This document shows, piece by piece, positions 1 through 64,000 of a DNA stretch of 64,000 bases. The notes beneath the pieces were generated by a model, which was given only the letters and a program-made list of their open reading frames with translations, did no database searches and was not told where the DNA came from. The position numbers were made by a program, and so were the translations under genes. Source of the stretch: an uncultured Flavobacteriaceae bacterium (GTDB taxonomy: Bacteria > Bacteroidota > Bacteroidia > Flavobacteriales > Flavobacteriaceae); assembly GCA_905181615.1 (NCBI GenBank), contig CAJIYH010000004.1, forward strand, positions 195,001-259,000, in the 5' to 3' direction. Position 1 is the first letter of the stretch. Each line of letters begins with the position of its first letter.

Positions 1-2
1 GC

Positions 3-674
3 TTAGAGAAAAGCTGCAATAACTATCCCAGTTAGAATGACAATAAACTTTCGAAAATTAAAGACATGTCCGGCGGAACTTTCAAAAAGAATGGTTGTTG
101 AGATGTGTAATAAAATCCCCACAACAATTGCATCTATAATCGTTGTTATAGACTCATAATTCAAAAGGGTTTCTTTTACTATTTCTCCAAGCGGAGTCAT
201 GATTGCGAAAATAAATAAAGCAATTACCTTTTTATGCTTTTGCGTTTTTATTTCCCATAGCAACAGGGTTATTACCATGGCAATAGGAAGCTTGTGGATA
301 ATTATTCCAATTAATAATTCAGGCTGATTAGAAAGTGGCATTCCTTCCATAAAGGCATGTATACAAAGACTTCCAATTAGAATCCAGGGTATTTTTTTAC
401 TGTTGTTATTATGAGTATGACCATGTTCTGTACCCTTAGAAAATAATTCTAATAAGATCTGAAAAACAATTCCTACCATAATCCAAATGCCAGGGTTGGT
501 GTCTGAATTTTGAAAAAGATGTGGTAATAAATTTATTACTATTATCGATAAAAGAAAGGAACCACTAAAAGCTAAAATTAACTTGACACCAAAAATTTCT
601 TTAGGGCGAAAATATAAAGCAATTGCCGCACCTAAATAAACTGCAAAAAAAGGTAATAATAGAGTGAGTTGCAT
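3..674 (-). CDS. ZIP family metal transporter
   Basis: This 223-residue inner-membrane protein probably imports divalent metal such as zinc. About seven hydrophobic segments are visible. The ZIP metal-site motifs are HAFMEG at residues 106-111 and HKLP at 127-130, which correspond to the two central helices that bind the ion in ZIP proteins. A cytosolic-type His-rich loop (HGHTH, residues 84-88) sits before them, as in many ZIP carriers. The protein is somewhat shorter than the 240-270 residues common for ZupT-like proteins but looks complete at both ends. It is divergent from the next gene, with only about 75 bases between the starts. Family assignment is firm; the metal is inferred. Confidence 0.88.
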   Translation of the reverse strand: MQLTLLLPFFAVYLGAAIALYFRPKEIFGVKLILAFSGSFLLSIIVINLLPHLFQNSDTNPGIWIMVGIVFQILLELFSKGTEHGHTHNNNSKKIPWILIGSLCIHAFMEGMPLSNQPELLIGIIIHKLPIAMVITLLLWEIKTQKHKKVIALFIFAIMTPLGEIVKETLLNYESITTIIDAIVVGILLHISTTILFESSAGHVFNFRKFIVILTGIVIAAFL

Positions 675-750
675 AATGTAATTTTGAAGGTGTCAATTCC
701 TTCGTTTATTGGACAAAATTAAGCTATTTTTGATGGCAATTAAAAGGGGT

Positions 751-1920
751 ATGGAAGATAATTTTAAAATGCTAGCTAAAACATTCTATGGAATGGAAGA
801 ATTGTTGGCAGAAGAGCTTAAAAATTTAGGAGCCCAGGACATTGAAAAGGGAAATCGAATTGTTCACTTTGTTGGTGACAAAGGGTTTATGTATAAAGCT
901 AATATGTCTTTACGAACTGCATTGAAAATATTAAAACCAATTCATACGGCACGAGTAACTAATGAACATGAACTATACAATATGGTTTATGATTTCCCGT
1001 GGGAAGAATACCTTAGCCATGAAAATTCACTTGCTATTGATAGTGTAGTTTTTGGGGATAATTTCACTCATTCACTCTATGTTTCGCAAAAAGCTAAAGA
1101 TGCTATTGTAGACCGTTTTCGTGAAAATACAGGTGAACGTCCTGATGTGAATTTGGATCATCCTGATGTTCGAATTAACATTCATATAGATTTAGATCAA
1201 TGTACAATTTCCTTAGACAGTTCAGGGAGTTCATTACACCATAGAGGATATAGAACCGCTACAAACATTGCTCCTTTAAACGAAGTTTTAGCTGCTGGTA
1301 TAATATTATTGTCAGGTTGGGATCAAACCGTAGATTTTTTGGATCCAATGTGCGGTAGTGGTACAATACTAATAGAAGCAGCCATGATGGCATGTAATAT
1401 TCCAGCAAACATTAATAGAAAAGAATTTGCTTTTGAAAAATGGAACGATTGGGACGAAGAATTGTTTTATAAAATAGAAGAAGCGCAGATAAGTAAAATT
1501 AGAGGTCTAGCAGGAACTATTTCAGGTTTTGATAAAGCACCTTCAGCAATTGAAAAAGCTCGAGAGAACATTAAAAACGCCAATTTAGAAGAATTTATAA
1601 CTATAGAAAAAAATAATTTTCTTTATGCTGATAAAGAAACAGACCGCCCCTTACACCTATTATCTAATCCGCCTTATGGAGAGCGTTTAGAAGGTAATAT
1701 GAATCAATTTTATTCAGAAATTGGAGATACGCTAAAGCAAAAGTATCAAGATACTCAGGCATGGATGATTAGTGCAAACATGGAAGCTCTAAAGCATGTG
1801 GGTTTAAGACCTTCTCGTAAAATAAAGTTGTTCAATGGAAAGTTAGAAACCAGGTTATCGCTTTACTCGATTTACAAGGGTACAAAAAAAACACATAAAC
1901 TAAACCAGGAAGAATCATGA
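751..1920 (+). CDS. THUMP domain class I SAM-dependent RNA methyltransferase (RlmL/YpsC-like)
   Basis: This is a predicted rRNA guanine-N2 methyltransferase of 389 residues. The N-terminal half has the ferredoxin-like/THUMP RNA-binding region. The catalytic half carries the SAM-binding motif DPMCGSGT near residue 198 and the N6/N2-type catalytic motif SNPPYGERLE near residue 305. The frame is open further upstream to a TTG at 709. I prefer the ATG at 751 because family members begin with a short leader followed by a sequence like KMLAKTFYGMEELLA, and the bases just before it are purine-rich. The stop codon overlaps the next start (ATGA), so the two are co-transcribed. The family is clear; the exact modified base is not. 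Confidence 0.9.
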   Translation: MEDNFKMLAKTFYGMEELLAEELKNLGAQDIEKGNRIVHFVGDKGFMYKANMSLRTALKILKPIHTARVTNEHELYNMVYDFPWEEYLSHENSLAIDSVVFGDNFTHSLYVSQKAKDAIVDRFRENTGERPDVNLDHPDVRINIHIDLDQCTISLDSSGSSLHHRGYRTATNIAPLNEVLAAGIILLSGWDQTVDFLDPMCGSGTILIEAAMMACNIPANINRKEFAFEKWNDWDEELFYKIEEAQISKIRGLAGTISGFDKAPSAIEKARENIKNANLEEFITIEKNNFLYADKETDRPLHLLSNPPYGERLEGNMNQFYSEIGDTLKQKYQDTQAWMISANMEALKHVGLRPSRKIKLFNGKLETRLSLYSIYKGTKKTHKLNQEES

Positions 1921-2135
1921 ATGTGAATACAAAATCTTTGTTGCTTAACCTTTTTTGCTTTGGAGTTTTGTTTTTACTTATAAAGACTGTTATAGGAACA
2001 CTAATTACTCTATCTTATATACCACTGATAGTTTTTTCGGCTTTACTAGCCAGTATTTTCTCTCCAAAATTTTTAGTAGAAAAGGGAAAGTTATTTATGA
2101 AATTACCCTTAGTTAAAAAGCCTCGGGAACTTTAG
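1917..2135 (+). CDS. small two-helix membrane protein, hypothetical
   Basis: This 72-residue protein has two hydrophobic segments (about residues 7-27 and 31-50) and a basic C-terminal tail (EKGKLF...VKKPREL), so it is probably a small inner-membrane protein. Its ATG overlaps the TGA of the methyltransferase gene, which argues for translation coupling and supports the gene being real. Its last 23 bases overlap the end of the convergent DUF6048 gene. I do not recognise a named family, and no function can be inferred. Confidence 0.65.
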   Translation: MNVNTKSLLLNLFCFGVLFLLIKTVIGTLITLSYIPLIVFSALLASIFSPKFLVEKGKLFMKLPLVKKPREL

Positions 2136-2850
2136 ATTTTCTGAAACGAAAAGGAAGAGAATAGGTTAGGGTGTAGTTAAAACTTGCTCCAAAATTATTT
2201 TCATCCGTTACCTTATTAAACCCTGGTACATAAAGATTTCCAAAATTTTCAGGTTGTGGATTTGTAATCATCCTGTTCATTCGTAAGCTAATTCCTAAAT
2301 ACAGTTTAGAATTTAGTTCTATTTTGGTTCCAAACACAAATTCAAGCCACCCTGCGCTTAGCGTTTCTCTTTCCCCGATAGCAAAACCAGTTGAAGTTCT
2401 TGGAGTATCCCAATAATGATGAGTAATGTATACTAAATAGTTGTTTAGCTTTTGCGTATGGATACTTCTACCATAACGCATTCCAACATAAACATCATTA
2501 TTCATTCCCGTCCAGTTTTTATACATATTGTAGTCGAAACCGATTTTTATGTAACTCCCAGACGATGTAAAGTTTAGTTCTTGAGCATCTGTTGTTTTTT
2601 TCTCGCTACCTATTTCTGCCGCTATATAAATGTTTTCTTTAATTTTTAAATCTCCAACAATTTCAAGCCCTTGATATGTATCATCAAACTGAGACCGTAT
2701 GGGTTTGTATAGATCAATTCCAGCTCGTAAAGCATAGGTTATTGGCTCTTTACTTTTTTCAGTTTGTATTTCTTCTTTTTCTTGAGCTATTGTAAACCAA
2801 CTCAAAAACAAGCAGCTAATGATAAATAGCCAGGTGCGATTGTTGTTCAT
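2113..2850 (-). CDS. DUF6048 family protein, secreted or outer-membrane beta-barrel-like
   Basis: This protein of about 245 residues starts with a signal peptide (MNNNRTWLFIISCLFLSW, cleavage near TIAQ). The mature part is rich in alternating aromatic and polar residues, with segments such as SYIKIGFDYNMY and NDVYVGMRYGRS, as in small outer-membrane barrels. It ends in FRFRKSKVPEAF. In Flavobacteriia the DUF6048 gene regularly follows rlmD and a DUF6452 gene, as here, and the start overlaps the DUF6452 gene by about 35 bases. An ATG 15 bases upstream is possible, but the signal peptide fits the chosen start better. Function is unknown; envelope location is inferred. Confidence 0.8.
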   Translation of the reverse strand: MNNNRTWLFIISCLFLSWFTIAQEKEEIQTEKSKEPITYALRAGIDLYKPIRSQFDDTYQGLEIVGDLKIKENIYIAAEIGSEKKTTDAQELNFTSSGSYIKIGFDYNMYKNWTGMNNDVYVGMRYGRSIHTQKLNNYLVYITHHYWDTPRTSTGFAIGERETLSAGWLEFVFGTKIELNSKLYLGISLRMNRMITNPQPENFGNLYVPGFNKVTDENNFGASFNYTLTYSLPFRFRKSKVPEAF

Positions 2851-3316
2851 TGGATACAGTGTCAATTAATATTTCAAAAGATTCTAACCATACGGGAGTG
2901 TTGGTTGGAAACGATATAGCATTTTGTTCTAAGATAAAATTAGCACGATAGCCGCAAGATCGATTAAGATATCTGTCGTAACGCCTGTAATTAAATTGAA
3001 GCGTGTCTGCAACTGTTAAACTAGCTGTGCTGGAAGGTAATATAAAAGCATATTGTGTGAATGCCTCTTGTGTATTTAAGGGTATGGTTAAAGAGTCTGT
3101 ATTTAATGTCATCAGAGGTTCTTCTTGTCCAACGCCCTGTATAATTATATTGTTTGCAGCTTTAAATGTAGTTCTATTGTCCTTATCATAAAGACGAACA
3201 ACAAGTCTAGGTGAGCTAGGAGTTTCTACAAGACATATATCGTCTTTTTCACAACTAGAAATTAGTATGCAAAAGAGGAGGAAGAATAAGAAAGGAGCTG
3301 ATAAATTTTTAATCAT
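2816..3316 (-). CDS. DUF6452 family lipoprotein
   Basis: This 166-residue protein has an N-terminal hydrophobic segment ending in a lipobox-like ISSC (Cys about residue 22), so it is a probable lipoprotein. The mature part begins EKDDICLVETPSSPRLVVRL, which is the typical DUF6452 opening with a second Cys; a further Cys lies in RSCGYRANF near the C terminus. Its ATG overlaps the rlmD TGA by four bases, and its 3' end overlaps the DUF6048 gene, so the three form one operon. The function of the family is not known. The linkage to an rRNA methyltransferase is conserved in the class but unexplained. Confidence 0.82.
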   Translation of the reverse strand: MIKNLSAPFLFFLLFCILISSCEKDDICLVETPSSPRLVVRLYDKDNRTTFKAANNIIIQGVGQEEPLMTLNTDSLTIPLNTQEAFTQYAFILPSSTASLTVADTLQFNYRRYDRYLNRSCGYRANFILEQNAISFPTNTPVWLESFEILIDTVSNEQQSHLAIYH

Positions 3317-4719
3317 ATCTTTTCCAAAAGTACAACATTTTCTACATGATGTGTTTGCGGAAACATGTCTACAGCTTGAGAAGCAATTACACGATAGTTC
3401 TCTTTCATTAAAGATAGATCTCGAGCCTGTGTTGCACTGTTACAACTGACGTAAACGATACGTTTCGGGTTAAGGTCAAGTAGTTGTTTTACCACACCCT
3501 TATGCATTCCGTCACGAGGAGGGTCGGTTATTACTACGGAAGCCTTTCCGTGACGAGTAATGAAATCTTCAGTAAAAATATCTTTCATGTCTCCGGTTTC
3601 AAAAAACACATTGTCGATTTTGTTATGAATGGCATTAGTTTTAGCTGCATCAATAGAATCAGGAACGACATCTACTCCGACTACTTTCAGAGCGTTTTGA
3701 GCTACAAACTGAGCAATTGTTCCCGTTCCAGTATAAAGGTCATATACCAATTCATCGCCTTTTAAATCGGCTAATTCACGAACTACTTTATAAAGCTCAT
3801 AAGCTTGAAGTGAGTTGGTTTGATAAAATGATTTTGCTGTTATTTTGAATTGAAGGTCTTCCATAACTTCTGTTATGAAATCTTGACCTTTATAACAAAC
3901 TATTTCTTGATCGTAAATTGTGTCGTTTGCTTTACCATTGATAACATATTGAATTGAAGTCAGGTTTGGGAATTCAGTTGCAACGGTATCCAACAAGGGG
4001 AATAAAATTGCATCTTCTTTATGAAAAATTTGAAGCACAATCATTACTTCGTCGGTAGAAGTAGTCCTGATCATTAAACTACGTAAAAATCCAACTTGAT
4101 TTTTAGGGTCAAAAAATGTTAACTCATTTTTATTTGCATACGATCGAACAAAATTACGAATAGCATTAGAAGGATCCGCTTGAAGATGACACTTGTCTAC
4201 ATCAACTATTTTGTCCCACATTCCAGGTTTATGAAAGCCCAAAGCATTTTGGTTAATTTCAATTCCAGAATCTACCTCTTCTTTAGTAAGCCAACGTTGA
4301 TTAGAAAAAGAGAATTCCATTTTGTTTCGGTACCAATACGGATTTTCTACAGCAAGTATGGGTTTAAGTTCGGGCAGGTCTAGTTTGCCAATGCGTTTTA
4401 GATTTTCAGTAACTTCCTTTTGTTTAAAAATTAGCTGTGCATCATATTTCATGTGTTGCCATTTACAACCGCCACAAACTCCAAAGTGTTCACAAACTGG
4501 CTCTGTTCGATGTTCTGATAGGGTATGAAACTTTACAATATTACCTTCATAAAATCCTTTTCTCTTTTTATAGGTACTAATATCTACAACATCTCCGGGT
4601 ACTCCGCTGCTCAAAAAAATGATTGCTCCTTCGCCTGTTTTAGCGACAGTTTTGCCCTTAGAAGCCGTGTCGACAACTTTTACTCCTTCAAATAAATGAT
4701 TTTTACTACGTCTTCCCAT
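3313..4719 (-). CDS. rlmD: 23S rRNA (uracil(1939)-C(5))-methyltransferase RlmD
   Basis: This 468-residue TrmA/RumA-type RNA m5U methyltransferase has an N-terminal TRAM domain (GVKVVDTASKGKTVAK, KRKGFYEGNIV). An iron-sulfur cluster motif follows (CEHFGVCGGCKW, with the fourth Cys in VDKCHL). The C-terminal Rossmann domain carries YDLYTGTGTIAQF for SAM, ITDPPRDGMHKG, and the nucleophile/base region VYVSCNSATQARDL. The start is placed at MGRRSKNH rather than 36 bases upstream, because family members begin close to this point. It leads the rlmD-DUF6452-DUF6048 operon with a four-base overlap. RlmD against its sister RlmC/TrmA is an assignment from the Bacteroidetes context. Confidence 0.92.
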   Translation of the reverse strand: MGRRSKNHLFEGVKVVDTASKGKTVAKTGEGAIIFLSSGVPGDVVDISTYKKRKGFYEGNIVKFHTLSEHRTEPVCEHFGVCGGCKWQHMKYDAQLIFKQKEVTENLKRIGKLDLPELKPILAVENPYWYRNKMEFSFSNQRWLTKEEVDSGIEINQNALGFHKPGMWDKIVDVDKCHLQADPSNAIRNFVRSYANKNELTFFDPKNQVGFLRSLMIRTTSTDEVMIVLQIFHKEDAILFPLLDTVATEFPNLTSIQYVINGKANDTIYDQEIVCYKGQDFITEVMEDLQFKITAKSFYQTNSLQAYELYKVVRELADLKGDELVYDLYTGTGTIAQFVAQNALKVVGVDVVPDSIDAAKTNAIHNKIDNVFFETGDMKDIFTEDFITRHGKASVVITDPPRDGMHKGVVKQLLDLNPKRIVYVSCNSATQARDLSLMKENYRVIASQAVDMFPQTHHVENVVLLEKI

Positions 4720-4873
4720 GGAGCAAAAATAAGGTTTTATAAATCGTTTTGGCAATAGAATTATTCATCAAGATTTAATTTTTTTTATTAGATTAATTGT
4801 AAGTTTGTCTTGGATGATTTCTCTCCCTAACATATAAGAAGGAATTTATATTAAAATTTTTAAATACTTTAAT

Positions 4874-6166
4874 ATGGAATCTACAATCCAAAAAAACTCA
4901 CTGTACCATCTCGATTTAGAAAAAAAACACGGAGCCCACGATTATCATCCTTTACCAGTTGTTTTAGCTAAAGGTAAAGGCATTTATTTATGGGACGTTG
5001 AAGGAAAACAATATTATGATTTTCTATCGGCTTATTCTGCCGTTAATCAGGGACATTGTCATCCAGAAATTATTAAGACAATAAATGAACAAGCTTCGAC
5101 CTTAACTTTGACTTCCAGGGCATTTCATAATAACCGCTTGGGAGAATATCTTGAGTTCACAACAGAATATTTCGGTTTCGAAAGCTTACTTCCAATGAAT
5201 ACGGGAGCAGAGGGAGTTGAAACAGCAATAAAAATAACCCGTAAATGGGGATATACTATAAAAGGAATTCCAGAAGGTCACGCTCAGATTATAGTATGCG
5301 ACAACAACTTCCATGGAAGAACAACAACTATTATTTCTTTTTCTTCCGATGCAGGATCAAAAGATCATTTTGGACCCCATACAGGTGGGTTCATCCACAT
5401 ACCATATAACGACACAGTTGCTCTAGAAAAAGCGCTTCAAGAAAATCCTAATGTAGCTGGATTTTTAGTAGAACCAATTCAAGGTGAAGCTGGTGTTTAT
5501 ACTCCAGACGATGATTTCATAGCAAAAGCAAAGGCTGCTTGTACAAAACATAATGTATTGTTTGTGGCCGATGAAATTCAAACAGGAATTGGACGAACAG
5601 GAGCTCTATTGGCTGTTTGTGGAAATTGCTCTTGTGAGGCTCATTGTGAAAGACAAGAAGCAACTTATGTCCGTCCCGATTTATTGATTTTAGGAAAAGC
5701 ATTGAGTGGGGGAGTTTACCCAGTTTCTGCCGTACTAGCAGACCGAGCCATTATGGACGTAATTCAGCCGGGGCAGCATGGAAGTACTTTTGGAGGTAAC
5801 CCAATGGGATCTCTTGTAGCTCAAACTGCATTGCAGGTTATTAAAGACGAAAAATTAACTCAAAATGCTCGTGAATTAGGTCATTTTTTCAGAGCTCAAA
5901 TGAATCAATATATTCAAAAGAGTAAAATTGTTAACTTAGTTCGGGGAAGAGGCTTACTTAATGCGATTTTAATTAACGATAAAGAAGACAGTAAAACTGC
6001 TTGGAATATATGTTTACGTCTAAGAGATCAAGGTCTATTAGCTAAACCAACCCACGGTAATATAATTCGTTTTGCTCCACCTCTTGTAATAACTAAAGAT
6101 CAATTAGTAGATTGTATTCGAATTATAACCTCAGTTCTTGAAGAATTTGAACCACAAAATCCTTAA
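4874..6166 (+). CDS. rocD: ornithine--oxo-acid transaminase
   Basis: This 430-residue class III PLP aminotransferase converts ornithine and 2-oxoglutarate to glutamate semialdehyde and glutamate. The opening (HYHPLPVVLAKGKGIYLWDV, here DYHPLPVV) is typical of ornithine aminotransferase. So are NTGAEGVETAIK, NFHGRTTT, the PLP-aspartate motif FVADEIQTGIGRTG, the Schiff-base lysine in LILGKALSGGVYPVSAV, and GQHGSTFGGNP. Between GRTGALLAV and YVRPDLL there is an inserted cysteine-rich loop of about 12 residues (CGNCSCEAHC, around residues 247-256) that classical enzymes lack. The cysteine desulfurase gene follows after 20 bases. The function call is strong; the loop is discussed as a finding. Confidence 0.93.
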   Translation: MESTIQKNSLYHLDLEKKHGAHDYHPLPVVLAKGKGIYLWDVEGKQYYDFLSAYSAVNQGHCHPEIIKTINEQASTLTLTSRAFHNNRLGEYLEFTTEYFGFESLLPMNTGAEGVETAIKITRKWGYTIKGIPEGHAQIIVCDNNFHGRTTTIISFSSDAGSKDHFGPHTGGFIHIPYNDTVALEKALQENPNVAGFLVEPIQGEAGVYTPDDDFIAKAKAACTKHNVLFVADEIQTGIGRTGALLAVCGNCSCEAHCERQEATYVRPDLLILGKALSGGVYPVSAVLADRAIMDVIQPGQHGSTFGGNPMGSLVAQTALQVIKDEKLTQNARELGHFFRAQMNQYIQKSKIVNLVRGRGLLNAILINDKEDSKTAWNICLRLRDQGLLAKPTHGNIIRFAPPLVITKDQLVDCIRIITSVLEEFEPQNP

Positions 6167-6186
6167 TCTGATTACAAGTATAGCTC

Positions 6187-7341
6187 ATGGAAAGAAGTGT
6201 TTATTTTGATAATGCGGCCACAACACCAATAAGAAAGGAAGTTATTGAGTCCATGCACTCAGTGTTGTTAGATACTTACGGAAACCCTTCTTCATCGCAT
6301 TCTTTTGGAAGGTCTGCAAAGACACAAATTGAGACTGCTAGAAAAAACATTGCCAATCACTTTAATGCGAACCCACAGGAAATTATTTTCACTTCTGGCG
6401 GAACCGAGTCTGATAATATGTTGATTCGTTGTTCAGTTCAAGATTTGGGAGTAGAAACGGTTATTACTTCTCGGATAGAACACCATGCTATTTTACATGC
6501 AGTTGAGTTTTTAGCACAAAATAAACTAGCACAAGTCTTTTATGTCAAAACCGATACAGAGGGTGTTGTTGATTATAATGATTTAGCACATTTATTAGCT
6601 GCAGATGACTCTAAGAAACTTGTTAGTCTGATGCACATTAATAATGAAATCGGAAGTATTTTGGATTTAGAGCGTGTTTCTAATTTGTGCAAAATTCACA
6701 ACGCATTGTTTCACTCAGATGCTGTTCAGGGTGTTGGTCATTACGCTATAGATTTAGAAAAAATTCATATAGATTTTTTGTCAGCCTCCGCACATAAATT
6801 TCATGGTCCAAAAGGAGTTGGCTTTTCGTTTGTTAGAAAAAATTCGGGTTTAAATCCGTTTATATTAGGTGGTTCTCAAGAGCGCGGACTCAGAGCAGGT
6901 ACAGAATCTGTTCATAATATTGTAGGAATGGCAAAAGCTCTTGAAATTGCCTACTTGAATTTAGATGAAGAACAAGGCTACCTCAAAAGGATCAAGCAAT
7001 ATGCTGTAAACGAATTAAAAGCAGCGTTTCCAGACATTCACTTTAACGGATGTTGCTCTGACCTAGACCGCAGTACTTGTACCCTTGTAAATGTTGCAAT
7101 ACCAGTTCCTGAAGATAAAGCTTCACTTTTAAATTTTCATTTGGACCTCAAAGGGATAGCTTGCTCAAAAGGAAGCGCTTGTCAGTCAGGGAGTGCAAAA
7201 GGTTCGCATGTTCTAGAAGAAGTTGTGCCAGAAGAATTTAAAAGCAGACCTTCTATTCGTTTTTCTTTTTCGATATTCAATACAATCGATGAAATTGATT
7301 ATTTAGTTCAAACCCTTTCTTCTTTTGTAGAAGGGCACTAA
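6187..7341 (+). CDS. cysteine desulfurase (NifS/IscS-type class V aminotransferase)
   Basis: This 384-residue PLP enzyme takes sulfur from cysteine for Fe-S cluster assembly or tRNA thiolation. It starts with the diagnostic YFDNAATTPIRKEV. The PLP lysine is Lys204 in SASAHKFHGPKGVGF, and the catalytic loop near the C terminus is CSKGSACQSG, where Cys332 is the expected persulfide cysteine. The short spacing of that loop and the extended segment after it resemble the IscS/NifS group I. It lies 20 bases downstream of rocD on the same strand and is probably co-transcribed. No isc or suf scaffold genes are adjacent, so its specific partner cannot be read from context. Confidence 0.9.
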   Translation: MERSVYFDNAATTPIRKEVIESMHSVLLDTYGNPSSSHSFGRSAKTQIETARKNIANHFNANPQEIIFTSGGTESDNMLIRCSVQDLGVETVITSRIEHHAILHAVEFLAQNKLAQVFYVKTDTEGVVDYNDLAHLLAADDSKKLVSLMHINNEIGSILDLERVSNLCKIHNALFHSDAVQGVGHYAIDLEKIHIDFLSASAHKFHGPKGVGFSFVRKNSGLNPFILGGSQERGLRAGTESVHNIVGMAKALEIAYLNLDEEQGYLKRIKQYAVNELKAAFPDIHFNGCCSDLDRSTCTLVNVAIPVPEDKASLLNFHLDLKGIACSKGSACQSGSAKGSHVLEEVVPEEFKSRPSIRFSFSIFNTIDEIDYLVQTLSSFVEGH

Positions 7342-7343
7342 GC

Positions 7344-9020
7344 TTATTTCTTAGGTTTTCTAAAGAGTGTTGTTTCATAAAAACTTTGATTGCCCTGCTG
7401 ATCTTCCACTTCTAGTTTAAAGTCTAATTGCACCTCTTCAAATTTAAGATCATCAAAGTTGTAAATTATAGTTTTGTTTTTAGGTTCGTGTTCCAGTAAA
7501 ATCCATTTTCCGTTTATAGTTCCTTTGTATTTTTTAATACCTGAAAAATCATCTTCAATTTTAAGTTTGAGATAAGAGTAGTTACTGAGCCATTGTTTTG
7601 GCTTAAAATTAAGCGGATAAATTTTAGGAGCAAGGGTGTCTTGGGCAAGAACATATTCTCCAGAAGTCCCCCCTTTTGCAATTAATTTCCCTTCTTCAAA
7701 CTTGGTGTAAACATATTCTGGCTTTCCTTTTTTGTCAAGTCGAGCAATACTCCACGAGTTATTATAAAGGGAATCTGTTTTTGGAGCGTCAAATTGAATC
7801 GTAAAAGGATTTTGAAGTGCATATTCCTTAGAGTCTATAATAAGACTGTCTTTGGTCGCTCTGATTTTAAAATCTACAGTTTCAAAAAAGGTATTCTTAG
7901 GTAAATAAACTTCTTTATTTTCTAATTTAAAAAGATAATCCAAATCAGTTTTAACAAAATTAGAAGAAACATTATCTTCCTTTTTGAGCTTAGATAGTTC
8001 GTCTTTTCCTTCAATATAGCTTTCAACATACGTTTTATTTCCATGGAAATCTTCTAGGGTTATTTTTAATTGATACGATCGTCCTGCTTCAATATTTAAA
8101 ATGCCGTTTGCAGCTTCTTTAGACAAAAAACTAAACCCGTAGGGGAGGTCTCGGAATAGTTTTTGAATCCGAATGCCTTCATTAACATAGGTTGCATAAT
8201 CGATTAATGTACTGATGTACTTACCATCGTCGAAACTAATACGATCCATGGCGTATTGGATCATTTCTTTTCCGTTGAGACGGACAGAAACCTTATAAAC
8301 CCCATTTTTATTATAACTCAAATCTTGACGGTCATACATTCGAATACCAACTCCATTTTTTCCAGACCAGGAAAGGTTTTCTGTGGAATAAGTGCTGTCA
8401 TTTTCTCGAAATAAGTGTATTTTATTTTTTTGAACTGAACTGTTTAGATTGTATTGATATAGCTCTTGAATAACTGGACGCTGGGTGTCTTTGACATCAT
8501 AATCTAACTGCAAAGGGTTTTTTGGTGTTTGTGCTTTTGTATTGCGAAGTTCGAAGTGAAGGTGGGGTCCTAAAGAACCTCCTGTGTTCCCAGAATATCC
8601 AATAATTTCTCCTTGGGCTACTCTAAACTCATTGAGCTTGTAATAACTTTGAATTAAAAATTGCTTTTTTTGGTATTGCTTTTCCTTAATTACTTTTTCA
8701 ATTCTAGGCGAAAATTTCTGTAAATGTCCATAAACCGAAGTTGTTCCATCGACATGATCTATATAAAGAGCTTTCCCATAACCAGTAACTCTTACTCGAA
8801 TACGCCGGATACTTCCGGCTAGAATACTTTTTACAGGAAAGCCTTGCCTTCCTTGTGTCTTAATGTCTAGCCCTGCATGAAAATGACTTCCTCTGAGCTC
8901 CCCAAAGTTTCCAGATAAAAGAAGTGGAATGTCCATGGGTGGAACTGCTTTTTGAGCCAAGCCAGAATAAGTGAGTAAAAGTAAAAAAGCACTGAAGTAA
9001 CTTTTTGCAACATTAATCAT
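7344..9020 (-). CDS. M23 family metallopeptidase (LytM-type peptidoglycan endopeptidase)
   Basis: This 558-residue exported protein has a signal peptide (about residues 1-22, SAFLLLLTYSGLAQ) and an M23/LytM domain directly after it. The zinc ligands are visible as HFHAGLDI (about residues 47-54) and GPHLHFEL (about residues 151-158). A long C-terminal region of beta-rich sequence follows and has no motif I recognise. Such proteins cut peptide cross-links in peptidoglycan, or activate other enzymes, during growth and division. A full set of zinc ligands suggests that the domain is active. It converges on the cysteine desulfurase gene with only two bases between the stops. Confidence 0.9.
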   Translation of the reverse strand: MINVAKSYFSAFLLLLTYSGLAQKAVPPMDIPLLLSGNFGELRGSHFHAGLDIKTQGRQGFPVKSILAGSIRRIRVRVTGYGKALYIDHVDGTTSVYGHLQKFSPRIEKVIKEKQYQKKQFLIQSYYKLNEFRVAQGEIIGYSGNTGGSLGPHLHFELRNTKAQTPKNPLQLDYDVKDTQRPVIQELYQYNLNSSVQKNKIHLFRENDSTYSTENLSWSGKNGVGIRMYDRQDLSYNKNGVYKVSVRLNGKEMIQYAMDRISFDDGKYISTLIDYATYVNEGIRIQKLFRDLPYGFSFLSKEAANGILNIEAGRSYQLKITLEDFHGNKTYVESYIEGKDELSKLKKEDNVSSNFVKTDLDYLFKLENKEVYLPKNTFFETVDFKIRATKDSLIIDSKEYALQNPFTIQFDAPKTDSLYNNSWSIARLDKKGKPEYVYTKFEEGKLIAKGGTSGEYVLAQDTLAPKIYPLNFKPKQWLSNYSYLKLKIEDDFSGIKKYKGTINGKWILLEHEPKNKTIIYNFDDLKFEEVQLDFKLEVEDQQGNQSFYETTLFRKPKK

Positions 9021-9064
9021 ATAAGCGAAGATAAAAAATCTCTTATTGAGGGATTGTTTTTATT

Positions 9065-9470
9065 TTATTTTTTATCAATAATTCTGTGATGGATGTGTTT
9101 GAGAGGGTAAGGGTGTTTTTCTCTGATGCAAAACATATTTAAATTTTCACCGTATTCAAAACGGAAGTCTGCTTTGTCATTGTTGCGGTTAAATTCTTTT
9201 AGATAGTAAACTATCACCTAGAGCAAGCGTTTATTCACTGTTTTCTGATACTTTTCCGCTGCAGGTATATGCGCACAACATCAGAAATTATGGTTTTAAA
9301 CACCAATTCAAACTCATTGTTTTCATTGAAACTTATTTCATCAACATAGCAACGATTCGGTCCTTCAACAGGAATTTTTCGTTTAAGTTTTCATTTTCCA
9401 ACCATTACGGAGTCTTCTAGTGATGGAAGGGAGTGAGTAGAATGAATAAAATAGTTAGAAGAAAACGCAT
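9065..9470 (-). pseudogene. decayed gene for a small secreted protein
   Basis: No intact frame exists here, but pieces of one gene can be read in order on the minus strand. An ATG at 9470 opens a signal-peptide-like stretch (MRFLLTILFILLTPF). After a frame change comes SLEDSVMVGK, a TGA where Trp is expected, then KLKRKIPVEGPNRCYVDEIS and FNENNEFELVFKTIISDVV. After further stops and a shift comes VIVYYLKEFNRNNDKADF, ending ...HHRIIDKK and a TAA at 9065. The GKW...C...I.FNEN pattern is reminiscent of lipocalin-like small secreted proteins, but this is weak. Several independent lesions, including a substitution-type stop, indicate a real relic. Confidence 0.6.
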
Positions 9471-9543
9471 GAATTTTTATTTAAAAACTAATATGGGGAT
9501 TTAAGTTCGTAAAATAATCCGTTATTTAATTTAAATTTGTTTA

Positions 9544-9891
9544 ATGGACCTTAAGTACAAATTACATTCCGAGCCTTTTATTTTTTGTTCAATGCGTAAA
9601 TCTATTTTTATGGAAGAGGATATTCTACTTTTTTTTAGAGAACCAGAAGGAAATACGTATGTTGTGACTAAAGAAAATGCGCTTGCAAAAAAAATACCTT
9701 GTAAAGAAACCTGGGCGTTAATTACAGTCGAAACAACAACATCTTTGAATGCAATAGGTATTACTGCATACATTTCTTCAATTTTAGCACAACACAAGAT
9801 ACCCTGTAATATAGTCTCTGCCTTTCATCACGATCATCTGTTTGTTCCTTTTATACAAGGATCTTCCGCACTACAAATTCTTAGGGAGTAA
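9544..9891 (+). CDS. ACT domain-containing protein
   Basis: This 115-residue protein is essentially a pair of small ACT-like halves. The opening KLHSEPFIFCSM is typical of the bacterial ACT/CASTOR-like family, which bind small ligands such as amino acids. It continues with ENALAKKIPCKETWALITVE and an alternating beta/alpha segment ending in DHLFVPF. There is no attached enzyme domain, so a regulatory or sensing role is the usual assumption. It stands alone between a gene relic and the zapA operon. The chosen ATG gives the standard family length. Confidence 0.8.
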   Translation: MDLKYKLHSEPFIFCSMRKSIFMEEDILLFFREPEGNTYVVTKENALAKKIPCKETWALITVETTTSLNAIGITAYISSILAQHKIPCNIVSAFHHDHLFVPFIQGSSALQILRE

Positions 9892-9972
9892 ACCTTGATC
9901 TTAATTTCCTAAATGTTTTGTTAAAATTATTAAATGACTTTCTCAAAATCTAAAGAATAGATTTTAAATTCT

Positions 9973-9980
9973 TAGCTTTG
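9973..9980 (+). promoter_or_regulatory. candidate -7 element (TAGCTTTG) for the zapA operon
   Basis: The octamer matches the Bacteroidetes -7 consensus TAnnTTTG exactly. It lies 16-25 bases before the possible starts of the coiled-coil gene, giving a very short leader. No TTG is seen at the usual 19-base spacing upstream, so the call rests on the -7 box alone. Confidence 0.4.
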
Positions 9981-10005
9981 TATAGTTAGGAGTTATGTGT
10001 CATTA

Positions 10006-10302
10006 ATGAGCGAAAAAAATCAAAATATTGAACTTCTTGAACGAAACATAGTGTTGCTTTTAAATAAGTTAGAAGAAAATCACTTCGCTTTGCAGACGCT
10101 AACAGAACAGCTGGAAGCCACCAAAAAAAAGCAAACCGAAGTTTCCGAAGAGAATAAAACCCTTAAGAAAGTGCAAGCTTCCTTAGAAATGGCAAATGCA
10201 TTACTCGGCAGTAACGAAAGTAATACAAAAACTAAAAACAAAATCAACACTCTGATAAAGCAAGTAGAGGGATGTATGATTCAGCTACAAACCACAGAGT
10301 AA
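10006..10302 (+). CDS. small coiled-coil protein upstream of zapA (ZapB-like in form)
   Basis: This protein of about 98 residues is dominated by heptad-like charged helices (ELLERNIVLLLNKLEENHFA, LTEQLEATKKKQ) and has no membrane segment. In Flavobacteriia a short coiled-coil gene of this kind is found directly upstream of zapA. A division-related partner role is plausible but is inferred from position only. The start is uncertain: a GTG at 9997 follows an AGGAG-like stretch, and the ATG at 10006 gives the sequence MSEKNQNIELLE expected from relatives. zapA follows after nine bases. Confidence 0.7.
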   Translation: MSEKNQNIELLERNIVLLLNKLEENHFALQTLTEQLEATKKKQTEVSEENKTLKKVQASLEMANALLGSNESNTKTKNKINTLIKQVEGCMIQLQTTE

Positions 10303-10311
10303 TTTTTTTTT

Positions 10312-10608
10312 ATGAGTGAATTGCTGAAAATAAAGTTAACCATTGCAGATAGAGTCTATCCTTTATCGGTTGCTCCCGAACAAGAAGAGTCGCTAAGAAA
10401 GTCTGCAAAGAAAATAGAATCAATGATCAAACAGTTGGAAAAAAATTATGCAGTTCGGGACAAACAAGACGTCCTGGCAATGTGTGCTTTGCAATATGCA
10501 ACCCAACTGGAAAAGAAAAGTACCACTGAAATAGATGAAGTAACTATAGAGCATCAAAAAATCAGCCATCTTATTGAGATGATTGAAAATCATATGGCTA
10601 CTTTCTAA
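10312..10608 (+). CDS. zapA: cell division protein ZapA
   Basis: This 98-residue cytosolic protein promotes bundling of FtsZ filaments at midcell. Features of ZapA are visible: an N-terminal beta strand pair (LKIKLTIADRVYPLSVAPEQ), EESLRKSAKKIESMIKQL, the central YAVRDKQDVLAMCALQYA helix, and a C-terminal coiled-coil helix. The length is standard. It is preceded by a coiled-coil gene and followed by a 6S-type RNA and rny, an arrangement typical of Flavobacteriia and reminiscent of zapA-ssrS in gamma-proteobacteria. Confidence 0.9.
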   Translation: MSELLKIKLTIADRVYPLSVAPEQEESLRKSAKKIESMIKQLEKNYAVRDKQDVLAMCALQYATQLEKKSTTEIDEVTIEHQKISHLIEMIENHMATF

Positions 10609-10631
10609 TACGTTCTTTTAAAATAAATAAT

Positions 10632-10808
10632 ACACTACTGCCTGTATTAGTTTAAATTTTTGATAAACTCAACGATCTTATTTTTATAAGAGGTGAGTCC
10701 ATATTGTAAAAGCAAGCTGTCTTAGAACAGATCCTTGATCAGTTGGTTAGCCGCAAACCTTTTTTTACGGAGTTTATACAGACCTCTAAGCTAGTACAGG
10801 CTTTTTTT
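10632..10808 (+). ncRNA. ssrS: 6S RNA, 6S-Flavo type
   Basis: This stretch between zapA and rny contains no reading frame but forms a long closing stem. Bases 10640-10653 pair with 10788-10801 over 14 consecutive positions, including two G-U pairs. The inner region holds further short helices and an open, A/U-rich centre, as expected for the RNA polymerase-binding mimic of an open promoter. A run of seven or more T directly after the stem acts as terminator. Position (downstream of zapA), size of about 175 bases and architecture match the 6S-Flavo family described in Flavobacteriia. The 5' end is approximate. It would bind housekeeping RNA polymerase in stationary phase. Confidence 0.82.
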
Positions 10809-10824
10809 TAAATAAATATAAATT

Positions 10825-12390
10825 ATGACAGCAACTATATACCTTATATCATCCGGAGTGGGTGGCCTTTTTTTAGGATTGATCATCATGCAGATTGTTC
10901 AAAAAAGAAATTCGCTCTCCATTATTAAAAAAAGTGAGCAACAAGCACGACGTATAATTAAAAAAGCTCATCAAGAATCCGATAGGATTAAGAAAGACAA
11001 AATGCTTCAGGCCAAAGAGCGCTTCATTGAGCTTAAAACTGACCACGAAAAGGTAATCATCCAAAGAGAGAAAAAACTGGTTGATACTGAAAATCAAATG
11101 CATGAAAAAGATAAAACTTTAAACAAAGAAGTACAACGCAATAAAGATTTAAATAAAAGCTTTGAGCAAAAGACATTGAACCTTGATCAACGCATTCAAA
11201 AACTAGATCGCAAAAGCCAAACTCTTGACGAAGCAGAAAAAACATATCAACTTAAACTAGAAGAAGTTTCTGGTTTGACCACAGAAGACGCTAAGAAAGA
11301 ATTAATAACTTCTTTACAAGACAAAGCAAAAACAGAAGTAATGTCTTTTATTCAAAACTCAATTGAAGAAGCAAAATTATCTGCTGAACAAGAGGCTAAA
11401 AAAATAATTATCGGAACCATTCAACGAATTGGAACAGAAGAAGCAGTAGAAAATTGTGTTTCTGTTTTTAACTTAGAATCTGACGATGTAAAAGGTAGAA
11501 TTATCGGTCGTGAAGGTCGAAACATAAGAGCTATTGAAGCTGCCACTGGAGTAGAGATAATTGTTGACGACACTCCCGAAGCAATTATATTGTCTTGTTT
11601 TGATCCTGTTCGAAGAGAGATTGCCAGACTATCCTTGCACCGTTTGGTTACCGATGGTAGAATTCACCCAGCACGAATAGAAGAGGTTGTAACCAAAACT
11701 TCAAAGCAAATTGAAAACGAAATTGCAGAAGTAGGTAAACGTACTGTAATTGATTTAGGAATCCATGGATTAAACCCAGTATTGATTAAAATTATTGGGC
11801 GAATGAAATACCGTTCCTCTTACGGACAAAATTTACTTCAACACTCACGTGAAGTTGCTAAACTATGCGGTGTAATGGCTTCCGAATTGGGATTAAATCC
11901 AAAGCTAGCAAAACGTGCAGGTTTACTTCATGATATAGGTAAAGTACCAGAAGAAGAGTCTGAACTTCCTCACGCAATTTTAGGAATGCAATGGGCAGAA
12001 AAATATGGAGAGAAACCAGATGTTTGTAATGCAATCGGTGCCCACCACGACGAAGTAGAAATGACTTCTTTATTGTCTCCAATAGTTCAGGTTTGTGATG
12101 CCATCTCTGGAGCACGTCCTGGTGCTCGTAGACAAGTTCTAGATAGTTATATACAAAGATTGAAGGATCTGGAAACAATTGCCTTAGACTTCAACGGGGT
12201 AAGCAAAGCTTATGCTATTCAAGCCGGCAGAGAATTACGTGTAATTGTTGAGAGTGAAAAAGTTACAGATAATAATGCTGCTGAATTATCGTTCCAAATT
12301 TCTCAAAAAATACAAACAGACATGACCTACCCTGGTCAAGTTAAAGTAACTGTTATTCGAGAAACAAGAGCCGTAAACGTAGCTAAATAA
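10825..12390 (+). CDS. rny: ribonuclease Y
   Basis: This 521-residue membrane-anchored endoribonuclease takes part in mRNA turnover. In order it has an N-terminal transmembrane helix (about residues 3-23) and a long charged coiled coil (about 30-200). A KH domain follows with [20 protein letters not shown], then an HD phosphohydrolase domain with the metal-binding motif [13 protein letters not shown] and [12 protein letters not shown]. It ends in the usual [19 protein letters not shown]. Length and order are standard. It directly follows the 6S RNA terminator. Confidence 0.95.
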
Positions 12391-12399
12391 TAGAGAAGT

Positions 12400-13143
12400 T
12401 TAAACCAGAAGAAAGTTGTAGAGTAAACCCGCAACAAAACCTCCAGCTAGGGGTCCTAAAATAGGTACCCAAGCATAAGACCAATCCGAGTTCTTGTTTT
12501 TTCTAGGGAGCATACTATATACTAATCTTGGACCCAAATCACGAGCCGGATTAATTGCATATCCCGTAGTTCCTCCTAAACTCATTCCAATTACCCAAAC
12601 CAAAATTCCAACAGGAAGGGCTTCAAGGGAACCAATTCCAAAACTTTGAGTTTCCATTCCTATAATTTCAATGTTGGGTGTTACGATAAAAAAGATTCCA
12701 AACACAAGTATGAAAGTTCCTAAAAATTCACTAAATAAATTGTTTTTATAATTTCGAATTGCCGGTCCAGTACAAAATGTTCCGCGAATAGCATCTTCAT
12801 CTGATGTAGCTCTATAGTGATCAATATATAATATATAAGACAACCAGCTACCGAACATGGCCCCGAGCAATTGACCTAGTGCATAGGTTGGAACTAGTGA
12901 CCAAGTGAATTTTCCAATTAAAGCCAATCCGAGGGTAACGGCTGGGTTTAGATGAGCACCACTAAATTGTCCCGTAACGTATGCTCCTGCAAATACAGCA
13001 AAACCCCAAGCGGTAGTAATTAATAACCAAGGTGTTTGATCTTTGGCTAAGGTTTTTTTTAAGGTAACATTAGCTGCAACTCCTGCTCCTAATAGAAGTA
13101 AAATAGCGGTTCCAATAAATTCGGCAATAAATGGTGTCATCAT
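12400..13143 (-). CDS. MIP family aquaglyceroporin (GlpF-like)
   Basis: This 247-residue channel protein has six membrane segments and the two NPA half-helices (AHLNPAVTLG and AINPARDLGPR). The Asp after the second NPAR is the classical marker of glycerol-conducting aquaglyceroporins, as opposed to strict water channels. It would let glycerol and similar small polyols cross the inner membrane. No glycerol kinase or dehydrogenase lies next to it. It converges on rny with only nine bases between the stops. A damaged GMC oxidoreductase stub lies behind its start. Confidence 0.9.
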   Translation of the reverse strand: MMTPFIAEFIGTAILLLLGAGVAANVTLKKTLAKDQTPWLLITTAWGFAVFAGAYVTGQFSGAHLNPAVTLGLALIGKFTWSLVPTYALGQLLGAMFGSWLSYILYIDHYRATSDEDAIRGTFCTGPAIRNYKNNLFSEFLGTFILVFGIFFIVTPNIEIIGMETQSFGIGSLEALPVGILVWVIGMSLGGTTGYAINPARDLGPRLVYSMLPRKNKNSDWSYAWVPILGPLAGGFVAGLLYNFLLV

Positions 13144-13221
13144 AATAATTTTATTTGAGGGTTAAATTTCGTTAAAGAAAACGGAATACAATAAACCTAT
13201 CCGTTTTTATTTTTATAGATA

Positions 13222-13377
13222 TCATATTAATTTGATAGAGTTATTTAAAAAACTAGCTAATAAGGTTTCCTTGTTCGTCCCAAAATGCAGCATCATTTCT
13301 TTTGTCGCCATTCCAGCGCCGGCTCCGGACCCTAAAATAACAACATCATAGTTTTTAGAAGATTCAATTATTTGCAT
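13222..13377 (-). pseudogene. N-terminal stub of a GMC-type FAD oxidoreductase
   Basis: A 51-codon frame starts MQIIESSKNYDVVILG and continues SGAGAGMATKEM, which is the FAD-binding Rossmann motif (GxGxxG) with the start typical of GMC oxidoreductases (normally above 500 residues). It then turns into unrelated sequence and stops. In a second frame the end of the stretch reads RNDAAFWDEQGNLIS and a TAG at 13253, which looks like a genuine C-terminal peptide. The simplest reading is a large deletion that joined the first 25-30 codons to the tail of the same or a neighbouring gene. Function is lost. Confidence 0.55.
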
Positions 13378-13392
13378 AAGATGAAAATATAT

Positions 13393-14379
13393 TTAAGAAT
13401 TTATGTATTTATTTACTTCAAAGTTTTGGTTTATTCCGTTTTGGTAGTGCATATAAGTGAAGCCTTTATGGATACAACTTGACCCAACATTACCTTGTTT
13501 GTCTATCGCTATATATGCAACCTGAAAGTCAACATCGACTCCTTGTTTTTCTGTGATCCGATTTATGGCTTCATCACAAGCTTCTTGGGGAGAACGACCT
13601 TGACGCATTAGCTCTACAATTAAAAAACTACCAACCGTCTTTACAACCTCTTCACCCATTCCTGTGGCAACTGCTCCACCAATAGTATTATCGATAAACA
13701 GACCTGAACCAATTATTGGAGAATCTCCGACACGACCTTTCATTTTGTAACCCAATCCACTGGTGCTACAAGCACCTCCAATATTTTCTTCTTTGTCTAG
13801 ACAAAGAATACCAATGGTGTCATGGTTCTCTATGTTAATGATGGGTTTGTATTTGGAGTTTTTAGTCCATTCTTCCCAACTTTCTTTAGATTCTTCTGTA
13901 AGGAGTTCTGTATGCTTATATCCTAAAGATTTAGCAAATAATTCTGCTCCTTCTCCTGCTAGCATAACGTGTGGCGTTTTTTCCATAACATCTCGAGCTA
14001 ATGCCGCAACATGCACTATATTTTCGACTGCAACTACTGAACCACAATTTCCAAGATGATCCATGACCGATGCGTCTAGTGTTACATTTCCTTCGCGATC
14101 TGGTGATCCTCCGTATCCTACAGTAGTATTTTTCTCATTTAGTTCTTCAACTTCAGCGGCTTTAATTGCAGCAGATAATGCATCTGATCCAGATTCAAGA
14201 GCCGCCGCCGCCGCCGCATTCGCTTTTATGAATTGCCAAGTACATATAGAAACCGGGCCTTTGGCAGTCTTGATATTTTTATTTGAAAATGAGGTGTCTT
14301 GCGCAGAAATTGCCTTAGGAATAAGCAAAGCAGCCACACTTCCGGCTAATGTTTTTCCTAGAAATAATCTTCTCTTCAT
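13393..14379 (-). CDS. N4-(beta-N-acetylglucosaminyl)-L-asparaginase (glycosylasparaginase)
   Basis: This 328-residue Ntn-hydrolase precursor cleaves the GlcNAc-Asn bond of glycopeptides. The N terminus has a twin-arginine-like signal (MKRRLFLGKTLAGSVAALL, cleavage near AISAQ), so the enzyme acts outside the cytoplasm. The autocleavage site is visible as NHDTIGILCLD, with Thr becoming the new N-terminal nucleophile. The substrate motif region follows as GRVGDSPIIGSGLFIDN and ATGMGEEVVKT. Residues 54-61 are a run of alanines encoded by a GCC-rich tract. The family is clear. It is probably involved in using host or algal glycopeptides, which is inference. Confidence 0.9.
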   Translation of the reverse strand: MKRRLFLGKTLAGSVAALLIPKAISAQDTSFSNKNIKTAKGPVSICTWQFIKANAAAAAALESGSDALSAAIKAAEVEELNEKNTTVGYGGSPDREGNVTLDASVMDHLGNCGSVVAVENIVHVAALARDVMEKTPHVMLAGEGAELFAKSLGYKHTELLTEESKESWEEWTKNSKYKPIINIENHDTIGILCLDKEENIGGACSTSGLGYKMKGRVGDSPIIGSGLFIDNTIGGAVATGMGEEVVKTVGSFLIVELMRQGRSPQEACDEAINRITEKQGVDVDFQVAYIAIDKQGNVGSSCIHKGFTYMHYQNGINQNFEVNKYINS

Positions 14380-14489
14380 GAATAAATTTTATTCAATGTA
14401 TTAAATTTTAGAAGATTCTTTAATTTTTTCATCAATGATTTATTCATTTTTTATAATATAGTCCTTTAATTAGCATTTCAAATCAAATC

Positions 14490-15200
14490 ATGAAAATTGA
14501 AGTATGTGTTGCTAGCCTTGAGGATGCCAAAAAAGCAGAACAGCTATGTGCTGATCGAATCGAGTTATGCGCAGAGTTGGGCGTTGGAGGAATAACCCCA
14601 TCAATGGGCTTAGTTGAACAGTTGTTGGAGGAAATTGAAATTCCAATTCACGTTCTAGTTCGCCCTCGAAGTGGTAATTTTAATTATTCAACAAAATATT
14701 TTGAGGTCATTATGAACGACATCGTTCATTTGAAAAAACTAAATGTTGATGGCATTGTAGTCGGAATAACTAATGAAAATGATGATTTGGCAGTGCCGCA
14801 ATTAAAAGAAATGCGAGCTTTGGCAGGAGGAACCCCATTGACGTTTCATCGTGCTTTTGATTTAGTTAACAATCCTTTGGTTGCATTAGAGACATTAATT
14901 GATATTGGTTATTCAGCAGTACTGAGTGGAGGTCAATGCGAAAAGGCGAGAGATGGTTTTGATTTATTAAAACAAATGAATTCTATTGCAGGAAACACTA
15001 TTGACATTCTTCCCGGTGGTGGAATTAATGGTTCTAATTGTCAAGCTTTTAAAAACGAACAATTTCGATGGATTCATTTATCTGCAAAGAAAGAAACCCC
15101 GTTGATAAATAAAGGGGATAAAAATCTTTCATTCTTAAAACAGGTTCAATACGAATTAGACCAAGGAAGACTTGAAGCAGTCGTTAGAAAATGTAAATAG
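14490..15200 (+). CDS. cutC: copper homeostasis protein CutC
   Basis: This 236-residue TIM-barrel protein of the CutC family carries the hallmark opening KIEVCVASLEDAKKAEQLCA, then DRIELCAELGVGGITPS, IPIHVLVRPRSGNF and the strongly conserved TFHRAFDL. Further along is LPGGGING. The family is linked to copper tolerance, although the biochemical role is unsettled. Length is standard. It stands between divergent glycosylasparaginase and convergent DUF983 genes and does not look like part of an operon. Confidence 0.92.
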   Translation: MKIEVCVASLEDAKKAEQLCADRIELCAELGVGGITPSMGLVEQLLEEIEIPIHVLVRPRSGNFNYSTKYFEVIMNDIVHLKKLNVDGIVVGITNENDDLAVPQLKEMRALAGGTPLTFHRAFDLVNNPLVALETLIDIGYSAVLSGGQCEKARDGFDLLKQMNSIAGNTIDILPGGGINGSNCQAFKNEQFRWIHLSAKKETPLINKGDKNLSFLKQVQYELDQGRLEAVVRKCK

Positions 15201-15209
15201 TAAAATCAG

Positions 15210-15611
15210 CTACTTTTTAATAGAATCTTCTCTGTAAGAGAAAAATATATTTGCCCAGATTATTTTAGATAATGCGTTGATATAAGGGCCCATAAGCGTC
15301 AAGACAATACAAATTGCAATGAAGGTGTTTTGGAACGAAAAAGTACCCGTTGCCCAATATGAAACAGCTATAACCCCTACCATAAGTGCTACCCCAAGAG
15401 CGTATGAAACAAACATGGATCCAAAATAAAAACTAGGCTCTAGACTATATTTTAAGCCACAACTAGCACAGTAAGAGCGTACCTTTGTAAATTCAGAAAA
15501 ATCATAGGGTGCTTTTTCTAGAAATTTTCCTTTGTGACACTGGGGACATAGAATGGGTATGATGCTATTTAGTTTGTTCCCTTTTCTAAAAATCATATGG
15601 TTAAATTTCAT
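15210..15611 (-). CDS. DUF983 domain-containing membrane protein
   Basis: This 133-residue protein has a zinc-ribbon-like N-terminal part (ILCPQCHKGKF and YCASCGLKY, two CxxC pairs) followed by two transmembrane helices (about residues 65-85 and 92-112). That is the DUF983 architecture widespread in Bacteroidetes and alpha-proteobacteria. A start a few codons downstream (MIFRKGNKLN) is possible. The function is unknown. It ends ten bases from the end of cutC. Confidence 0.85.
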   Translation of the reverse strand: MKFNHMIFRKGNKLNSIIPILCPQCHKGKFLEKAPYDFSEFTKVRSYCASCGLKYSLEPSFYFGSMFVSYALGVALMVGVIAVSYWATGTFSFQNTFIAICIVLTLMGPYINALSKIIWANIFFSYREDSIKK

Positions 15612-15704
15612 GTAAATGTAATGAGTTTGTTCATATTTTAGAATTTATTTAAGAAAGTATCATGTTAGATTCTTTATATTAGATTTTTTTAAAATATTAA
15701 TTAG

Positions 15705-17615
15705 ATGAAATTACAAGATTCTAAACTTAATTCATTGAATGATTATAAAGAAGCTTATAAGGCTGCTGTTGAAAATCCAGAATCTTTTTGGGGAGAAATA
15801 GCCAATACCTTTGAGTGGAATACGCCGTTCAATAAAGTGCTTGAATATGATTGGAATGGTGAGCCAAAAACAGAATGGTTCTCAGGCGGAAAACTTAATA
15901 TAACCGCAAACTGTTTGGATCGTCATGTGAAAACAAACCCAGATAAAGTAGCTCTTATTTGGGAACCAAATGAGCCTCAGGATAAAGCAATAAAATTAAC
16001 CTACAAAGAGTTGCTAGAATCCGTTTGTAAATTCGCTAATGCACTCAAAAACATAGGAGTATCCAAAGGAGATAGGGTGTGTCTATACTTACCAATGGTG
16101 CCCGAATTAACCATTGCAGTTCTTGCTTGTGCAAGAATTGGCGCCATTCATTCTGTGGTTTTTGCAGGTTTTTCTGCCTCTGCACTTGCTGCTAGAATTC
16201 AAGATTCCGGCTCAAGTTTTTTGATCACAGCAGATGGAGGCTTTAGAGGCGACAAAACTATTCCTCTTAAAGACATTGCCGATGATGCATTAAAGTCTTG
16301 TGATACGATTAAAAAGTGTGTTGTGTTGCAACATACATTTGAATCTGTAAGTTGGAATAAATCTATGGATTTATGGTGGCATGACTTTATTGACGGTTTG
16401 TCGTCTGTGTGTGCTCCAGAGATTATGGATTCTGAAGATGTATTATTTATTTTATATACCTCAGGGTCTACTGGGAAACCTAAAGGAATGGTTCATACTT
16501 GTGGAGGGTATATGGTATATACAGCATATAGTTTCATGAATGTATTTCAATATAACCAAGATGATATTTTTTGGTGTACTGCAGATATTGGATGGATAAC
16601 AGGACATAGCTACATGGTTTATGGTCCTTTAGCACTAGGGGCTACTTCTGTTCATTTTGAGGGAGTTCCTTCACATCCTAAATGGAATCGGTTTTGGGAT
16701 GTTTGCGAAAAACATAAAGTCACACACTTTTATACAGCACCAACTGCAATTAGAGCATTGGCAAAACACCCTACAACACATATTACAAAGCATGATCTAA
16801 GTTCTTTAAAAGTTTTAGGCTCTGTTGGTGAGCCAATAAATGAAGAGGCTTGGAACTGGTTTGACACCTATGTTGGAAAAAATAAATTGCCTATTGTTGA
16901 TACTTGGTGGCAAACCGAAACAGGAGGAATTTTAATTTCAAATCTTGCTGGAGTTACTCCACAAAAACCAACATTTGCTACTTTACCTTTGCCAGGAATT
17001 CAAACTGCTTTGATTGATGACAAGGGTAATGTTTTAATGAATAAAGAAGCAGAAGGCATATTGGCAGTAAATTTTCCTTGGCCCTCTATTGCTCGAACAA
17101 TTTGGGGTGACCATAAGCGTTATCAAGAAGTCTATTTTTCTGCTTTCCCAGGTCATTATTTCCCAGGAGACGGAGCTTTACGTGACCTAGATGGTAATTA
17201 TAGAATTACAGGCAGGGTAGATGATGTTGTAATTGTTTCGGGTCATAACTTAGGAACCGCACCAATTGAAAACAGTATCAATGAGCACCCTAAAGTTGTA
17301 GAAAGTGCAGTAGTTGGATACCCACATGACATCAAAGGGAATGCACTCATGGCCTATGTGATTTTGTATGAAGCAACCAATGACCCGGAGCTTTTGATTC
17401 AAGAAATTAGAACTTTAATTTCTAATACCATTGGACCTATTGCAAAACCAGATCGTGTTTTGATCGTAAGCGGTTTGCCTAAAACAAGAAGTGGAAAAAT
17501 TATGAGACGAATACTTCGAAAACTTGCTTCAAATGAAACGGATCAACTCGGTGATGTTTCTACTTTGTTAAATCCTGATATAGTAGATGAAATTAAAAGA
17601 GAATTAACTATTTGA
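15705..17615 (+). CDS. acs: acetate--CoA ligase
   Basis: This 636-residue adenylate-forming enzyme makes acetyl-CoA from acetate, ATP and CoA. It has the acetyl-CoA synthetase N-terminal segment (AVENPESFWGEIANTFEW) and the phosphate-binding motif LYTSGSTGKPKGMVHT. The acetate pocket tryptophan lies in DTWWQTETGG, the hinge is near RITGRVDDVVIVSGHNLG, and the regulatory acetylation lysine is in PKTRSGKIMRRILRK. Length is standard for a complete enzyme. Together with alkB and the fatty-acid context it would feed acetyl-CoA into central metabolism. Its end overlaps the convergent TauE gene by eight bases. Confidence 0.95.
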   Translation: MKLQDSKLNSLNDYKEAYKAAVENPESFWGEIANTFEWNTPFNKVLEYDWNGEPKTEWFSGGKLNITANCLDRHVKTNPDKVALIWEPNEPQDKAIKLTYKELLESVCKFANALKNIGVSKGDRVCLYLPMVPELTIAVLACARIGAIHSVVFAGFSASALAARIQDSGSSFLITADGGFRGDKTIPLKDIADDALKSCDTIKKCVVLQHTFESVSWNKSMDLWWHDFIDGLSSVCAPEIMDSEDVLFILYTSGSTGKPKGMVHTCGGYMVYTAYSFMNVFQYNQDDIFWCTADIGWITGHSYMVYGPLALGATSVHFEGVPSHPKWNRFWDVCEKHKVTHFYTAPTAIRALAKHPTTHITKHDLSSLKVLGSVGEPINEEAWNWFDTYVGKNKLPIVDTWWQTETGGILISNLAGVTPQKPTFATLPLPGIQTALIDDKGNVLMNKEAEGILAVNFPWPSIARTIWGDHKRYQEVYFSAFPGHYFPGDGALRDLDGNYRITGRVDDVVIVSGHNLGTAPIENSINEHPKVVESAVVGYPHDIKGNALMAYVILYEATNDPELLIQEIRTLISNTIGPIAKPDRVLIVSGLPKTRSGKIMRRILRKLASNETDQLGDVSTLLNPDIVDEIKRELTI

Positions 17616-18375
17616 AAAAGATTACCAGAGCACCTAAAGCTGTGAATAGTAAAATTAATTTTCTGTAAGTATTTTCATTAATCTTTTTAACCAGTTTAAT
17701 TCCAATAAACAAACCTAAAGCAACAAAAGGGATAAGCATCAGGCTGATGTTGAATGATTTTAAATTTATCGTTTCCCAAACAAAAATGTGAAAGGGTAAT
17801 TTAAAAATATTAATTATAAAAAACAACCAGGCAGCCGTCCCTATGAATTCATTTTTAGGAAGCTTTTGAGCAAGGAAGTATATGTTGGCAAATGCTCCAG
17901 CTAAATTTCCAATCATTGTGGTAAACCCTGCTGTTATTCCTATTAGACCTGCAAAAATCCAGTGTTTTGGTACTGTTTTGTTTTTTTTACGATCCCAATA
18001 ATACATTACAAACACGGATAATAATATAATTATTGCCATCCCGATTCGAAAGCTATTCTCGTCTATACTATACCCATAAAAAACTCCAATTAATACCCCT
18101 ACAATAGTCCAAGGAATCATTTTTATTATGTGGTTCCAACGGGTAAATCTATTATAATAAATAATTGCAAATATATCCCCAACTACGAGTAAGGGCATAA
18201 GAATTCCGGTAGACTCTCTTGCTCCATAAACTAAGGCAAGCAAAGTCACAATCAACACAGCTATTCCTTTAATCCCTGATTTAGCAATGCCTAATAAAAC
18301 AGAAGCAATTGCTGCTAGATAAAAAGAAGGATGCGCTAAAACCTCTAAAAAGGAAGATGTATCGATAACTTTAAT
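17608..18375 (-). CDS. sulfite exporter TauE/SafE family permease, apparent ATT start
   Basis: This is a TauE/SafE-family permease of about 255 residues with seven or eight membrane segments. The first ordinary start codon is a GTG at 18258, but coding sequence clearly continues upstream. The frame before it reads AAIASVLLGIAKSGIKGIAV, which is the conserved first helix and G-(I/S)-K-(S/A)-G motif of the family. The frame is open back to a TGA at 18379-18381 and contains no ATG, GTG or TTG there. The best candidate start is the ATT at 18373-18375. Either a rare ATT start is used or the original ATG was mutated. Substrate is unknown; the family exports sulfur compounds or small organic anions. 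Confidence 0.75.
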   Translation of the reverse strand: MKVIDTSSFLEVLAHPSFYLAAIASVLLGIAKSGIKGIAVLIVTLLALVYGARESTGILMPLLVVGDIFAIIYYNRFTRWNHIIKMIPWTIVGVLIGVFYGYSIDENSFRIGMAIIILLSVFVMYYWDRKKNKTVPKHWIFAGLIGITAGFTTMIGNLAGAFANIYFLAQKLPKNEFIGTAAWLFFIINIFKLPFHIFVWETINLKSFNISLMLIPFVALGLFIGIKLVKKINENTYRKLILLFTALGALVIFFK

Positions 18376-18476
18376 TTTTCACAAAATTAGGTTTTAAATT
18401 GGTCTTAAGCTCAAAATAAAATATATACAAGTCCTTTGGGCTGCTTTGAAATTTTAATCATCTTTGCAAAAAAAAC

Positions 18477-19325
18477 TTGAAAAATTTATCCGAAGCTATA
18501 CGTTTCATGTTGCTTAGCACATTGGCATTTGCTCTGATGAATGCTTTTATTAAGGAACTCAATCACTACTCACCTTTTCAGTTGGTTTTTTTTAGATCCT
18601 TTGGCTCATTATTTTTTACTACAATTTATTTAAAAGTAAATAAAATTTCTTTTCGAGGTAATAAAATGTCTTTGTTGTTATATAGAGGGCTTACAGGTGT
18701 AATTTCTATGACTTTATTTTTCGCATCTGTTCAATATATTTCTGTTGGGTCTGCTGTTACGCTCCGATATGTAGCCCCACTTTTTGCTGCAATCTTGGCT
18801 GTTATTTTTCTAAAAGAAAAGATCCTTCCCTTGCAATGGTTTTTCTTTATTATCGCTTTTATTGGGGTTGTTTTAATTAAAAATTTCGATTCAGCTTCAT
18901 CAACTCTTGGTGTAGGTTTAGCAATAGCTGCTGCTTTTTTTAGTTCTATAGTTTACATTTTAATTAGTAAAATTGGCCACCAAGATCATCCTGTAATTGT
19001 CGTGCATTATTTTATGTCAATAGCAACTTTAGTGGGCGGGATAGGCACTTTGTTTTTTTGGACTGAACCTGTGAAAACTTTAGATTGGTTTTTGTTGTTT
19101 TCTTTAGGGATATTTGGTTATTTCGGTCAGCTTTTTATGACCAAGGCCTTCCAGTTTGGTCAAGCTTATATGGTTGCTCCTTTTAAATATGTTGAGGTTG
19201 TCTTTACACTTTCGTTGGGTGTTTTTTATTTTCAAGAGGTTTATACTTTTTGGAATTTATTTGGAACTGCTTTAGTTATTGTAAGTCTTTCTTTAAATGT
19301 GATCTATAAAAGCAGGAAGGGGTAA
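18477..19325 (+). CDS. DMT/EamA family permease
   Basis: This 282-residue inner-membrane protein has ten hydrophobic segments arranged as two EamA repeats, the drug/metabolite transporter fold. The opening MKNLSEAIRFMLLSTLAFAL and the stretch LRYVAPLFAAILAVIFLKEK are typical. The TTG at 18477 is taken as start because it gives the family-standard N terminus; the next ATG would remove half of the first helix. Substrate is unknown. It reads in the same direction as alkB, about 65 bases upstream of it. Confidence 0.85.
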   Translation: MKNLSEAIRFMLLSTLAFALMNAFIKELNHYSPFQLVFFRSFGSLFFTTIYLKVNKISFRGNKMSLLLYRGLTGVISMTLFFASVQYISVGSAVTLRYVAPLFAAILAVIFLKEKILPLQWFFFIIAFIGVVLIKNFDSASSTLGVGLAIAAAFFSSIVYILISKIGHQDHPVIVVHYFMSIATLVGGIGTLFFWTEPVKTLDWFLLFSLGIFGYFGQLFMTKAFQFGQAYMVAPFKYVEVVFTLSLGVFYFQEVYTFWNLFGTALVIVSLSLNVIYKSRKG

Positions 19326-19391
19326 TCCTTTTATTTTCTTTAATTTAATATATTTTCCCTATCTTCAACATACTAATATTAAGCTTTTTCT

Positions 19392-20438
19392 ATGCGTGAT
19401 TTGAAATATTTATTTGCTTACAGCATCCCTTTATCTACTTTCTTATCCATTTATTTTCTAGGAATCTATTCTTATGGAGCTGTTTTTTATGCCTTTTTGG
19501 TAATCCCAGTATTAGAAGTATTTATAAGTAATCCATCGCGAGTGTACTCTGAAGAAGAAAAGTCAAGTCGACTTTCAAATATTCTTTTCGATATAATGTT
19601 GTTTGGAAATTTACCTATAGTCTTTGGGCTTTTGGGGTATGGTTTTTATATAATTTCTTCTGGAAATTTGACAACTCCAGAAACCGTTGGAATAGTTTTT
19701 TCGTTAGGGATCTTACTCGCAACCAATGGAATCAATGTCGCTCATGAATTGGGACATAGAAAAACCAAAATAGAGCAAACTATGTCTAAGGTATTATTAA
19801 TACCTTGTTTGTATATGCACTTTTATTTAGAACATAATTTTGGGCATCACAAAAATGTTGCAACCCCCGAAGATCCAGCTACCTCAAAATATAACCAAGC
19901 AGTTTATTTTTTTTGGTTTACTTCTGTTATAAAGCAATACAAGAATGCATGGAAAATACAGATGCATATTTTGAAAACTGAAAAAAGTTCTTTTTTGTCT
20001 GTAAAAAATGAAATGTTGTTTTATATTCTTTTTCAAGGTTTATACCTTTCGACCTTATTTTATTTTCTAGGAGTTGAAGCCATCTATTTTGGAGTTGCTG
20101 TTGGTGTTCTTTCTTTTTTGTTTCTAGAAACAATTAATTACATCGAGCACTACGGATTGCAGAGAAATAAGACCGAATCTGGAAGGTACGAGCGGGTTCA
20201 GACAAAACACTCATGGAATTCCAATCATATCATTGGACGTATAGTTCTATATGAACTAACGCGTCATAGTGATCACCACTTTAAAGCATCAAAAAAATAT
20301 CAAGTATTGGAGCATAAGGAAGAGAGTCCTCAACTCCCTTTTGGATATCCTACTAGTATTCTTCTTGCTTTAGTTCCGCCTCTTTGGTTTAGGTTGATGA
20401 ACTCTAGGATTCCGAAAGCAATGATTCCTTCAGTTTAA
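19392..20438 (+). CDS. alkB: alkane 1-monooxygenase
   Basis: This 348-residue integral membrane di-iron hydroxylase oxidises the terminal carbon of alkanes or related alkyl chains. Six hydrophobic segments are seen. The histidine boxes are NVAHELGHRK, YLEHNFGHHKNVATPEDPA, NYIEHYGLQR and LTRHSDHHFKASKKYQ, the full set of conserved His ligands of the AlkB family. No rubredoxin or rubredoxin reductase gene is adjacent, so electron donors must be encoded elsewhere. The damaged 3' end of fbp lies 30 bases beyond its stop, on the other strand. Confidence 0.92.
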   Translation: MRDLKYLFAYSIPLSTFLSIYFLGIYSYGAVFYAFLVIPVLEVFISNPSRVYSEEEKSSRLSNILFDIMLFGNLPIVFGLLGYGFYIISSGNLTTPETVGIVFSLGILLATNGINVAHELGHRKTKIEQTMSKVLLIPCLYMHFYLEHNFGHHKNVATPEDPATSKYNQAVYFFWFTSVIKQYKNAWKIQMHILKTEKSSFLSVKNEMLFYILFQGLYLSTLFYFLGVEAIYFGVAVGVLSFLFLETINYIEHYGLQRNKTESGRYERVQTKHSWNSNHIIGRIVLYELTRHSDHHFKASKKYQVLEHKEESPQLPFGYPTSILLALVPPLWFRLMNSRIPKAMIPSV

Positions 20439-20468
20439 ATTTAAAAAAACACTCTTTTAAAAACCCAC

Positions 20469-21065
20469 TTAAAAAGTTCCAAGAGCTGGATTTAAAGCAA
20501 AACCGTTAACTCCATGACCTGTTGTGTAAACTTACATAGTAGAGGTGCCATAAACAACATGTCCAGCAGCTACTTGTTCTGTTCCTTCCTGTAAAAAATC
20601 TTCTATTAAAACAGAACTTCCGATAGGAGTTTTTATTCTATACACAGAAAAGATAGTTCCGACAGAAACATTCACATCAATATTACTAGAACCATCCAAA
20701 GGATCAATTAAAACTATATATTTATTTGAATTATTTTTGGCTAAACTATTAATACTGATATAATCATCTTCTTTTTCTTCTTCTTCTTCTGATGCCAAAC
20801 CACAAATAATCTCTCTGTTTGTAAGTGCATTAATAAAAACCTCATTGGCAAAGACGTCTAATTTTTGATGCGATTCTCCAGAATGATTTGTTTCACCACC
20901 ACCAATAATATCTACTAAACCAGCTTGATTAACTTTATGATTAATTACTTTAGGCGCTAAGCGTATTGCGTTAATTAATCTTGAAAGTTCACCAGTTGAG
21001 TACTCAAATTCTCTTTGATTTTCTATAATAAATTCTCCAAGGGTCTGATATTTAGAATTAGTCAT
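20469..21065 (-). pseudogene. fbp: truncated class I fructose-1,6-bisphosphatase
   Basis: The first 177 codons encode the N-terminal half of a class I fructose-1,6-bisphosphatase, including the metal site [17 protein letters not shown] and the flanking [12 protein letters not shown] at 20532 interrupts the conserved VVYGTSTM(L)VYTTGHGV. The same frame continues GHGVNGFALNPALGTF to a second TAA at 20469. All sequence coding for the remaining 130-150 residues, including the sugar-phosphate binding half, is missing, because alkB ends 30 bases further on. A stop by substitution plus a 3' deletion make this a real pseudogene. Unless another copy or a class II or III enzyme exists, this step of gluconeogenesis would be lost. 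Confidence 0.85.
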
Positions 21066-21268
21066 AATTTAATTTAGTTAGTGAATGCTTTAGCTAAATT
21101 ATACCTGATCGCGTTAAATGAAGAAATAATATATTTGTTTTATCATATTGTTCTTAATAATTTGATATTTTATTGTTTTAAAAAAAAATCAATCAATTAA
21201 TGTCATCGGATTAATGTAAAAACTACTTAATATTTTATTAAGTTCTTAGAAGATAATTACTAACTTTA

Positions 21269-21298
21269 TTGACTTTAAAAAAAGTCCTTTTAGCTTTA
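21269..21298 (+). promoter_or_regulatory. candidate promoter for trxB
   Basis: A TTG at 21269-21271 is followed after exactly 19 bases by TAGCTTTA, one mismatch from the Bacteroidetes -7 box TAnnTTTG. The predicted transcript starts about 25 bases before the trxB ATG. Confidence 0.5.
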
Positions 21299-21327
21299 AA
21301 ATATAACACGTTAAAATTAGATTTCAG

Positions 21328-22275
21328 ATGTCACAAACTACAGAACATGTAAAGTGCTTAATCATCGGATCCGGACCAGCCGGATATACTGCTGCAATTT
21401 ATGCAGCTCGAGCAAATATGTTTCCGGTTTTGTATCAAGGTGCTCAGCCTGGAGGGCAATTAACCACGACAAATGATGTTGAGAACTTTCCCGGTTATCC
21501 AAATGGAATCACAGGGCCTGCCATGATGATTGAATTGCAAGAACAAGCTCAACGCTTCGGGACTGATGTGCGTGACGGATGGGTTACAAAGGTTGATTTT
21601 TCAGATGATGTTCATAAAGTATGGGTAAACGAAACTACTGAAATTCATGCAGACACTATAATTATTTCTACGGGTGCATCTGCTAAGTATCTCGGCTTAG
21701 AATCTGAGCAAAAATATTTAAATCTAGGAGGTGGAGTTTCTGCATGTGCCGTATGTGATGGATTCTTTTACCGCAATCAAGAAGTTGTTCTTGTAGGCGC
21801 AGGAGATTCAGCTTGTGAAGAAGCACATTATCTTTCTAAATTATGCACCAAGGTTACAATGCTTGTTCGCCGAGATGAATTTAGAGCTTCAAAAATAATG
21901 GTAAAACGCGTTCAAAATACAGAAAATATTGAAATCTTGTTTAACACTGAAACGGAAGAAGTTCTTGGTGATGGTCAGGTAGTCACAGGTGTTCGTGCTA
22001 AAAACAATAAAACCCAAGAAGCTGTCGAAATTCCAGCTACTGGATTTTTTGTTGCCATAGGACATGTACCAAACACAAAAATATTTTCAGACTATTTAAA
22101 ATTAGATGAAACGGGGTATATCATAAATACAGCTGGAAGTTCAAAAACCAATGTTGCTGGTGTTTTTGTTTCGGGTGATGCTGCCGATCACGAATATAGA
22201 CAAGCAATTACTGCTGCTGGGACAGGTTGTATGGCTGCACTTGACGCAGAACGCTACTTATCCGCAAAAGAATAA
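21328..22275 (+). CDS. trxB: thioredoxin-disulfide reductase
   Basis: This 315-residue flavoprotein uses NADPH to reduce thioredoxin. The FAD motif is IIGSGPAGYTAAIYAARA (residues 12-29). The redox-active pair is CAVCDG (about residues 145-150), the NADPH motif is LVGAGDSACEEA, and the C-terminal FAD motif is VSGDAADHEYRQAITAAGTG. Length and order are those of low-molecular-weight bacterial enzymes. It converges on the flavin reductase gene with a one-base gap. A promoter with correct spacing lies upstream. Confidence 0.95.
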   Translation: MSQTTEHVKCLIIGSGPAGYTAAIYAARANMFPVLYQGAQPGGQLTTTNDVENFPGYPNGITGPAMMIELQEQAQRFGTDVRDGWVTKVDFSDDVHKVWVNETTEIHADTIIISTGASAKYLGLESEQKYLNLGGGVSACAVCDGFFYRNQEVVLVGAGDSACEEAHYLSKLCTKVTMLVRRDEFRASKIMVKRVQNTENIEILFNTETEEVLGDGQVVTGVRAKNNKTQEAVEIPATGFFVAIGHVPNTKIFSDYLKLDETGYIINTAGSSKTNVAGVFVSGDAADHEYRQAITAAGTGCMAALDAERYLSAKE

Positions 22276-22276
22276 A

Positions 22277-22738
22277 TTAAAGATATTTACCTGAATAGTA
22301 GAGTAAAGGAGATAGATCTTCGTTCCTTCCTAACTTTTCAACCGCACACAAAACCATTTGGTGATCACCTGTTGGAGTTAATTGTGTGACTTTGGTTATG
22401 TACCATGCCAAAGCACTTTTTACTACTGGAAACCCTTTTGATTGATCAAACTCAACTACTTTTTCTGGATCTGGATATCCTGCAAAATGATTACTTATGT
22501 TTTGTTGGTCAGAGGAAAGAATGCTAATCCCTATAGTATCACCAGTTTTGATGTTATCTAGGAGTTTAGCATTGTTATCTACAAAAAAAGAGACCAAAGG
22601 AGGGTCTAGCGAAACGGAAACAAACGAGCTTGCTGTCATCCCAACAAGCATATCAGCATTGTCTTTAGCAGTTATTATTGTAACTCCGGTAGAAAAACTA
22701 CTTGCAACTTTTTTTAAAACTGTTTTATTAATTTCCAT
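22277..22738 (-). CDS. flavin reductase family protein
   Basis: This 153-residue protein has the flavin reductase (HpaC/DIM6-type) split-barrel fold. The FMN-binding signature is visible as FSTGVTIITAKDNADMLVGM, then TASSFVSVSLDPPLVSF. It probably supplies reduced flavin to a partner oxygenase or acts as a general NAD(P)H:flavin oxidoreductase. No partner oxygenase is adjacent, so the role cannot be refined. Length is slightly below the usual 160-180 residues, but both ends look complete. Confidence 0.85.
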   Translation of the reverse strand: MEINKTVLKKVASSFSTGVTIITAKDNADMLVGMTASSFVSVSLDPPLVSFFVDNNAKLLDNIKTGDTIGISILSSDQQNISNHFAGYPDPEKVVEFDQSKGFPVVKSALAWYITKVTQLTPTGDHQMVLCAVEKLGRNEDLSPLLYYSGKYL

Positions 22739-22773
22739 TTCAATTTAATAGTGGTGTGTAGTGACCTATGAGA

Positions 22774-22985
22774 TTAATCTTCAATTAAGAGATGTCTAAA
22801 GCGACGTTGTTTTAGATAGGAAGAATACTCTTTAAATTTCCTTTTTCTGGGTCTATGTAGGAATATTATCAATATCATCTCTTAAAGAGGTCGAATGACT
22901 CACCTCCATGGTATATTTTTGGCTCAGAATACTGTTTAATGATTTTTGAACCGTATTAATTTACTTTAATTTCAGATAAGAAACT
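22774..22985 (-). pseudogene. possible relic of a short gene
   Basis: No intact gene is present, but protein-like stretches occur in order on the minus strand in three frames. These are VQKSLNSILSQKYTMEVSHS plus TSLRDDIDNI, then YIDPEKGNLKSI, then EYSSYLKQRRFRHLLIED ending at a TAA at 22774. The pieces suggest one short gene broken by at least two frameshifts. I do not recognise the family, and chance cannot be excluded for the individual pieces. Confidence 0.3.
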
Positions 22986-23032
22986 CATTGGTTCTCGGTA
23001 TTAATAATTTGAAAACCAATGCTATGAGTTTG

Positions 23033-23106
23033 TAGCGAGAGGGGGGCACGATCCCCCGACCTCCGGGTTATGAATCCGACGCTCTAACCAACTGAGCTAC
23101 CTCGCC
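23033..23106 (-). tRNA. tRNA-Met (anticodon CAT)
   Basis: The minus strand folds as a 74-base tRNA. The acceptor GGCGAGG pairs with TCTCGCT (two G-U pairs). The D arm is AGCTCAGTTGGTTAGAGC, the anticodon loop is TTCATAA with anticodon CAT, and the T stem is five G-C pairs (GGGGG/CCCCC). CCA is not encoded. The paired 1-72 position argues for elongator rather than initiator tRNA; tRNA-Ile2 (lysidine-modified CAT) is an alternative. The T loop reads ATCGTGC instead of the usual TTCRANY, and the anticodon stem ends in an A-C mismatch. Confidence 0.93.
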
Positions 23107-23118
23107 AAAATATGATTG

Positions 23119-23126
23119 CAAATATA
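23119..23126 (-). promoter_or_regulatory. -7 element (TATATTTG) of the tRNA-Met gene
   Basis: A perfect TAnnTTTG box on the minus strand ends 13 bases before the tRNA 5' end, a good position for a tRNA promoter. No TTG at the standard spacing is seen. Confidence 0.55.
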
Positions 23127-23229
23127 AAAAATAGAATTCAATACCTCGAATATTTATCTTTAAAAAAACTACATAATTTTTACATATAGTTTTATATATT
23201 TTCAATATATTGGTATTAAATAATTTTTA

Positions 23230-23622
23230 ATGACAACTAAAAAAGCTTTTTCTATTGAATATGACTTCCAATCCTCACCACAATTGTTGTTTCAATATCT
23301 CTCAACTCCCTCAGGCTTATCGGAGTGGTTCGCAGATAATGTAAATTCAAGAGGTGAAGACTATACTTTTATTTGGGGTGATACCGAAGAATATGCGAAG
23401 CTGATTCAGAAAAAAAACAACGAAAAAGTTAGATTTCGATGGCTGAATGATGAAGATGATCAAGATGATTGCCATTTTGAATTTAAAATAATCGTGGATG
23501 AAATCACAAAAGATGTTTCTTTGAACGTTTCTGATTTTGCTGATGAAGATGAATTGGAAGAAGCAAAAATGCTTTGGGATAATTTAGTTTCTAGTTTAAA
23601 GCAGGTTTTAGGCTCAGTTTAA
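23230..23622 (+). CDS. START-like domain protein (SRPBCC/AHSA1 superfamily)
   Basis: This 130-residue acidic cytosolic protein has the helix-grip pattern of SRPBCC/AHSA1 proteins (QLLFQYLSTPSGLSEWFAD, then FIWGD, then RFRWL). The C terminus is a helix ending LWDNLVSSLKQVLG. This START-like family is widespread in Flavobacteriia and is commonly found next to a class IV aminotransferase gene, as here, with six bases between them. Ligand and role are unknown. Confidence 0.85.
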   Translation: MTTKKAFSIEYDFQSSPQLLFQYLSTPSGLSEWFADNVNSRGEDYTFIWGDTEEYAKLIQKKNNEKVRFRWLNDEDDQDDCHFEFKIIVDEITKDVSLNVSDFADEDELEEAKMLWDNLVSSLKQVLGSV

Positions 23623-23628
23623 AGTTTT

Positions 23629-24474
23629 ATGATTGTATTCAATGGAAGTGTTTATGCTTGTATTAATTCTCTTCCTGAAGATGAGCTTAATGGATTACTT
23701 CATTCTGGAATTTCTATAGTCGAAAATATCCGAGTTGAAGCTGAAAAGCTTATTTTTTGGGAATTACATTATTTTAAAATGATGGCATCGATGCGTATAT
23801 TAAGGATGGAAATTCCGATGTCTTTCACTATGGAGTATTTAGAAGAGCAAATAATAAAGCTTCTCCAAGAAAATAAACTAAACACTGTTTCTACTAAAAT
23901 AAGTTTGTCCTTCTTTTCAAAACATATCCCTACAAGATGCACTCCCATTGTCCCTACTTCTTTTTTAATTGAAGCTGAAACTTCAGAGACATTTAGTTCC
24001 ATTCAGCTCGGGTCTCGCAATATTGAGCTATATAAGGATCATTGGGTTGTTAAAGGCTTATTCGGTACGCTTGAATCATCAAACGATCGCATGCGAAAGC
24101 TTGCTGCTGTTTATGCTTACGAAAATAATTTCGAAGACCTTATTCTATTGAATGAGAATAAGCAAGTATCAGAGACACTTATCGGCTCTCTGTTTGTTGT
24201 TCAAGGCGATGTAATAAAAACACCTCCTCTTACCAGTGGATGTAGATCATCGGTTTATCGTCAGGTGGTTATTGATTTGCTTAAAAAAATAGAGGGAGTT
24301 AACTTGATTGAGGAAGCTGTTTCACCATTTGAGCTTCAAAAAGCAGATGAACTTTTTGTAGTAAGCTTGTCCAATGGAATTCAATCGGTAAAACAATATA
24401 GAAAGAAAGTTTTTTCTTCATATAAAGCAACGCTTTTGTTCCCAAAATTTATAGCGAATTATCGATTAAGTTAA
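23629..24474 (+). CDS. class IV aminotransferase family protein
   Basis: This 281-residue protein has the fold type IV PLP enzyme pattern (branched-chain aminotransferase/aminodeoxychorismate lyase superfamily). The second half carries FEDLILLNENKQVSETLIGS, where the usual E-G-T/S-x-SN motif is changed to SETLIGSLFVV, and then TPPLTSGCRSSVYR. The canonical Lys region is divergent (SSNDRMRKLAAVYA). The substrate is therefore uncertain, and loss or change of activity is possible. It is co-directional with the START-like gene and overlaps the end of the convergent YqgE gene by four bases. Confidence 0.8.
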   Translation: MIVFNGSVYACINSLPEDELNGLLHSGISIVENIRVEAEKLIFWELHYFKMMASMRILRMEIPMSFTMEYLEEQIIKLLQENKLNTVSTKISLSFFSKHIPTRCTPIVPTSFLIEAETSETFSSIQLGSRNIELYKDHWVVKGLFGTLESSNDRMRKLAAVYAYENNFEDLILLNENKQVSETLIGSLFVVQGDVIKTPPLTSGCRSSVYRQVVIDLLKKIEGVNLIEEAVSPFELQKADELFVVSLSNGIQSVKQYRKKVFSSYKATLLFPKFIANYRLS

Positions 24475-25022
24475 TTTAGGTTTGGGTTTTCTGGCGCATT
24501 CCCCCAAATTAAATATTCTCCCCCAAGAGATTTTATTTGTTTACTCCAAAATGATTTAGAATCTACATTGATGAGCTTATTTCCAATGAAATTCTCTTTA
24601 ATAATCCAAGAATTAAGCTCAATTTCAGTCTCAAGCTGATTTTCTCCCCAGCCGGAATACCCTAAAAAGAAACGAATATTTTCTACTCCAATCACGTCTT
24701 CATTTAAAAGTTTGATAACAGTTTCGAAATCTCCACCCCAATATAAGTCCTCATTTATTTCAATACTTCCTGGGATAAGTTTAGGTGAGTTATGAATAAA
24801 ATAGAGGTTATCTGGCTCAACTGGACCACCGTAATGAATTTCTATTGGACAATTTATTTCGGGTAATACGTCTTTTAAAAGAAAATCAAAAGGCTTGTTA
24901 ATTATAAAGCCCAGAGAAGCAGTGGTTTTGTGGTTTACTAATAAAACTACAGAACGATGAAAGTTTGCATCTCCTAGTATAGAAGGTTCAGCGACCAATA
25001 ATTTGCCTTGATGTAATTCCAT
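24471..25022 (-). CDS. YqgE/AlgH family protein
   Basis: This 183-residue protein starts with the family signature GKLLVAEPSILGDANFHRSV. It continues VVLLVNH, LGFIINKPF, IHYGGPVEPDN, and FFLGYSGWGENQLETEI, all diagnostic of YqgE/AlgH. It is a soluble protein of unknown biochemical role; in Pseudomonas AlgH is linked to alginate regulation. A bidirectional terminator separates it from the HU gene upstream. Confidence 0.92.
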   Translation of the reverse strand: MELHQGKLLVAEPSILGDANFHRSVVLLVNHKTTASLGFIINKPFDFLLKDVLPEINCPIEIHYGGPVEPDNLYFIHNSPKLIPGSIEINEDLYWGGDFETVIKLLNEDVIGVENIRFFLGYSGWGENQLETEIELNSWIIKENFIGNKLINVDSKSFWSKQIKSLGGEYLIWGNAPENPNLN

Positions 25023-25073
25023 AACTCTAATAATTTAAGGATTTTGAATTAAAAAGTTCAATTAAATCCAAAA

Positions 25074-25097
25074 AAAAATCTCCCGAAGGAGATTTTT
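25074..25097 (-). terminator. Rho-independent terminator after the HU gene
   Basis: The hairpin AAATCTCC-CGAA-GGAGATTT has a tight four-base loop, with A-rich sequence on one side and T-rich on the other. It can stop transcription coming from the HU gene on the minus strand and resembles a bidirectional terminator. Confidence 0.8.
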
Positions 25098-25120
25098 ATA
25101 TTTAATAATTGGAAGTAAAC

Positions 25121-25393
25121 TTAGTTTACAGATCCAGATAATTCAGCACCAGCTTTAAATTTGACAACATTTTTAGCTGCGATTTTGATTGTAGCACCAG
25201 TTTGAGGGTTTCTTCCATCGCGAGCTGCTCTTGCAGATACAGACCAAGATCCAAATCCTACTAATGATACACGTCCACCACCTTTAAGACTTCCTTGTAC
25301 ATTTCCAAGAAAAGATTCAAGAGCTTTTTTTGCTGATGCTTTTGAGATGCCAGCGTCTGCTGCCATTCCGTCAATTAATTCTGTTTTGTTCAT
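25121..25393 (-). CDS. HU family DNA-binding protein
   Basis: This 90-residue histone-like protein bends and compacts DNA as a dimer. The helical N-terminal half is MNKTELIDGMAADAGISK. The beta-arm signature RDGRNPQTGATIKIAAKN carries the intercalating proline at the usual site (NPQTG). Length is standard. It has its own promoter with TTG-N19-TATATTTG and its own terminator, consistent with strong monocistronic expression. Confidence 0.95.
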   Translation of the reverse strand: MNKTELIDGMAADAGISKASAKKALESFLGNVQGSLKGGGRVSLVGFGSWSVSARAARDGRNPQTGATIKIAAKNVVKFKAGAELSGSVN

Positions 25394-25427
25394 AATGTAA
25401 ATTTTTTAGATTAAAAATGTATAATAA

Positions 25428-25457
25428 CAAATATATAGTGTTTACTGTAAGTCCCAA
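25428..25457 (-). promoter_or_regulatory. promoter of the HU gene (TTG-N19-TATATTTG)
   Basis: On the minus strand a TTG at 25455-25457 is separated by exactly 19 bases from TATATTTG at 25428-25435. This matches the Bacteroidetes -33/-7 consensus perfectly. The transcript would start about 28 bases before the HU start codon. Confidence 0.75.
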
Positions 25458-25521
25458 GGAAATAGCATAAAAAAACATGATTTTGTTAATAAATCATCCG
25501 TTTTGTTGATAATCCTAGGCT

Positions 25522-26457
25522 TTATAAGACCTTAGCTGCAGTTTTGAAGCTAAAACCGTTCAATAAAGCTTGGCTATCCATTCTCTTTTTATTTGGCAGT
25601 TGTATCTCTTCGACGAGCAGAATTCCTTCTGAATGCGAAATTTTAATCTTTTTATCTTCATCAAAAACACTTCCCTCATTTAAATCATGCTTAATGCTTT
25701 GGTAACTCGCTTTAAATATTTTGACATTTAATAGCTCTGGGCCGTTTTGTATTTCAGTCCAAGCACCAGGGTAGGGATTCAATCCTCTAATTAAGCCGTC
25801 TATATGTATAAGGGGCTTTTTCCAATCAATCTTAGTATTTTCTTTGGTAAGTTTTGGAGCTTCTTTTTCGTTCCCAGATAGCTGCTGTGGAATAGGATTG
25901 GGGTTTGTTTTTATGTATTCTATTGTTTTTAAAATAAGTGATGCACCTGTAGATGCAAGTTTGTCGTGAAGCGTTGCCACTGTTTCCTTGGGTTTGATAG
26001 CAATAGTTTCTTTAAGCAATACAGCTCCAGTGTCTATCTTATTATCAATAAAAAATGTTGTAACACCAGTGGTTGTTTCATTGTTTATGATTGCCCAATT
26101 TATGGGTGCTGCACCTCTATAATTTGGTAAAAGTGATGCGTGTAAATTAAATGTTCCTTTTGCTGGAATATTCCATACAGCTTTCGGTAGCATTCTAAAA
26201 GCAACCACTACAAAAACATCTGCTTTTAAATTCTTCAATGCATCTATGAATACTTTGTCTTTTAGATTTTCGGGTTGAAGTAAATTCAAATTCTCTCCAA
26301 TTGCATAGTCTTTAACTGCAGATTGGCGTATTTTTTTTCCTCTTCCAGCTGGCTTATCTGAGCTTGTAACAACCCCAACAATGGTATGTTTAGATTCATG
26401 TATAGCTTTAAGCGCATTAACAGCAAAAATGGGTGTCCCCATGAAGACAATTCTCAT
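25522..26457 (-). CDS. fmt: methionyl-tRNA formyltransferase
   Basis: This 311-residue enzyme formylates initiator Met-tRNA using 10-formyl-tetrahydrofolate. The start MRIVFMGTPIFAVNALKAI is typical. The catalytic signature is FNLHASLLPNYRGAAPINWA, followed by GVTTFFIDNKIDTGAVLL. The C-terminal RNA-binding domain carries LNPYPGAWTEI. Length is standard. Its ATG lies one base after a TAG that ends the downstream half of the recQ frame, showing that fmt was originally translationally coupled to the full-length recQ. Confidence 0.94.
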   Translation of the reverse strand: MRIVFMGTPIFAVNALKAIHESKHTIVGVVTSSDKPAGRGKKIRQSAVKDYAIGENLNLLQPENLKDKVFIDALKNLKADVFVVVAFRMLPKAVWNIPAKGTFNLHASLLPNYRGAAPINWAIINNETTTGVTTFFIDNKIDTGAVLLKETIAIKPKETVATLHDKLASTGASLILKTIEYIKTNPNPIPQQLSGNEKEAPKLTKENTKIDWKKPLIHIDGLIRGLNPYPGAWTEIQNGPELLNVKIFKASYQSIKHDLNEGSVFDEDKKIKISHSEGILLVEEIQLPNKKRMDSQALLNGFSFKTAAKVL

Positions 26458-26458
26458 A

Positions 26459-26656
26459 CTATTGATTTATTTTAAGTTTGTTATCTGTAGTTAATATAAT
26501 GTTATTGTTTTCCAATAAAAGTCTTACAGATTCTCCAATTTCAAAGGTAATATAATCTGCAATTGATTGATCCAAATCTTTTAAGCTCATTTTATTTATT
26601 TGAAGCTTCTCAATAATAATCTCTATAATTATAGATTCTACATTATGTTTTGGTTA
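26459..26656 (-). pseudogene. recQ: detached C-terminal tail of recQ
   Basis: After the TAA that ends the main recQ frame, the same frame continues without interruption for 64 codons to a TAG at 26459. The peptide starts PKHNVESIIIEIIIEKLQIN and includes DLDQSIADYITFEIGESVR, then LLLENNNIILTTDNKLKINQ. This looks like the winged-helix-like tail that follows the zinc-binding cysteines in flavobacterial RecQ. The TAG is one base from the fmt ATG. I read this as the true recQ end, separated by a single base change (for example AAA to TAA). Confidence 0.65.
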
Positions 26657-28348
26657 TATGCATTCAGAAGCATTGCACTGTTTGCATTTTTCTTTATATT
26701 TTTCTCCAAAGTAGTTTAAAATTTGTTTTTGCTTACAGTCATTAGTAGAATAAGCATAAGCAATAACGGCCTCTATTTTATCTTTTTTTACTTGAGTATA
26801 GCGGTCAAGCCTTTGCAGTAAAGGAGAAAGAGTATACTGATCTTCACGTGGAGCTAGCCATTGAATTTGAATATCGGTTTGTGCGTAATCAAGCAATAGA
26901 TTTCCATCGTTATGCCATTTTTTGAGAGTAGTAATTACTGTTTTAAAGCTAATATTACTCACACGAATAATTCGTTCTATATCCAATTCAAATGAAGAAG
27001 AATAGACGTCGTGGTGGTTTCTTATAATTTCTTGAATTACCCGAGAGGCATCCGATTGGTTTCTTAATAATTCAAGTATTTGATTTTGATTAATCAAAAA
27101 GTGGATAACAGCCTTTTGCTTATTGTATTTTATGAGGTTAAAAATCCCCTCCTGTTCTATATAAGAAAGAGTAGTTAGTGACTTTTTAGGATTGATAGTA
27201 TAAGTTTTACAAAAATCAGCTAACGAAAAATTATTTATTAGATCGTTACCCTCTCCATAAGCTATGTTCAGGTAGTTACATAGGTTTTTATAACATACTC
27301 GGATGAACTCTTTATCCGGAATAGCACCTAGAAACTGATCTCTAGTTCTGTTTTTATCACTTGCTTGAAGTAGTAAGTATGCATTTGCGCTGAGACCATC
27401 TCTTCCGGCACGACCTATTTCTTGATATAAATTTTCAATACTAGAGGGGAGGTTTAAATGGATAACAGTCTTAACATCACTTTTATCAACCCCCATCCCA
27501 AAAGCATTGGTTGCTACCATAATTTTAGTTTTGTTAGTTAACCAATTATGAAGAAGTTCTTTTCGTTCATTGGTAGATTTTCCACCATGAAAATAGTCAC
27601 AAGAAATTGAATTATTCCGAAGTATTTTTACAACCTGTTCTGTTTTTTTTCGACTTCCACAATATATAATTCCCGAATCTTTATTCCCGGATAAAAGCTT
27701 AATTAAGGTTCCTAGTTTATCTTCAGTTATTAGGGTTTTTAACTTAATGTTGGGTCGAATAAAAGATTCTTGAAAGAGACAGGTTTCTTGGAGTTCTAAG
27801 CTTTCAATAATATCCTGAAGCACCATAGGCGTTGCAGTTGCTGTGACAGCTATTATAGGAATTAGGGGCAGTAATTCTCTGAGTTTTTTTAGTTGCTTAA
27901 AAGCGGGTCTAAAGTCATTTCCCCATTCCGAAATACAGTGGGCTTCATCTACTGCGATTCTGTTTATATTAAGTTCTTTAATTCGAAGTCTAAATTCTGT
28001 TGATAGGGTTTTTTCGGGAGAACAATATACTAGTTTGTAGTTTCCATATAGACAATTATCAAGTTGAACGCCTAGGGGCTGCGTATTAGTCAACATCATA
28101 CTTTTAATTCCCTTCTGGTTCATTTGATCTACCTGATCTTGCATAAGGGCAATTAACGGAGAGATGACTAGCGTACAGCCTTCAGATAGTATAGCAGGTA
28201 GTTGATAACATAATGATTTTCCTCCACCCGTTGGCAACAAAGCTACAGTGTCTTTATTTTCAATCACCCGATTAATGATCTGCTCTTGCTTTGAACGAAA
28301 CACATTATAACCCCAATATTTTTTGAGAATTTCTATAGGACTATCCAT
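26654..28348 (-). CDS. recQ: ATP-dependent DNA helicase RecQ, C-terminally cut by an in-frame stop
   Basis: This 564-residue RecQ-family helicase has the motifs FRSKQEQIINRVIENKDT, TGGGKSLCYQLPA (Walker A), VDEAHCISEWGNDFRP (DEAH box), AFGMGVDKSDV and QEIGRAGRDG. The RQC part includes the four zinc cysteines (C in NDCKQKQI, then CKQCNASEC). The frame stops right after the last cysteine, but the same frame goes on for 64 codons to a point one base from fmt. The helicase core and zinc site are intact, so partial function is possible. It overlaps the upstream ATPase gene by eight bases; ATPase-recQ-fmt form one operon. Confidence 0.88.
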   Translation of the reverse strand: MDSPIEILKKYWGYNVFRSKQEQIINRVIENKDTVALLPTGGGKSLCYQLPAILSEGCTLVISPLIALMQDQVDQMNQKGIKSMMLTNTQPLGVQLDNCLYGNYKLVYCSPEKTLSTEFRLRIKELNINRIAVDEAHCISEWGNDFRPAFKQLKKLRELLPLIPIIAVTATATPMVLQDIIESLELQETCLFQESFIRPNIKLKTLITEDKLGTLIKLLSGNKDSGIIYCGSRKKTEQVVKILRNNSISCDYFHGGKSTNERKELLHNWLTNKTKIMVATNAFGMGVDKSDVKTVIHLNLPSSIENLYQEIGRAGRDGLSANAYLLLQASDKNRTRDQFLGAIPDKEFIRVCYKNLCNYLNIAYGEGNDLINNFSLADFCKTYTINPKKSLTTLSYIEQEGIFNLIKYNKQKAVIHFLINQNQILELLRNQSDASRVIQEIIRNHHDVYSSSFELDIERIIRVSNISFKTVITTLKKWHNDGNLLLDYAQTDIQIQWLAPREDQYTLSPLLQRLDRYTQVKKDKIEAVIAYAYSTNDCKQKQILNYFGEKYKEKCKQCNASECI

Positions 28349-28892
28349 TGATACATTGATTTAGGATAATATTCAAACGCTTTTCCGGTGTGGTAAAAGG
28401 AATGTGAATTACTTCTATGTTACTTTTTAAGTACGTCTTTTCAAGACTTTCATGAACCTTTAGAGCTTCGTCAAATGTTTCCATCCGATCTTCATCTTGT
28501 GTGTAAATTAGGGCAACAGGCTTAACTAAAAACACAAGATCATATCGGAACTGATCCAGCTCTTTCTCCCAAGGGTTAATAGGTGCTTTTACATGATTGA
28601 GATAAGCCACTACATCGTGAACCCCTCGATCAAAAAAGACAAAGGATTCCTCAGATTGCTGTGCTTCTGTAAACTGCTCTTTTCGTCTTTCCCAAAGGTG
28701 ATTACTGAAACTGTGGGGATCTTCCTTAAAGTAGTTATCAATTCCTTTTTCTTTACCTAGCTTTATGAAATCTCTTGATATTTCTTTAAAACAGATATAC
28801 CCTTCAGCTATCAATAAATTGATAAGTGTTGTTTTCCCACTTCCAGGTCCACCACTGATTACAATTTTATATGGAGTTTTTGATTTGATAAT
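28341..28892 (-). CDS. P-loop AAA-type ATPase/NTPase, apparent ATT start
   Basis: This is a predicted NTP-binding protein of about 183 residues (AAA_28-like). The first ATG is at 28814, but the Walker A motif lies upstream of it in the same frame: KIVISGGPGSGKTTLINLLI. A functional protein therefore must start earlier. Between that motif and an in-frame TAG there is no ATG, GTG or TTG; the ATT at 28890-28892 is the best candidate start. A likely Walker B or second motif is FVFFDRGVHDVVAYL. The gene overlaps recQ by eight bases. Its role is unknown. It is the second gene in this window with no ordinary start codon. Confidence 0.75.
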   Translation of the reverse strand: MIKSKTPYKIVISGGPGSGKTTLINLLIAEGYICFKEISRDFIKLGKEKGIDNYFKEDPHSFSNHLWERRKEQFTEAQQSEESFVFFDRGVHDVVAYLNHVKAPINPWEKELDQFRYDLVFLVKPVALIYTQDEDRMETFDEALKVHESLEKTYLKSNIEVIHIPFTTPEKRLNIILNQCING

Positions 28893-28914
28893 ATATGGAT
28901 TTGACTATTTGAAC

Positions 28915-28922
28915 TATATTTG
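28915..28922 (+). promoter_or_regulatory. -7 element (TATATTTG) for the DUF493 gene
   Basis: A perfect TAnnTTTG box lies 19 bases before the DUF493 ATG, in the divergent gap with the ATPase gene. No TTG is found at the 19-base spacing. Confidence 0.5.
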
Positions 28923-28941
28923 TGTAAAAATAGCGGTCTAA

Positions 28942-29232
28942 ATGATTCCTAAAGAAGATTCAGAAGAATTTTATTCACGTTTTCACCAACAATTAGCAGA
29001 TTCTCAAGATTGGCCAGGTCCTTTTCTGTTTAAATTCATCATTCGTAGTGATGAACATAAGGTGAACCAGTTAAAGAAAATGTTCGAAGGTAAGGACGTA
29101 CAACTAAAACTTAAAAATTCAAGTAAAAACACCTTTGTCAGTGTTAGTTTTTTAGCCAAAATGAAAAATCCAGACGAAATAATAGCGATTTATAAAGCGG
29201 CAAGCACTATTGAAGGAATTATAACACTATAA
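28942..29232 (+). CDS. DUF493 family protein (YbeD-like)
   Basis: This 96-residue soluble protein has the ferredoxin-like DUF493 pattern: WPGPFLFKFIIRSDEHKVNQ, then KNTFVSVSFLAKMKNPDEII and a terminal IYKAASTIEGIITL. E. coli YbeD belongs to the same family and is thought to be a small regulatory or ligand-binding protein. Start and length are standard. It begins a plus-strand run with DUF4290 and murA. Confidence 0.9.
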   Translation: MIPKEDSEEFYSRFHQQLADSQDWPGPFLFKFIIRSDEHKVNQLKKMFEGKDVQLKLKNSSKNTFVSVSFLAKMKNPDEIIAIYKAASTIEGIITL

Positions 29233-29308
29233 AAGTTCAAAAATTTCAGTAATTCTTTAAAATAGATTATTTTGCAAATAATTACATATAAATCCATCAA
29301 AACACTTC

Positions 29309-29959
29309 ATGGAAGCACTACAATATAACTCAGAACGTACACCCTTAATTATACCTGAATACGGAAGACATCTTCATATTATGGTTGATCAAATGCTAGA
29401 AACCGAAGATCGGGAAGAGCGAAACAAAAAAGCAAAAGCAATAATAGGAGTGATGGGGAACTTAAACCCTCACTTGCGCGATGTACCTGATTTTCAGCAT
29501 AAGCTTTGGGATCAATTATTCATAATGTCTGATTTTAAATTAGATGTTGATTGTCCCTACGAAAAACCTATTCGAGAGTTGCTAGAAGAACGTCCTCAAC
29601 CTTTAACTTATCCTCAGAACTTTCCTAAATACCGTTTTTATGGAAACAACATTAAGAGTATGATTGATGTTGCTCGAAATTGGGAAGAAGGCGAAATGAA
29701 AGATGCATTAGTATACAACATTGCTAATCATATGAAAAAGTGCTTTTTGAGCTGGAATAAAGACACCGTAGATGATGAAGTTATCTTTAATCACCTCAAA
29801 GAGCTTTCAGAGGACTTATTAAAAGTAAATCCGGAACATTTACCTCTTACTGATAGTTCAGACTTTTTGAAGTCTAAACCAAAAAATGGTAACGGGCCAA
29901 AAAGTAACCAGATGTCAAAACCAAAGAAAACTAATAGAAATAATCGTAAACGTTACTAG
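29309..29959 (+). CDS. DUF4290 domain-containing protein
   Basis: This 216-residue protein is typical of Bacteroidetes. It begins LQYNSERTPLIIPEYGRHLH and continues MVDQMLETEDREERNKKAKA and VMGNLNPHLRDVPDFQHKLW, all family-specific. The C-terminal 30 residues are lysine- and asparagine-rich and probably disordered. It lies six bases upstream of murA, an order that is conserved in Flavobacteriia and suggests a link with cell-wall synthesis. The biochemical role is unknown. Confidence 0.92.
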   Translation: MEALQYNSERTPLIIPEYGRHLHIMVDQMLETEDREERNKKAKAIIGVMGNLNPHLRDVPDFQHKLWDQLFIMSDFKLDVDCPYEKPIRELLEERPQPLTYPQNFPKYRFYGNNIKSMIDVARNWEEGEMKDALVYNIANHMKKCFLSWNKDTVDDEVIFNHLKELSEDLLKVNPEHLPLTDSSDFLKSKPKNGNGPKSNQMSKPKKTNRNNRKRY

Positions 29960-29965
29960 TTTAGT

Positions 29966-31273
29966 ATGGGATCATTTATTATCGAAGGGGGAAAACAACT
30001 GAAAGGAGAAATTACTCCTCAGGGTGCTAAAAACGAAGCATTACAAGTTTTGTGTGCAGTGCTATTGACTCCAGAAAAAGTTATAATTAACAATATACCT
30101 GACATTATAGATGTCAATAAATTAATTCAACTTTTAAGAAATTTCGGAGTTAAAGTAGACCATATATCTACAGGGAGCTATTCCTTTCAATCTGATGCAA
30201 TTAACTTGGATTATTTGACTTCTGATCAATACAAAGTAGACGGTAAAGGTTTACGGGGTTCTATTATGTTAGTTGGACCCTTATTGACTCGTTTTGGCAA
30301 AGGAAGCATTCCACGTCCAGGAGGAGACAAGATTGGAAGACGACGCCTCGATACTCATTTCGAAGGCTTAATTAATTTAGGTGCTCGATTTAATTACAGT
30401 AGGGAAGAACATTTTTATAGTGTAGAAGCAGAACGCCTTTTAGGTACTTCTATGTTGTTAGATGAGGCCTCTGTAACAGGAACAGCAAACATTATTATGG
30501 CTGCTGTTTTGGCAAAAGGAGTTACAACAATCTACAATGCAGCTTGCGAACCATATTTACAGCAACTTTGTTCTATGTTAAATAGAATGGGAGCAAAAAT
30601 AAGTGGGATTGGTTCTAACCTACTAACTATTGAAGGGGTTTTGGATCTTAAAGGAACTGAACACCGTGTGCTACCAGATATGGTAGAAATTGGAAGTTGG
30701 ATTGGATTAGCAGCACTAACCCGAAGTGAGCTGACTATTAAAAATGTACAATGGGATTACTTAGGTCAAATTCCAACTGTCTTTAGGAAATTAGGGTTAA
30801 CTTTAGAAAAACAGGGAGATGATATTCACATTCCTGCACATACTAAAGGTTATGAAATTCAAAACTATATTGACGGATCTATATTAACAGTATCCGATGC
30901 TCCATGGCCTGGATTTACTCCAGATTTATTAAGTATTGTTTTAGTAGTAGCTACTCAAGCTAGAGGAAGTGTTTTGATTCATCAAAAAATGTTTGAAAGT
31001 AGACTTTTCTTTACCGATAAGTTAATCGATATGGGAGCAAAAATAATTCTTTGTGATCCTCACCGCGCATCAATAATTGGTCACGCGTTTGAATCAAATT
31101 TGAAGTCAGCTACACTAACTTCCCCTGATATTCGAGCTGGGATTTCGTTGCTAATAGCTGCCCTATCTGCCGAAGGAACGAGTACTATTCACAATATTGA
31201 ACAAATCGACCGTGGTTATGAGAATATTGTGGAGCGTCTTCAAGCTATAGGGGCCAACATAAAACGCGTGTAA
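29966..31273 (+). CDS. murA: UDP-N-acetylglucosamine 1-carboxyvinyltransferase
   Basis: This 435-residue enzyme catalyses the first committed step of peptidoglycan synthesis, transferring enolpyruvyl from PEP to UDP-GlcNAc. It begins FIIEGGKQLKGEITPQGAKN, the standard EPT start with the catalytic Lys-Asn region. The active-site loop reads SIPRPGGDKIGRRRLDTHFE: the residue equivalent to E. coli Cys115 is Asp121. From work on other bacteria, Asp at this position keeps activity but prevents covalent inactivation by fosfomycin. It follows DUF4290 closely and converges on a TIGR03643 gene. Confidence 0.95.
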   Translation: MGSFIIEGGKQLKGEITPQGAKNEALQVLCAVLLTPEKVIINNIPDIIDVNKLIQLLRNFGVKVDHISTGSYSFQSDAINLDYLTSDQYKVDGKGLRGSIMLVGPLLTRFGKGSIPRPGGDKIGRRRLDTHFEGLINLGARFNYSREEHFYSVEAERLLGTSMLLDEASVTGTANIIMAAVLAKGVTTIYNAACEPYLQQLCSMLNRMGAKISGIGSNLLTIEGVLDLKGTEHRVLPDMVEIGSWIGLAALTRSELTIKNVQWDYLGQIPTVFRKLGLTLEKQGDDIHIPAHTKGYEIQNYIDGSILTVSDAPWPGFTPDLLSIVLVVATQARGSVLIHQKMFESRLFFTDKLIDMGAKIILCDPHRASIIGHAFESNLKSATLTSPDIRAGISLLIAALSAEGTSTIHNIEQIDRGYENIVERLQAIGANIKRV

Positions 31274-31289
31274 TACTTTACTTATTTAG

Positions 31290-31577
31290 TTACCTTCTTT
31301 TAGAAACTTTGTTGTTGCTAATTCCTCTTTGTCTGCTGCATCGGAAACGATCAACTTCCATGCCTCTTGCTTTTCTATGTTTTGTTTTTCTTCCCTGAAC
31401 CCTTGCACGCCATAATCTAAAACTAGTTGGCTTCATTTCAAGACGCATTAGCGTAATAACTTCTTGCTCTTTAATTCCAAATTGATCTTGAATAGCATCA
31501 AAAGGTGTTCGATCTTCCCAAGCCATTTCTATAATCCGATCGAGTTCTCTGTCGTTAAAATTGTATTCTTTTTTCAT
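31290..31577 (-). CDS. TIGR03643 family protein
   Basis: This 95-residue basic protein has a helix-turn-helix-like first half (RELDRIIEMAWEDRTPFDAI, then QFGIKEQEVITLMR) and an arginine/lysine-rich second half (RLWRARVQGRKTKHRKARG). This family is found mostly next to photolyase or cryptochrome genes, as here, where it follows the FeS-type photolyase. A nucleic-acid-binding role in light-dependent repair is plausible but unproven. Confidence 0.88.
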   Translation of the reverse strand: MKKEYNFNDRELDRIIEMAWEDRTPFDAIQDQFGIKEQEVITLMRLEMKPTSFRLWRARVQGRKTKHRKARGMEVDRFRCSRQRGISNNKVSKRR

Positions 31578-31615
31578 TTTTTTATTAGTTTTTACTATTG
31601 AACAAGTATTTTGAA

Positions 31616-33148
31616 TTAGAATGCATCTGGGTTTTTAATAATCTTGTAGGCGCGCTCTTTCATTTCGACTAATTCTTCTATTGGAATTTTTTCAAGTAAT
31701 CTTAACATCATTGACATCCTGTTGTTTTTAGCAAAATATTGTTTTTTTTCATCTAAAAAATTCCAGTACAAACTGTTAAAAGGGCATGCGTCTTCTCCTA
31801 AACGCTTTTTTTTGTCATAACTACAAGTTGAGCAATAGGTGCTCATTTTGTTTATGTAAGCGGCTGCAGACACATAAGGTTTAGTTGCTACAATCCCACC
31901 ATCTGCCCATTGACTCATTCCTCTTGTATTAGGAAGTTGAACCCACTCTATTGCATCAGCATAAATTCCTAAATACCAAGCATCAACTTCATTTGGATCA
32001 ACTTGAGCCAGTAAAGAAAAGTTTCCAGTAATCATTAGTCTTTGAATGTGATGCGCATAGGCATGATCTAACGAGTTAGTAATACTATTACTCAAGCAAT
32101 TCATTTTTGTTTTTCCAGTCCAATAAAATTCTGGAAGTGGATTTTTGTTATTAAGAACATTTAATGTTTTGTAGTTCGGCATCTCTTTCCAATAAACGCC
32201 TCTTATATATTCCCTCCATCCAATTATCTGTCTTACAAACCCTTCTACCTGAGATAACTCAATAAAATCTTGATTTTGGTGATAATATTCAATCACCGTT
32301 TGGACAACCTCTAGTGGATTGATTAGTTTTACATTTAGAGAAAACGAAATTCTTGAATGAAAAAGATTTTCTTCTTCAGTATCCATTGCATCTTGGTAAG
32401 TTCCAAAATGCACTAATAAATGCGTACAAAAATAGTTTAACTGCTCTATTGCTTCTTCTCGAGTCGTAGCGAAAAGGAAATGATTCTCGTTAAAACTACC
32501 TAGGGTTTTTACTCCTTCAGTTTTTATTGTTTTTTTTAGTTCTAAAAGTTGATCACTTTTAGGCGTATATGGTTTTGGTATTGCAGGACTACCTTTCCAT
32601 TTGTTGCGATTGTTCTTGTCAAAATTCCATTGACCCCCCAGTGGTTGACCTCCTTCTAGTAAAAGATTAAATTGTTTTCTCATATTCCGATAGAAAAACT
32701 CCATGATTAACTGTTTTTTTTCTTTAAAAAAATCAGTAAAATCAGTTCTACTTGTCATGAAATGCTCAGAATCTATAACTTTAGATTCAATCTCAATATG
32801 CTTACAAAACTCTAATAATTGTTGATCTAATCTATATTCATCAGGAAATTGGTATTCGAATTTTGTGGCTTTATATTCTTTAAAAATTGATTTCAAGTTA
32901 TCGGTTAAGCTTTGCTTATTATTGGTGTCATCCAGTTTGATGTAATGTGTACGATGTCCAAGATCGATGAGTCGTTTATTGAAGTTTCGCATAGCTGCAA
33001 AAAACGCAACAACCTTTTGGATATGATGCGTAACATAATCTGTTTCTTGTTTTATTTCCATCATAACAAACAACACCTTGTAATCTGCTGTTTCTAGCCA
33101 GGAATGTTGCTCGTTGAGTTGATCTCCTAAAATTAATCGTACAATCAT
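31616..33148 (-). CDS. iron-sulfur bacterial cryptochrome/(6-4) photolyase (FeS-BCP, PhrB-like)
   Basis: This 510-residue flavoprotein of the cryptochrome/photolyase-related family begins MIVRLILGDQLNEQHSWLET. The C-terminal half has the FAD-binding region (REYIRGVYW, then HHIQRLMITGNFSLL, then GIYADAIEWVQLPNTRGMSQ). The [4Fe-4S] cysteines are visible as CLSNS, YCSTCSYD and EDACPFNSLYW. Such enzymes repair (6-4) photoproducts or act as blue-light receptors. The ATG overlaps the stop of the cryptochrome-DASH frame (ATGA), so it is the next gene of the same operon. A start eight codons upstream would be inside that overlap and is less likely. Confidence 0.9.
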   Translation of the reverse strand: MIVRLILGDQLNEQHSWLETADYKVLFVMMEIKQETDYVTHHIQKVVAFFAAMRNFNKRLIDLGHRTHYIKLDDTNNKQSLTDNLKSIFKEYKATKFEYQFPDEYRLDQQLLEFCKHIEIESKVIDSEHFMTSRTDFTDFFKEKKQLIMEFFYRNMRKQFNLLLEGGQPLGGQWNFDKNNRNKWKGSPAIPKPYTPKSDQLLELKKTIKTEGVKTLGSFNENHFLFATTREEAIEQLNYFCTHLLVHFGTYQDAMDTEEENLFHSRISFSLNVKLINPLEVVQTVIEYYHQNQDFIELSQVEGFVRQIIGWREYIRGVYWKEMPNYKTLNVLNNKNPLPEFYWTGKTKMNCLSNSITNSLDHAYAHHIQRLMITGNFSLLAQVDPNEVDAWYLGIYADAIEWVQLPNTRGMSQWADGGIVATKPYVSAAAYINKMSTYCSTCSYDKKKRLGEDACPFNSLYWNFLDEKKQYFAKNNRMSMMLRLLEKIPIEELVEMKERAYKIIKNPDAF

Positions 33149-34456
33149 TCGAATAAGCTTTTTTGGTTCCACAGCTGTTGAAAATTTCCGTTTTCATCAT
33201 ACCGATCTGCTTGTGAACGAATGTTAAATTTTCTGTTTCGAGGATCATTTCCAACCCCAGCGATGTACATCCAATTTCCATAATTACTATGAACATCATA
33301 ATCAATAAGTAGGGATTCAAAATACGCAGCACCTATACGCCAGTCCATAAATAGCTCTTTAGCGAAATAGGAAGCAGCATTTTGCCGACCTCTATTGCTC
33401 ATCCAGCCTGTTTTCTTTAATTCCAACATATTGGCATTCACAAAAGGCTCTTTGGTTTGACCATTAATCCATTTTTTAAATACAGTTAAATCATTTTCCC
33501 AAGAATATGACTTGTCTAAAATTCCTCCTAAATGGAAAATTTTATTTTTATGTTTTAAAGAAATAAATTTAAAATAATCTCTCCAAATGAGTTCAAATAT
33601 CAGCCAATAAGTAGATTGATTTTTCTGAACCTCCGTTTCATATTTTTGAACCTCCCAATAAATCTCTCTTGCAGAAATTGAACCGTTGGCGAGCCAGGCT
33701 GAAAGTTTAGAGCTATAATCAATTCCTAAAAGCCCGTTGCGTGTGTTTTTGTAATACGATAGTTTTTTAGATTTCCAGAAGTAATGTGAGATTCTATTTT
33801 TGGCAGCATCACTTCCTCCTTTAAATGGAAATGCCGTGTTTGGATGTGCCTGTATTTCTAGATATCCCATGTCTTCTAGAGTGGGGCATTGGAAATTCTT
33901 TTTTAGTCTATTCGAAAGATTAAACTTTTTGATTGAAGTATAACACGCTCGAACATTAGTATTTTTTTCACACTCTTTTCTAAAACGAGTAAATACCTCT
34001 GGTAATTGTTCCAAGTTAATTGGAATGTCTTCTGGGTGAAACAAGAATTGATCGTAATAAGAATGAAAAGTAATGTGGCTAAGTTTTTTCCTTAAATTAT
34101 TTTCAACCTTAAGCTCTTCTTCGGTCCACTCTTTTTGAAAATAAATTGCATCAATTTTTTCTGATTCAGCATATTCACGTAATACCAATAACAGGATCTT
34201 GTTTTTCAATAATTAAAGTGATGTTCTGTTCTTCAAGTTCTTTCTGAACTTGAAGAACAGATTCGATCAAAAACTGGGTTCGATAGGATGATGTTTTTTT
34301 AAAACCCCATTGATTTTCTTTAAATTGATTTACATCAAAACAGAAATACGCAACTACATTTTCATAATCTTTAGATGCATTTAAAAGACTGTAATTATCT
34401 GTAATTCTCAAATCATTACGAAACCAAACCAGTGCTGTTCCTTTTATTTTTTGCAT
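33145..34456 (-). pseudogene. cryptochrome DASH, split by a frameshift
   Basis: Two consecutive frames together make one DASH-type cryptochrome of about 430 residues. The first frame (34456 to 34175) covers the photolyase N-terminal domain, starting KGTALVWFRNDLRITDNYSL. The second (to 33145) begins in the middle and carries the FAD domain (TAFPFKGGSDAAKNRI, GLLGIDYSSKLSAWLANGSI, then MSNRGRQNAASYF and SNYGNWMYIAGVGNDPRNRK, all DASH-typical). The shift lies between about 34177 and 34200, where IIEKQDP must join VLREYAESEKID. There is no obvious slippery run there. Unless this is a base-calling error, the gene is non-functional. Function would be single-strand lesion repair or blue-light sensing. 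Confidence 0.85.
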
Positions 34457-34571
34457 TTTTTGCTCAGTAGATTACTTGTCATTCGAATTGCCATTTTTTT
34501 CTCCAACTAAAAGGTCGCTCACAAGTAGGACATATTTTACTTGGAAGGTCGTTTTTTTTTACTCCTCTCAT
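34444..34571 (-). pseudogene. DUF2256 zinc-ribbon protein, mutated
   Basis: A tiny gene starts with an ATG overlapping the photolyase TGA and reads MRGVKKNDLPSKICPTCERP then FSWRKKWQFE, which is the DUF2256 pattern (CxxC followed by W-R-K-K-W). A TGA then replaces the expected Trp, and one base is missing in the second cysteine pair. Repairing both gives QVIYCSKKCKK and a TAA at 34444, the expected end with C-x3-C. DUF2256 genes characteristically sit beside photolyase and cryptochrome genes. Two separate lesions (a substitution and a deletion) support true decay. Confidence 0.7.
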
Positions 34572-35872
34572 ATTCTGTTTAAAGCAGATTTGTAGGTGGT
34601 TAAGCAACGTTCACGAGCAAACTTATGATCAACAATTGGTTGCGGGTAAGTGAGTTCTTGGAAATCAGGCACCCATTTTTCTATGTATTCAAGCTGCTTG
34701 TCAAACTTTTTAATTTGCTCTATTGGATTGAATATTCTAAAGTAAGGCGCTGCGTCTACTCCACAACCTGCTACCCATTGCCAGTTTCCTACGTTACTTG
34801 ACATTTCATAGTCCAATAGTTTTTCGGCAAAATATGCTTCACCCCACCGCCAATCGATAAGCAAATGTTTACATAAAAAACTTCCAACCAACATTCGAAC
34901 TCTATTATGCATGAAACCTGTTGCATTTAATTCTCTCATTCCAGCATCTATAAAAGGGTATCCTGTGGTTCCAGTACACCACTTTTCAAATTCTTCTTCG
35001 TTATTTCTCCAATCAATGTTTTCGTATTGAGGTTTGAAACATGTGGTTGCAGAATGAGGAAAATGCCATAATATTTGCATAAAAAATTCCCGCCAAATTA
35101 ATTCTTTAAGAAAGGTGTTGTTTTCATCATTATTAGATGCTATAGCCATTTTCCGAACACTCAGAGTTCCAAATCTAAGATGAGAGCCTGTTCGTGATGT
35201 TTGATCTAATGCAGGAAAATTACGCGTAGCTTCATAGTTAGCAATGATCTCTTCATTGAATTCAAAATCAGGATATGGAATTGAAGAAAGTTCGAACCCA
35301 ATTTCATTTAGTGTTAGTTGAGGTTGTATTACGGGGGCTAATTCTTCTAGGTAGTTTTCAGAAGGAAACTCAGGAATTCCTTCAACATTCATTTTAGCAA
35401 GCCATTTCCTTGAAAAGGGAGTGTATACTCTATATGGAGTGCCATCATCTTTTACAACTTCTGCTTTTTCGAAAATAACTTGATCTTTATAGGTTTCAAA
35501 AGCTATTCCTTTACTGGATAACAGATCTTCAATTCTACGATCTCGATCCTGGGCATAAGGCTCATAATCTCGATTGGTAATAACTTTAGAAATAGAATAC
35601 TTTTTAGTTATTTGTTCAAAAACGGCTTCGGGTTTTCCGTGATACATTCCTAAATTGCATCCGTTCTTCTTCATTGCATCCGAAATGTTTACCAAAGCCG
35701 TGTGAATCATTGATAAGCGTGCATCATTTTTATTGGCTAAATTTTCTAATATTTTGGGGTCAAATATAAAAATGGGGAGCACTTTGTGAGCAGAATTTAA
35801 GGCATGGAATAATCCAGCATTATCATCGAGCCGCAAATCTCTTCTAAACCAAAATATAGTGTATTGTTCCAC
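34568..35872 (-). CDS. phr: deoxyribodipyrimidine photolyase (class I CPD)
   Basis: This 434-residue light-driven enzyme splits cyclobutane pyrimidine dimers. It begins EQYTIFWFRRDLRLDDNAGL with the antenna-binding Rossmann domain. The FAD domain carries SRTGSHLRFGTLSVRKMA, ELIWREFFMQILWHFP, FIDAGMRELNATGFMHNRVR and the adenine pocket WRWGEAYFAEKLLDYEMSSN. The Trp electron-transfer chain region (NWQWVAGCGVDAAPYFRIFN) is present. It is intact, in contrast to the following DUF2256 and cryptochrome-DASH genes. It overlaps DUF2256 by four bases and follows the SDR gene after three bases. Confidence 0.94.
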   Translation of the reverse strand: MEQYTIFWFRRDLRLDDNAGLFHALNSAHKVLPIFIFDPKILENLANKNDARLSMIHTALVNISDAMKKNGCNLGMYHGKPEAVFEQITKKYSISKVITNRDYEPYAQDRDRRIEDLLSSKGIAFETYKDQVIFEKAEVVKDDGTPYRVYTPFSRKWLAKMNVEGIPEFPSENYLEELAPVIQPQLTLNEIGFELSSIPYPDFEFNEEIIANYEATRNFPALDQTSRTGSHLRFGTLSVRKMAIASNNDENNTFLKELIWREFFMQILWHFPHSATTCFKPQYENIDWRNNEEEFEKWCTGTTGYPFIDAGMRELNATGFMHNRVRMLVGSFLCKHLLIDWRWGEAYFAEKLLDYEMSSNVGNWQWVAGCGVDAAPYFRIFNPIEQIKKFDKQLEYIEKWVPDFQELTYPQPIVDHKFARERCLTTYKSALNRI

Positions 35873-35875
35873 TGT

Positions 35876-36574
35876 TTAATTTGTTTTCAAATCTCCAATT
35901 CCCCCGTCTAAATGAACAATTTGACCAGTCATCCACTTACTTTCATCGCTTAGTAAAAAGCGAGCAGTATGTGCAATGTCTTTAGCAGAACCTATGTTTT
36001 TTAAAGGATGGCGTTCCTTTGCCTTTTCTAGTTTAACCTCGTTATTTAAAAACTTGTTAGCTAAGGGTGTATCTGTTATTGAAGGCGCAATTGTATTAAC
36101 TCTAAATTTAGGAGCATATTCAGCTGCAAGAGATCTTGTTAAGCCCTCTATTGCTCCTTTAGCAGCTGCTACTGAAGCGTGAAAAGGCATTCCAGTTTGA
36201 ACAGCAACGGTACTGAATAACACAATACTTGCTTGCGGGCTTTCTAATAAATTTTTCAGAACTGCCTGTAAACTTTTAACAGCACCTAAAACATTAATTT
36301 CAAAATCCTTTAAAAATGTCTCTGGTTTCAATCCTTTAAATGGTCTAAGGTTTATGCTGCCTGGGCAGTAAACAAAACCGTCTAATTGATCTGGCAAAAC
36401 AGAAGTATCTAGTGGACCTTCAATAGCGTCGTACTTAATGTAATTCACTTTTTGAGTGTCAATACCTTCTGAAGTTCTGTTTGCAACAAATATAGTATTG
36501 CTGTCTTGTAGAAGTTCAACTAGTGCTTGTCCGACTCCTGAGGAACCTCCTATAATGAGAATGTTTTTATTCAT
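35876..36574 (-). CDS. SDR family oxidoreductase
   Basis: This 232-residue short-chain dehydrogenase/reductase has the cofactor motif LIIGGSSGVGQALVELL. The catalytic Ser lies near IVLFSTVAVQTGMP, and the region FHASVAAAKGAIEGLTRSLA has Lys but His-Ala-Ser in place of the usual Tyr (YxxxK is changed to HxxxAAAK-like). The end is GQIVHLDGGIGDLKT. The apparent lack of the catalytic Tyr means that redox activity is uncertain. It lies immediately after the SRPBCC gene and before the photolyase in a single minus-strand operon. Its substrate is unknown. Confidence 0.85.
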   Translation of the reverse strand: MNKNILIIGGSSGVGQALVELLQDSNTIFVANRTSEGIDTQKVNYIKYDAIEGPLDTSVLPDQLDGFVYCPGSINLRPFKGLKPETFLKDFEINVLGAVKSLQAVLKNLLESPQASIVLFSTVAVQTGMPFHASVAAAKGAIEGLTRSLAAEYAPKFRVNTIAPSITDTPLANKFLNNEVKLEKAKERHPLKNIGSAKDIAHTARFLLSDESKWMTGQIVHLDGGIGDLKTN

Positions 36575-37045
36575 TTATTTTTCTTTGTAGTTTCCAAAAA
36601 GCTCAATGAGTTTGTGATATCTGTATTCAAAAATTTCGTTTAGTTTTCCTTTCACTAATATGGGATGCGCTATGCGTCCTAATAAGCCAAAAGGTAGTTT
36701 GTAGTCAATAATATCAATCATTTCGACACCTCCTGGAATCTCTTTAATAAAATGCTTGTGATGCCATAATGCATAGGGGCCAAAACGCTGTTCATCTACA
36801 AAATACTTTTGGTCTTCTACATGAGTTATTTCCGTTACCCAGGTCGTTGGAATACCCAGAACAGGTGTAACGATATATTTAATGATCTGCCCTGCATACA
36901 TTTTAGGTTCATGTCCATCCAGTATTTTAAAACTCATATATTCCGGGGTGATTGTTTTTAAATTTCCGGGATTACTTAAAAAATCCCATGCTTCCGATAC
37001 AGAAATAGGAAGTCTTTGCGTGGTCTTTTTTTGATAAATCTTCAT
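36575..37045 (-). CDS. SRPBCC family protein
   Basis: This 156-residue protein has the polyketide-cyclase/START-like helix-grip pattern: RLPISVSEAWDFLSNPGNLK, TITPEYMSFKIL, then EMIDIIDYKLPFGLLGRIA and HPILVKGKLNEIFEYRY. Relatives are often annotated as cell-division inhibitor-like SRPBCC proteins and commonly accompany photolyase and SDR genes in Flavobacteriia. It is the first gene of the photolyase operon here; its stop abuts the SDR start with no gap. Ligand and role are unknown. Confidence 0.88.
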   Translation of the reverse strand: MKIYQKKTTQRLPISVSEAWDFLSNPGNLKTITPEYMSFKILDGHEPKMYAGQIIKYIVTPVLGIPTTWVTEITHVEDQKYFVDEQRFGPYALWHHKHFIKEIPGGVEMIDIIDYKLPFGLLGRIAHPILVKGKLNEIFEYRYHKLIELFGNYKEK

Positions 37046-37157
37046 CTACTATTTTTGTTAAAGGTACGCAATGTTTAAATATACTGTAAATATGTTAAAC
37101 AAAATTACCAATTGTTTTTCCACAACAAGTTTTAAATATTAATTCAATACAAATTCT

Positions 37158-37165
37158 TACATTTG
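37158..37165 (+). promoter_or_regulatory. candidate -7 element (TACATTTG) for the DUF2911 gene
   Basis: The octamer fits TAnnTTTG exactly and lies 27 bases before the preferred ATG at 37193. No TTG is present at the 19-base spacing. Confidence 0.4.
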
Positions 37166-37192
37166 AAATTAAATAAACCTAATTTAATAAAA

Positions 37193-38029
37193 ATGAAAAA
37201 TACAATCTTATTTTTAATGTTCCTAGCAAGTTCATTTGCTTTTGCGCAAGTGCAAACTCCCCAACCAAGTCCTTCAGCTCAACTTTCTCAGACAGTTGGT
37301 TTGACTGAGGTGACAGTTAAATATTCACGTCCAAGCAAAAAAGACCGTGACATATTTGGCGCTTTAGTTCCTTTCGGAAAAATCTGGAGAACAGGTGCAA
37401 ATCAAAATACAATTATAAGCTTTGGAGATGCAGTAACTATTGGTGATAAAGAAATCGCAGCAGGTGCCTACGCAATTTATACACGTCCTGGTAAAACTAC
37501 TTGGGAAGTATTCTTTTATAACGATATTACAAACTGGGGTAATCCTGCTGAATGGGATACTTCAAAGGTTGCAGCTTCTATAGAAGTTCCAGCTGTTGAG
37601 ACAGATGAAATGCAATCCTTTGAAATTTGGATTTCTAACCTTCATAACAATGGAGCAACTTTAAACATTGGATGGAGTACCACGATGGTTTCTGTTCCTT
37701 TTGGGGTTCCAACAGTTGCAAAGGCAACTGCTTCCATTCTCGAAGTAATGAAAAACGATCCAAAAGATCGTGACTACTATAACGCTGCGGTTTACTACCT
37801 TCAAGAAGGTCAAGACCTTAATCAGGCTAAGGCATGGATTGCGAAAGCAATAGCTGTTAATGGAGAAGCTTATTGGTACTTTCGTCAGCAATCTTTAATC
37901 CTTGCAGGATTGAATGATGTTGATGGAGCTGTTGCGGCTGCTAAATCTTCTTTAGCACTTGCAACTAAAGCTGGAAACACTGATTACATTAATTTAAACG
38001 AAGCTTCTTTAGCTGAGTGGACTAAGTAA
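37193..38029 (+). CDS. DUF2911 domain-containing secreted protein
   Basis: This 278-residue protein begins with a signal peptide (MKNTILFLMFLASSFAFAQ). The DUF2911 domain follows, with the family motifs VTVKYSRPSKKDRDIFGALV, PFGKIWRTGANQNTIISFGD, GAYAIYTRPGKTTWEVFFY and LNIGWSTTMVSVPF. The C-terminal third has a TPR-like helical hairpin region. I place the start at the ATG at 37193, because the open frame to 37163 only adds a non-signal leader. The function is unknown; the family is abundant in Bacteroidetes and is predicted to be periplasmic. Confidence 0.92.
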   Translation: MKNTILFLMFLASSFAFAQVQTPQPSPSAQLSQTVGLTEVTVKYSRPSKKDRDIFGALVPFGKIWRTGANQNTIISFGDAVTIGDKEIAAGAYAIYTRPGKTTWEVFFYNDITNWGNPAEWDTSKVAASIEVPAVETDEMQSFEIWISNLHNNGATLNIGWSTTMVSVPFGVPTVAKATASILEVMKNDPKDRDYYNAAVYYLQEGQDLNQAKAWIAKAIAVNGEAYWYFRQQSLILAGLNDVDGAVAAAKSSLALATKAGNTDYINLNEASLAEWTK

Positions 38030-38758
38030 TTTTCTTTCTTTAAGATAAACCAAGACCAATATCTTGAAAATATTCCAAAAAAAACCGGAAACTTTATTTT
38101 GGTGTCCATTAATTTATTGAAATAACTATAAGATCTAAGAGAGCTTATCTCATGGCTATGTCATATTTTTACTATGAGAGTATAATTAACGGATTAAGTT
38201 TATATTTATTCAAGCATTAACTACTAAATATTTATTGTGTAGTTATTATCAATAAATATTATTCTTTTAATAAATAATGATTTTATTTTTCAACCCGATG
38301 GCTTAATTCATAGATAAAAAATCAAACTTAAAAACCTCAAATTAGCTAAAAATATTTTTTACTTATCAAAAAAAACTGGTACATAAACTTATAATGTTTT
38401 TTTATAATTAAGCTTTTATTTTAAGGCGAAAAAAATCAGAAAAAATTTTCTACTTAAAAAAATAAAATAGGTTGCGCGTACAAAAAAGCAGTAGTAATAA
38501 ATTATAATATTTTTAACTTTTTAACTTTTTAACATTTTAAAACACATTGTTAACAACTTGACTTTATTTGATTTAAACACATAATCCGGTCTAACCAATT
38601 GATTATTAGGCCAATATTTAGTTTATTTTTTCTGTTAGGCAAAATTAATGTATGTTGATTTTAAGTGAAGTATAAATGCAGTAGTGTGAGTTGCAGGCCA
38701 AGCGATTATTTGTTCCATTTTTATATTAACAAATAAAGTTAGAAACCACAACATACAA
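38030..38758 (+). other. AT-rich non-coding stretch before the giant surface-protein gene
   Basis: About 730 bases hold no credible reading frame on either strand. The composition is extremely A/T rich. Around 38510-38540 the element TTTTTAAC occurs three times in a row, nearly in register. I see no perfect TAnnTTTG box with a spaced TTG, no tRNA and no strong terminator. The length is unusual for this compact genome and fits a complex upstream regulatory region for the surface-protein gene. Confidence 0.5.
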
Positions 38759-39244
38759 TTGAATTTTTTTATTAGAGTTATTTTATTGGCTTACTTTGTC
38801 ATTGGGACACAATCATCATTAGCTCAAAGCTCAATTATTGATGTAGTCACCCATTCAGATATTGTTACTGACAGTGATAATATTGTGGGAAATGGAGACG
38901 TTGTTGTCTTTACTACAAAAGTTACCAATATAAGTAACATTACGATTTCATCTTTAACTATTTCAAATTCATTAGTTGGGATTGATGGGAGTGTTCTTTC
39001 CCTTTCATCCCCTATAACTTTTGTTAATAATTCTGGTTCCTCTTCTGAAGGAGATTTAATCGCAGGAGAAGTATCTACATATGTATCAACTTATACTTTT
39101 GATTCAAGTGGAGTTACTGCAGGCGGTATTAGTTTAACTGTTTCAGGAACAGCCAGTACTCCTGGTAATACAAATAATGTAATTGATGTTTCTGATGATG
39201 GAGATAATTCTGACGGAAATATTATTAATGACCCAACCAAGTAG
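38759..39244 (+). CDS. N-terminal fragment of the giant surface protein: signal peptide and first repeat
   Basis: This 161-residue frame starts at a TTG and encodes a clear signal peptide (MNFFIRVILLAYFVIG, cleavage after SSLA). It continues with one beta-sandwich repeat (GNGDVVVFTTKVTNISNITI, then GTASTPGNTNNVIDVSDDGD) of the same DUF11/DUF7507-like type as the next gene. It stops at a TAG inside the phrase INDPT, exactly where each repeat hands over to the next. The frame directly after it (from 39241, one base off) continues VVINNIITLVEGTKVENYID, the start of repeat 2. A one-base indel near 39241 therefore separates the export signal from the rest of the giant gene. Confidence 0.85.
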   Translation: MNFFIRVILLAYFVIGTQSSLAQSSIIDVVTHSDIVTDSDNIVGNGDVVVFTTKVTNISNITISSLTISNSLVGIDGSVLSLSSPITFVNNSGSSSEGDLIAGEVSTYVSTYTFDSSGVTAGGISLTVSGTASTPGNTNNVIDVSDDGDNSDGNIINDPTK

Positions 39245-39264
39245 TTATTAATAATATAATAACC

Positions 39265-42200
39265 TTGGTTGAAGGTACTAAAGTAGAAAACTATATTGAT
39301 AATGATTCTAATGGTTCTATTGGTTTAGGAGATCAATTAGAATATATAATTACAGTTTATAATAATGGTGAGGAAGATCTTGAAAATATAGAATTATTTG
39401 ATATTCTTAAAGATTTAAATAACAACACATTAGCCTTAGTCGCTCCATTTACACCTCCGGGTCCAATCTTTGTTTCTTCGGATCAAGGATCTATAAATTC
39501 AAATATTCTTGTTGGAGAAACAGTTACATATAAAGCTGTTTATCTTGTTCAGCAAGGAGCTGTTGATTCAGGTGGATTAAACAATTGTTTAGATGTTCAA
39601 GTAGATGGTGTTAATTCTGGGCGAAGATTCACCGATACCGCTGACAACGGAAATGATAGCGATGGAAATTTAATAAACGATTGTACTGCATCTACAATCA
39701 CTGCGACTCCTTCGATAGAGGTAACTAAAAGTGCGATTGTTCAAGATGTCAATGGCAATAGCCAAAATGATCCTAATGATATTATAAATTACACCATTCG
39801 AATTGAAAATGATGGTGATTTAACCCTTACAGGTCTTGTTATTGCTGACACTTTTGTAGATGGAAACAGTAATAGTATTTCTCTAAACAGTGCTCCAGCT
39901 TTTTCCACTTCATCATTAGGTTCTTCAGAAGGAACTCTTCAAGTTGGTGAGGTTGCAATTTATACAGCAGCTTATACAATATCCTTAATTTCTGCAAATT
40001 CAGGATCAGTATCAAACTCATTATTGGTAACGGCAAGTTCTCCAGGGCAATCTAATAATGTTTCCGATACATCAGATGATGGTATTCAAGATGATGGCAA
40101 TATAATTGATGATCCAACAATAACTAGTCTTTCAATTAATAAAAAGATAGAAGCGACAAAAACATTTAGTATCGCAGATAATGGAAACGGTCAAAATGGA
40201 CAAGGAGATGTTGTTACTTATACAATAACTATTGAGAATACGGGGCAGATTAATGTTTCTGGAATAACCTTAGTTGATCAACTCACAAATTGTGATGGAT
40301 CTTCTATATTGACTCTTTCAAGTGGGCCAACTTGGAATTCTAATAGTGGTTCCTCTGCTCAAGGAAGTCTCGATCCAGGAGAAATAGCGAGTTATACTGC
40401 AACATACACTATAGGATCTGTTGAAATTGATTCAGGATGTATTCTTAACACAGTTACAGCAACTGCTAGTTCACCTGGTTTTACTAATGATATTACTGAT
40501 GTTAGTGATGATGGGAATGATGCTGATGGAAATTTAGTTAATGACCCAACAAGAATTGATTTTTCTGTTAATCCAGTTATAGAGGTAACAAAGACAGGAC
40601 TATTAATAGATAATGGAGATGATTTGCCAGGTGTTAGTGATACTGCAGTTTTTACAATAACTATAGTAAATACAGGTAACACAGCATTATCAACTATAAC
40701 GTTAAGTGATACATTCACAAGACTTGACGGTACTGCACTCACATTAGATTCTGGACCATCATTTAATAGCTCATCAGGAGGTTCTGCCCAGGGAACATTA
40801 CAATCAGGAGAATCAGCAACATATACAGCTAGTTACACTGTTGATGCGGCTGATGTTGCTTCAAACGCAGTTGTTAACCAGGTTACAGTATCGGCAGAGG
40901 CATTTAACGGTACAGTCATAACAGATGTGAGTGATAATGGAAATGATTTGGATGGAAATACTGAAAATGATATTACAGAAATTCGTCTTGATTACGCTCC
41001 ATTGCTTGAAGTAACAAAGACAGTCTCTGTTTCAGCAAATCCTGTCTTAGGTGATGTTGCAGTTTATTCAATAAATATTGAGAATAAGGGTAACGTTAAT
41101 CTAAACACATTAAGTATTGTTGATACTTTTGTAGGATTAGCTGGAGCATCCATTTCGTTAGATGCTGGACCTACTTTTACAAGCGCTTCACTCGGATCAA
41201 GTGAAGGTAATATAGTCAAAGGTGAGATTGCGACTTATACAGCAACTTATACTATTTCTCAAGGGGCAATAGATTCAGGTGGATTCAGGAATACAGCTGT
41301 TGTTTCTGCTCGAAATCCAGGGAGTTCTTCAACCGATGTTTCTGATGCAAGTGATGATGGTGATGATACTGATGGAAATATTACTAATGACCCAACTGAT
41401 GTTGTGATTTCTGAAGATGCTTTTTTGGAGGCTGTAAAAACATCAACATATACTGATAGTGATTCTGACAGTCAACTTTCATTTGGGGACACAGTTAATT
41501 ATTCAATTACTGTCCAAAATAAAAGTAATGTAACCTTAGATAATTTACAGCTAACAGATGATCTGCAAAATATAAGCTTAACCAGTTCCATGACTTTAGA
41601 TACTGGTCCAAGTTTTGTTAGCTCTAATTTAGGATCTTCTTTTGGTTCTCTAAAACCTAATGAAATAGCATCGTTTATAGGAACTTATTTAATAAGACAA
41701 GCCGATGTTGATGCTGGAGGTATCTCAAATCAAGTGTCAGCAACAGCTCAAACTCCAGCAAACACCGTCTTGTATGATCTCTCAGATGACAATGACGACT
41801 TTGACGAAAACACTGAAAATGATAGAACAGAATCCCCCATTACCAGAACTCCATTAATTGAGGTTACAAAAACATCAACAATAACAGATCAGGGTGACGG
41901 TCAGGTCGGTCTTGGTGATACAATCACCTATTCAATTAGTGTATTTAACGCTGGTAACCAAAATCTATCATCAGTAACTCTTGATGATTATTTTACCACA
42001 ATGAATGGGAATGCTTTGACTCTGTCTTCATCGATAACATTCGTATCCGCTTCTCTTGGATCAAATGAAGGGTCATTGCTTGTTAGTGAGACAGCTGAAT
42101 ATACTTCTACATTTATTATAAATCAAACTTCTATTGACGATGGTGGAACTTCAAATATTGTAACAGTCACTGCTGCATCTTCAAATGCAACAGTAACAGA

Positions 42201-45200
42201 TATTAGTGATGATGGTGATGATGCTGATGGAAATCTGGTTAATGACCCAACTCAAAATATATTTTCAGGTTCACTAGAATTAGAGGCTACAAAAACCTAC
42301 ACAATAACTGATTCTAATTCAGATGGAATAACTGGAATTGGAGATATAATTAATTATTCTATTGTAGTAGAGAATAAAGGTACAGAATCGCTTACGAATT
42401 TTTCAATTACTGATACACTCACTGATGCAAACGGAAATTCACTTTCATTAAATGCATCGCCTACTTCAAGTGACGGAAGTATTATAGCTCCTTTATCAAC
42501 TAAAACCTACTTGGCAAGCTATACTATTTCTCAATCAGCTCTTGATAATGGAGGTTTAAAAAATACTGCTTTGGTACAAGCAAGTAATATAGCAGGCACA
42601 ATCTATGTTACTGATATTAGTGATGATGGTGATGATAGCGACTCAAATACAGCAACAGATACTACGGACGTTATAATAGCTGCAAATTCTTCTTTAAATT
42701 TAACTAAGACTTATGTAAACATTGATAATGACAGTGACGGCGTAATTTCTTCTGGAGATAAATTAGTTTATACTTTTAGTGTTATAAATGACGGAAATAT
42801 AACACAAAATTACATTTTCATAACTGATGCAATTTCTGATTTTGACGGAAATACACTGGCGCTTGATTCGTATGCTTCACCAAATAGGCTTGCTTTTAAT
42901 TCAAATTCAAATGGATCTACTCCAGGGACATTAATCTCAGGGGAGGTAGGAACTTATACTGCAACCTATACGGTTCAAAGTGCAAATATTGCAAGCGGAG
43001 GTATATCAAATACAGCTACAGCTTCGAGTTTTGTTTATATAGACGGAAACCCTGTTATTAAAGCTGTTGACAAAAGTGATGATGGTGATGATACGGACGG
43101 TAACACTATTGACGACCCTACCCTTTCTTATTTTGGAGGCATGCCGATAATTGAAGTTACAAAGACTGCAACCTATACTGGATCAGCAGATGGAGCAGAT
43201 GTTGGAGATATAGCTGTATTTACAATTACAGTTGAGAATAAATCTACTCAAGATGTAATTCAAAATTTAACTTTTGTAGACACGCTAACAGACACTTACC
43301 TTTCTGGTAATACCATGTCATCAACAGTAACGTTTAATTCCGCTTCTGCAGGGTCTTCTCAAGGAACATTGACTATTGGGGAAACAGCTACTTATACATC
43401 GTCATATACAATAACTCAAAGTGACATCGATGCTGGAGGGCTGCGAAATAGTATAACATTTGAAGGAACTTCTGCTCGAAATCCAGTTCAAAGTGAGAAA
43501 GATGTCAGTGATGTCAGTGATAATGGAAATGATTTAGATGGAAATTTAATAGATGACCCTGTTATTTTAATTTTAGGGACAGATTCTGATGGAGACGGAA
43601 CCCCAGACTCTACTGATATTGACGATGACGGGGATGGTATTTTAGATAGAGATGAGCAATGTTTAACTTTTTTATTGGATGGAAATTCTTTTGAAAGTTA
43701 TACAGGAGCTTTCCCACCACAGTCACCAGGGAACAGAAACAGTCCTTATCCAAATATTAGTACAGCACCTCCCTTTACATCTGTTAACGGAGATGGTGAG
43801 GTTTGGAGTTCTAGTCAGGGACCTCAAGGAACAAGTTTTTCTCCACAACAAGGATTTTATTTTATTGAATTACTAACTAACGCTAGTTCTGCTAATGATG
43901 GATCATATTGGAATGAAACTTCCCTAGGCTCAAACGGAAATTATGACCGTATAATGGTTATTGAAAATGTATATCCAAACAGAACCTATAACATTAATTA
44001 CTATCAACAAGAAGGGGGTAGATTTGTAGCTACTCATGCTGGAGGTGGAGCTTCCCTTGTTCAAGTTCAATCAATGCAAACTAATTACGCAGTAAGTTTT
44101 ATTTCCACATCTACATCTAGTTGGGTTTCAAATACAGTAAGTTTTACAACCGATAGTCAAACAACTAGAGTTGCAGTATTATTCTCAGCATATTCTCCGG
44201 GGATTAATAGCTCAGTACAATTAGATGCGATTAGTATGACTGCCTCAGATTCATGCAATAATGATATTGACGGTGATGGTGTTCCAAACGGACTTGATCT
44301 TGATTCTGACAATGATGGAATTTATGATGTTATTGAATCTGGGAATGAGGCTTTAGACACTAACAATGATGGAATAATTTCTGGATTAGATACAGGTTAT
44401 TTAGACTCTGATTTAAACGGTGCGTCTGATGTTACTGAATCAAATGTGTTAAAAGATTCTGATGCAGATGGAATAATTGATGCTTTTGAATTGGATTCTG
44501 ATAATGATGGATGTAATGATGTTCAAGAAGCCGGGTATACTGATGGTAATTCTGATGGAATATTAGGAGGAAGTCCTGTAACTCAAGATTCAAATGGGAA
44601 AGTAACAAGCGGCTCTGATGGATACACCCAGCCACAAGATTTAAATATCGATTTACTTTTCGATTACAGAGATGCCGCTTACGATGTGGGTTGTTATAAC
44701 CCAGCATTAGATGTGGTTAAAACCTATACTGTATCCGACACTAATGGTAATGGGATAAACGATGTTGGAGATGTAATAAATTATACTGTTGTTGCAACAA
44801 ATACGGGAGGATTAGATCTTTTATTCACAAATACAAATGATATACTGACCTATGGTAGTAATCAAAACACCCTAACTCTTAATTGGTCCTCTACATCTAC
44901 TAGTGTTTTAGTAACACCAACTCATAATTTGTTCAAATATTCAAATTATATAGAGGATTCTAGTACATACTGGTTGGAAAATAATAATGGTCAGGCAACA
45001 CCTCAAACTGAATATGGTTATGTTCCAAATATCCCCTACTATTTTAATACAAATAGTGGAAGTTCTTACAGTGAAGTGGATCACGTTTTTACAACAGAAG
45101 GGTTTGGAGTTACAAGATCTCCATATACATATGCTGGAACTGATGCAAGAGTCCACACCTATTCAAGAGTATCAAATCAAAATAATGTCACTTATTATCA

Positions 45201-48200
45201 TTATCAAAACGTTTCATTAGAAGCAAATACAACCTACACAGTTTCATTATATGCAGCTGCACCCAACAATACTTATTATAATACTGTTCAAAACTACGAA
45301 AAATTGAGATTTGTAAGCAGACCTCCTTCAGGTACAGACACATATTCAGATTATAATCGTGTAACAGGACCAGTAACTTCTAATAACTCTAATAGTGATA
45401 CAGGTTGGAGTAGGTATTCTCATACTTTTACAACCGGAGCAGCTGGAACCTATAGGGTTGGGTTTTCAGCTCCTTATTTTGGTAACAATTGGACAAGGGT
45501 TTGGGGGGTTCAATTAGAGGTTGGGAGTTCTGCTGGACGTTATAGCTATACTTTTAGTTCAACTCAACAAAACGCAGCAGAATCGATATTTGTTGATCCT
45601 AGTGAAAGTGCTCTCCCAGCAGGAGAAAGTGCAACATTTACTTCTTCGCAGATTATTACTCAGGAGATATTTGATCTGGCACCTGAAATTTCTAATTCTG
45701 TAACATTTACAGCTTCGTATACCTCACCCGGCGGAATTTCAGGAACCGTACAAGGAGTTAGTGATGACGGAGATGATTCGGACGGTAACACAGAAAATGA
45801 CCCAACAGTAACTTCTTTATCACGGACGCAGGGTGTTGAGGTAACTAAAACATTCACTCTTACCGACGTTAACAGTAATACGAAAACAGATATTGGAGAT
45901 CAAGTCAACTACACGATAACTATATCAAACACAGGGAATACCTCTCTAAAATCTTTTACCGTAACAGATACTTTAAGTAGATCAAATGGTGAAACAGTAG
46001 CTACTTTAGGGACTGCATCACTTACTACTGTAACCAGAAAGAACTTTTTTAATTACAGCTACACAATAGATGACAGTGGTTCTGGCTGGTCTGAATATCA
46101 AGGAATATCTGGTGCTTCTAATCAAAATATTGAACCCCCTAATTCGGTACCATATTATTTCAACACAAATAGTGGAGCAGCTTATTCCACTGTAGATTCC
46201 TGGTTTCCAAATGAAGGCAATGGAACTACTCCAGCATCCTCCTCGGGATCTTTGAATTTTAGTGATTCTGGGATTAGACCAGGGATAATATATACGTCAG
46301 GCACAGAAGAACAAGGATATCATAATGGATACTGGGCTTATAAAATAGCATCTTTAGAAGAAGGACAGACTTATACTTTTTCCGTTTATGTAAAAGGAAC
46401 AAATGGATCGCAACTTGACGATTCATTCAGATTTATTATTGACAATGATAGTAATGCTCAAGACGCAACAGTAGTTTCTACAGATCAGTTTATGACAACA
46501 AGCTGGGTAAGAAAATCATATACTTTTACAGCTAGTTTCAGTGGAAATCATTATGTCGGAATTCATCCAACAAAGTATTCTACAAACTACTATTGGGGAC
46601 TTCAATTAGAAAAAGGAAATTTACCTACCCGATTTATTTACACTTCCAATCTAACTCCTGAGGTCGCACTTCCACTACCTTTAAATGTCCCTTTGTCAAC
46701 TTATATAGAATGGGCTTCTAATCAGCCTGACTATAATAGCAGCACCTATGCAGCAGCTTTCATGAATGGAACTTCAGCATCTGACCAACAATACAGTTCT
46801 GGGCTTGCTTCCATTATCGAAGTTGAGCCGGAAAACTTCACTAATTTTGATAATAGACCGACGAGTGGTCACTTTGATAATGGAGGGCCGTATGAACATA
46901 ATGGGCATCGTTATTATCGAGAAACTACCACCTGGGATTTTGCGACTCATAAATCTAATGCAACAGCTGCCTCGGGTTATCTGGCTGTTCCCAATACAAA
47001 AGCAGAATGGGATTTTTTAAAAAATATGATATCCACTAATTTTAGTAATGCAAATCATTATATAGGGGTATATCAAGACAATACAAGTAGTGATTTTACA
47101 AGTGATAATATTAAAGGTGGTTGGACTGTTACAGATGGAAGTGGCAGCACAGTTTTATTACCAGGGGAAATTACATCTTTAGCGCCAAATAGTGTTTCCA
47201 TTCTAGAATACACCCACACTATAACCCAAGCAGATGTTAATTCAGGAGGACTATCTAATTCCGTTATTGCTTCCGCGAATGGTTTCTCAACGGTAAGTGA
47301 TACCTCAGATGACGGAGATGATACTGATGGTAATTTAGTGGACGATCCAACAGTAACTGAACTTTCTAAAACATCATCACTCACTGTTGCAAAAACTGCA
47401 GTAGTTAGTGATGTTAATTCGGATAGTTTAAATGGGGTTGGTGATATTATTACCTATACAATCACAGTTACTAATACCGGAAACACAAAATTAAGTACGG
47501 TGACGTTAATTGACCAATTAACAGACGCTTTAGGAAATGTTCTTTCACTAAACTCAACCCCAACTTATGTTTCATCATATGGAACTGGTTTAGTATCTGG
47601 GACACTTCAAAACCTTTTCAAATATTCAAATTATATAGAGGATTCTAGTACATACTGGTTGGAAAATAATAATGGTCAGGCAACACCTCAAACTGAATAT
47701 GGTTATGTTCCAAATATCCCCTACTATTTTAATGCAAATAGTGGAAGTTCTTACAGTGAAGTGGATCACGTTTTTACAACAGAAGGGTTTGGAGTTACAA
47801 GATCTCCATATACATATGCTGGAACTGATGCAAGAGTCCACACCTATTCAAGAGTATCAAATCAAAATAATGTCACTTATTATCATTATCAAAACGTTTC
47901 ATTAGAAGCAAATACAACCTACACAGTTTCATTATATGCAGCTGCACCCAACAATACTTATTATAATACTGTTCAAAACTACGAAAAATTGAGATTTGTA
48001 AGCAGACCTCCTTCAGGTACAGACACATATTCAGATTATAATCGTGTAACAGGACCAGTAACTTCTAATAACTCTAATAGTGATACAGGTTGGAGTAGGT
48101 ATTCTCATACTTTTACAACCGGAGCAGCTGGAACCTATAGGGTTGGGTTTTCAGCTCCTTATTTTGGTAACAATTGGACAAGGGTTTGGGGGGTACAATT

Positions 48201-51200
48201 AGAAAAGGGGAGTAGCCCAACTCGATATAATTATACATTCTCTTCACTCTCACCCTACATTGGCACAAAAGTCGGAACTGCAACAATAATAGATAATAAT
48301 CAAATTTTAGAGAGTAACACTGGACTTGTTGGAGACTACTATGTCGATACATATACGGCAAGTTACACCATTACTCAATCTGATGTTGATAGTGGATTTG
48401 TATCAAATATCGCTACAATTACCTCTATAGATCCAGATGGGAGCACCGTAGTTTCAGCTACAATCGATGATCCAACTGTAGTTTCATTAGCTACTACTCC
48501 AACTTTGGAAGTAATTAAGACATCAACGATAAGTGATGTTAACGCAAATGGATTAAATGACATTGGAGATATAATCACTTATTCAATTGTTGTTTCCAAT
48601 ACAGGTTATGTCACCTTATCATCAATTACACCATTAGATACACCTACAGATTCTTCAGGAGCATCTTTAAGTCTTAATGCTCCACTTAGCACAGTAACTT
48701 CAACCTCTGGATCAACCTCAAGCACAATACTTCCAAATGGATCAACTACATTTACTGCCTCACTTACGGTAAATCAGCAGGCACTAAACAGTGGAGGCGT
48801 AACCAATACCATTTTAATTACAGCTAGTAGTCCAGGTCAAACAGACAATGTCACTTCAACCCACCAAGTATATACTCAATTAACAACTGTCAGCCCTGTT
48901 ATTGAAATCACAAAAACAGCATCAATTACCGATAATGGAGATGGTGTAAATGGAGTGGCTGATATCATTACTTATAGTATAACCATTGAAAATAAGGGAA
49001 ATGTTAATCTACAAAGCTTAGATATTGATGATATTTTTACAGATGGTAATGGTAATTCAGTTTCTCTTGCACTTTCACCAACTTATCAATCAACAACTAT
49101 ATCTGGAACCACTTCTGCAAATGACGATGGAATATTAGGAATCAATCATATTGATAATTATACAGCAAATTATGTTGTTAAGCAAGCAGATGTTGATAGC
49201 GGTAATTTATCAAATGTTGTTTCAGTTACTGCAAGTAGTCCAGGATTTACAGATGATGCATCCGATGTTTCTGATGATGGGGATGATTCCGACGGAAATA
49301 CAGTTAATGATCCAACAGTAACAACTTTTACACCTTCTGCATCTATTGAAATCACCAAAACTGCGACTATAAATGATGTTAATGGGAATTCTGAAAATGA
49401 TTTAAATGATATTATCAGCTATACATTTGAAGTTAAAAACACAGGTAATGTTAATCTTTCAACACCCACATTATCTGATTATTTATCTGATGGTGTTGGA
49501 CTTGACCTTTCTTCAGAACTAAACGGTCCAACATATCAATCGCAAACTTTGAGTCCTTCAATTGTTGAATATACAGTTACGATAGCAAGTGTTTCTGGAC
49601 AAAATAAATTCTTTATTGACGGGATTCAACAAAAAAATATTGTTTTCCAAAAAGGCTATACATATAGATTTATTCAAAGTGATGCTAGCAACAATTCACA
49701 CCCAATTAATTTCAGTACAATTTCTGATGGAACGCACAATTCAGGAACATCATACACTACAAGCATAACAAGCTCAGGTTCTCCTGGAAGTAGCAACGCA
49801 TATACCCAGATATATATATCCGACTCTACACCAGCATTATATTATTATTGCGCTAATCACTCTGGTATGGGAGGAAATACATCCAGTATAGGAAGTGTTT
49901 CAGGTGTTCAAAATATTTTAAGACCCAATGAAATCGTAACTTATACCGCCTCTTACACTATATCAGGATCTTCTGCCAACACTGCATTTATAAGTAATGT
50001 GGCTTCTGTTACTGCATCTAGTCCCGGAAATTCAAATGATGTGAGTGACTTGTCTGATGATGGTGATAATAGCGATGGTAATACAACCAATGATCCTACA
50101 ATTGTGGAATTAGTTCCAGACCCTAAGATGGAAATTACCAAAACAGTAACTCAAACTGCTGATAATGGTGATGGCCTTTTAGGTACAGGGGATACAATAA
50201 CCTATACAATTGTTGTTGAAAATACTGGAAATTTATTGTTATCAGGTCTATCACTTTCAGATACAATGGCTGATGGTAACGGTAACTCTTTAAGTTTAGA
50301 TTCTGGATTAACCTTTGTAAGCGCATCATTAGGCTCATCATCAGGAACTCTTCAACTAACAGAGGTTGCTACATTTACAGGAACTCACATCCTCACAAGA
50401 CCTACAGTAAATAGTGGTCTTGTTTCTAACTCAATTTATGGACTTGCCAGTGCAGGGGATTTATCAAATAATGTTTCCGACACCTCTGATGATGGGGATG
50501 ACTCTGACGGAAACTTAATTGATGACCCTACAGTATTTAATATTCCTCAAGTACTGGATCTTAATGTAACAAAAACTCAAGCTCATTTGGATCTTGATGG
50601 TCTTGGGACCATCAATTTAGGAGATAAAATAATCTATACTATAGAAGTTAATAACCTAAGTAATGTAGAATTGACTTCGGTATCTTTAGTAGATACCTTT
50701 ACTGATCTTCTGAGTAATACTTTAACATTAGATTCTGGACCTACCTTTATTAGCGCAAGCTTATCCTCTCCTTCAGGTACAATAAAATCAAATGAAGTTG
50801 CAACTTACACAGCAACTTTTACAATAAATCAAGCAGCTATTGATGGAGCCGGGCTTTCTAATTCTGTGCTCGTTAGCTCTAGTAGTCCAGGACTATCTAA
50901 TAATGTTACAGACACTTCCGATGATGGGGATGATTCTGATGGTAATACCGACAATGATACTACTGTTACCGAGATCAATTTAATTTCAAGCCTTGATGTT
51001 ACAAAAACAGCAACTGTAAATGACACAAATTCAAATTCAAGAACAGATATAAATGACATAATAACCTATACTATTACAGTTTTAAATAATGGTGAAACAA
51101 CTCTTACCGGTATATCTTTTAATGATGTAATAACAACTTCTCTAGGCGCTCAACTATCTCTTACTGCTAATCCAGCAAGAATAAGTACATCTGATGGTTC

Positions 51201-54200
51201 ACCTGTAGGAACACTTAAAGTGAGTGAAACAGCTTTGTATACTGCACAATTCATAATAAATCAAACCGCATATGATGCAGAGTTTATAAGTAATACGGTT
51301 ACCGTTACTGCAAATTCAATAGGATTAACTGGTAATGTATCTGATACCTCTGACGATGGAGATGATAGTGATGGAAATACAGTAGATGATCCTACGGTTA
51401 CTATAATGACTCCAAATTCCGAAATTGAAGCTACAAAAACCTACACAGTAATTGATGATGGTAATGGCAGTATCGATGTAGGAGATATTATTAAATTCAA
51501 CATAACAGTTGAAAATACAGGGAATGCTCCACTCTCAGGTGTATCAATTACAGACTTATTATCCGACGGAAATGGAACCACAATTGCATTATCCGATGGG
51601 CCGTATTTTACGACAGCTTCAATGGGCTCCACAGTTGGTAATTTACAAATAGGGGAAACAGGAAATTATGTTGCTTATTATACAATAACCCAATCGGCTT
51701 ACGACTCATCAAGTATATCAAATATTGTTTCTGTTACTGCTAGTAGTCCATATGGCACAAATGATACGACTGATCTGGGGGATGATGGCAATGACTTAGA
51801 CGGAAATACAGTTGATGATCCCACAGTTGTTATTATTACCTCTGCAGCAGCAATGAATGTTGTTAAAATAGCTTCAGTTTACGATGATGGAGATGGTTTT
51901 ACAAACTTTGGGGATACAATTAACTATACCATAACAGTTCAAAATACAGGAGCTTCAGCCTTAACCACCGTAACCTTAACAGATACCCTTACTGATAACG
52001 CAAGTAACACTTTGACCTTAACCAACGGACCAAACTTTGTGTCTGCATCTCAGGGATCCTCTCAGGGAAACCTTAATGTTGGTGAAATTGCAACCTATTC
52101 GGCAAGTTATTTGATCGAAGCTGCTGCTGCAAATACAGGATCAATTTATAATCAAGTTGTTGCTGTTGCTAGTAGTCCAGGAGAATTAAATGATGTTACC
52201 GACACCTCAGATGATAATGATGACTCTGATGGAAATACCACCAATGACAAGACGGTGGTTGAAATGGATTTTTCACCAATTATAGATATTACTAAAACGT
52301 CATCTCTGATTGATAATAATTCCAATTCTGTTACTGATTTGGGTGACACAATTGTTTATCAAATTTCAGTAAGAAATTCTGGGAATGTTTCACTAAGCAG
52401 CCTTGTCGTTACCGATACTTTAACCGATGCAAATCTTAATCCATTAACATTATCATCAGGTCCAAATTTTGTTTCCTCCTCTTCAAGTTCTTCTGAAGGT
52501 AGTCTTCTTGTTGGGGAGACAGCGACTTATTCTGCAACTTTTGTTATTGATCAAATAGCATTAGACTCAGGAGGTCTATTAAACTCTGTTTACGGATTGG
52601 CAAGTAGCCCTGGTAATAGTAATAATGTTTCTGACACCTCAGATGATGGTGATGATAGTGACGGCAATACTGTTGATGATAAAACCCAGACAAATATAGA
52701 TCAAAGTATAATTTTGGAAGCCACCAAGACAGCAACAGTAACAGATAATAACAGTAATGGTTCTACCGACTTGGGCGATACGATTGTTTATACGATTACG
52801 GTAGAGAACAAGGGTAACGTAACACTATCTAGTATAGGCTTAACCGATACCTTATTGGATGGAGATGGTTCAGCTCTTAGTTTATCAAGTGGTCCAGTGT
52901 TTACATCAGCGAGTGCTTCATCAGCTCAAGGAACCTTGCTTGTAGGAGAGACAGCGAGTTATACGGCGAGTTATACGATAACCCAATTAGCATTAGATAC
53001 GGGAAGTATAAGCAACAGTGTTTTAGTAACTGGAAGCAGTCCAGGTCAGAGTAATAATGTAACGGACACTTCAGATGACGGAGATGACAGTGACGGCAAT
53101 ACAGAAGACGACACCACAGATATAACAATAAGCAACACTCCATCTTTAGAAGTAACTAAGACAGCAGCGATAACCGATAATGGTGATGGTGCAGTCGGTA
53201 AAGGAGATGTGGTTCAGTATACAATCTCTGTGATTAACAACGGTAATGTTACCTTATCTAGTTTAAGTGTAGCAGATGTTTTAAGTGATTTAAATTCAGG
53301 AACACTATCACTTAGTTTTGGTCCATCATTCTCGGGCTCGTCACAGGGATCTGCACAAGGAACTCTTAAGGTAGGCGAGACAGCAAGTTATATTGCTTAT
53401 TTCATAATTAACCAAGCAGCAGTAGATGCAGGAGGCTTATCGAATCAGGCATCAGCTACGGCAAGTAGTCCAGGGAATAGTAATGATGTTACTGATATGT
53501 CTGATGACGGGGATGATAGTGATGGCAATCTAATTAATGATCCAACTGTCACTACAATTACTACATCTAGTTCACTAGAGGTAACAAAAACAGCAGCTGT
53601 AACTGATAATGGTGATGGTAATACAGGAGCTTCTGACGTAATCAACTATACCATTACAGTAGAGAATAAGGGTAATGTTACTTTATCTGGCTTAACCTTG
53701 GTTGATACCTTAACAGATGGAAGTGGCGGATCACTTACACTTACTAATGGTCCATCGTTCTCATCGACAACCTTAGGGTCTTCCCCAGGTACACTAAAGC
53801 CGAATGAGGTAGCAACCTATAGTGGATACTATATCATCAGTGCAAATGCAGCGTTAACTTCTAGTATAAATAACAGTGTATTAGCTACAGCGAGTAGTCC
53901 AGGCCAGAGTAATAATGTAACGGATACTTCTGACGATGGAGACGATAGTGATGGTAATACAGAGGATGATGTAACAGTTGTTGACATTAGTCCAAACCCT
54001 GGAATTGAGGCAACTAAAACAGCTATAGTTATCGATTCAAATTCTAACTCAGCAAATGATCAGGGTGATATAATAGTTTATACAATAACAACTGAAAACA
54101 CTGGAAACGTAACCCTTACTGGTGTAAATTTGACAGATACATTAACAGATAATTCAGGAAACGCTCTTACCTTAACTAGTGGTCCCATCTTTAATTCTGC

Positions 54201-57195
54201 AAGCGCTTCTTCTTCTGCTGGGATATTAAAAATAGGAGAAACAGCAACCTATACGGCATCCTATACAATTGAGGCTGATGCAGCAGCTACAGGTAGCATT
54301 AGAAACCGTGTATTAGTTACTTCGAGTAGTCCAGGGAACACAGATGATGTTATCGATATATCTGATAATGGTGACGACAATGATGGTAATACTGTAAATG
54401 ACCATACTGTTGTTTCAGCTACTGCCGAACCAAAATTAGAAGTAACTAAAACTTCTATTTTAATTGATAATAATAGTGATGGAAATACAGGTGCTGGAGA
54501 TACATTAGTTTACACCATAGCAATTACTAACACCGGGGGAATTACATTATCTAATATTTCTTTAGTTGACGTATTAACCGATGGTAATGGTAATGGATTA
54601 GCACTATCTTCAGGCCCTACTTTAACTTCTGCTTCATCAGGGTCGTCTGCTTCAACTCTTCAAGCTACAGGTGTTCTTACTTATACTGCAACTTACACAA
54701 TATCAAGTGCTGCAGCCAACACATCTTCTATCAACAACCGAGTAACGGTTACCGCTAGTAGTCCAGGGAATAGTAATAATGTTATAGATGTATCTGATGA
54801 TGGCGATGACAGCGATGGAAATACAGAAGATGATCAAACCACGATATCTATTGATGCTATTCCTGTATTGGAAGTAACTAAAACAGCCTCTGTCACCGAT
54901 GATGGAAATGGAATCACTGGCCAAGGAGATGTAATAAATTATGTAATCACAATAGAGAATAAGGGTAATGTTACGCTTTCTAGTTTAACAGTTACAGATA
55001 GTCTAACCGATGGTAACGGAGGTTTACTAGCTATGGGTAACGGGCCTTATTTCTCTGGATCTGACCAGGGGTCTGGTTTAGGAATATTACTACCAGGCGA
55101 AACATCTACCTATAGAGCTTATTATATTATAACGGCTGCTTCTGCAGCAACCGGCCAAATCTCCAATATAGCTACTGCTACGGCGAGTAGTCCAGGCAAC
55201 AGTAATGACGTTTCTGATCAGAGTGATGATGGCGATGACACGGATGGTAATTTAGTTGATGATCCAACGATTGTAGATATTGTCCCAAATACTTCAATGG
55301 AGATTACTAAAACCGCATCTGTTACTGATAATGGAGATGGGGTAAATGGAACTGCAGATGTTGTTGTTTATACTATTACGGTTAATAACACGGGAGACAC
55401 CTCTCTTACAGGAGTAATAATAAGTGATGTTCTTACTGATGGAAACGGAACAGTACTATCCTTAGATGCAGGACCTACCTTTGGAAGTGCTTCTTCAGGG
55501 TCATCACAAGGCACTTTAGCCTCAGGCGAAATTGCAACCTATACAGCTACCTATACTATTGCTCAAACCCCTGCTAATACAGGTTTAATTAGTAATGTTG
55601 TTACAGGTACAGCATCTTCCCCAGGTCAGAGTAATAATGTTACAGACACCTCAGACGATGGTGATGATAGTGACGGCAATACAACTAGCGACGCGACGAT
55701 TGTAAACACTCAATCTAGTGGAGCTATGGAAGTCACCAAGACAGCATCAGTAGTAGACACTAATGGTAATGGGAACAACGATCAGGGTGATGTAATCGTT
55801 TATACGATAGCCGTGGCCAATACGGGTAGTGTTACCCTATCAGGTTTAGCATTAACTGACACGTTAACGGACGGCTCAGGAGGTTCTCTTAGTTTAGCTT
55901 CAGGTCCAACTTTTACTAGTAACAGCGCCTCTTCAGCGGAAGGGAGTTTAGCAGTAGGAGAGATATCTACTTACACAGCGACTTATACGATAAGCCAGAA
56001 TGTAGCCAATACAGGGTCAGTAAACAACAGTGTATCTGCAACGGCTAGTACTCCAGGGAACAGTAATGATGTTACTGATGTATCAGACGATGGTGATGAT
56101 AGTGATGGAAATACAGCAAATGATGTAACAGTAGTTTTAACAAGTTCAGATTCTTCCATAGAGGTAACTAAAACAGCTGTTGTAAATGACACTAATGGTA
56201 ATAGTAAAACAGATCAAGGTGATGTAATCGTTTACAATATTACGGTTCGCAACACAGGAAATATTACCCTTAGCAGCATAACAGTTAGCGACACCTTAAC
56301 AGACGGTAATGGAGGATCTTTAAGTTTAGATATCGGACCAAGTTTTGTATCGAATAGCGGTTCATCAGCACAAGGGACATTAATCTCGGGTGAGATTGCT
56401 ACCTATACAGCAACTTATACGATAAGCGCGGCAGCAGAGAACACACCAAGTATTAATAATACCGCTCAGGCAACAGCTAGTACACCTGGAAACACAAATG
56501 ATGTTAGTGATGTATCGGATAATGGTAATGATGGGGATGGTAACACGAGCAATGATCCAACGGTAGTAAACATTACAGCAAGTCCCCAGATGGAAGTAAC
56601 CAAAGAAGGAACGGTTACTGACAATGGTGATGGAGTTTTAGGAGTAGGCGATACAGTAAATTATACCATAAAAATCGAGAACCAAGGGAATGTAAATATT
56701 ACAGAACCATCATTAGTAGATACCTTCACAGATGCACTGTCCAACACCTTAGCATTAACAAGCGGACCAACGTTTGACTTTGGAGACCTAGGTTCTTCAG
56801 AAGGAACTATCAAGCCAAATGAGACGGCTCACTATGGGGCAACCTTTGTAATCACACAAGGGGTAGTAGATGCAGGAGGACTGATCAATAGTGTAACAGT
56901 AACAGCGAGTAGCACGGGTAATCCAGGTGGTCTTAGTGATGTATCGGATGACGGGGATGACACAGATGGTAATACAACCAACGATACTACGGTCTTGGTT
57001 ATTAATCCAAACCCAATTATTGAAACTACTAAAACAGCTGTAATAGTTGACAATAACTCTAATGGTATAAATGATTTAGGAGACACAATCACCTACACAA
57101 TTACGGTAGAAAATAAGGGTAATGTAAGTTTAACCGGATTAGGATTAGTTGATACCTTAACTGATGGTAATGGTGCTTCACTTAGTCCTTATTGA
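39265..57195 (+). CDS. giant DUF11/DUF7507-like repeat surface protein (main fragment)
   Basis: This single frame of 5,976 residues encodes about 33 tandem beta-domains of roughly 143 residues. Each begins with a pattern like (L/I)EVTKTA.TDNGDG...GD and passes through Y(T/S)I.V.N.GN. Then come DTLTDGNG, SGP.F.S.S.GSSQGTL, G(E).ATYTATY.I.Q..., and a final Asp-rich turn SDDGDDSDGNT.NDPTV. Such domains are extracellular spacers in Bacteroidetes adhesins, and the Asp clusters probably bind calcium. Inserted modules are TSP3-like repeats, jelly-roll modules, a lectin-like domain and a cupredoxin-like domain. It lacks its own signal peptide, which is on the preceding fragment. It ends at a frameshift near 57190. 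Export by type IX secretion is inferred; the C-terminal sorting domain would lie beyond the window. Confidence 0.85.
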   Translation: MVEGTKVENYIDNDSNGSIGLGDQLEYIITVYNNGEEDLENIELFDILKDLNNNTLALVAPFTPPGPIFVSSDQGSINSNILVGETVTYKAVYLVQQGAVDSGGLNNCLDVQVDGVNSGRRFTDTADNGNDSDGNLINDCTASTITATPSIEVTKSAIVQDVNGNSQNDPNDIINYTIRIENDGDLTLTGLVIADTFVDGNSNSISLNSAPAFSTSSLGSSEGTLQVGEVAIYTAAYTISLISANSGSVSNSLLVTASSPGQSNNVSDTSDDGIQDDGNIIDDPTITSLSINKKIEATKTFSIADNGNGQNGQGDVVTYTITIENTGQINVSGITLVDQLTNCDGSSILTLSSGPTWNSNSGSSAQGSLDPGEIASYTATYTIGSVEIDSGCILNTVTATASSPGFTNDITDVSDDGNDADGNLVNDPTRIDFSVNPVIEVTKTGLLIDNGDDLPGVSDTAVFTITIVNTGNTALSTITLSDTFTRLDGTALTLDSGPSFNSSSGGSAQGTLQSGESATYTASYTVDAADVASNAVVNQVTVSAEAFNGTVITDVSDNGNDLDGNTENDITEIRLDYAPLLEVTKTVSVSANPVLGDVAVYSINIENKGNVNLNTLSIVDTFVGLAGASISLDAGPTFTSASLGSSEGNIVKGEIATYTATYTISQGAIDSGGFRNTAVVSARNPGSSSTDVSDASDDGDDTDGNITNDPTDVVISEDAFLEAVKTSTYTDSDSDSQLSFGDTVNYSITVQNKSNVTLDNLQLTDDLQNISLTSSMTLDTGPSFVSSNLGSSFGSLKPNEIASFIGTYLIRQADVDAGGISNQVSATAQTPANTVLYDLSDDNDDFDENTENDRTESPITRTPLIEVTKTSTITDQGDGQVGLGDTITYSISVFNAGNQNLSSVTLDDYFTTMNGNALTLSSSITFVSASLGSNEGSLLVSETAEYTSTFIINQTSIDDGGTSNIVTVTAASSNATVTDISDDGDDADGNLVNDPTQNIFSGSLELEATKTYTITDSNSDGITGIGDIINYSIVVENKGTESLTNFSITDTLTDANGNSLSLNASPTSSDGSIIAPLSTKTYLASYTISQSALDNGGLKNTALVQASNIAGTIYVTDISDDGDDSDSNTATDTTDVIIAANSSLNLTKTYVNIDNDSDGVISSGDKLVYTFSVINDGNITQNYIFITDAISDFDGNTLALDSYASPNRLAFNSNSNGSTPGTLISGEVGTYTATYTVQSANIASGGISNTATASSFVYIDGNPVIKAVDKSDDGDDTDGNTIDDPTLSYFGGMPIIEVTKTATYTGSADGADVGDIAVFTITVENKSTQDVIQNLTFVDTLTDTYLSGNTMSSTVTFNSASAGSSQGTLTIGETATYTSSYTITQSDIDAGGLRNSITFEGTSARNPVQSEKDVSDVSDNGNDLDGNLIDDPVILILGTDSDGDGTPDSTDIDDDGDGILDRDEQCLTFLLDGNSFESYTGAFPPQSPGNRNSPYPNISTAPPFTSVNGDGEVWSSSQGPQGTSFSPQQGFYFIELLTNASSANDGSYWNETSLGSNGNYDRIMVIENVYPNRTYNINYYQQEGGRFVATHAGGGASLVQVQSMQTNYAVSFISTSTSSWVSNTVSFTTDSQTTRVAVLFSAYSPGINSSVQLDAISMTASDSCNNDIDGDGVPNGLDLDSDNDGIYDVIESGNEALDTNNDGIISGLDTGYLDSDLNGASDVTESNVLKDSDADGIIDAFELDSDNDGCNDVQEAGYTDGNSDGILGGSPVTQDSNGKVTSGSDGYTQPQDLNIDLLFDYRDAAYDVGCYNPALDVVKTYTVSDTNGNGINDVGDVINYTVVATNTGGLDLLFTNTNDILTYGSNQNTLTLNWSSTSTSVLVTPTHNLFKYSNYIEDSSTYWLENNNGQATPQTEYGYVPNIPYYFNTNSGSSYSEVDHVFTTEGFGVTRSPYTYAGTDARVHTYSRVSNQNNVTYYHYQNVSLEANTTYTVSLYAAAPNNTYYNTVQNYEKLRFVSRPPSGTDTYSDYNRVTGPVTSNNSNSDTGWSRYSHTFTTGAAGTYRVGFSAPYFGNNWTRVWGVQLEVGSSAGRYSYTFSSTQQNAAESIFVDPSESALPAGESATFTSSQIITQEIFDLAPEISNSVTFTASYTSPGGISGTVQGVSDDGDDSDGNTENDPTVTSLSRTQGVEVTKTFTLTDVNSNTKTDIGDQVNYTITISNTGNTSLKSFTVTDTLSRSNGETVATLGTASLTTVTRKNFFNYSYTIDDSGSGWSEYQGISGASNQNIEPPNSVPYYFNTNSGAAYSTVDSWFPNEGNGTTPASSSGSLNFSDSGIRPGIIYTSGTEEQGYHNGYWAYKIASLEEGQTYTFSVYVKGTNGSQLDDSFRFIIDNDSNAQDATVVSTDQFMTTSWVRKSYTFTASFSGNHYVGIHPTKYSTNYYWGLQLEKGNLPTRFIYTSNLTPEVALPLPLNVPLSTYIEWASNQPDYNSSTYAAAFMNGTSASDQQYSSGLASIIEVEPENFTNFDNRPTSGHFDNGGPYEHNGHRYYRETTTWDFATHKSNATAASGYLAVPNTKAEWDFLKNMISTNFSNANHYIGVYQDNTSSDFTSDNIKGGWTVTDGSGSTVLLPGEITSLAPNSVSILEYTHTITQADVNSGGLSNSVIASANGFSTVSDTSDDGDDTDGNLVDDPTVTELSKTSSLTVAKTAVVSDVNSDSLNGVGDIITYTITVTNTGNTKLSTVTLIDQLTDALGNVLSLNSTPTYVSSYGTGLVSGTLQNLFKYSNYIEDSSTYWLENNNGQATPQTEYGYVPNIPYYFNANSGSSYSEVDHVFTTEGFGVTRSPYTYAGTDARVHTYSRVSNQNNVTYYHYQNVSLEANTTYTVSLYAAAPNNTYYNTVQNYEKLRFVSRPPSGTDTYSDYNRVTGPVTSNNSNSDTGWSRYSHTFTTGAAGTYRVGFSAPYFGNNWTRVWGVQLEKGSSPTRYNYTFSSLSPYIGTKVGTATIIDNNQILESNTGLVGDYYVDTYTASYTITQSDVDSGFVSNIATITSIDPDGSTVVSATIDDPTVVSLATTPTLEVIKTSTISDVNANGLNDIGDIITYSIVVSNTGYVTLSSITPLDTPTDSSGASLSLNAPLSTVTSTSGSTSSTILPNGSTTFTASLTVNQQALNSGGVTNTILITASSPGQTDNVTSTHQVYTQLTTVSPVIEITKTASITDNGDGVNGVADIITYSITIENKGNVNLQSLDIDDIFTDGNGNSVSLALSPTYQSTTISGTTSANDDGILGINHIDNYTANYVVKQADVDSGNLSNVVSVTASSPGFTDDASDVSDDGDDSDGNTVNDPTVTTFTPSASIEITKTATINDVNGNSENDLNDIISYTFEVKNTGNVNLSTPTLSDYLSDGVGLDLSSELNGPTYQSQTLSPSIVEYTVTIASVSGQNKFFIDGIQQKNIVFQKGYTYRFIQSDASNNSHPINFSTISDGTHNSGTSYTTSITSSGSPGSSNAYTQIYISDSTPALYYYCANHSGMGGNTSSIGSVSGVQNILRPNEIVTYTASYTISGSSANTAFISNVASVTASSPGNSNDVSDLSDDGDNSDGNTTNDPTIVELVPDPKMEITKTVTQTADNGDGLLGTGDTITYTIVVENTGNLLLSGLSLSDTMADGNGNSLSLDSGLTFVSASLGSSSGTLQLTEVATFTGTHILTRPTVNSGLVSNSIYGLASAGDLSNNVSDTSDDGDDSDGNLIDDPTVFNIPQVLDLNVTKTQAHLDLDGLGTINLGDKIIYTIEVNNLSNVELTSVSLVDTFTDLLSNTLTLDSGPTFISASLSSPSGTIKSNEVATYTATFTINQAAIDGAGLSNSVLVSSSSPGLSNNVTDTSDDGDDSDGNTDNDTTVTEINLISSLDVTKTATVNDTNSNSRTDINDIITYTITVLNNGETTLTGISFNDVITTSLGAQLSLTANPARISTSDGSPVGTLKVSETALYTAQFIINQTAYDAEFISNTVTVTANSIGLTGNVSDTSDDGDDSDGNTVDDPTVTIMTPNSEIEATKTYTVIDDGNGSIDVGDIIKFNITVENTGNAPLSGVSITDLLSDGNGTTIALSDGPYFTTASMGSTVGNLQIGETGNYVAYYTITQSAYDSSSISNIVSVTASSPYGTNDTTDLGDDGNDLDGNTVDDPTVVIITSAAAMNVVKIASVYDDGDGFTNFGDTINYTITVQNTGASALTTVTLTDTLTDNASNTLTLTNGPNFVSASQGSSQGNLNVGEIATYSASYLIEAAAANTGSIYNQVVAVASSPGELNDVTDTSDDNDDSDGNTTNDKTVVEMDFSPIIDITKTSSLIDNNSNSVTDLGDTIVYQISVRNSGNVSLSSLVVTDTLTDANLNPLTLSSGPNFVSSSSSSSEGSLLVGETATYSATFVIDQIALDSGGLLNSVYGLASSPGNSNNVSDTSDDGDDSDGNTVDDKTQTNIDQSIILEATKTATVTDNNSNGSTDLGDTIVYTITVENKGNVTLSSIGLTDTLLDGDGSALSLSSGPVFTSASASSAQGTLLVGETASYTASYTITQLALDTGSISNSVLVTGSSPGQSNNVTDTSDDGDDSDGNTEDDTTDITISNTPSLEVTKTAAITDNGDGAVGKGDVVQYTISVINNGNVTLSSLSVADVLSDLNSGTLSLSFGPSFSGSSQGSAQGTLKVGETASYIAYFIINQAAVDAGGLSNQASATASSPGNSNDVTDMSDDGDDSDGNLINDPTVTTITTSSSLEVTKTAAVTDNGDGNTGASDVINYTITVENKGNVTLSGLTLVDTLTDGSGGSLTLTNGPSFSSTTLGSSPGTLKPNEVATYSGYYIISANAALTSSINNSVLATASSPGQSNNVTDTSDDGDDSDGNTEDDVTVVDISPNPGIEATKTAIVIDSNSNSANDQGDIIVYTITTENTGNVTLTGVNLTDTLTDNSGNALTLTSGPIFNSASASSSAGILKIGETATYTASYTIEADAAATGSIRNRVLVTSSSPGNTDDVIDISDNGDDNDGNTVNDHTVVSATAEPKLEVTKTSILIDNNSDGNTGAGDTLVYTIAITNTGGITLSNISLVDVLTDGNGNGLALSSGPTLTSASSGSSASTLQATGVLTYTATYTISSAAANTSSINNRVTVTASSPGNSNNVIDVSDDGDDSDGNTEDDQTTISIDAIPVLEVTKTASVTDDGNGITGQGDVINYVITIENKGNVTLSSLTVTDSLTDGNGGLLAMGNGPYFSGSDQGSGLGILLPGETSTYRAYYIITAASAATGQISNIATATASSPGNSNDVSDQSDDGDDTDGNLVDDPTIVDIVPNTSMEITKTASVTDNGDGVNGTADVVVYTITVNNTGDTSLTGVIISDVLTDGNGTVLSLDAGPTFGSASSGSSQGTLASGEIATYTATYTIAQTPANTGLISNVVTGTASSPGQSNNVTDTSDDGDDSDGNTTSDATIVNTQSSGAMEVTKTASVVDTNGNGNNDQGDVIVYTIAVANTGSVTLSGLALTDTLTDGSGGSLSLASGPTFTSNSASSAEGSLAVGEISTYTATYTISQNVANTGSVNNSVSATASTPGNSNDVTDVSDDGDDSDGNTANDVTVVLTSSDSSIEVTKTAVVNDTNGNSKTDQGDVIVYNITVRNTGNITLSSITVSDTLTDGNGGSLSLDIGPSFVSNSGSSAQGTLISGEIATYTATYTISAAAENTPSINNTAQATASTPGNTNDVSDVSDNGNDGDGNTSNDPTVVNITASPQMEVTKEGTVTDNGDGVLGVGDTVNYTIKIENQGNVNITEPSLVDTFTDALSNTLALTSGPTFDFGDLGSSEGTIKPNETAHYGATFVITQGVVDAGGLINSVTVTASSTGNPGGLSDVSDDGDDTDGNTTNDTTVLVINPNPIIETTKTAVIVDNNSNGINDLGDTITYTITVENKGNVSLTGLGLVDTLTDGNGASLSPY
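43572..44700 (+). other. TSP3-like calcium repeats flanking a beta-rich module in the giant gene
   Basis: After the eleventh repeat domain the protein reads TDSDGDGTPDSTDIDDDGDG, a thrombospondin type-3-like calcium motif. A module of about 190 residues follows (LDGNSFESYTGAFPPQ to SVQLDAISMTASDSC) bounded by cysteines. A second group of TSP3-like motifs (DIDGDGVPNGLDLDSDNDGI, DSDADGIIDAFELDSDNDGC) then leads back to the repeat domains. TSP3 stretches often act as rigid calcium-dependent hinges in Bacteroidetes surface proteins. The inner module resembles carbohydrate- or ligand-binding jelly rolls but I cannot name the family. Confidence 0.7.
44932..45509 (+). repeat. 578-bp module, copy 1 (jelly-roll/phage-tail-like domain)
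   Basis: This stretch encodes a domain of about 190 residues inserted in repeat 12, from FKYSNYIEDSSTYWLENNNG to GNNWTRVWGVQLE. It resembles jelly-roll modules common in phage tail fibres and polysaccharide-binding proteins (F.YS...WGVQLE.G...RY.YT). The identical sequence recurs 2,685 bases downstream with one visible base difference. Confidence 0.85.
46041..47150 (+). other. second jelly-roll module plus C-type-lectin-like domain in the giant gene
   Basis: Repeat 13 is interrupted by two modules. The first (about 46041-46650, from NFFNYSYTIDDSGSGWSEYQ to YYWGLQLEKGNLPTRFIYTS) is a distant relative of the duplicated 578-bp module. The second (about 46657-47150) contains RETTTWDFATHKSNATAASG, YLAVPNTKAEWDFLKNMI, HYIGVYQD and KGGWTVTDGSG. 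This order is characteristic of C-type-lectin-like domains (A...LA.I....E..FL...., IG..D....G.W...DG). Both are likely ligand-binding. The family calls come from motif pattern only. Confidence 0.6.
47617..48194 (+). repeat. 578-bp module, copy 2
   Basis: This is the second copy of the module at 44932-45509, inserted in repeat 14. In reading both copies I found a single base change (Thr codon ACA to Ala codon GCA in YYFN(T/A)NSGSS). Identity starts abruptly at TTCAAATATTC and ends abruptly at GGGGGGT, so the copy was transferred as a precise block and recently. Confidence 0.85.
49561..49890 (+). other. cupredoxin-like domain inserted in repeat 17
   Basis: A stretch of about 110 residues interrupts a normal repeat after LNGPTYQSQTLSPS. 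It reads VEYTVTIASVSGQNKFFIDG, IVFQKGYTYRFIQSDASNNS and HPINFSTISDG, and ends YISDSTPALYYYCANHSGMG. The final Y-Y-C-x2-H-x2-M arrangement with an earlier HPINF histidine reproduces the His, Cys, His, Met ligand set of type I copper proteins. Similar modules occur in marine phage and bacterial structural proteins. The insertion ends within GSVSGVQNILRPNEIVTYTA, where the host repeat resumes. Confidence 0.7.
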
Positions 57196-57455
57196 GCGGT
57201 CCTACGTTTGTTAGTTCGAGTGCTTCATCATCTGCAGCAGGGTCATTAGCTGTATCTGAGATAGCAACTTATACTGCGACTTATAGTGTAACACAACAAG
57301 CGGTAGATAGTGGAAGTGTAGTTAACACAGTACTGGCCACGGCGTCCTCACCACAAAACACGAATGATGTAATAGACCGTAGTGATAATGGCGATGATAG
57401 TGATGGAGAAACTCAAGACGATAATACGGTAGTAGTTCTTAGTCGTACATCAGAA
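52714..57455 (+). repeat. super-repeat unit 1 (11 domains)
   Basis: Eleven consecutive beta-domains form one higher-order unit starting at LEATKTATVTDN. The same order of domain types recurs 4,742 bases later: types starting ATKTAT, AAITDNGDGAVGKGD, AAVTDNGDGN, IEATKTA, and so on to the pair MEVTKEGTVTDNGDG and (I/L)ETTKTAVI. Confidence 0.85.
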
Positions 57456-57560
57456 TTAGAAGCGACCAAGACAGCAACAGTCATAGACAATAACAGTAGT
57501 AGTTCGACGGATTTAGGGCGACACTATAGTTTATACGATTACAGTAGAGAACAAGGGTAG
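57192..57560 (+). CDS. giant surface protein fragment 3
   Basis: This short open frame of about 120 residues lies between two frameshifts. It holds the second half of repeat 34 (SGPTFVSSSASSSAAGSLAV and beyond) and the beginning of repeat 35 (LEATKTATVIDNNSSSSTDL). It then runs out of frame at an extra C near 57519, where the intact downstream copy reads GGGGACAC and this one GGGCGACAC. It is not an independent gene. Confidence 0.6.
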   Translation: MSGPTFVSSSASSSAAGSLAVSEIATYTATYSVTQQAVDSGSVVNTVLATASSPQNTNDVIDRSDNGDDSDGETQDDNTVVVLSRTSELEATKTATVIDNNSSSSTDLGRHYSLYDYSREQG

Positions 57561-60500
57561 TGTAACACTATCTAATGTAGGCTTAACCGATACCTTATTG
57601 GATGGAGATGGTTCAGCTCTTAGTTTATCAAGTGGTCCAGTGTTTACATCAGCTAGTGCTTCATCATCTCAAGGAACCTTGCTTGTAGGCGAGATAGCGA
57701 GTTATACGGCGAGTTATACGATAACCCAATTAGCATTAGACACGGGAAGTATAAGCAACAGTGTATTAGTAACAGGAAGCAGCCCAGGACAGACCAACAA
57801 TGTAACAGACACATCTGATGATGGGGATGACAATGATAGCAATACAGAAGATGACACGACAGATATAGCGATAAGCAAGAGTCCATCGATAGAAGTAACT
57901 AAGACAGCAGCGATAACCGATAATGGTGATGGTGCAGTGGGTAAAGGAGATGTGGTTCAGTATACAATCTCTGTGATTAACAACGGTAATGTTACCCTAT
58001 CTAGTTTAAGTGTAGCAGATGTTTTAAGTGATGCGAGTGGAAACACACTTAGTTTAAACAGCGGCCCGTCCTTCTCGGGCTCGTCACAGGGATCTGCCCA
58101 AGGGACACTTAAAGTAGGTGAGACAGCAAGCTACAGTGCACTTTATATTATTAACCAAGCAGCAGTAGATGCAGGAGGCTTATCGAACCAGGCATCAGCT
58201 ACTGCTAGTAGTCCAGGGAATAGTAATGATGTTACTGATCTGAGTGATGACGGGGATGACAATGATGGCAATCTAATTAATGATCCAACTGTCACTATAA
58301 TTACTACATCTAGTTCACTAGAGGTAATAAAAACAGCAGCTGTAACTGATAATGGAGGTGATGGTAATACAGGTTCAGGAGATATTATAAATTATACCAT
58401 TACAGTAGAGAATAAGGGTAATGTTACTTTATCGGGCTTAACCCTGGTTGACACCTTAACTGATGGAAGTGGCGGATCACTTACACTTACTAATGGTCCA
58501 TCGTTCTCATCGACAACTTTAGGTTCATCACCAGGCACCTTAAAACCGAAGCGAGATAGCAACTTATAGTGGATACTATATCATCAGTGCAAATGCAGCA
58601 TTAACTTCTAGTATAAATAACAGTGTATTAGCTACAGCGAGTAGTCCAGGCCAGAGTAATAATGTAACCGACACCTCAGATGATGGAGACGATAGTGATG
58701 GTAATACGACAGATGATGTAACGGCTGTATCGATCACTCCACTTCCAGCCATAGAGGCAACTAAGACAGCGGTAACAACAGATAATAATAGTAATGGTAT
58801 TGTAGACTTAGGTGATACGATTGTTTATACTATTACGGTAGAGAACAAGGGTAATACAAGTTTATCAGGGTTGACGTTGGTTGACACATTAACAGACAAT
58901 AATGGATTAGCACTTAGTTTATCGAGTGGACCAATCTTTACATCAGCAAGTGCAGGGTCTTCTCAAGGGACACTGACTCTTGGAGAAACAGCAACCTATA
59001 CGGCATCGTATACAATAACACAGGTAGCGGTAGACGCAGGAGGAACATCTAACACAGTATTAGCAACAGCATCTTCTGCTGGGAATACGGATGATGTAAC
59101 CGACACCTCAGATGATGGAGATGATGATGACAACAACACCACTGACGATCCAACGATCACTAGTATAACAGCTTCTCCAGGGATAGAGGCGACCAAGACA
59201 GCAACTGTACTTGACAATAATGGAGATAGTAATACAGGCGCAGGCGACACCATAGTGTATACGATAACGGTTCAAAATACAGGAGGTACTTCACTTTCTA
59301 ATATTTCATTAAATGACGTGTTGACTGATGGAAATGGATCTAGTTTATCACTTACTTCAGGACCAATATTTGTATCGAATAGTGCTTCGTCAGCAGAGGG
59401 TTCCTTAGCTGTAAATGAGATAGGAACTTACACTGCTACTTATACCATATCAAGTGCAGTAGAGAATACTTCATCGGTAAATAACCGAGTAACGGTTACC
59501 GCTAGTAGTCCGGGACAGAGCAATAATGTAACTGATGTATCTGATGATGGCGATGACAATGACGACAACACTGAGGATGATCAAACTGTTGTAGCAATAG
59601 ACGCTGTTCCAGTATTAGAGGTAACTAAAACAGCATCTGTAACTGATAATGGAGACGGTTATACAGGTTCTGGTGATGTGGTTAATTATGTAATCACAAT
59701 AGAGAATAAGGGTAATGTTACGCTTTCTAGTTTAACGGTTACCGATAGTCTAACCGATGGTAATGGAGACAGTCTAGTAATGAGCAACGGACCCTACTTC
59801 TCAGGTTCTGACCAGGGATCTGCACAAGGAACTCTTGTTGCTGGTGAGACTGCTACCTTCCAAGCCTATTACATTATTTCGTCTGCTGCTGCTGAATCAG
59901 GCCAAATCTCCAATATAGCTACTGCCACGGCGAGTAGTCCAGGCAACAGTAATGATGTTTCTGATCAGAGTGATGATGGTGATGACACGGACAGTAATTT
60001 AGTTGATGATCCAACGGTCACTTCAATGAATCCTATACCATCTATTGAGGTTGTCAAAACAGTAAGTACGATTGATAATAACTCTAATTCTTTGAATGAT
60101 ATTAATGATACCGTTGTCTATACCATTACGGTTAATAATACAGGTAATTTACTATTAACAAATGTTGCTTTAACGGATGTTCTTACTGATGGAAACGGAA
60201 CAGCACTATCCTTAGATGCAGGCCCTACATTTGTTTCTGCTACAGATAGCTCAAATTCTCAAATACTTCAAATAGGTGGAACTTCAACATTTACAGCTAC
60301 CTATACTATTGCTCAAAACCCTGCTTATAGCGGTATCATCAGTAATATTGTTTCGGTTACTGCAAATACTTCAGCAGGCATCAATGTAAGTGATCAAAGT
60401 GATGATGGCGATGATAGTGACGGTAATACAGTTGATGACCCTACAACTATTCAGACATCTCCAAGAGCTATGATGGAAGTCACCAAGACAGCATCAGTAG

Positions 60501-62197
60501 TAGACACTAATGGTAATGGGAACAACGATCAGGGTGATGTAATCGTTTATACGATAGCCGTGGCCAATACGGGTAGTGTTACCCTATCAGGTTTAGCATT
60601 AACTGACACGTTAACGGACGGCTCAGGAGGTTCTCTTAGTTTAGCTTCAGGTCCAACTTTTACTAGTAACAGCGCCTCTTCAGCGGAAGGGAGTTTAGCA
60701 GTAGGAGAGATATCTACTTACACAGCGACTTATACGATAAGCCAGAATGTAGCCAATACAGGGTCAGTAAACAACAGTGTATCTGCAACGGCTAGTACTC
60801 CAGGGAACAGTAATGATGTTACTGATGTATCAGACGATGGTGATGATAGTGATGGAAATACAGCAAATGATGTAACAGTAGTTTTAACAAGTTCAGATTC
60901 TTCCATAGAGGTAACTAAAACAGCTGTTGTAAATGACACTAATGGTAATAGTAAAACAGATCAAGGTGATGTAATCGTTTACAATATTACGGTTCGCAAC
61001 ACAGGAAATATTACCCTTAGCAGCATAACAGTTAGCGACACCTTAACAGACGGTAATGGAGGATCTTTAAGTTTAGATAGCGGACCAAGTTTTGTATCGA
61101 ACAGCGGTTCATCAGCACAAGGGACATTAATCTCGGGTGAGATTGCTACCTATACAGCAACTTATACGATAAGCGCGGCAGCAGAGAACACACCGAGTAT
61201 TAATAATACCGCTCAGGCAACAGCTAGTACACCTGGAAACACAAATGATGTTAGTGATGTATCGGATAATGGTAATGATGGGGATGATAACACGAGCAAT
61301 GATCCAACGGTAGTAAACATAACTGCAAGTCCTCAGATGGAGGTAACCAAAGAAGGAACAGTTACTGACAATGGTGATGGAGTTTTAGGAGTAGGAGATA
61401 CAGTAAATTATACGATAAAGATAGAGAACCAAGGGAATGTAAATATTACAGAACCATCATTAGTAGATACCTTCACAGATGCACTGTCCAACACATTAGC
61501 ACTGAGTAGTGGACCAACGTTTAACTTTGGAGATCTAGGTTCTTCAGAAGGAACTATCAAGCCAAATGAGACGGCTCACTATGAGGCAACCTTTGTAATC
61601 ACACAAGGGGTAGTAGATGCAGGAGGACTGATCAATAGTGTAACAGTAACAGCGAGTAGCACGGGTAATCCAGGTGGTCTTAGTGATGTATCGGATGACG
61701 GTGATGATACGGATGGTAATACGACCGATGACACTACGGTCTTGGTGATTAATCCAAACCCAATACTAGAGACAACTAAGACTGCAGTAATAACAGACAA
61801 CAACAGTAATAGTATAAACGACTTAGGAGATACAATCACTTATACAATCACAGTAGAGAATAAAGGTAATGTAAGTCTGACCGGATTGGGATTAGTTGAC
61901 ACCTTAACTGATGGAGATGGAGGATCCTTATCCTTATTGAGTGGACCTACGTTTGTTAGTTCGAGTGCTTCATCATCTCAAGGGTCATTAGCTGTATCTG
62001 AGATAGCAACTTATACTGCGACTTATAGTGTAACACAACAAGCGGTAGATAGTGGAAGTGTAGTTAACACAGTACTGGCCACGGCGTCCTCACCACAAAA
62101 CACGAATGATGTAATAGACCGTAGTGATAATGGCGATGATAGTGATGGAGAAACTCAAGACGATAATACGGTAGTAGTTCTTAGTCGTACATCAGAA
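57456..62197 (+). repeat. super-repeat unit 2 (11 domains)
   Basis: This is the second 4,742-bp unit, starting at the LEATKTATVIDN codons. Domains 4-7 of the unit (about 58.8-60.4 kb) have diverged from unit 1 more than domains 1-3 and 8-11, which points to patchy homogenisation. Confidence 0.85.
57598..58569 (+). CDS. giant surface protein fragment 4
   Basis: This 323-residue open frame, back in the phase of the main fragment, holds the second half of repeat 35 (DGDGSALSLSSGPVFTSASA) and repeats 36 and 37 (AAITDNGDGAVGKGD and AAVTDNGGDGNTGSGD types). It ends in KPKRDSNL at a one-base insertion near 58551, where the intact copy has KPNEVATYSGYY. It is a slice of the same giant gene. Confidence 0.65.
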   Translation: MDGDGSALSLSSGPVFTSASASSSQGTLLVGEIASYTASYTITQLALDTGSISNSVLVTGSSPGQTNNVTDTSDDGDDNDSNTEDDTTDIAISKSPSIEVTKTAAITDNGDGAVGKGDVVQYTISVINNGNVTLSSLSVADVLSDASGNTLSLNSGPSFSGSSQGSAQGTLKVGETASYSALYIINQAAVDAGGLSNQASATASSPGNSNDVTDLSDDGDDNDGNLINDPTVTIITTSSSLEVIKTAAVTDNGGDGNTGSGDIINYTITVENKGNVTLSGLTLVDTLTDGSGGSLTLTNGPSFSSTTLGSSPGTLKPKRDSNL

Positions 62198-63760
62198 TTA
62201 GAAGCGACCAAGACAGCAACAGTCATAGACAATAACAGTAGTAGTTCGACGGATTTAGGGGACACTATAGTTTATACGATTACAGTAGAGAACAAGGGTA
62301 GTGTAACACTATCTAATGTAGGCTTAACCGATACCTTATTGGATGGAGATGGTTCAGCTCTTAGTTTATCAAGTGGTCCAGTGTTTACATCAGCTAGTGC
62401 TTCATCATCTCAAGGAACCTTGCTTGTAGGCGAGATAGCGAGTTATACGGCGAGTTATACGATAACCCAATTAGCATTAGACACGGGAAGTATAAGCAAC
62501 AGTGTATTAGTAACAGGAAGCAGCCCAGGACAGACCAACAATGTAACAGACACATCTGATGATGGGGATGACAATGATAGCAATACAGAAGATGACACGA
62601 CAGATATAGCGATAAGCAACACTCCATCGTTAGAAGTAACTAAGACAGCAGCGATAACCGATAATGGTGATGGTGCAGTTGGGAAAGGAGATGTGGTTCA
62701 GTATACAATCTCTGTGATTAACAACGGTAATGTTACCTTATCTAGTTTAAGTGTAGCAGATGTTTTAAGTGATGCGAGTGGAAACACACTTAGTTTAAAC
62801 AGCGGCCCGTCCTTCTCGGGCTCGTCACAGGGATCTGCCCAAGGGACACTTAAAGTAGGTGAGACAGCAAGCTACAGTGCACTTTATATTATTAACCAAG
62901 CAGCAGTAGATGCAGGAGGCTTATCGAACCAGGCATCAGCTACGGCTAGTAGTCCAGGGAATAGTAATGATGTTACTGATCTGAGTGATGACGGGGATGA
63001 CAATGATGGCAATCTAATTAATGATCCAACTGTCACTACAATTACTACATCTAGTTCACTAGAGGTAATAAAAACAGCAGCTGTAACTGATAATGGAGGT
63101 GATGGTAATACAGGTTCAGGAGATATTATAAATTATACAATTACAGTAGAGAATAAGGGTAATGTTACTTTATCTGGCTTAACCTTGGTTGATACCTTAA
63201 CAGATGGAAGTGGCGGATCACTTACACTTACTAATGGTCCATCGTTCTCATCGACAACCTTAGGGTCTTCCCCAGGTACACTAAAGCCGAATGAGGTAGC
63301 AACCTATAGTGGATACTATATCATCAGTGCAAATGCAGCGTTAACTTCTAGTATAAATAACAGTGTATTAGCTACAGCGAGTAGTCCAGGCCAGAGTAAT
63401 AATGTAACGGATACTTCTGACGATGGAGACGATAGTGATGGTAATACGACAGATGATGTAACGGCTGTATCGATCACTCCACTTCCAGCCATAGAGGCAA
63501 CTAAGACAGCGGTAACAACAGATAATAATAGTAATGGTATTGTAGACTTAGGTGATACGATTGTTTATACTATTACGGTAGAGAATAAGGGTAATACAAG
63601 TTTATCAAGCTTAACTCTGGCAGATACTCTTAGCGATGGAAGTGGTGGATCACTAACCTTAACAAGCGGACCAACATTTACATCAGCAAGTGCAGGATCA
63701 AGCTCAAGGAACACTGACCCTTGGAGAAACAGCAACCTATACGGCATCGTATGTAGTTAG
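58871..63760 (+). CDS. giant surface protein fragment 5
   Basis: This 1,629-residue frame holds repeats 38 (second half) to 49. Coding sequence in this phase actually begins at about 58553, right after the preceding frameshift, and reads EIATYSGYYIISANAALTSS; the start given is only the first usable start codon. The domains have the same pattern and the same order of types as in super-repeat units 1 and 2. It ends SAGSSSRNTDPWRNSNL at an extra base near 63701-63704, where other copies read GSSQGTLTLGETATYTASY. No signal peptide or C-terminal sorting domain is present. Confidence 0.75.
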   Translation: MTLVDTLTDNNGLALSLSSGPIFTSASAGSSQGTLTLGETATYTASYTITQVAVDAGGTSNTVLATASSAGNTDDVTDTSDDGDDDDNNTTDDPTITSITASPGIEATKTATVLDNNGDSNTGAGDTIVYTITVQNTGGTSLSNISLNDVLTDGNGSSLSLTSGPIFVSNSASSAEGSLAVNEIGTYTATYTISSAVENTSSVNNRVTVTASSPGQSNNVTDVSDDGDDNDDNTEDDQTVVAIDAVPVLEVTKTASVTDNGDGYTGSGDVVNYVITIENKGNVTLSSLTVTDSLTDGNGDSLVMSNGPYFSGSDQGSAQGTLVAGETATFQAYYIISSAAAESGQISNIATATASSPGNSNDVSDQSDDGDDTDSNLVDDPTVTSMNPIPSIEVVKTVSTIDNNSNSLNDINDTVVYTITVNNTGNLLLTNVALTDVLTDGNGTALSLDAGPTFVSATDSSNSQILQIGGTSTFTATYTIAQNPAYSGIISNIVSVTANTSAGINVSDQSDDGDDSDGNTVDDPTTIQTSPRAMMEVTKTASVVDTNGNGNNDQGDVIVYTIAVANTGSVTLSGLALTDTLTDGSGGSLSLASGPTFTSNSASSAEGSLAVGEISTYTATYTISQNVANTGSVNNSVSATASTPGNSNDVTDVSDDGDDSDGNTANDVTVVLTSSDSSIEVTKTAVVNDTNGNSKTDQGDVIVYNITVRNTGNITLSSITVSDTLTDGNGGSLSLDSGPSFVSNSGSSAQGTLISGEIATYTATYTISAAAENTPSINNTAQATASTPGNTNDVSDVSDNGNDGDDNTSNDPTVVNITASPQMEVTKEGTVTDNGDGVLGVGDTVNYTIKIENQGNVNITEPSLVDTFTDALSNTLALSSGPTFNFGDLGSSEGTIKPNETAHYEATFVITQGVVDAGGLINSVTVTASSTGNPGGLSDVSDDGDDTDGNTTDDTTVLVINPNPILETTKTAVITDNNSNSINDLGDTITYTITVENKGNVSLTGLGLVDTLTDGDGGSLSLLSGPTFVSSSASSSQGSLAVSEIATYTATYSVTQQAVDSGSVVNTVLATASSPQNTNDVIDRSDNGDDSDGETQDDNTVVVLSRTSELEATKTATVIDNNSSSSTDLGDTIVYTITVENKGSVTLSNVGLTDTLLDGDGSALSLSSGPVFTSASASSSQGTLLVGEIASYTASYTITQLALDTGSISNSVLVTGSSPGQTNNVTDTSDDGDDNDSNTEDDTTDIAISNTPSLEVTKTAAITDNGDGAVGKGDVVQYTISVINNGNVTLSSLSVADVLSDASGNTLSLNSGPSFSGSSQGSAQGTLKVGETASYSALYIINQAAVDAGGLSNQASATASSPGNSNDVTDLSDDGDDNDGNLINDPTVTTITTSSSLEVIKTAAVTDNGGDGNTGSGDIINYTITVENKGNVTLSGLTLVDTLTDGSGGSLTLTNGPSFSSTTLGSSPGTLKPNEVATYSGYYIISANAALTSSINNSVLATASSPGQSNNVTDTSDDGDDSDGNTTDDVTAVSITPLPAIEATKTAVTTDNNSNGIVDLGDTIVYTITVENKGNTSLSSLTLADTLSDGSGGSLTLTSGPTFTSASAGSSSRNTDPWRNSNLYGIVCS
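60476..63606 (+). repeat. near-identical 3.1-kb block, downstream copy
   Basis: This is the in-frame partner of 55729-58866. It covers repeats 42 to 49 (first part). Similarity stops sharply after GGTAATACAAGTTTATCA at 63606, where the two copies become clearly different sequences. Confidence 0.85.
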
Positions 63761-64000
63761 TAGTTCAGCTGCATATACTGGATTTATCTCTAACACAGTA
63801 TTAGCAACAGCTTCTTCTGCTGGGAATACGGATGATGTAACCGACACCTCAGATGATGGAGATGATACAGATAGTAATACCACTAATGATCCAACAGTAG
63901 TTAATATAACAGCTTCTCCGGGAATAGAGGCAACTAAAACAGCAACGGTTACAGATAATGGTGATGGAGTTTTGGGTAAAGGAGATATAGTTAGATATGA
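62198..64000 (+). repeat. super-repeat unit 3, partial (runs off the window)
   Basis: The third occurrence of the LEATKTATVIDN unit start lies again 4,742 bases after the previous one. Four domains and the beginning of a fifth are visible before the window ends. Confidence 0.8.
63702..64000 (+). CDS. giant surface protein fragment 6, continues past the window edge
   Basis: After the last frameshift the coding phase continues QGTLTLGETATYTASYVVSS, then TVLATASSAGNTDDVTDTSD, and the start of repeat 50 (IEATKTATVTDNGDGVLGKG). The frame is open to the last base of the window, so the giant gene is longer than 25.2 kb in total. No usable start is claimed; this is a slice of the same gene. Confidence 0.6.

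Follow-up and report, generated by a model that had tools for sequence, protein, structure and literature searches.

Bacterial surface stalks are known to vary in length where the repeated unit comprises one or two domains. In the Periscope Proteins, described as tandem-domain surface stalks with near-identical DNA repeats whose number differs among relatives, intragenic recombination has been proposed as the cause of the change in repeat number (PMC8201768; PMC9704523). Identical neighboring domains are thought to misfold together, as one of these reports puts it (PMC8201768). In Flavobacterium johnsoniae, the very long T9SS type-B substrate SprB is reported together with its PorP/SprF-family carrier SprF, which is described as bearing a C-tail Cys-X-Cys that links the carrier to the gliding track (PMC12635249). 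Outside bacteria, the A-band super-repeat of titin is described as having eleven Ig-like domains per unit and as growing by whole units (PMC10665226). Among the listed titles and abstract openings on bacterial super-repeats and giant adhesins, there was no report of an eleven-domain unit in a bacterial adhesin.

Here, we describe a conserved eleven-domain unit in a giant gene from the genus Candidatus Arcticimaribacter (NS5 marine group). The DNA analyzed is a stretch of 64,000 nucleotides, called the window throughout, and the gene runs past its end into a sequence designated L002. The gene has a TTG start, a signal-peptide-like beginning, and five reading-frame breaks as assembled, and its product combines DUF7507/DUF11 domains with a T9SS type-B sorting domain. 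Its parts and the genes that follow it are these:

38759..64000, continuing 5,392 b past the window (L002:5392), + strand: giant surface-protein gene, about 10,200 codons
38837..43572, + strand: N-terminal run of 11 DUF7507/DUF11 domains (types 1-11), with one frame break near 39,240
44707..50127, + strand: region with inserted non-repeat modules (NF048003, CBM_4_9, and Lectin_C-like matches)
52714..57455, + strand: super-repeat unit 1, 11 domains (types 28-38), frame break near 57.2 kb
57456..62197, + strand: super-repeat unit 2, 11 domains (types 28 29 30 39 40 33 41 35 36 37 38), frame breaks near 57.5 and 58.5 kb
62198..63923, + strand: partial third unit, 4 domains (types 28 29 30 39), frame break near 63.7 kb
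52714..54003, + strand: block 28-29-30, copy 1, proposed recombination substrate
57456..58750, + strand: block 28-29-30, copy 2
62198..63490, + strand: block 28-29-30, copy 3
55726..57455, + strand: block 35-38, copy 1, with 607 b of exact identity to copy 2 from 55726
60473..62197, + strand: block 35-38, copy 2
63924..64000, continuing in L002:1-5392, + strand: start of the unique tail (types 42-53), which ends in a CHU_C/T9SS type-B sorting domain
L002:5396-6331, 3' of the giant gene: PorP/SprF (PF11751, 2e-72; TIGR03519, 6.5e-73)
L002:6335-8950, after PorP/SprF: OmpA
L002:9158-10891, after OmpA: TPR protein

The protein belongs among the DUF7507/DUF11 repeat proteins by domains that score over the curated cut-offs. 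TIGR01451 scored 143.8 bits and PF24346 (DUF7507) 394 bits over 39265-43500, and 85 of the 87 DUF7507 matches in the genome exceeded the cut-off, all of them on the window's contig (C4) and on contig C2. An AlphaFold model of two domains gave a pair of beta-sandwiches (mean pLDDT 88, pTM 0.74), and Foldseek returned 64 matches to it at E 0.001 or better, integrin alpha chains on top, with low whole-chain TM-scores of at most 0.46. Inserts match the NCBIfam family NF048003 ("phage head spike fiber domain") with a score of 71.9 bits against a cut-off of 36. The CBM_4_9 match is marginal, at 24.8 or 26.4 bits depending on query length against a cut-off of 25.9, as is the Lectin_C match of the C-type-lectin-like module at ~46.9-47.2 kb, which scored 22.7 bits (cut-off, 22.6). 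Lectin_C fell under its cut-off in the orthologues of G001 and G018 (18.1-18.7 bits), and the AlphaFold model of the module was poor (pLDDT 46.5). A cupredoxin-like module near 49.6-49.9 kb, suspected from a motif, was dropped, as Pfam gave nothing similar.

The C-terminal sorting domain scored above cut-off (CHU_C PF13585, 7e-25; TIGR04131, 2.3e-10 and 40.5 bits against 35), and the PorP/SprF frame begins three bases past the stop codon of the giant gene. From this position we infer that the adjacent PorP/SprF carries the giant protein, which is probably a non-gliding type-B T9SS surface protein; its secretion, anchoring, and binding are predictions from the sequence. None of the eight mature PorP/SprF carriers examined contains a cysteine, so the SprF-type Cys-X-Cys is absent, and on this ground an assignment of the giant gene to SprB was ruled out. 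The NS5 marine group is described as lacking gliding (PMC9122927). It is also described as free-living and separate from particles, an awkward fit with an adhesin role.

The eleven-domain super-repeat in this gene is real. A sequence-only reading of the window had proposed it, and it was borne out by the motif starts, by the lags in a self-comparison, and by DNA identity above 0.8 at offsets of 11 and 22 domains only. The unit-start motif LEATKTAT..DN was found again at 52714, 57456, and 62198, two spacings of 4,742 b. The dot-plot check that had been proposed gave long off-diagonal matches at lags of 4740-4747 and 9484-9487, with exact inter-unit runs of up to 607 b (55726 versus 60473). Across the 44 domains from 50128 to 69074, scanned at offsets 1-24, DNA identity exceeded 0.8 in 12 of 33 domain pairs at offset 11 and in 3 of 22 at offset 22, compared with none of 701 pairs (mean, 0.711) at the remaining 22 offsets; the N-terminal and insert-bearing domains were treated by type only. 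Neighboring domains have ~55% of residues in common (maximum, 0.70), while domains eleven apart have 82-92% on average. Tandem Repeats Finder reported nothing on the array because the longest period it handles is 500.

Two features of the original proposal held only in part. The two intervals are indeed equal, but 4,742 is not a clean period: it is not divisible by 3, and the local lag shifts through 4747, 4742, 4741, and 4740 across the frame breaks. Thus, the equality of the intervals is a coincidence. That the same domain order recurs every eleven domains is also qualified, since the window contains two units followed by a third copy of only four domains and 3 of the 11 positions of unit 1 versus unit 2 lie at DNA background. 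Eight positions exceed 0.8, and the remaining three (positions 4, 5, and 7) stand at 0.711, 0.738, and 0.741. These correspond to types 31/39, 32/40, and 34/41, which diverge between units (0.68-0.79), so that the units are not interchangeable along their whole length. All four positions of the partial unit match unit 2 (0.995, 0.986, 0.949, and 0.854), and different domains follow.

The same ordered domain types were present in five assemblies of the genus (the window's own, G001, G016, G017, and G018), with the units always between types 27 and 42. There was one full unit in G001 and in G018, two in the window and in G016, and three in G017; in each of the four other assemblies, the same four-domain partial unit follows the full units. 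The proposal that whole eleven-domain blocks are the unit of amplification is upheld by these counts of 1, 1, 2, and 3. The G001 gene (9,219 codons, open) comes from an isolate genome described as PacBio plus Illumina (PMC9122927), and the G017 gene has 12,095 codons without a frame break and exact inter-unit runs of up to 3,230 b. In these two unbroken genes, one unit is 4734-4740 b, or ~1,578-1,580 codons per step, which agrees with the predicted length steps of about 1,580 residues for differences observed between species. The second unit of G016 includes one domain without an assigned type, at the site of five frame changes in that assembly. Going by the unit numbers of these species, the protein seems to grow by large fixed steps and not one domain at a time.

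We compared these arrays with other Flavobacteriaceae loci, where long repeat-rich genes likewise lie upstream of a PorP/SprF-family gene (longest frames, 1,464-6,318 aa in the pieces examined). The self-lag covering most bases was 4737-4791 b in all five long Arcticimaribacter arrays, a set that excludes the partial G012, G015, and C2. In contrast, the main period was at most 1,167 b in all 24 other loci (21 genomes), ranging over 72-1,167 b as opposed to about 4,740 b and falling at 282-432 b, roughly one domain, in 14 of them. These loci were chosen, not drawn at random. Of 397 genomes of the family, 267 had a carrier match, and the loci come from these, mostly from single-contig genomes; the stretch scanned was 13.6-20 kb long in 21 loci and 40-60 kb in three. 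The scan omitted masked bases (5,604 in L143), and every main lag was the same either way. In six of six sister-genus contigs (L042, L043, and L045-L048), the end falls at the super-repeat edge (types 29 or 42) or no more than about one domain from it; in G012 and G015, fragmentary contigs of Arcticimaribacter, it falls at types 50 and 47 instead. The sister-genus contig ends lend the super-repeat weak support.

Many copies within a genome are near-identical. In G001 and G016, the block 28-29-30 copies of one genome cluster together (100/100), as do copies 2-3 in the window (98/98), even though every species has the partial unit. The two G018 copies form no supported group (20% of bootstrap trees), and the first copies in the window/G017 lineage cluster by position. 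Therefore, homogenization is incomplete. dS between copies inside one genome was 0.08 (window, types 35-37), 0.13 (G001), and 0.53 (G018, types 28-30), compared with 1.20 (G016-G017, types 28-30) and 1.04 (G001-G017, types 35-38) between lineages. The window, C2, and G017 are near-identical over much of the array, so this contrast is valid for the more distant lineages only. dN/dS was 0.06-0.11 in four hand-picked between-species comparisons; domains cut by frame breaks were left out, and unit 1 versus unit 2 of the window comprised the three domains of types 35-37. Judged by these ratios, the array is under purifying selection. Its interior has segments at 96-100% DNA identity between species beside segments at about 80%.

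We consider it probable that this is a type-B T9SS stalk protein whose array changes by recombination in eleven-domain steps. The chain of Ig-like DUF7507/DUF11 domains would form the stalk. The lectin-like and other inserts lie in the N-terminal third of this chain; at its other end, CHU_C would tie it to the outer membrane through the adjoining PorP/SprF carrier. An ancestral partial duplication in mid-stalk may have left two 28-29-30 blocks eleven domains apart. Homologous recombination, by unequal crossover with gene conversion, first between these blocks and subsequently between entire units, would then add or remove exactly one eleven-domain block per event, a step of about 1,579 residues, or roughly 45-55 nm of stalk assuming 4-5 nm per domain. 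Recombination is most likely the process behind the change in unit number; the observed comparisons are between species, and unit number may vary within a species as well. A broader reading, which we regard as rather unlikely, is that the super-repeat resolves a conflict in length-variable adhesins, where recombination needs near-identical copies and folding would need unlike neighbors, and that interior segments are exchanged between species alongside the switching of length by block repeats. A block of eleven different domains would place near-identical recombination partners eleven apart while neighbors stay ~55% identical.

Could the repeat be a product of assembly? Four of the five frame breaks in the window's gene lie in the array, as do 10 of 11 in the repeat zone over C4, G018, and G016 combined, and contig C2 of the same assembly terminates inside the array. 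Yet the units differ (0.71-1.00 per domain) and hence are not copies of one read path, and the unit occurs in four other assemblies, including the hybrid-sequenced isolate and the 12,095-codon unbroken frame. It is therefore very unlikely that the repeat arose in assembly, from a duplicated bubble or from falsely joining two strains or loci. This recurrence argues against the pure assembly duplication that the sequence-only reading had weighed, but not against a wrong unit number or join in the window's contig. The window's own unit number is uncertain, given the concentration of frame breaks in the array and a possible chimeric join near 57.0 kb. There is a substantial chance, somewhat short of even, that the super-repeat is real in the genus but that the "two units plus partial" and the 3' flank do not come from one chromosome. 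Comparing like types only, since short partial domains inflate best-match values, the first domains of C2 are 0.995-1.000 identical to C4 (types 34-37) and diverge at type 38 (0.903); up to 57.0 kb, C4 matches G017 at >=0.98 in every one of types 22-37, and its identity to G017 is mixed over the rest of the array (about 0.86-1.00). The gene cluster also has two 3' ends but one 5' end in the assembly, and identity between C4 and C2 is only 67% for the OmpA and TPR proteins, with different genes further on. However, beyond 57.0 kb the identity of the window to G017 returns to 0.98-1.00 at 60044-61336 and to 0.96-0.98 at types 42-47, a pattern not accounted for by one join to an unrelated strain. 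The contamination estimate is 0.1%, two genuine loci in one genome would give the same picture, and such mosaicism occurs between species of the genus. Flank synteny was limited to PorP, OmpA, and TPR in the compared stretches, and no upstream window gene was matched. The M20 peptidase beyond TPR is matched at 87% in G003 and at no more than 44% elsewhere among 19 genus genomes; the 16.9-kb G003 contig has no other gene in common with the compared C4 and C2 stretches.

The five frame breaks might instead mark a decaying pseudogene, which we think quite improbable: the four broken array domains are still 0.92, 0.995, 0.95, and 0.85 DNA-identical to their counterparts one unit away, the breaks cluster where consensus polishing is hardest (the same 10 of 11 in three assemblies), and the G001 and G017 orthologues are unbroken. 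That the period is kept by function, as a ruler like the titin C-zone, rather than by recombination geometry is improbable, if less so. Domain order is conserved across species at a dN/dS of about 0.1, and the titin unit is described as fitting a 43-nm filament repeat (PMC10665226). Nevertheless, no partner of corresponding period is known here, G001 and G018 each carry a single full unit, and steps of eleven would follow from the geometry of an ancestral partial duplication even if the period had no function. The patchy identity of the first two units suggests some gene conversion, but growth one domain at a time, with conversion alone creating the apparent order, is scarcely credible, as only offsets 11 and 22 exceed 0.8, species differ by whole units, and the near-identical single-domain neighbors it needs were not seen.

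The conserved eleven-domain unit, with its whole-step differences among species, suggests that some of the longest marine flavobacterial genes evolve through block amplification and between-species exchange, processes that fragmentary assemblies do not resolve. If the broader reading is true, a giant surface fiber would switch length in ~1,579-residue steps, perhaps within one population. The differences among species make it possible to ask in nature whether the size of a repeat unit is set by recombination geometry or by function, and the eleven-domain unit also tests the idea that stalks must avoid identical neighbors.

Among described systems, SprB/SprF shares the very long type-B substrate and the carrier family, but the carrier here lacks cysteines, hence Cys-X-Cys, and NS5 is described as non-gliding. 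Titin, in which the central units are reported to resemble each other more than the first and last (PMC10665226), as they do here, is an unrelated eukaryotic muscle protein and serves as an analogy only; its having the same number of domains, eleven, is a coincidence so far as we can judge. The Periscope Proteins are another point of comparison. Repeats of >50 residues with high DNA identity occur here at the eleven-domain level only, repeat number ranges from 1 to 3 between species of one genus, and a putative surface stalk is indicated by the sorting domain and carrier, with marginal projected lectin/CBM modules. A strict assignment was set aside, because it is defined by strain-level variation and our data are at the species level. 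Periscope units are described as one domain (SHIRT, Rib) or a pair (E-G5 of SasG), whereas that of the giant gene consists of eleven different domains, of which only those eleven apart are near-identical, and its variation is seen between species. By analogy, the giant gene may work as Periscope Proteins do, with a unit of exceptional size.

Contig C4 of the uncultured Flavobacteriaceae genome (276,121 b, in a seven-contig assembly of 2.19 Mb) carries a giant surface-protein gene, laid out as follows. The window spans bases 195001-259000 of this contig and belongs to a species of Candidatus Arcticimaribacter, a genus in the NS5 marine group.

38759: TTG start of the giant gene, at a signal-peptide-like stretch that resembles the relatives' start
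N-terminal third of the giant gene: inserted modules
About 39240, 57190, 57510, 58540 and 63700: breaks in the reading frame
C-terminus of the giant protein: CHU_C / T9SS type-B sorting domain
5,392 b beyond the window: end of the giant gene
Three bases past its stop codon: start of the PorP/SprF gene
Downstream of the PorP/SprF gene: an OmpA-family gene, then a TPR gene

We recognised 65 complete or partial repeat domains in the gene (from 68 matches, some of them fragments that we joined), which belong to DUF7507/DUF11 (Pfam) and TIGR01451 (NCBIfam). An AlphaFold model of two domains was a pair of beta-sandwiches (mean pLDDT 88). Compared with the PDB, it matched integrin alpha chains best and transglutaminases, immunoglobulins and bacterial adhesins lower, with low whole-chain TM-scores (<=0.46).

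A sequence-only reading had proposed that the domain types recur every eleven domains with a period of exactly 4,742 b. We found the unit start LEATKTAT..DN at 52714, 57456 and 62198, giving two intervals of 4,742 b each. Comparing the window with itself gave near-identical stretches at lags 4747, 4742, 4741, 4740, 9484 and 9487; the longest stretches of exact match measured 607, 280, 359, 164, 90 and 308 b, respectively. We then compared DNA identity domain by domain (44 domains, offsets 1 to 24, threshold 0.8). Identity exceeded 0.8 at offset 11 in 12 of 33 pairs and at offset 22 in 3 of 22, and at the remaining offsets from 1 to 24 in none of 701 (mean 0.711). Units 1 and 2 exceeded 0.8 at 8 of 11 positions and stayed below it at positions 4, 5 and 7 (0.711, 0.738 and 0.741); the third copy has only four domains before a unique tail. 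That the two intervals are equal is a coincidence: 4,742 cannot be divided by three, and drift in the local lag tracks the reading-frame breaks. In the unbroken genes of two relatives, Candidatus Arcticimaribacter forsetii AHE01FL (G001) and AC_MB531 (G017), the one-unit lag is 4734-4740. The super-repeat is a real feature that was seen correctly, and its exactness was somewhat over-read.

The gene cluster is present in G001, G017, AH_MB4 (G018) and V_MB133 (G016), and partly in two fragmentary MAGs of the genus (G012 and G015). Among 19 genus genomes, and apart from the window's own, only these six have a carrier, the PorP/SprF-family protein encoded beside the giant gene, at least 67% identical to the window's; many of the remaining genomes are fragmentary. 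Any PorP match at 1e-20 was found in 14 of the 19. To define domain types, we grouped all domains with a residue-identity cut-off of 70%. Type order was the same across the five long arrays (window, G001, G018, G016 and G017), save that the N-terminal middle region (with types 7 and 8) and the 3' end each come in two alternative forms, that G017 has two more domains in its tail, and that G016 has an unassigned domain in its second unit and another at its 3' end. Between type 27 and type 42 there are one unit plus a partial unit in G001 and G018, two plus a partial in the window and G016, and three plus a partial in G017; the partial unit is 28-29-30-39 in every array. The gene is a single open frame of 9,219 codons in G001, whose sequencing combined error-corrected PacBio and Illumina data (excerpt of PMC9122927), and of 12,095 codons in G017. 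The same ordered block in relatives, the open frames and the hybrid sequencing therefore show that the block is real and that its number varies by whole units, supporting the proposed amplification by blocks of eleven domains. The step is about 1,579 residues per unit and would measure 45-55 nm, assuming 4-5 nm per domain. In G016, unit 2 resembles unit 1 at 0.988-1.0 over types 31, 32 and 35-38 and at 0.877 over type 33; unit 2 of the window and G017 differs in having types 39, 40 and 41. Eleven domains therefore seem to have been added on at least two separate occasions, although the five frame changes in that part of G016 call for caution.

The window's gene has five frame breaks, four of them in the super-repeat zone. 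G018 has one and G016 has five, all inside the zone, and there are none in G001, G017 or the part of the gene on C2, a second contig of the window's assembly. Thus 10 of 11 fall in this zone, which accounts for 24-37% of the three arrays that have breaks. Intact copies exist in relatives, and the breaks look like consensus error in repeats rather than decay. C2 (886,628 b) breaks off within the array (L023, G000:C2:867001-886628). Over types 34-37 its identity to the window is 0.995-1.000; it then diverges, from about 57.0 kb of the window, and holds a separate 3' end with its own PorP (83% identical to the window's), OmpA and TPR genes. The assembly therefore shows two 3' ends of the gene cluster and only one 5' end. 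This imbalance fits a possible false join near 57.0 kb in the window's contig, and it also fits two real loci in the genome, likewise possible, with one 5' half missing from the assembly. However, at 60.0-61.3 kb the window is once more 0.98-1.00 identical to G017, which argues against a simple join. The window's own unit number is not to be trusted; those of G017 and G001 are better supported.

The partial unit is common to all species, and therefore 28-29-30 blocks eleven domains apart were already in the ancestor. We infer that recombination changes the unit number: these blocks would pair, and a crossover would gain or lose exactly one eleven-domain block. The 28-29-30 copies cluster within the genome in G001 and in G016 (support 100/100), as do window copies 2-3 (98/98). 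Within-genome dS between copies was 0.13 (G001), 0.53 (G018) and 0.08 (window, types 35-37), against between-lineage values of 1.20 (types 28-30, G016-G017) and 1.04 (types 35-38, G001-G017); the contrast fails among the window, C2 and G017 because they are near-identical across much of the array. Homogenisation is incomplete, since the two G018 copies had no supported grouping, the first copies in the window/G017 lineage group by position, and divergence is seen at positions 4, 5 and 7. In four comparisons between species, dN/dS was 0.06-0.11, showing purifying selection.

DNA identity between the window and G017 was 0.995-1.00 at types 24, 26 and 27, 0.96-0.98 at types 42-47, but only 0.80 and 0.77 at types 50-51. 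Between G001 and G018, whose carriers are 68% identical, it was 0.93-0.97 at types 42-46 and 0.75-0.85 across comparable types of 1-11. With interior segments 93-100% identical beside segments at 75-85% in both pairs (the window being compared with L027-L029 of G017), array interiors seem to have been swapped between species by homologous exchange.

Three stretches of the inserts, within 43501-49500, score well above the cut-off of 36 for NCBIfam NF048003, the phage head spike fiber domain (71.9 bits). A CBM_4_9 match was marginal (24.8 or 26.4 bits, cut-off 25.9). Lectin_C scored 22.7 bits in the window (cut-off 22.6) and 18.1-18.7, below that cut-off, in the orthologues of G001 and G018. A sequence search of the PDB with the G001 orthologue placed C-type lectins first (E 0.0025). 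The resemblance to lectins and CBMs tentatively suggests glycans as a putative ligand. One inserted module occurs twice, nearly identical, at 44834-45614 and 47519-48299 (2,685 b apart; exact runs of 117 and 460 b), and G001 has a weaker match at lag 2676. We took the segment at 49600-49900 to resemble a copper-protein motif; a Pfam search of it gave no copper-protein-like match. At the end of contig C4, downstream of the window (L002:14701-16978), a Bact_surface_Ig-like (PF16403) protein has near-identical 246-b repeats.

SprF has a Cys-X-Cys motif, invariant among close homologues and required for gliding (excerpt of PMC12635249), whereas all eight carriers examined lack any cysteine. The NS5 marine group is described as non-gliding and free-living (PMC9122927, in part). 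On these two grounds we rejected a gliding-type, SprF-like system, and the giant protein is probably a static surface fibre, which may act as an adhesin, a shield or otherwise.

For comparison, we scanned repeat lags at 24 other Flavobacteriaceae loci that lie upstream of a PorP/SprF gene (in 21 genomes, picked mostly for single-contig status; domain families checked in four loci). With masked bases left out and only 13.6-20 kb scanned at 21 of these loci, the lag covering most bases was 72-1,167 b; at 14 of the 24 it was 282-432 b, roughly the length of one domain. It was 4737-4791 b in all five Arcticimaribacter arrays. Two comparison genomes, G215 and G222 (L124-L126, L130-L131), had smaller higher-order periods, with main lags of 891 and 1167 b, which may correspond to two or three domains.

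Mean residue identity in the super-repeat zone was 0.54-0.56 between neighbours (maximum 0.70) and 0.82-0.92 between domains eleven apart (five of five genomes, 4 to 26 pairs each). For Periscope Proteins, surface stalks of variable tandem-repeat number, it has been argued that length variation requires identical DNA and that identical neighbours risk misfolding (excerpt of PMC8201768). The eleven-domain block satisfies both demands and might exist in order to reconcile them. However, near-identical neighbours are apparently tolerated at other Flavobacteriaceae loci, which counts against this reason for the block. The super-repeat protein is probably a variant of the Periscope kind; its new features are the unit of eleven domains and the presence of that unit in other members of the genus.
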